Of a stretch of DNA of 15,986 nt, positions 1 to 15,986 are shown piece by piece; the stretch's first letter is position 1; every line of letters begins with the position of its first letter. Source of the stretch: Bryobacterales bacterium (lineage in GTDB: Bacteria; Acidobacteriota; Terriglobia; Bryobacterales; Bryobacteraceae). The notes under the pieces were generated by a model. That model saw nothing but the letters and a program-made list of their open reading frames with translations. It was not told the origin of the DNA and made no database searches. A program made the position numbers and the translations under genes. The stretch is from positions 220 to 16,205 of the forward strand of contig PKYZ01000130.1 in the NCBI GenBank assembly GCA_003132865.1, in the 5' to 3' direction.

Positions 1-406
1 GCCCGTTGAATGGGTCACCCAGAATGCCGTCGGGGCCTCCCTGCACGTCGATGGTCTTGATGGTCGCCAGCGTTTTGGTATCCCACATCACTACCGGTTT
101 GCTGCTCCCGAAACCGTGATGCGACTTGGGATCCACAGCCACGCCCCGCGCGTTGGCATTCGGGATCTCGCCCACGGACGCCAGCGAATCCAGATCGAAG
201 ACCGTGATCCGGGCGCCGGTGGCGCCAGGGCGCGGGATGTACAACCGCCGCCCGTCGACGTCCGCGTAGACATAGTCGAAACCACCCGCGCCGCCAACTT
301 TAACCGTCTTTACGACCTTGTACGGACCTTCCGCCGGGGCCTGTTGTGCGAATCCGGCGAAAGCAATTACCGCCGCGCCTGCCACTGCCAAGTAACGTCG
401 TTTCAT
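1..406 (-). CDS. Secreted YVTN-type beta-propeller protein, 5' part only (gene runs off the left edge)
   Basis: About 135 residues are visible and no stop is reached before the window edge. The start ATG (406 to 404) has a good ribosome binding site, GGAGG, about nine bases upstream. The N-terminus is a signal peptide (MKRRYLAVAGAAVIAFAGFA), so the product is probably periplasmic or extracellular. What follows reads like beta-propeller blades of the YVTN/Lactonase-7-bladed type: a DYVYADVDGRRLYIPR stretch, then ITVFDLDSL followed by GVAVDPKSHHG, then VVMWDTKTLATIKTIDV. In this family such blades form repeat scaffolds, and a molecular function cannot be assigned. It lies 39 bases downstream of alr on the same strand and could be the last gene of that transcript, although its own strong ribosome binding site would also suit independent expression. 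The family call is reasonably secure; the role is unknown. Confidence 0.75.
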   Translation of the reverse strand, partial: MKRRYLAVAGAAVIAFAGFAQQAPAEGPYKVVKTVKVGGAGGFDYVYADVDGRRLYIPRPGATGARITVFDLDSLASVGEIPNANARGVAVDPKSHHGFGSSKPVVMWDTKTLATIKTIDVQGGPDGILGDPFNG

Positions 407-445
407 CTTGATTGTTCCTCCAGCCTTCTCGAACGTTATCACATC

Positions 446-1576
446 TCAAACATACACCCGCCGCACACGCGCACTGATGCTCGACAAAATATTGTATGAA
501 ATCGTACCCGCCATCCGCGCGATCTGCTGCGCGTCGAGCCGCGCGTCGCCCTCGGTTCCCAGCAGCGTCACGTCGTCGCCGGGCTTCAATTCCGGTGTGC
601 GGCTCACGTCGATGGTGGTCAGATCCATCGAGATGGTGCCCACAATCGGCGCGATCTGCCCCGCCGCGATCACCTTGCCGCGATTCGAGAGCCGGTGGAA
701 CACGCCGTCCGCATAGCCCGCGCCCAGGATTGCGATGCGCATCGCGGCCGGCGCGCGGAACGTACCGCCATAGCCCACCAGCGTGCCCTCGGGAATTTCT
801 TTGATGGTCAGAATCTTGGCCTTCCAGGTGAGCGCCGGCTGCACGTCCAGAATCTGCCCCGGCCCTGCGCCGCGCGGCGGCGAGACATAACCGTACAGAG
901 CGTGCCCCGCCCGCACCATGTTGTGCCATGCATCTCGGCGCGCGTAGCCGATCGCATTGGTGCTGGATGTGTGGACGCAATCGACGCCGATGCCGGCCTC
1001 CCGCAGGGACGCCAGACACGCGTGGAACCGGGCCAACTGCTGGTCCGTTTGTGGCGAAGTGAAATCCGCCGCCGAGGCGAAATGCGTCATCAGGCCTTCG
1101 ATGCGCGCATGCCGCAACGCACGTAAAGCCGCCACGATTTCCGCCGGCTGCGCGCGCGTGCCCAGCCTTCCCATGCCGCTGTCGATCTTCAGATGAAAGG
1201 GGAGCGGCCGCCCCGCGCGCCCGGCCATGCGATCCAGCTCCGCGATGTCGTCGAGGGAATGCGCGGTGGGCGTGAGATCGTACTCCACCACCGCTCCCCT
1301 CTCCTGTGGCAGAAATCCGGCCATCACCAGAATGCGCGCCGAAATCCCCGCCGCGCGCAGCGCCACGCCTTCGTCCACCGAGCTGACCGCCAGCCATTTC
1401 GCACCCTCGCGGATCAGGGTGCGCGAAACCGCCAGCGCGCCGTGCCCGTAAGCGTCGGCCTTCACCACCGCCATCACCTCGACGCCCGGGCCCACGGCCG
1501 CGCGGACATTGCGGTAGTTGCGTGCGATTTGATCCAGCGAGACCAGCACGTAGGAGCGATAGGGCGGCGGCATCAT
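446..1576 (-). CDS. alr: Alanine racemase
   Basis: A 376-residue protein of normal length for the family. Alr interconverts L- and D-alanine in the cytoplasm using pyridoxal phosphate (PLP), supplying D-alanine for peptidoglycan. The PLP-binding lysine lies in VKADAYGHG (residues 38-46, Lys39) at the start of the TIM-barrel domain. The second catalytic residue is probably Tyr269 in VGYGGTF, near the start of the C-terminal beta domain. GAGYADGV (residues 285-292) and SMD (316-318) are further family signatures, and the end TISYNILSSISARVRR is typical. The start ATG overlaps the stop of the upstream glycosyltransferase by four bases (ATGA), which indicates translational coupling and decides the start. 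Its place at the end of a glycosyltransferase operon is less usual than a cell-wall cluster. Nothing catalytic appears to be missing. Confidence 0.95.
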   Translation of the reverse strand: MMPPPYRSYVLVSLDQIARNYRNVRAAVGPGVEVMAVVKADAYGHGALAVSRTLIREGAKWLAVSSVDEGVALRAAGISARILVMAGFLPQERGAVVEYDLTPTAHSLDDIAELDRMAGRAGRPLPFHLKIDSGMGRLGTRAQPAEIVAALRALRHARIEGLMTHFASAADFTSPQTDQQLARFHACLASLREAGIGVDCVHTSSTNAIGYARRDAWHNMVRAGHALYGYVSPPRGAGPGQILDVQPALTWKAKILTIKEIPEGTLVGYGGTFRAPAAMRIAILGAGYADGVFHRLSNRGKVIAAGQIAPIVGTISMDLTTIDVSRTPELKPGDDVTLLGTEGDARLDAQQIARMAGTISYNILSSISARVRRVYV

Positions 1577-2652
1577 TTCATTATCGACTGGAGCAGATTT
1601 TCGTAAGCCGTGGCCACCGCATCCCAGCAGTAGTGCCGCTCGACGCGTTCGCGCGCGCGCCGGCGCAGCGCTTCACGGTCCGCTTCGCTCATCGCCAACG
1701 TCTGTTCGAGTGTCGCCGCCAGATCGTCCCCGAACGGAATGCCGGCATCGCCCGCGACCTCGGCATTCTCGGCGGTGTTGCGGTAGAGCACCAGCGCGCC
1801 GCGTCCCATGGCCTCGATCAATGCGGGATGCGTGCCGCCCACTTCCGTCGCGTGAATGTAAGCGAAGCAGTGCGCGTCCAGCTCATGGTATCCCTGCCCA
1901 TAAATCGCGCCAGGAATCACGATGCGTGGATCCCGCGTGTCGCGCACCTGCCGGATGTAATCGCGCGCGTAGGGCGCATCGCCGATCAGCGCCAGCTTCA
2001 TATCCGTGCGCACGCGTTCGAATGCCTGCCGCACCTCCAGCGCGTGGTTCTCCGGCTCCATGCGGCTCACATACAGGAAGTAGCGCCCCGGTTCCAGACC
2101 CAATTCCGCCAGCGCCGCCGTGGATTCCACCTTGCCGGTCTCCGCGCCATACGGAATGAACGTAGTGCGCTTGCCGTAGCGCTGCCTGTAATAGTCTTGG
2201 ATGGCGCGCGCATCGGTCACCACCTCGTTCGGAAGAAACGTGGCCAGCCATTCCGAAACCAGATACCAGGCTTTGGCCGCGCGGTTCCATTTCTTGCGCT
2301 TGCGCTCCAGGCCATCCACGTTCAGCGCCACAGGCATTCCGAACAGCCGCGGAACCGCCGTGAAGATGGCGTTGGCGCCATTGCAATAAAGCGCCACATC
2401 CACGCGGTGCGCGAGCAGGTGCAGCGTGGAGACGAACGTGTGCGCGATGGTATCGAAGTATTTGTGGCGAATAGTGGAGAGATACCGCAGCCGAACGCCA
2501 CCATAAGTAGAGTGTGGCTCTGCCCCACTGCGGCAGTACACCGTGACATCATGTCCGCGCGCAGCCAACCTTACGGAAAGCTCTTCGGCGAAAGTTTCGA
2601 ATCCGCCGTAGTTGGCGGGAATGCCGCGCGTACCCAGGATGGCAATGCGCAT
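1573..2652 (-). CDS. GT4-type glycosyltransferase with N-terminal DUF1972 domain (rhamnosyltransferase-like)
   Basis: A 359-residue protein. The opening MRIAILGTRGIPANYGGFET and the following FAEELSVRLAARGHDVTVYCR are the hallmark of the DUF1972 N-terminal Rossmann domain, which is found in glycosyltransferases of polysaccharide gene clusters and is often annotated as rhamnosyltransferase. The C-terminal GT-B half carries YFLYVSRMEPENH (191-203), ALIGDAPYA (221-229) and the donor-binding stretch GGTHPALIEAMGRG (272-285). No signal peptide or membrane segment is evident, so it probably acts at the cytoplasmic face, adding a sugar to a lipid-linked glycan. The donor and acceptor cannot be read from sequence. 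It starts 9 bases after the stop of the preceding GT2 gene, and its stop overlaps the alr start by four bases, which places it firmly in the operon. Confidence 0.88.
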   Translation of the reverse strand: MRIAILGTRGIPANYGGFETFAEELSVRLAARGHDVTVYCRSGAEPHSTYGGVRLRYLSTIRHKYFDTIAHTFVSTLHLLAHRVDVALYCNGANAIFTAVPRLFGMPVALNVDGLERKRKKWNRAAKAWYLVSEWLATFLPNEVVTDARAIQDYYRQRYGKRTTFIPYGAETGKVESTAALAELGLEPGRYFLYVSRMEPENHALEVRQAFERVRTDMKLALIGDAPYARDYIRQVRDTRDPRIVIPGAIYGQGYHELDAHCFAYIHATEVGGTHPALIEAMGRGALVLYRNTAENAEVAGDAGIPFGDDLAATLEQTLAMSEADREALRRRARERVERHYCWDAVATAYENLLQSIMK

Positions 2653-2661
2653 CGCGCGCGT

Positions 2662-3711
2662 TTACGTCTTGGCCGCTTGCGAGCGCGACACCAGCCGCGG
2701 CGCTTTTTTGGGAGCCTTCACGCTCACCGGGGAGTATTTGAACCAACTGGCGATGTAGGCATGATCCACGCGGCGCCTGCTCTGGATCTCCGCGCGCTTG
2801 GCCATCACCCGCCGCCAGTTCCGCGCCAGGAACCAGAACGCTTTCAGGGACGAATGCTCCCACATCAGGCAGCACATCACCACCGTGATGTCCCGGATCG
2901 TGATCGAGAACAGGTTTCGCCGGTACAGGTCCGGCGAGATGTTCTTGATCCGCATCAGGAACCGGTTCTTCACCGAGTGCATGTTGATCTCGGGCGGCAG
3001 CGCGCCGCGATTTCCCGGCAGCACCTTGCGCACGTGATAGCCGCGCGCGTAAGGCACGTAGATGCATTTCCAGCCCAGCAACTGCGCCCGCCAGGCCACA
3101 TCGGCGTCTTCCCGGTAAACGAAGAAATCGGAGTCGAAGAACTCTCCGTCGAGCGAGATGTCGTCAATCATCTCGCGGCGGTAAAGGGCCGCCGCGGCGG
3201 TGGCGCCGAACACAAACTCATATTGCAGATAGTGGCCGTTGTCGACTTCCTGGCTGCCGCGATCGAGATGCCGCAGCATGGGGTTGAAGTAGATGCCGGT
3301 GGAGTCCACCACCGGCTTGGCGGGTATCTCGAAGTGGGCGGACATAGTCAGCAGCTTGCCGCAGACCGTGCCAATGTTCGGATCGAAGTTGCCCGCTTCC
3401 ACCAGCGAGTGAACGAAATTCGGCAACAGCAGCACGTCCGGGTTCAGGGTCAGCACCCAGTGGCCGCTGGCCAGCCCGATGGCCTGGTTCTGCGCGGCGG
3501 CGAAGCCGGCGTTTTCCTCGTTGTAGATGATCTGGCAGCGGTCTTCGAACTGTTCCAGGATGTCGATGGTGCCATCGGTCGAGGCGTTGTCGATGACGAT
3601 GACTTCCTTAGTCGGGTACCGCTGTTCGAGCACCGATTCCAGGCATCTCTTGATAAAACGGCCGCTATTATAAGTTACGATCGTGACGGATACGAAGTCG
3701 TTATGGGACAT
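2662..3711 (-). CDS. Glycosyltransferase family 2 protein
   Basis: A 349-residue GT-A fold enzyme. The first strand is VSVTIVTYNSG (7-17). Nucleotide-sugar binding is marked by VIDNASTDG (39-47), with Asp41 as the likely uracil/ribose contact. LTLNPDVLL (88-96) supplies the DXD-equivalent metal site, and YREDADVAWRA (199-209) is the usual ED acceptor/base motif. Such proteins, related to rhamnosyltransferases of the WbbL/RfbF type, transfer a sugar to a growing lipid-linked chain on the cytoplasmic side; the specific sugar is not predictable. The C-terminal 100 residues are basic and partly hydrophobic (ITVVMCCLMWEHSSL), which suggests peripheral membrane contact. An AGG lies about 11 bases before the ATG. 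The preceding gene is separated by 76 bases with no convincing terminator, so co-transcription is likely. Confidence 0.9.
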   Translation of the reverse strand: MSHNDFVSVTIVTYNSGRFIKRCLESVLEQRYPTKEVIVIDNASTDGTIDILEQFEDRCQIIYNEENAGFAAAQNQAIGLASGHWVLTLNPDVLLLPNFVHSLVEAGNFDPNIGTVCGKLLTMSAHFEIPAKPVVDSTGIYFNPMLRHLDRGSQEVDNGHYLQYEFVFGATAAAALYRREMIDDISLDGEFFDSDFFVYREDADVAWRAQLLGWKCIYVPYARGYHVRKVLPGNRGALPPEINMHSVKNRFLMRIKNISPDLYRRNLFSITIRDITVVMCCLMWEHSSLKAFWFLARNWRRVMAKRAEIQSRRRVDHAYIASWFKYSPVSVKAPKKAPRLVSRSQAAKT

Positions 3712-3787
3712 GAACTCGAACCTGAATTAGCGCGAACCACTGGTACATCCGTTCACCCCAGACCGCGGGAAAAGACAAAAACACTGC

Positions 3788-4699
3788 TCACCCGGCTGGC
3801 CGTATGAATCTTCTGCCGGCCAGCGCCATCACTTTGCCGTATACTCTGATGGGCGTCAGGCTTCGAAATGCCGCCATTTCCAGAAGCATCCTGGGTATGG
3901 AGCCGAGGAAAACAGCCGCACAAACCATTCTAGCCGTACTGGAACGATAATGTTTGACTGCAAACCCTAGTAAACTACAATACCAATAAAGTTGCCGGTT
4001 CTCCAGCGAAATCTTTGCGAGGGAATGCCCGCCCGTATGTTTAGCTACAGCGTCTGGGGTGTAGCACATCCGGTAGCCTCTTTGTCTGGCTCTCCAGCAG
4101 AAATCCACATCTTCGAACCAAAGCGGGTAGAATCGCTCGTCAAATCCGTTCAGTTCCTGCCACACGTCGCGGCGGATCATCAGGAAGGCGCCCGCCGGCT
4201 GTTCCACGTCACTGGGCGTAGAGAAGTCAAAACCTAAGCAACGGTAGTGCCAATTGACCGGGTTACCCGGCCACATTCGATTCAGGAGCAAGGCTTCACA
4301 GATCAGGGCGGCCGGAGAGGGCAGGCTGCGCACGGCAAATCCGGTCTGCGGGCGTCCGGCGTCGTCCACCAGTTTGCCGCCCGAGCCTGCCACCCCCGGG
4401 CGGCGGCAGCACTCCACCAGCGCATCGAGCGAAGTCTCCAGTCGCGCGTCGGGATTCAATAACAACACGAATGGCGTGTCCAGCGCCCCTATGCCCTGGT
4501 TCACCGCGGCGGCAAATCCGCGGTTTTCCGGATTTGTGATAAGCCGTACACCGCGCCGAGTCACCTCCTGGCAGGTCCGGTCCGTTGAGGCGTTATCCAC
4601 CACTACGATCTCGGCGCCGGTGGGCTGCGCTCGATCCAGGCACGCCCCGATCTCCGCCTCCGATTCGTATGTCACAACCACAATACCAGCCTCACCCAT
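3788..4699 (-). CDS. Glycosyltransferase family 2 protein
   Basis: A 303-residue protein of the same GT2 type as its two neighbours. Motifs are IVVVTYESE (6-14), VVDNASTDR (33-41), NRGFAAAVNQGI (59-70), LLLNPDARL (79-87, DXD-equivalent), WFEDVDFCWRA (194-204, catalytic ED) and HTGGHS (221-226). The C-terminus has a short hydrophobic run near 256-272 and ends in a basic tail. It most likely adds a sugar during assembly of a surface polysaccharide; donor and acceptor are unknown. It begins 13 bases after the stop of the upstream GT2 gene, so both are probably on one transcript. Codon-level GC falls somewhat in its last third (about 3900-4120 is visibly more AT-rich than the surroundings), which may indicate a different origin or relaxed selection there. 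Confidence 0.9.
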   Translation of the reverse strand: MGEAGIVVVTYESEAEIGACLDRAQPTGAEIVVVDNASTDRTCQEVTRRGVRLITNPENRGFAAAVNQGIGALDTPFVLLLNPDARLETSLDALVECCRRPGVAGSGGKLVDDAGRPQTGFAVRSLPSPAALICEALLLNRMWPGNPVNWHYRCLGFDFSTPSDVEQPAGAFLMIRRDVWQELNGFDERFYPLWFEDVDFCWRARQRGYRMCYTPDAVAKHTGGHSLAKISLENRQLYWYCSLLGFAVKHYRSSTARMVCAAVFLGSIPRMLLEMAAFRSLTPIRVYGKVMALAGRRFIRPAG

Positions 4700-4712
4700 G
4701 TGTCACTATGCC

Positions 4713-5708
4713 TCACTTTGCCCCACCGGCGGTGAGTAGGAGATACAGCGTCCAGTACAAATCCCGCCCGGATTCCCGCTGCACGCGGCGAATTTCCTGT
4801 TCGCCTTCGGCCAGGATTCGGGCGAGCATAGGGCCGGTTCCAGCGCCATCGCGGAATTCGGCGAACCGGCGGAGGCCCTCCACCTTGCCGCGCAGCCACG
4901 CCCAACCCGTACCGTGACCGAGAGCCACTAGTCCCCACAATCCCTGCGCCACCGCGATGGGCCACGCGCAGCGCAGCAGCATGCGCCCCGGATAATGCTT
5001 GGCGATGAGGAACACCTGATTCCGCGCGGTGCGCCGCGTGGTTTCGGGATGCCAGCGTCCCAAAGTGGCGCTGCCTTCGTGCCAGGCGACGGCATCCGGC
5101 ACGTACCGCCCCGCGCACCCCGCCAGCGCGCAACGCAGTCCGAAGTCCACATCTTCCAGATACGATTCGAAGCGCTCATCCAGCAGCCCGACTTTGTCGA
5201 ACAATCCGGCGCGAAACAGCGCCGCCGTAAACGGCGCGGACCGGATCTCGCGGGCTTCCTGAAACAGCGGCCCGTCGGGGCAGGCGTGCCCCACACGCCA
5301 CGCAGTACCGCCGCGGCAAAGCGCGTCGAAGGTCGCATCGATACGGCTGCGATCGGCCGCCTGCAGGATTCGGCCGGTCGCAAACCAAGCTCCCAGTTCC
5401 AGCCCAACCAACAGTTTCTCCAGCCAGTCCGGCGCCAGTTCCACATCGTTGTTGACGATGGCCACCAGCGGCGTGCGGCTCTCGCGAATACCCCGGTTTA
5501 CGGCTCGCGCAAAGCCGCCATGCACGCCCATGCGAATGGCTCTGGCGCCCATACATTCGGCGAGGTCCGCCGATCCATCCTGGGAACCATCATCCACCAC
5601 CAGCACTTCCGCGGCCGCCTGCGTCTGCGCGCGGAGACCGCACAGCAAACGCTCCAGCAGCTCGCGCCGGTTCCACACCGGCACGATCGCGGTCACATCG
5701 CCGCTCAT
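4713..5708 (-). CDS. Glycosyltransferase family 2 protein
   Basis: A 331-residue GT2 enzyme. The open frame extends upstream to 5933, but that part overlaps the preceding gene and has no family similarity. The ATG at 5708 gives MSGDVTAIVPVWNR, the expected first strand, and overlaps the upstream stop as ATGA (5705-5708), so it is the chosen start. Motifs are VLVVDDGSQDGS (35-46), HGGFARAVNRGI (63-74), VNNDVEL (85-91, DXD-like metal site), YLEDVDFGLRC (183-193) and WHEGSAT (209-215). Relatives of this type transfer sugars in O-antigen or exopolysaccharide assembly. A moderately hydrophobic stretch (about 247-271) may help membrane association. Translational coupling to the polyprenyl-phosphate-mannose-synthase-like gene suggests the two act in the same pathway. 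Substrate specificity cannot be inferred. Confidence 0.9.
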   Translation of the reverse strand: MSGDVTAIVPVWNRRELLERLLCGLRAQTQAAAEVLVVDDGSQDGSADLAECMGARAIRMGVHGGFARAVNRGIRESRTPLVAIVNNDVELAPDWLEKLLVGLELGAWFATGRILQAADRSRIDATFDALCRGGTAWRVGHACPDGPLFQEAREIRSAPFTAALFRAGLFDKVGLLDERFESYLEDVDFGLRCALAGCAGRYVPDAVAWHEGSATLGRWHPETTRRTARNQVFLIAKHYPGRMLLRCAWPIAVAQGLWGLVALGHGTGWAWLRGKVEGLRRFAEFRDGAGTGPMLARILAEGEQEIRRVQRESGRDLYWTLYLLLTAGGAK

Positions 5709-6388
5709 GTCTTGCGCCGTGGGAGCCGCTTCTTGACCAGAAACAGCAGGTTGTGAAGGCCGTCCCTCCAGGGATTCAGTTTCTTCTCGCCGATCCGCGA
5801 AGTGTACATGATGGAGATTTCGCCGAAACGCACGCGCGGGTTCTTCAACGCTTCGATCTTGATCTCCTCCGAGAACGCCATGCTGTCCGATTCCAGTTGC
5901 ATGTCCTTGAGGATGGATCGCCGGAACACCCACATGCCGGATTGCGAGTCGCGCACCCAGCGGAAGTATAAGATGGACATGGCGAGCGAAAGCATCAGGT
6001 TGCCGAAATGGTGCTTGAGGCTCATGGCGTGCCGGTCGCGGACGGGAAAGCGCGAAGCATTCAGGAAGTCGACCTCGTGGTGCCGGAATGCCTCCAATAG
6101 ATAAGAGATAGCGTCCGCCGGGTAGCTGTGGTCGCCATCCAGCGTCACGATGAGATCGCCGGTAGCGTCGGCAAACCCGCGTTTGTAACTGCGGCCATAG
6201 CCGCGCACATCCTCGCGGATCACTTGCGCGCCCAGCGACGCCGCTACATGCGAAGTACGATCCGTGGAGGCGTTATCCACCACGATGACCTGGTCGACAA
6301 AATCCGGCATGCTGCGCAGCACGCGCTCGATGCCCTGCTCCTCATTCAGGCAAGGGATGATGACCGTGATCGTGTCGCCTTTATACAT
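5705..6388 (-). CDS. GT2 glycosyltransferase similar to dolichyl/polyprenyl-phosphate mannose synthase
   Basis: A GT2 enzyme of the DPM1-like group, 227 residues from this start. The motifs, numbered from the longer 240-residue frame, are TVIIPCLNEE (21-30), VIVVDNASTD (47-56), VRGYGRSYKRG (74-84), VTLDGDHSYP (94-103, the metal-binding DXD), DSQSGMWVFRR (160-170) and SEEIKIEA (186-193), with MYTSRIGEKKLNPWRDG near the end. DPM-like enzymes move a sugar from a nucleotide to a polyprenyl phosphate at the inner membrane. There is no C-terminal membrane domain here, as in the soluble DPM subclass. The ATG at 6388 places the first strand six residues from the start, as is normal. An in-frame ATG at 6427 would add 13 residues; neither has a clear ribosome binding site. 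It is the first gene of the leftward operon and overlaps the next gene by four bases. Confidence 0.85.
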   Translation of the reverse strand: MYKGDTITVIIPCLNEEQGIERVLRSMPDFVDQVIVVDNASTDRTSHVAASLGAQVIREDVRGYGRSYKRGFADATGDLIVTLDGDHSYPADAISYLLEAFRHHEVDFLNASRFPVRDRHAMSLKHHFGNLMLSLAMSILYFRWVRDSQSGMWVFRRSILKDMQLESDSMAFSEEIKIEALKNPRVRFGEISIMYTSRIGEKKLNPWRDGLHNLLFLVKKRLPRRKT

Positions 6389-6816
6389 AGGCACGTGCGC
6401 GAGAACCCTCAGGATAGCATCGCCCATCTAGCGCGCGAAGCGATAGCCGGCCGCCATTGGTGTGCCTTCGAGAGAGAGTTCACGTATCATGAGCAATTGT
6501 ATGCGGGCTTCGAGCTAAACAGCGCGTGGCTTCCCTGCTGGCGATTGCCGTCTTCGCCGCTCCTCTTCGCCGGCGAGATAGCTGCCGCCCGCGCGCGACC
6601 TCCGGCGGCGTTGTGCGGAGATCTGCCATCGAGCAGGCGCGGTATTATTGGCTTCTGCTACAAGGGAGTCATCCGGCGCGGCGCAGTTGGGTGTATAATA
6701 ACTTCAAACGGCCCGAACAGAGGCTGTTGGGTGTATACTAATTCTTAGCCAAAAAGGCAAAATCGAAATTCCGGTCTAAATTAGGGGTGGACCGCATTAA
6801 GGACAGGGGGCTTTAA
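6389..6816. other. 428-base intergenic region between divergent transcription units
   Basis: This region separates the leftward glycosyltransferase operon from the rightward secreted-protein gene, so it should carry both promoters. Its left half is GC-rich and holds no gene I can support. It includes a 10-base perfect palindrome (6567-6576, TCGCCGGCGA) and a weak leftward -10 candidate (TACAAT on the minus strand, 6501 to 6496) without a recognisable -35. The right 130 bases are much richer in A and T and contain the direct repeat annotated separately. A small GCC-AAAAA-GGC inverted repeat (6748-6758) lies in the presumed leader of the rightward gene. No tRNA or known riboswitch fold was recognised. 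Confidence 0.5.
6686..6741 (+). promoter_or_regulatory. Two -10-like boxes within a 16-base direct repeat, 40 bases apart
   Basis: GTTGGGTGTATAATAA at 6686-6701 recurs as GTTGGGTGTATACTAA at 6726-6741, 15 of 16 bases identical and exactly 40 bases apart. The first contains a perfect -10 hexamer, TATAAT (6694-6699); the second contains TATACT (6734-6739). No good -35 hexamer stands 16-18 bases upstream of either, so a promoter reading rests on the -10 boxes, the AT-rich setting and the position 78-123 bases upstream of the secreted-protein ATG. The alternative is a repeated regulator-binding site. Confidence 0.4.
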
Positions 6817-7071
6817 ATGAAGCGTGTACTGATTGCCGTGCTGGTGTTCTGTGCGGCGGCTCCGTTGGCGATGGGTGCGGCCAATGTTATTAACACTAGC
6901 CGAAGCAACGTGAAGAGCAACCTTATCTCCAACGGTACGTCCTGCACCACTATTGGAATTAGCCTCGATGCAAACCTCAACGTGACCGGTAGTACAAGCA
7001 CCACCGCTCCTTGTAGCATCCCACAGGGCGTATACCCCTTCAATCCCCCTAGTTTGCCCAGCTCTCCGTAA
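6817..7071 (+). CDS. N-terminal reading frame of a frameshifted secreted protein (84 residues, signal peptide)
   Basis: The ATG at 6817 is preceded by an AGGGGG ribosome binding site and opens a clear signal peptide (MKRVLIAVLVFCAAAPLAMG). The mature part is rich in Asn, Ser and Thr and has two Cys (NGTSC and TAPC), compatible with an extracytoplasmic location. The frame stops at 7069-7071. The next frame continues at once with FAQLSVTSVVPQFVDGGG, typical of the mature start of secreted acidobacterial proteins, and has no start codon of its own. I therefore read this ORF as the N-terminal part of the broken gene at 6817-8509 rather than a separate peptide. If the frameshift is real, a secreted peptide of about 64 residues would be made. 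Confidence 0.5.
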   Translation: MKRVLIAVLVFCAAAPLAMGAANVINTSRSNVKSNLISNGTSCTTIGISLDANLNVTGSTSTTAPCSIPQGVYPFNPPSLPSSP

Positions 7072-7252
7072 CGTCAGTCGTTCCGCAGTTCGTGGACGGA
7101 GGGGGCTGGCAGACGACGCTCGTACTGGCCAATACGACCGCGAGTGCGGCCACGGCCAGCCTGACTTTCTATAAGGAAACCGGTGCAGGCGGTGGCGCCA
7201 CCGAGCCCTGGACTCCAACCTTCCTTGAGGGGAGTTCCACGCAAAACTGAGC

Positions 7253-8509
7253 TTGGCCGCAGGCGCCACGTTCTTCCTCCACACCCCGGGTACAAGTCCG
7301 ACCCTCACGCAAGGCTGGGGTGAAGCAACCGCTTCCGACGGCGTGCAGATCTATGCCGTCTTTAGGACCACGCCGGGCGGGCAAGGCACCGCTCCCGCCG
7401 TGGCAATCGGGAACCACGTACTGGTGCCCTTCGACAACACCAATGGCAACGTCACCGCAATGGCCGTGGCGAACCCCACGGCTTCTAGCGAAACCGTTTC
7501 CGTGTCTTTTCAGAGCGCGGGCGGAGCGATTTCGCAGGCATCCCTGACCATCCCGGCCAACGGACACCAGGCCTTCACATTTCCGACGCAGTTCGCGGGG
7601 ACCGCCAACGGCCAGGGCCTCGCCGAATTCTACGCTGCAAACGGCGGCTTCTCCTTGATCGGACTCCTATTCGATCCGGTCGGCTTTTCCACGGCTCCGG
7701 CCTATCCCGAGTCCGGGCCTGTCGTTATCGGCGTCCCCGACCCCCTAAAGTGCGTTGTAGGCCCGCTTCTCCCGGGGTGCCCGGAACCTCCCCTTTTGGT
7801 CACAACGTTCGCCGCCATCATCGACTCGAGCCCGGTCCAAATCACGATCACACCCGGTACCAGCAACGGAACCTATAACGCCGCAGTCAGCGGGACCGTC
7901 AACAGTGCGGCAGTCAGCGGGTCTTTCGTGGGAGGAACCGTCACGCTCACGAGCCCAGTCACCTTTGCCTTCACTTCAGTCGGCCCCCAGTCTACATTCA
8001 GCAGCGGTTCGCTGAACTTTGTCTTGGCGGGAACAGCCTTTGACGCGTCTATCGGCGAGGGTCAGGGAAACGTTACCGGTTCGATAACGTTGAATAACGT
8101 CGGGAGCGGCGCAATCAGTGGCGCCTACGCCGAATTGATCCCGTTGCCGGCACCGGCCCTGACGTTCTCCGTGCAATCGCAGTCCCTCGGCACTACGGAC
8201 AACCTGTTGATGGCCGTGACCAACACCGGCGCAGTTGCGGCCACCAATGTGACGATTACATCGATTAGCGGGATCACAGCGTACGGCGCGACGCTCGTCT
8301 ACGTGCCGGGACTGCTGAATCCGCCGTTCGCGGTGCCAGGCGCTGCGAATCTGGCGCCCGGAGCTACCTCCGATTTCAACTTGTTCTTCCAGGCAACCTC
8401 CGGAAGCGCTGGAACGCCGTTCAGCTTCATCATCACGGCTGAGGCGGATAACGTGCCGGCGTTCACGACGACGATCAACATCACGACGGGCGAGGTACTC
8501 GTTCACTAA
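7253..8509 (+). CDS. Intact C-terminal reading frame of the frameshifted secreted protein
   Basis: A 418-codon open frame that can formally start at a TTG (7253). No ribosome binding site or signal peptide belongs to that start, so it is best regarded as the downstream part of the gene that starts at 6817. Content in order: the second half of the GGGWQTT-type domain (AAGATFFLHTPG, GWGEATASDGVQIYAVFR, VLVPFDNTNGNVTAMAVANP); a Cys-containing linker (KCVVGPLLPGCPEPP); a Gly/Ser/Thr-rich beta segment with GTYNAAVSGTVNSAAVSGSF-like repetition; and a final module of alternating strands beginning ALTFSVQSQSLGTTDN, similar in style to CARDB or Ig-like domains. No sorting signal such as PEP-CTERM is visible at the C-terminus, which ends in TGEVLVH. 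Absence of stops over 1.2 kb shows that decay, if real, is recent. Confidence 0.55.
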   Translation: MAAGATFFLHTPGTSPTLTQGWGEATASDGVQIYAVFRTTPGGQGTAPAVAIGNHVLVPFDNTNGNVTAMAVANPTASSETVSVSFQSAGGAISQASLTIPANGHQAFTFPTQFAGTANGQGLAEFYAANGGFSLIGLLFDPVGFSTAPAYPESGPVVIGVPDPLKCVVGPLLPGCPEPPLLVTTFAAIIDSSPVQITITPGTSNGTYNAAVSGTVNSAAVSGSFVGGTVTLTSPVTFAFTSVGPQSTFSSGSLNFVLAGTAFDASIGEGQGNVTGSITLNNVGSGAISGAYAELIPLPAPALTFSVQSQSLGTTDNLLMAVTNTGAVAATNVTITSISGITAYGATLVYVPGLLNPPFAVPGAANLAPGATSDFNLFFQATSGSAGTPFSFIITAEADNVPAFTTTINITTGEVLVH

Positions 8510-8635
8510 CTCAGCGGCATTCTCGAAGCCGCGTGGCGCGCGCCGCGATTCGCCGCCGTTGCGATCCCACCGTGGGCCGCTGTCCGGCCCCTGCTGCATG
8601 GGATGGGTGCGCGGCTTGTTATCATGGTGAGTGAA

Positions 8636-9223
8636 ATGAAATGGGCTCTGTCGCTACTCTGTTGCCTTAGCAGTTGCCTTAACGGGGCTGCCGCCGCGGA
8701 ACTCACCGGTGTGCGGACCGTGTATCTGATGCCCATGGGCCACAGCCTCGACCAGTTCATCGCCAACCGCCTCACGCGCATGCATGTGCTCCAGGTGGTC
8801 ACCGATCCGGCCAAGGCCGACACCATCTTCACCGACCAGGTGGGCGCGTCGCTGGAGGACCGGTTAAAAGACTTGTATCCGCCGCCGCCCTCGCCGGAAG
8901 CCAAAGAGGCGGCCAAAGAAAAAGAGGCCGCCAAAGAGGCCGCCGCCAAAGAAAAGGCAGAAAAGCCCGAAAAGCAAAGCGCACCTCCGGCCCAGGGTTC
9001 ACCCTCGCTTCTGGGAGATACCGTCAACAAGGCCGACAAAGCCGGCATCATGGGTGTCTCGGGCCGTGGCCGCGGAACCATCTTCCTGGTGGACGTGAAG
9101 TCCCGCCAAGTGCTGTGGTCGGCCTTCGAAAAGCCCAAGAACTCCAGTCCGCACGAACTGGACCATACTGCCGAGCGCGTCGTGAAGTTGCTCAAAGAGG
9201 ACCTCTCGGCGAAGGCGAAGTAG
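8636..9223 (+). CDS. Small exported protein with a Lys/Glu/Ala-rich central linker, function unknown
   Basis: From the ATG at 8636 the product is 195 residues: MKWALSLLCCLSSCLNGAAA is a signal peptide and GGTGAG-like bases (GGTGAG at 8626-8631) serve as ribosome binding site. ATGs at 8603 and 8624 would add 11 or 4 residues ahead of the signal peptide and are less likely. The mature protein has an alpha/beta N-domain (GVRTVYLMPMGHSLDQFIAN, then VVTDPAKADTIFTDQVGASL), a low-complexity linker of Pro and then KEAAKEK-type repeats (about 84-120), and a C-domain with GRGRGTIFLVDVKSRQVLWS followed by a helix (ELDHTAERVVKLLKEDL). The split order resembles small envelope proteins that report or bind at the cell surface, but I do not recognise a named family. 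Its 3' end overlaps the convergent glycosyltransferase gene by 32 bases. Confidence 0.75.
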   Translation: MKWALSLLCCLSSCLNGAAAAELTGVRTVYLMPMGHSLDQFIANRLTRMHVLQVVTDPAKADTIFTDQVGASLEDRLKDLYPPPPSPEAKEAAKEKEAAKEAAAKEKAEKPEKQSAPPAQGSPSLLGDTVNKADKAGIMGVSGRGRGTIFLVDVKSRQVLWSAFEKPKNSSPHELDHTAERVVKLLKEDLSAKAK

Positions 9224-11591
9224 GGTTCTTTTCTCGCACGGCGTCCCAATAACTCTCCACCAGCCGCGCTGTGATCGCGGCCATGTCCCAGTTCGCCACG
9301 ACCTCGGCGCGCGCGCGCGCGGCCATCTCCGCGGCCAGCGGCGGGTCGTCCAAAACCTGCAGCACCTTCTCCGCGAACGGTTCCGGCTGGTCCGCGAGCA
9401 GACAGAACTCCCCGTCCTGGCGCGCCAGTCCCTCGGCGCCAATCCGCGTCGAGACTACCGGAATGCCGCTGGCGAAAGCTTCGAGCAGCTTGACGCGCAC
9501 GCCCGAACCGCTCCGCACGGGGCACACGAACACCGCGTAGCGGGCCAGCGGCTCGCGGATGTCTTCCACGAACCCGCGCATTTCGACGGCCGGCGCGCTA
9601 TCCGGGTAAGGATGCCGCTGCGGCGCATCCGATCCGACCACCACCAGCCGCGCCTCCGGCCGCCGCGCCTGCTTCTGACGAGCCGTGATGCGCGGCAGCA
9701 CCTCATTCACGAACCAATCGAGCGCCACAACGTTGGGTTCGTGCTGGAAGCTTCCCACAAACAGCATGGTGAACGTTTCCCGCCCGCCGGGCGAGAAATC
9801 ATAGCGCGCGGTGTCGATGCCCGCCCGCAGACCCGCTTGCAGGCGGCCGCGAAGCGCGCCTTTGCGTGGCAGAAAACCGGCCAGGTATTCCCCGTTTTCC
9901 CGCGTGCACACCTGCACCCGGTCGCAGCGCGGCAGCATGCCTAACTCGTAGCGCAGCGCCCGGAGATACTCGTAGCGCGCCTTGATCCTGGCGAGCGTTC
10001 CAGGCATGTGCGCGAGGCCGCGCGCGATGGATTGGAAATAGATATCGTGCTCGAACAGGATGGTGGGAATGTGGCGATACGCGCGCGCATATTGTCCGAG
10101 CGGCGTGTATTCGAGCTGCACTACGTCGATCCGCTTCAGATAGATCTGGCGGTGAATGAGCCAGTCCAGATCTTCGTTGGCGAACTCGGAGACCGCATGC
10201 GGCCGCATGGAACCCAGGCTTGCAGGCATGGGCGGCCGCACCAGGAACTCGGCCGACGCGCAGAAACTCCGCAGCTCCTCCTGCGCGGAAGCCTGCGATG
10301 GCTCGTCCAACATCGCCACCACGTGCACCGTCGCGAGCTTGGCCAGCTCCCGCAGCGTTTGATACATGAAGACACCGCCACCGTGCACGGGCGGGCAAAT
10401 GGGATACGGCGAAACGAACAGCACGCGAAGTTTATTCTGAGCCGCGACCGTAAGGGAGCGGTCCCCCCCAAACCGGTCCCGGAAGTATCCCCCCAACGGT
10501 CTCCGGAACGCTTCCGTATCGTCCACCACGGCCAGGCCGCGTGCCCGCCAGCGCGAAGCTATCGCGCTGGGAAGCTGCCGGAACGCGCGCCACCACCCGT
10601 CCAGATTAGCCCGGCCCGGCGCGTCGCCGGATGCCAGGCTGAGCAGCACTCCGCCATAACTGAAGAAGAAGTGCGCCGCCAGGCGACGCCAATCATGGAT
10701 ATTCTTCCAGCAGAACAGCAGGTAATTCTTCTTGAGCACCGCCTGTATTTGTGCTTCGCTGAAGCGCTTGCCGATAGTGCCGCGGTGCTCGTGATACACG
10801 ATGCTGCGCGGCTGATACAGCACCTTCCAGCCGCGCTTCCAAGCCATATAACCCAGGTCGGTGTCTTCCAGGTAGAAGGGCGCCAGCAGTATGTCGAACC
10901 CGCCCAGCTCCAGAAACTTTCGCCGGTCGAAGGCGCAGGATCCGCCGCCGCCGTAGAAGCACGGAAACAAATCGGCTAGGCCAGAGTCGACGCGATGCCG
11001 CACTTTCAGGCCGCCATCCTGCCACCAGCCCTGCGTCAGTCCTGTCTCTTCGCGCAGCTTAGCCGGATCGCGGAAGAAAATCTGGCAAGAGACGGCGAAC
11101 ACGCGCTCGTCGCGGAAACCTTCGACGAGCGGCGGCAGGAAATCCGGCGACACCTGCATATCGCTGTTCAGCAGCACGACGATGTCGTTCCTGGCGGCGC
11201 GGAATCCGGCATTCGAGCCGCCGCCAAAACCGAGATTCCGCTCGAGCGCCAACACCTTCACGTCCGGAAACGCCCTCCGCACGAACTCGGCGCTGCCATC
11301 CGCCGAGCCATTGTCGACCACGATGATCTCGTTTTCCGGATTGTGGGACAGGGCGGCGATTACCGACGGGAGGTAGCGCTCGAGGAGGTCGCGCCCGTTC
11401 CAGTTGGGGATCACGACGGTGGCGGATGCGGGGAGCGGGGCGGCCTGGGAGGCCGCCGCAGGCTGCGAGCCTGCCCCACAGAGGCGCCACAGCAAGTCGG
11501 TAAGGGCGAGCGACAACACCGCGGCCAACCACATCAGCGGGGAGAGGACCAGGAGGAAGACTGTCCGCACGAAGCGCGTGAGCGGGATCAT
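9192..11591 (-). CDS. Membrane-anchored bifunctional glycosyltransferase (GT2-GT4 fusion)
   Basis: A 799-residue two-enzyme protein. Residues 8-36 form one or two hydrophobic membrane helices (VFLLVLSPLMWLAAVLSLAL). A linker at 38-56 leads to a GT2 domain (57 to about 330): VVIPNWNGRDLL, VVDNGSADGS (91-100), LLNSDMQVSP (140-149, metal site) and YLEDTDLGYMAWKRG (240-254). After a second linker (about 372-386) comes a GT4 domain (388-783): LRVLFVSPYPICPPVHGGG, FVGSFQHEPNVVALDW (611-626) and the donor-binding SGSGVRVKLLEAFASGIPVV (694-713). Such fusions make two successive linkages of a polysaccharide repeat. The ATG overlaps the methyltransferase stop by four bases (11588-11591). The last residues (PTSPSPRGPL) overlap the convergent plus-strand gene. 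Both linkers coincide with repeat-like DNA (see the two repeat entries). The sugars transferred are unknown. Confidence 0.9.
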   Translation of the reverse strand: MIPLTRFVRTVFLLVLSPLMWLAAVLSLALTDLLWRLCGAGSQPAAASQAAPLPASATVVIPNWNGRDLLERYLPSVIAALSHNPENEIIVVDNGSADGSAEFVRRAFPDVKVLALERNLGFGGGSNAGFRAARNDIVVLLNSDMQVSPDFLPPLVEGFRDERVFAVSCQIFFRDPAKLREETGLTQGWWQDGGLKVRHRVDSGLADLFPCFYGGGGSCAFDRRKFLELGGFDILLAPFYLEDTDLGYMAWKRGWKVLYQPRSIVYHEHRGTIGKRFSEAQIQAVLKKNYLLFCWKNIHDWRRLAAHFFFSYGGVLLSLASGDAPGRANLDGWWRAFRQLPSAIASRWRARGLAVVDDTEAFRRPLGGYFRDRFGGDRSLTVAAQNKLRVLFVSPYPICPPVHGGGVFMYQTLRELAKLATVHVVAMLDEPSQASAQEELRSFCASAEFLVRPPMPASLGSMRPHAVSEFANEDLDWLIHRQIYLKRIDVVQLEYTPLGQYARAYRHIPTILFEHDIYFQSIARGLAHMPGTLARIKARYEYLRALRYELGMLPRCDRVQVCTRENGEYLAGFLPRKGALRGRLQAGLRAGIDTARYDFSPGGRETFTMLFVGSFQHEPNVVALDWFVNEVLPRITARQKQARRPEARLVVVGSDAPQRHPYPDSAPAVEMRGFVEDIREPLARYAVFVCPVRSGSGVRVKLLEAFASGIPVVSTRIGAEGLARQDGEFCLLADQPEPFAEKVLQVLDDPPLAAEMAARARAEVVANWDMAAITARLVESYWDAVREKNPTSPSPRGPL
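10446..10463. repeat. Repeat-like inverted sequence within the GT2-GT4 linker
   Basis: GACCG (10446-10450) and CGGTC (10459-10463) flank TAAGGGAG, preceded by GAGCCGC (10439-10445) and followed by a run of seven C (10463-10469). From memory, GCCGCGACCGTAAGGGAGCGGTC-like sequence is a recurrent interspersed element in some Acidobacteria and Planctomycetes genomes; that is recollection, not a search. On the coding strand it supplies GGDRSLTVAAQ at residues 375-385, exactly between the GT2 and GT4 domains. Confidence 0.45.
11439..11474. repeat. Twin-hairpin (REP-like) element inside the N-terminal linker of the GT fusion
   Basis: Two perfect hairpins stand back to back with no spacer: GGCGGCCT-GGG-AGGCCGCC (11439-11457, 8-bp stem, 3-base loop) and GCAGGCT-GCG-AGCCTGC (11458-11474, 7-bp stem, 3-base loop), followed by CCCCACAG. 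This is the shape of REP/BIME-type palindromic elements. It lies in frame and encodes CGAGSQPAAASQAAP between the membrane helix and the GT2 domain. The structure is seen directly; membership of a dispersed family is inferred. Confidence 0.6.
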
Positions 11592-12817
11592 TGCAGATCG
11601 GCGTCAGGTCCCAACCCGACGCGTCGGCCCAGCCGCACCCAGCGCGAAGCCTCCAGCAGGGCCAGCTTGCGGCGAAGTTGCTCCACCTCGGCGTTGAGCC
11701 CTTGCGCCCAGCGCGTGCGCTCTTCCACGGTCTTCTCCGCCTTGTGCAGATACTCGACGCACTGCGCCAGCTCCTGCAGCTTGGCGTCGAGTTGCGCATT
11801 CAACTGCTGCGCCCATTCCGACTTCGCGCGGTTTTCCTGGTCCAGCTCTGCGATTCTGGCCTGGCCGGCGGCCTGCGCGGCAGCCAGTTCTTCCTGAAGC
11901 TCCTGAATGCGCGCGCCGCTGGCTGCCAATTCCCGGTCCAGCCGCTCGGCCCAGCGGTTGCTCTCTTCCATCTCCGTCGTCAGTTTGCGATGCTCCCGGC
12001 CCAAATCCGCCAGATCCCGCTGGGCTTCTTCCAGCCAACCGTCCTTCCGCCGCAGTTCGCCTTCGAGTAGCGCGATGTGCGTCTCTCTCTCGCGCAGCAC
12101 GTTCGCCGCGCTGGGAACATAGACGAACGTGGGATTGCCGGTCTGCGGCCGGTGCGCGCAAACCGCCACGAAGAAGTGCGATTCCGCGGGCGGCGTTTCG
12201 CCGCCATCCACGCGGACCTCGGTGGTCCCGCCAGCCTCTGCCGCCTGCATGGGGCGGAATGCCACGCCCTCCACGTGGTTTTCCAGGAACAGCGAAATAT
12301 GCGGGAAAATGGCCGATAATTCGGCCCGGAACTCATCGAACTCGAACTCGTGCGCGTGGAACGGATTGGCGCCCACTTGGCTCCGCGATTCCGCGTAGTA
12401 GAGCTTGTTGGGTGTGGAGACGATGAACTGTCCGGTGGGCGCCAGCACCCGCCGCACTTCCAGCAGGAAGTCCCGCCAGCCGGGCAGGTGCTCGATCACC
12501 TCGAAAGCCACCACCAGATCGAAGGCCGCGTCCGGATGCGGCAATGCGGTACAGGAAGCCCGTTCGAATTCGAGATACGGCAGCCGGTAATGCGCGCGCG
12601 CGAAGGTCACAGCCTCCGCCGCGATATCCGCGCCAACCACCGAGAGCGCCGATTTCGCCAGCTCCGCCGCGCCGTAGCCCGCGCCGCAGCCGGCATCCAA
12701 CACCCGCTTGCCGCGCGCCAGGCGCGCCGCGAACGCGTAGCGCGCCATGTGCTCGTTCAGGAGGTCCGCATCCACCCGACCCGGAATCACGCGCTCGCCG
12801 GTAAATTCGACCTGCAT
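11588..12817 (-). CDS. SAM-dependent methyltransferase with long C-terminal coiled coil
   Basis: From the ATG at 12817 the protein has 409 residues and begins MQVEFTGERVIPG, the usual N-terminus of this class. The longer frame to 12868 would intrude into the ABC gene and is rejected. Residues 39-49 (VLDAGCGAGYG) are the SAM-binding motif I and VVGAD (60-64) motif II. FDLVVAFEVIEHLPGW (99-114) and the post-motif FIVSTPNK (131-138) complete a class I, Methyltransf_11-type domain. Residues about 240-390 are a continuous charged heptad-like coiled coil with three WAxxL segments, ending in ASRWVRLGRRVGLGP, a basic amphipathic tail that may touch the membrane. It sits 4 bases after the Wzt-like gene and overlaps the fusion glycosyltransferase by four bases. 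By analogy with WbdD, it may methylate the end of the glycan and set its length; this is inference, and no kinase domain is present. Confidence 0.88.
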   Translation of the reverse strand: MQVEFTGERVIPGRVDADLLNEHMARYAFAARLARGKRVLDAGCGAGYGAAELAKSALSVVGADIAAEAVTFARAHYRLPYLEFERASCTALPHPDAAFDLVVAFEVIEHLPGWRDFLLEVRRVLAPTGQFIVSTPNKLYYAESRSQVGANPFHAHEFEFDEFRAELSAIFPHISLFLENHVEGVAFRPMQAAEAGGTTEVRVDGGETPPAESHFFVAVCAHRPQTGNPTFVYVPSAANVLRERETHIALLEGELRRKDGWLEEAQRDLADLGREHRKLTTEMEESNRWAERLDRELAASGARIQELQEELAAAQAAGQARIAELDQENRAKSEWAQQLNAQLDAKLQELAQCVEYLHKAEKTVEERTRWAQGLNAEVEQLRRKLALLEASRWVRLGRRVGLGPDADLQ

Positions 12818-12821
12818 GGCT

Positions 12822-14132
12822 TCAACCAACGCGGTGCTCCGCGATCTCGGTGGGCGCGAGCCGCGCATTCACTTCCACACGGCACGGCAGGCGCAGAAAT
12901 CCGTAGATCTCGCCCGGAGAGTGGCCCATCTGCAGCGCGATGGCATTGTCGATCCAGTCGCACATCTTGTAGCCCAACAGGGTGCCGTCGGCGATGGCCG
13001 GCGAAAAAGAAAAGGAGGCGGGATACAACTCCGGCATCTCGAGATGAAAGTCCACCGTATAGACATCGTCCGGCATCATGGCGGGCAGATCGTAACCTTC
13101 GCGCGCGGTGTTGGTGCCCGAGAAATCGATGCCGAGCTGGTTGCGCATCATGAATCCCACGATGGGCTGCGCGATCTCGCCGCGCGCGCGCACGCTGATG
13201 CGCACGGTGATGCGCTGCGACGGCTCCAGAAGGTGCACGGGGTCGCCTTGCGCATCCAGCACGGCGATTCCCAACACTTCCGCGCGGCCGTCGCCATAGC
13301 GGTGGTCGATGTTTGGAATGCGCTCGACGACTTCCGGAGCGCGCACGCGCGGGCCTGTGCGCGCACGCTCCGGCGAGCCTTTCAGCATCAGGTACGCCGA
13401 GTCCTTTTCCACCATGGCCGCCAGATACTTAGCCACCACCCGGTCCGTTTCGCCGATCTCCCGAAGGCGGCCTTGCTCCAGCCACAGGGCGCGGTCGCCG
13501 ATGGCATTTACATCGGCGAGGGCGTGGGAAACGAACAGAATCGTGACGCCCCGCGCGCGCAGTTCGTGCACCTTGCGCATGCAGCGCTGCCGGAAATAGA
13601 TGTCGCCCACCGCCAGGGCTTCGTCCACCAGCAGGATCTCCGGGTCCACGTTGATGGCTACCGCAAACGCGAGCCGGACGACCATACCGCTCGAATAGGT
13701 CTTCACCGGCTGGTTGATGAACTCGCCGATTTCGGCAAAGTCCTCGATATCCTTGTAGCGCTGGTCGATCTGCCTGGTGCTCAGGCCCAGGATGGATCCG
13801 TTCAAATAGACGTTATCGTGGCCGGTGAATTCGGGATTGAATCCGGCGCCCAGTTCCAGCAGAGCCGATACCCGCCCGTTCACCGTGAGCGAACCGCGGC
13901 TGGGTTGCAAAATGCCGGCCACCATTTGCAGCAGCGTGCTTTTGCCGGAGCCGTTTTCGCCGATGATGCAGAAGGTCTCGCCGCGGCGGATTTCGAAGCT
14001 GACGTCGTGCAGCGCCCAGAAATCCTGGTGGCACTTCAGCCGGTTGAACGAGAGCAACTCTTTGAGCCGGTCGCCCGGCGAGTCATAGATCGAGTAGCTC
14101 TTCGAGACACTCTGAAATTCGACGGCGTTCAC
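12822..14132 (-). CDS. wzt: Wzt-like polysaccharide ABC transporter ATP-binding protein with C-terminal sugar-recognition domain
   Basis: About 436 residues from the GTG at 14132 (MNAVEFQSVSKSYSIYDSPG), chosen because homologues start there and an AGG lies about nine bases upstream. A TTG at 14162 would add ten residues. The ATPase has Walker A GENGSGKST (58-66), a Wzt/TagH-type LLELGAGFNPEFTGHDNVY, signature YSSGM (146-150), Walker B ILLVDE (166-171) and the switch histidine in LFVSH (about 203). Residues about 270-420 match the Wzt_C beta-sandwich that, in O9a/O12-type systems, binds the chain terminus before export. The ATPase energises export of lipid-linked polysaccharide through a Wzm channel across the inner membrane. 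Wzm would normally be encoded next door, yet none is in the window. It is the first gene of a three-gene operon. Confidence 0.93.
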   Translation of the reverse strand: MNAVEFQSVSKSYSIYDSPGDRLKELLSFNRLKCHQDFWALHDVSFEIRRGETFCIIGENGSGKSTLLQMVAGILQPSRGSLTVNGRVSALLELGAGFNPEFTGHDNVYLNGSILGLSTRQIDQRYKDIEDFAEIGEFINQPVKTYSSGMVVRLAFAVAINVDPEILLVDEALAVGDIYFRQRCMRKVHELRARGVTILFVSHALADVNAIGDRALWLEQGRLREIGETDRVVAKYLAAMVEKDSAYLMLKGSPERARTGPRVRAPEVVERIPNIDHRYGDGRAEVLGIAVLDAQGDPVHLLEPSQRITVRISVRARGEIAQPIVGFMMRNQLGIDFSGTNTAREGYDLPAMMPDDVYTVDFHLEMPELYPASFSFSPAIADGTLLGYKMCDWIDNAIALQMGHSPGEIYGFLRLPCRVEVNARLAPTEIAEHRVG

Positions 14133-14198
14133 GTTCGGTGGCCTGGGAATTGCCTGGAACAATCAGTGTAGCGGAAGTGGACAGGAGGTTGGGAGGGC

Positions 14199-14227
14199 AA
14201 AAAAAGGAGCGGGCGGCCGCCAGTTCC
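14199..14227 (-). terminator. Candidate rho-independent terminator or attenuator upstream of the Wzt-like operon
   Basis: Read on the minus strand, GGAACTGGC-GGCC-GCCCGCTCC (14227 to 14206) folds into a hairpin with seven pairs and two mismatches around a GGCC loop. It is followed directly by seven T (14205 to 14199). It could end the sigma/anti-sigma transcript. It also lies only about 67 bases before the GTG of the ABC gene, so it could act as an attenuator if the operon promoter is upstream. Confidence 0.45.
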
Positions 14228-14431
14228 TGCTGCTAAATATTTCTTCCGGCCGGTGGAGTCCATTAGACTGCGGTGCAAAGACCGCGGCGCCTGTTGCAAA
14301 ATTGCGTTTGGCGCGTCACCACTCAGCGGCCGGTCAGCCTAGGAAGCCGGTAGCCGCCCATCTTGTGGACTGGTTCTATGTAACCTCCTTTTACAAGTGG
14401 GCTACCCCCAATGGGGTATCACGTACTCCCC

Positions 14432-14464
14432 TCTTGCAACATTCTTGCAAGATCGGGGTCTTGC
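14432..14464. repeat. Overlapping, mutually exclusive small hairpins built from three TCTTGC copies
   Basis: CTTGCAA (14433-14439) pairs with TTGCAAG (14445-14451) around CATTC. GCAAGA (14447-14452) can instead pair with TCTTGC (14459-14464) around TCGGGG. The two structures share bases 14447-14451 and so exclude each other. TCTTGC occurs three times (14432, 14443, 14459). Confidence 0.45.
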
Positions 14465-14586
14465 GGGATTGGGAAGCCGACTTCACTCCCCATCCACATC
14501 CAATATGCACCCGCCAAGCGCTGGTGTCAAGTGCTATTTCCAAACGCAGACGGCGGGGTCGAAGGGCGTGGGGGGGGCGCGGTGGC

Positions 14587-15399
14587 TCAGCCCGCGTGCG
14601 CCGCCAGGTATTCGCGCAGCGTGGGCGCCAGGTTTGCCGCCCACTGCAGGTTCTGCTGCGCGTCCAAGTCGGAGATCACATAGGCCAGGTAATCGTGGCT
14701 CTCGAATCCCACCACCTGAAAACGGTCGACGCCCGCTTGATGGATGCCGCCGCTCAACGACTCACCGGATTGCCTGCGAGTCAGGACCAGCGAGACGGTT
14801 TTGCCGCCGCCGGCCATGATGAGATGCGTGTACTGGCGTCCGCCGGCGCTGCAGTGATGACCCTGGATGATGCGGAAATCGCCCGGGAGTTTCGCCTGGA
14901 CGAGCGGGACCAGATCCGCGAACGCGGGACCGAGATCGGCGGCCATCTGGCGGGCGGCCACGGGCTGCTTGGAATACTTGCGGAACACGGCGCAATGCAG
15001 ATGATCCCGCAACCCCACATTCAGCATCGCCGCGAGGCGCCCGGAAGTCTTCCGCAGGATGGCTTCTTCCGGGTCGGTCTTCACGCGCAAGAAGCTCACC
15101 AGGGCGACGCAAACGATCACCGCGGCCGCTGCTGCGACGGCCCACAGTCCGGTGCGCGGGCGCGAAACTTCGCCTCGCACGGCGCGCCGGACTTTGGCTT
15201 CCAGGCCGTCAGGCACGGGTGTGGCGCGCACCGCAGCCTGCAATTGCGCGCGGATGCGGGCGCGCGTTTCGAGTTCAGCCGCGCACAGCGGGCAACTCTC
15301 CAGATGCCGCTGAACTTCCCGGCTGGTTTCTTCCGGCAGTTCGCGGCTGAGATAGGAATCCAGATGCCCGCGCACCTTCCCGCACGCGGCGGTATTCAT
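14587..15399 (-). CDS. Membrane anti-sigma factor with zinc-finger (zf-HC2/ZAS-like) domain
   Basis: A 270-residue protein. The N-terminal cytoplasmic domain carries the zinc-binding pattern Cys6 ... HLESCPLC (His32, Cys36, Cys39) of ZAS anti-sigma factors, which hold ECF sigma factors inactive. A single membrane helix follows (GLWAVAAAAAVIVCVALVSF, 84-103). The extracytoplasmic part of about 165 residues has two His/Cys clusters, DHLHC (132-136) and GHHC (180-183), a GRQYTHLIMAGGGKTVSLVL strand region and a helical end. This domain is presumably the signal sensor; I do not recognise a named family for it. The ATG overlaps the sigma factor stop by four bases (15396-15399), so the pair is translationally coupled, as expected for cognate partners. 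Which signal is sensed is unknown. Confidence 0.88.
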   Translation of the reverse strand: MNTAACGKVRGHLDSYLSRELPEETSREVQRHLESCPLCAAELETRARIRAQLQAAVRATPVPDGLEAKVRRAVRGEVSRPRTGLWAVAAAAAVIVCVALVSFLRVKTDPEEAILRKTSGRLAAMLNVGLRDHLHCAVFRKYSKQPVAARQMAADLGPAFADLVPLVQAKLPGDFRIIQGHHCSAGGRQYTHLIMAGGGKTVSLVLTRRQSGESLSGGIHQAGVDRFQVVGFESHDYLAYVISDLDAQQNLQWAANLAPTLREYLAAHAG

Positions 15400-15959
15400 G
15401 CGCCGCCCTCCTTGCCGGCATCCTTGCTGGCGGGGCCGATCCCATAAGACCGCGCCAGTTCGCTCAACTGCTCGCGCAACAGCTTCCGGCCGCGGCTCAG
15501 GCGGCTCATCACGGTTCCGATAGGCACGTTCAGCAGTCCGGCGATTTCCTTGTAGGAGAACTCCTCGACATCCGCCAGCAGAACGGCGGCGCGGTAATCG
15601 GCCGGCAAACGGCGAAGCGCGCGCAGGATTTCCTCCTGTGCGATGCGCTCCGGAACGGGGGCCGTACAGACCGCGGTTTGTTCCAGAATGTCTTCGCTAT
15701 CTTTCACCCGGCGCAAATTGAACCAATTGCGGCGGTGGTGATGAATGGTGTTGACGAGGATCTTGAACAGCCAGGCCCGGCAATTGGTGCCCGGCTCGAA
15801 GCGGGCGAACGACTTCCAGGCCTGTAAATAGGTTTCCTGCACCACGTCCTCGGCTTTCGTGCTGTCACCGAGCAGCCTGGCCGCCGTGCGGTACAACTCG
15901 TGCAAGTGCGGCAAGGCTACTGTTTCGAATTCGTCGGTTCGCGGGTGTTTCGAAAACAA
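15396..15959 (-). CDS. ECF (sigma-70 family, RpoE-like) RNA polymerase sigma factor
   Basis: About 187 residues. Sigma region 2 spans about 16-80: LPHLHELYRTAARLLGDS, then AEDVVQETYLQAWKSFARF and NCRAWLFKILVNTIHHHRRN, the core-binding and -10 recognition helices. Region 4 (about 110-165) has LRALRRLPADYRAAVLLADV, then FSYKEIAGLLNVPIGTVMSR, the -35 recognition helix-turn-helix. No sigma 1.1 or region 3 is present, as normal for ECF factors. It would direct RNA polymerase to a stress regulon when released by the adjacent anti-sigma factor. The start is uncertain: the TTG at 15959 has an AGGAG only two bases ahead, which is too close, and the frame stays open to the window edge at 15986. The gene could therefore start further upstream. 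No promoter of this regulon was identified. Confidence 0.88.
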   Translation of the reverse strand: MFSKHPRTDEFETVALPHLHELYRTAARLLGDSTKAEDVVQETYLQAWKSFARFEPGTNCRAWLFKILVNTIHHHRRNWFNLRRVKDSEDILEQTAVCTAPVPERIAQEEILRALRRLPADYRAAVLLADVEEFSYKEIAGLLNVPIGTVMSRLSRGRKLLREQLSELARSYGIGPASKDAGKEGGA

Positions 15960-15986
15960 TACTCCTATAGTGGCATAAGGCGGCGG

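Follow-up and report, generated by a model that had tools for sequence, protein, structure and literature searches.

Three genes in a Bryobacteraceae genome form an operon whose products probably assemble a sugar chain for the cell surface, add a methyl cap to it and carry out its export. The operon lies in a 15,986-nucleotide stretch of DNA (hereafter the window) and encodes Wzt, the ATPase subunit of an O-antigen-type ABC exporter, a methyltransferase (MT) that ends in a long coiled coil, and a membrane-anchored fusion of two glycosyltransferase (GT) domains. The three genes are conserved together across relatives, in which the coil varies in length in quantised steps and, in naturally fused proteins, ends next to a membrane segment and GT domains.

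Results

A conserved operon of Wzt, methyltransferase and glycosyltransferase fusion

The initial annotation, made from the letters of the window, described three tightly coupled genes between 9192 and 14132, and the reading frames bear this out. They form a minus-strand operon in which 4 nt separate the Wzt stop from the MT start codon, and the MT stop and fusion start share an ATGA overlap (Table 1). A failure of related loci to keep the three genes together, which that annotation had named as grounds for abandoning its reading, is not what we observed: in related loci picked by MT (the best 80 of 255 relatives in genome contigs), the order Wzt-MT-fusion is kept on one strand in 78 of the 80, an arrangement that is more than chance. 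The exceptions are L062, which lacks the fusion because its contig stops 5 bases past the match, and L032, which has no Wzt in its 2.9 kb of upstream sequence.

Table 1 Features of the operon, in window positions
Feature	Positions	Strand	Details and basis
Wzt, ATPase subunit of O-antigen-type ABC exporter	12822..14132	-	436 aa; GTG start at 14132, stop at 12822; Pfam
Wzt_C recognition domain, residues 277-414	12891..13304	-	PF14524, 88.4 bits, cut-off 30.4
MT with C-terminal coiled coil	11588..12817	-	409 aa; ATG at 12817, stop at 11588; Pfam, alignment, AlphaFold2
Class I SAM-dependent methyltransferase domain, ~residues 1-236, no kinase	12110..12817	-	Pfam, AlphaFold2 model
Single 163-residue helix, proposed ruler	11621..12109	-	AlphaFold2 model, helix 238-400 (model numbering)
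Conserved C-terminal motif S-R-W-V-R-L-G...G-L-G-P closing the coil	11588..11650	-	Alignment
GT2-GT4 glycosyltransferase fusion, polymerase-like	9192..11591	-	799 aa; Pfam, hydropathy
N-terminal membrane segment of fusion, ~residues 7-40	11472..11573	-	Kyte-Doolittle up to 2.38
GT2 domain, ~residues 58-280	10752..11420	-	PF00535 Glycos_transf_2, 94.1 bits
GT4 domain, ~residues 388-785	9237..10430	-	PF13692 Glyco_trans_1_4, 91.3 bits

Wzt combines an ABC_tran domain (79.6 bits, cut-off 25, Pfam) with the C-terminal recognition domain that had been proposed for it, which is a genuine Wzt_C. Its closest solved chain is 8dku_A (E 4.2e-74), which we take to be Aquifex aeolicus Wzt, and it aligns over its full length with E. 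coli O8 Wzt (34.7% identity over 424 alignment columns). The third gene was said to encode two GT domains with a membrane anchor of their own, and it does: Pfam recognises both GT2 and GT4 domains, and Kyte-Doolittle hydropathy reaches 2.38 within residues 1-40. A comparable hydrophobic segment (above 1.6) is found in 118 of the 120 homologues listed. The GT4 part also matches TIGR03087 at 130.8 bits, under the cut-off of 316.65.

Genomic neighbourhood

Five further GT genes lie downstream of the operon, at window positions 1573-6427 on the minus strand, four of GT2 type and one GT4 gene with a Cps2T match below cut-off. The order of this set after the trio is kept in part of the family: among the 51 loci having at least 9 kb of downstream sequence, matches to two of these GTs follow the trio in 20, and the set went undetected in 31. 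The additional GTs lend some support to an alternative in which the GT2-GT4 fusion adds an adaptor or primer segment, leaving synthesis of the polymer to the downstream GTs or to enzymes elsewhere. We consider this unlikely: besides those 31 loci, the fusion is kept in 78 of the 79 loci having Wzt (the exception lies at a contig edge) and occurs in all four outgroup operons read (see below), as the polymerase does in O8.

Upstream of Wzt, a ParB-like gene is found in 30 of the 80 loci, preceded by a ParA-like gene in 25, and an MnmG-like gene (identified by reading) stands further upstream in 21, counts that are to be read with the upstream sequence of many loci being too short for such calls. 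One ParA and one ParB were confirmed by Pfam. These neighbours therefore indicate that, in part of the family, the trio occupies a core-genome location rather than a variable O-antigen island. A chromosome-segregation neighbourhood (e.g., L049 and L047) is unusual for a surface-glycan operon.

In the window itself, genes read as sigma-factor-like and anti-sigma-like lie upstream of Wzt (14587-15986, minus strand) and are also present in the closest relative, L001. Two plus-strand genes lie on the other side of the operon. The convergent gene at 8603-9223 encodes a short protein, hydrophobic at its N-terminus, that has no Pfam or NCBIfam match and has homologues in 34 of the 80 loci; the gene at 7253-8509 encodes a 418-aa protein with no Pfam match, matched among the 80 loci only in L001 at the threshold applied.

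A methyltransferase domain without a kinase

The ~236 residues ahead of the MT helix correspond to a methyltransferase (MTase) domain of normal size, matching Methyltransf_11 at 78.3 bits (Pfam), although parts of it (181-214 and 227-246) were modelled at low confidence by AlphaFold2. No kinase family appears in the Pfam matches of Wzt, MT and the fusion, or among the best 25 NCBIfam matches of each. The initial annotation had presented the operon as a WbdD-like system set apart by its missing kinase; on the evidence of Pfam, NCBIfam and domain size the absence stands, and as a mark of novelty it is ruled out, since the E. coli O8 terminator WbdD is likewise a simple methyltransferase with no kinase according to PMC3482155. 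Because MT has no kinase, a methyl cap is expected and not a methyl-phosphate cap.

We found no special sequence kinship that would mark the MTase domain as specifically WbdD-like. It aligns with the E. coli O8 terminator at 26% identity over 108 residues (E 1.8e-5 in a set of 17 proteins), and its fold match is generic: WbdD is named in none of the titles of the best 50 of 1740 PDB fold matches, all of which are other methyltransferases. Generic methyltransferases of sugars and small molecules are among the closest solved relatives, as would suit an enzyme that terminates nothing and instead decorates internal repeat-unit sugars or a precursor (nucleotide or lipid), with Wzt_C reading some other end group. 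That alternative also draws on the outgroup genomes described below, where the MT gene lies away from the exporter and, in two of the loci inspected, has a GT9 heptosyltransferase-family gene nearby. Set against it are the placement of MT between wzt and the fusion, its coil, the natural fused proteins and the parallel with the O8 gene order. We judge this alternative to be quite improbable; the trio is probably a capping system.

A coiled coil that changes length in quantised steps

AlphaFold2 models the remainder of MT as one uninterrupted helix. A coil of about 150 residues had been proposed; it is indeed long, and the predicted helix of 163 residues slightly exceeds that estimate. Helix pLDDT by block is 70-91 over residues 251-390 and lower toward both ends. 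Three tryptophans (W290, W336 and W371) are invariant across 23 aligned relatives. The motif that closes the coil has counterparts of a similar kind (S-R-W-V-K-L-G type) at the ends of coils of 387-604 residues; in outgroup MT proteins, the coil end is a different, related sequence. Averaged over the family, the hydrophobic period is 3.52 residues, the value proper to a heptad coiled coil, and is reached by 0 of 1000 shuffles. Tested as a single sequence by Fourier analysis, the coil in the window showed no significant period (178 of 1000 shuffles).

We inferred coil-length changes on a tree of the MTase domain from 197 sequences (P0060, P0091 and sequences of 330 residues or fewer excluded), a main set with coil lengths of 120 to 216 in which the window coil measures 152. 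The tree carries 60 changes, 48% of them multiples of 7. Sizes of 0, 3 or 4 modulo 7 account for ~55 of the 60 (~92%) against 43% expected, with these classes picked after the sizes had been seen. Coiled coils tolerate length steps of 7, 11 and 18. As a control, MTase-domain lengths fall in all seven modulo-7 classes (by sequence, not by change). In a simpler anchor count, no length was obtained for 9 of the 80 loci, of which 8 lacked a recognised anchor and the ninth was the incomplete L062. Across the family, this is the behaviour of a heptad coiled coil with quantised length changes.

Coil lengths extend well past the main set on both sides. The five longest relatives measured have coils of 387, 423, 426, 547 and 604 residues; the longest-coil proteins are P0242, P0244, P0247, P0248 and P0250. 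The long coils seem to consist of tandem repeats, and in P0242 and P0244 tryptophan spacings of 28 and 50 alternate. Five outgroup coils, which carry a related end motif, measure 39 (L132), 102, 106, 102 and 212 residues. A helix rises 0.15 nm per residue, and the range of 39 to 604 residues among relatives corresponds to ~6 to 90 nm. In a group of 11 genomes whose MT and permease WzmA (described below) are divergent, the MT gene lies apart from wzm-wzt, and the coil is ~40 residues in all five MT loci inspected, one of which was measured (39); a long ruler is therefore not universal. In this short-coil group, a GT9 heptosyltransferase-family gene lies close to MT in L133 (2797-3903) and L135 (2986-4065).

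The coil likely acts as a ruler for chain length. Several of these observations would also fit a cap enzyme, its product read by Wzt_C, whose coil does nothing beyond oligomerising and tethering it to the polymerase, so that coil length drifts by duplication with little effect on the chain: coil length often differs among relatives (the 60 changes in 197 sequences), it falls to ~40 residues in one group, and any coiled coil, ruler or not, should change length in such steps. However, the coil spans 120 to 604 residues between an MTase domain and an end motif that are both retained, the natural fused proteins set the coil between the cap enzyme and the GTs, and in characterised systems coil length sets the glycan size distribution, as stated in PMC11231755. 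Capping without a measuring role is in our estimate rather unlikely, and we prefer the ruler reading.

Natural fusions place the coil end at the membrane

A search for longer proteins gave 98 matches, 37 of them with the domain order MTase-GT2-GT4. The P0241, P0243 and P0246 fusions were dropped as evidence, and MT-GT2-GT4 proteins alone were counted, because stretches of those three look frameshifted. We analysed 12 of the 37. All 12 have a hydrophobic segment between the coil and GT2, with peaks of 1.63 to 2.74, located 95 to 216 residues past the coil start, and in P0249 the coil-end motif leads straight into this segment. The model of P0249 (mean pLDDT 69.9, coil blocks mostly ~30-49) was used for domain order only. 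In the natural fused proteins the coil therefore ends at the membrane next to the polymerase-like part, with the MTase at the opposite tip.

Among the matches listed for 199 Acidobacteriota genomes, we found one fused MT-GT frame, a 1165-aa open frame on contig 149 of G319 (~4118-6292) that matches both the MT and the GT2 part of a fused relative at 36%. In G006, the MT and GT genes share a reading frame but are separated by a stop.

A probable partner permease encoded elsewhere in the genome

The window contains no Wzm, a point on which the initial annotation was silent. In 12 genomes with trio loci, the contig that carries the trio Wzt (short in several cases, the smallest ~21 kb) had no PF01061 match apart from two, at ~147 kb in G005 and at ~159 kb in G004. 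Regions around many ABC2_membrane matches, examined in 5 of these 12 genomes, yielded four Wzm families (WzmA, WzmB, WzmC and WzmD), with WzmA present in all five. In four of the five, no ATPase was matched in the region fetched around WzmA; in L126, the nearest lies ~3.6 kb off, beside another permease. The closest solved relative of WzmA is the permease chain of 6m96, with 8dku and 7k2t also matched, and the best solved matches of WzmA and Wzt are the permease and ATPase chains of the same entries.

The other families were weighed as partners. WzmD was rejected, as it lies beside its own ATPase in all three loci seen. Counting against WzmB is another ATPase (NBD 51% identical) ~3 kb away in one of three loci, with none in the other two, and against WzmC the N-terminal extension that it carries; both are possible partners of Wzt. 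The WzmC extension (L097, L118 and L127) resembles a recognition domain, here carried by the permease, and within the regions fetched for these three loci no trio-like ATPase was matched near WzmC.

Of these families, WzmA was profiled, together with the trio genes, across 120 genomes drawn evenly from the order. WzmA is present in 110 (at least 42% identity; two fragments, G112 and G121), as is MT (best E-value 8.5e-79 or better). The two occur together in 106 genomes and are both missing from 6 (Fisher p 1.1e-5, ignoring kinship and missing contigs); four genomes have WzmA only (G043, G100, G102 and G121) and four MT only (G016, G058, G087 and G116). Five of the six genomes without either also lack a strong Wzt match.

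Wzt adjoins MT (gap below 600 bases) in 90 of the 120 genomes and adjoins WzmA in 17 others (16 gaps of at most 203 bases and one of 1571), and in none of the 120 does it adjoin both. Four of the 17 WzmA-adjacent genomes were read, and each has an operon wzmA-wzt-fusion with MT elsewhere. This swap of adjacency is the best evidence that WzmA, Wzt, the fusion and MT are one system with its genes rearranged. WzmA is strongly indicated as the partner Wzm of the trio Wzt, encoded elsewhere in the genome. In the window, and near the trio in the 12 genomes above, no cognate Wzm is encoded with Wzt, unlike in the usual definition of such an exporter by its member genes.

Discussion

A model for capping and length control

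We favour, with moderate confidence, a scheme in which the trio forms the core of an ABC-transporter-dependent glycan pathway, responsible for export, capping and length control. The GT2-GT4 protein, anchored in the membrane, would extend a lipid-linked chain at the inner membrane face. MT would form the cytoplasmic tip of a coiled-coil stalk, and the opposite end of the stalk would lie at the membrane beside this polymerase. When the growing chain reaches MT, its terminal sugar would be O-methylated and growth would stop, the stalk length thus setting the minimum, and hence the modal, chain length. The capped end would then be recognised by Wzt_C, and the chain exported by Wzt together with the Wzm encoded elsewhere. 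The polymerase activity of the fusion, terminal O-methylation, cap recognition and length control are what we infer from the architecture described above.

A bolder reading extends this scheme to the whole order, as a conserved terminator that serves as an adjustable tape measure. The cap enzyme and the membrane end would be kept, the rod varied in coiled-coil steps, including tandem modules, over ~6-90 nm to give species-specific glycan lengths, and the permease encoded apart. We advance this tentatively, as somewhat short of an even chance. For the interpretation as a whole, the main reservations are the group with ~40-residue coils, how often coil length changes between relatives, and the identity of the glycan.

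The ruler model for capped O-polysaccharides rests on a few enterobacterial systems, judging from PMC11231755 and PMC3482155. One family with coils of 39-604 residues and with fused proteins that fix the topology therefore makes the relation of coil length to chain length testable across species. A Wzm/Wzt exporter whose genes have come apart is also one that locus-based annotation would miss, and the conservation of the system suggests a conserved surface glycan in soil Bryobacteraceae.

Comparison with known systems

The trio appears to work like the E. coli O8 system, an analogy drawn from its parts. In the O8 locus of strain IAI1, wzm, wzt, a 425-aa methyltransferase and a 1213-aa glycosyltransferase follow in that order; the 425-aa protein (annotated as a class I SAM-dependent methyltransferase) is presumably WbdD. 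The order wzt-terminator-polymerase matches that of the trio, if the fusion is the polymerase. As in O8 and in K. pneumoniae O5, whose chains end in methyl only (PMC11231755), a kinase-free MT directly follows wzt, ahead of a large glycosyltransferase. The O8 likeness extends to Wzt, alike over its full length, and to terminator size (425 aa in O8, 409 aa in the window). The window-type system differs from both O8 and O5 in its detached wzm and in a long uninterrupted coil closed by a short end motif, and from O8 in its membrane-anchored GT2-GT4 protein, where O8 has the 1213-aa WbdA, and in MTases that are weakly alike.

The E. coli O9a WbdD, as portrayed in PMC3482155, has an N-terminal MTase and a C-terminal coiled coil and is coupled to a bifunctional polymerase. 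MT shares this layout and a bifunctional polymerase-like partner, whereas O9a WbdD has a kinase between MTase and coil that MT lacks. WbdD also has a C-terminal membrane or recruitment region, where the separate MT shows only its short basic aromatic end motif and the natural fusions continue into a hydrophobic segment. The analogy with WbdD offered in the initial annotation thus carries over for Wzt_C, the gene order, the coil and the position of the coil end at the GT part, and is weakest for the MTase sequence, whose match to O8 is short and weak.

Several module arrangements with coiled-coil rulers have been described (PMC11231755). The natural fused relatives of the trio, single MTase-coil-GT-GT proteins, resemble ORF6 of K. 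pneumoniae O7. The trio-family terminator differs from ORF6 in having no kinase and no extra CBM that we could see, in pairing GT2 with GT4 in place of two GT2 domains, and in a membrane segment between coil and GT2. A literature search on WbgA of Myxococcus gave no match. For the exporter, Wzt and WzmA are both closest, among solved structures, to entries 8dku, 7k2t and 6m96, which we take to be A. aeolicus Wzm-Wzt; unlike that pair, wzm and wzt lie apart in most genomes examined here. Relative to the systems compared, three things are new: a permease gene set apart from the trio, a GT2-GT4 partner anchored in the membrane and, most of all, coils that form a natural length series.
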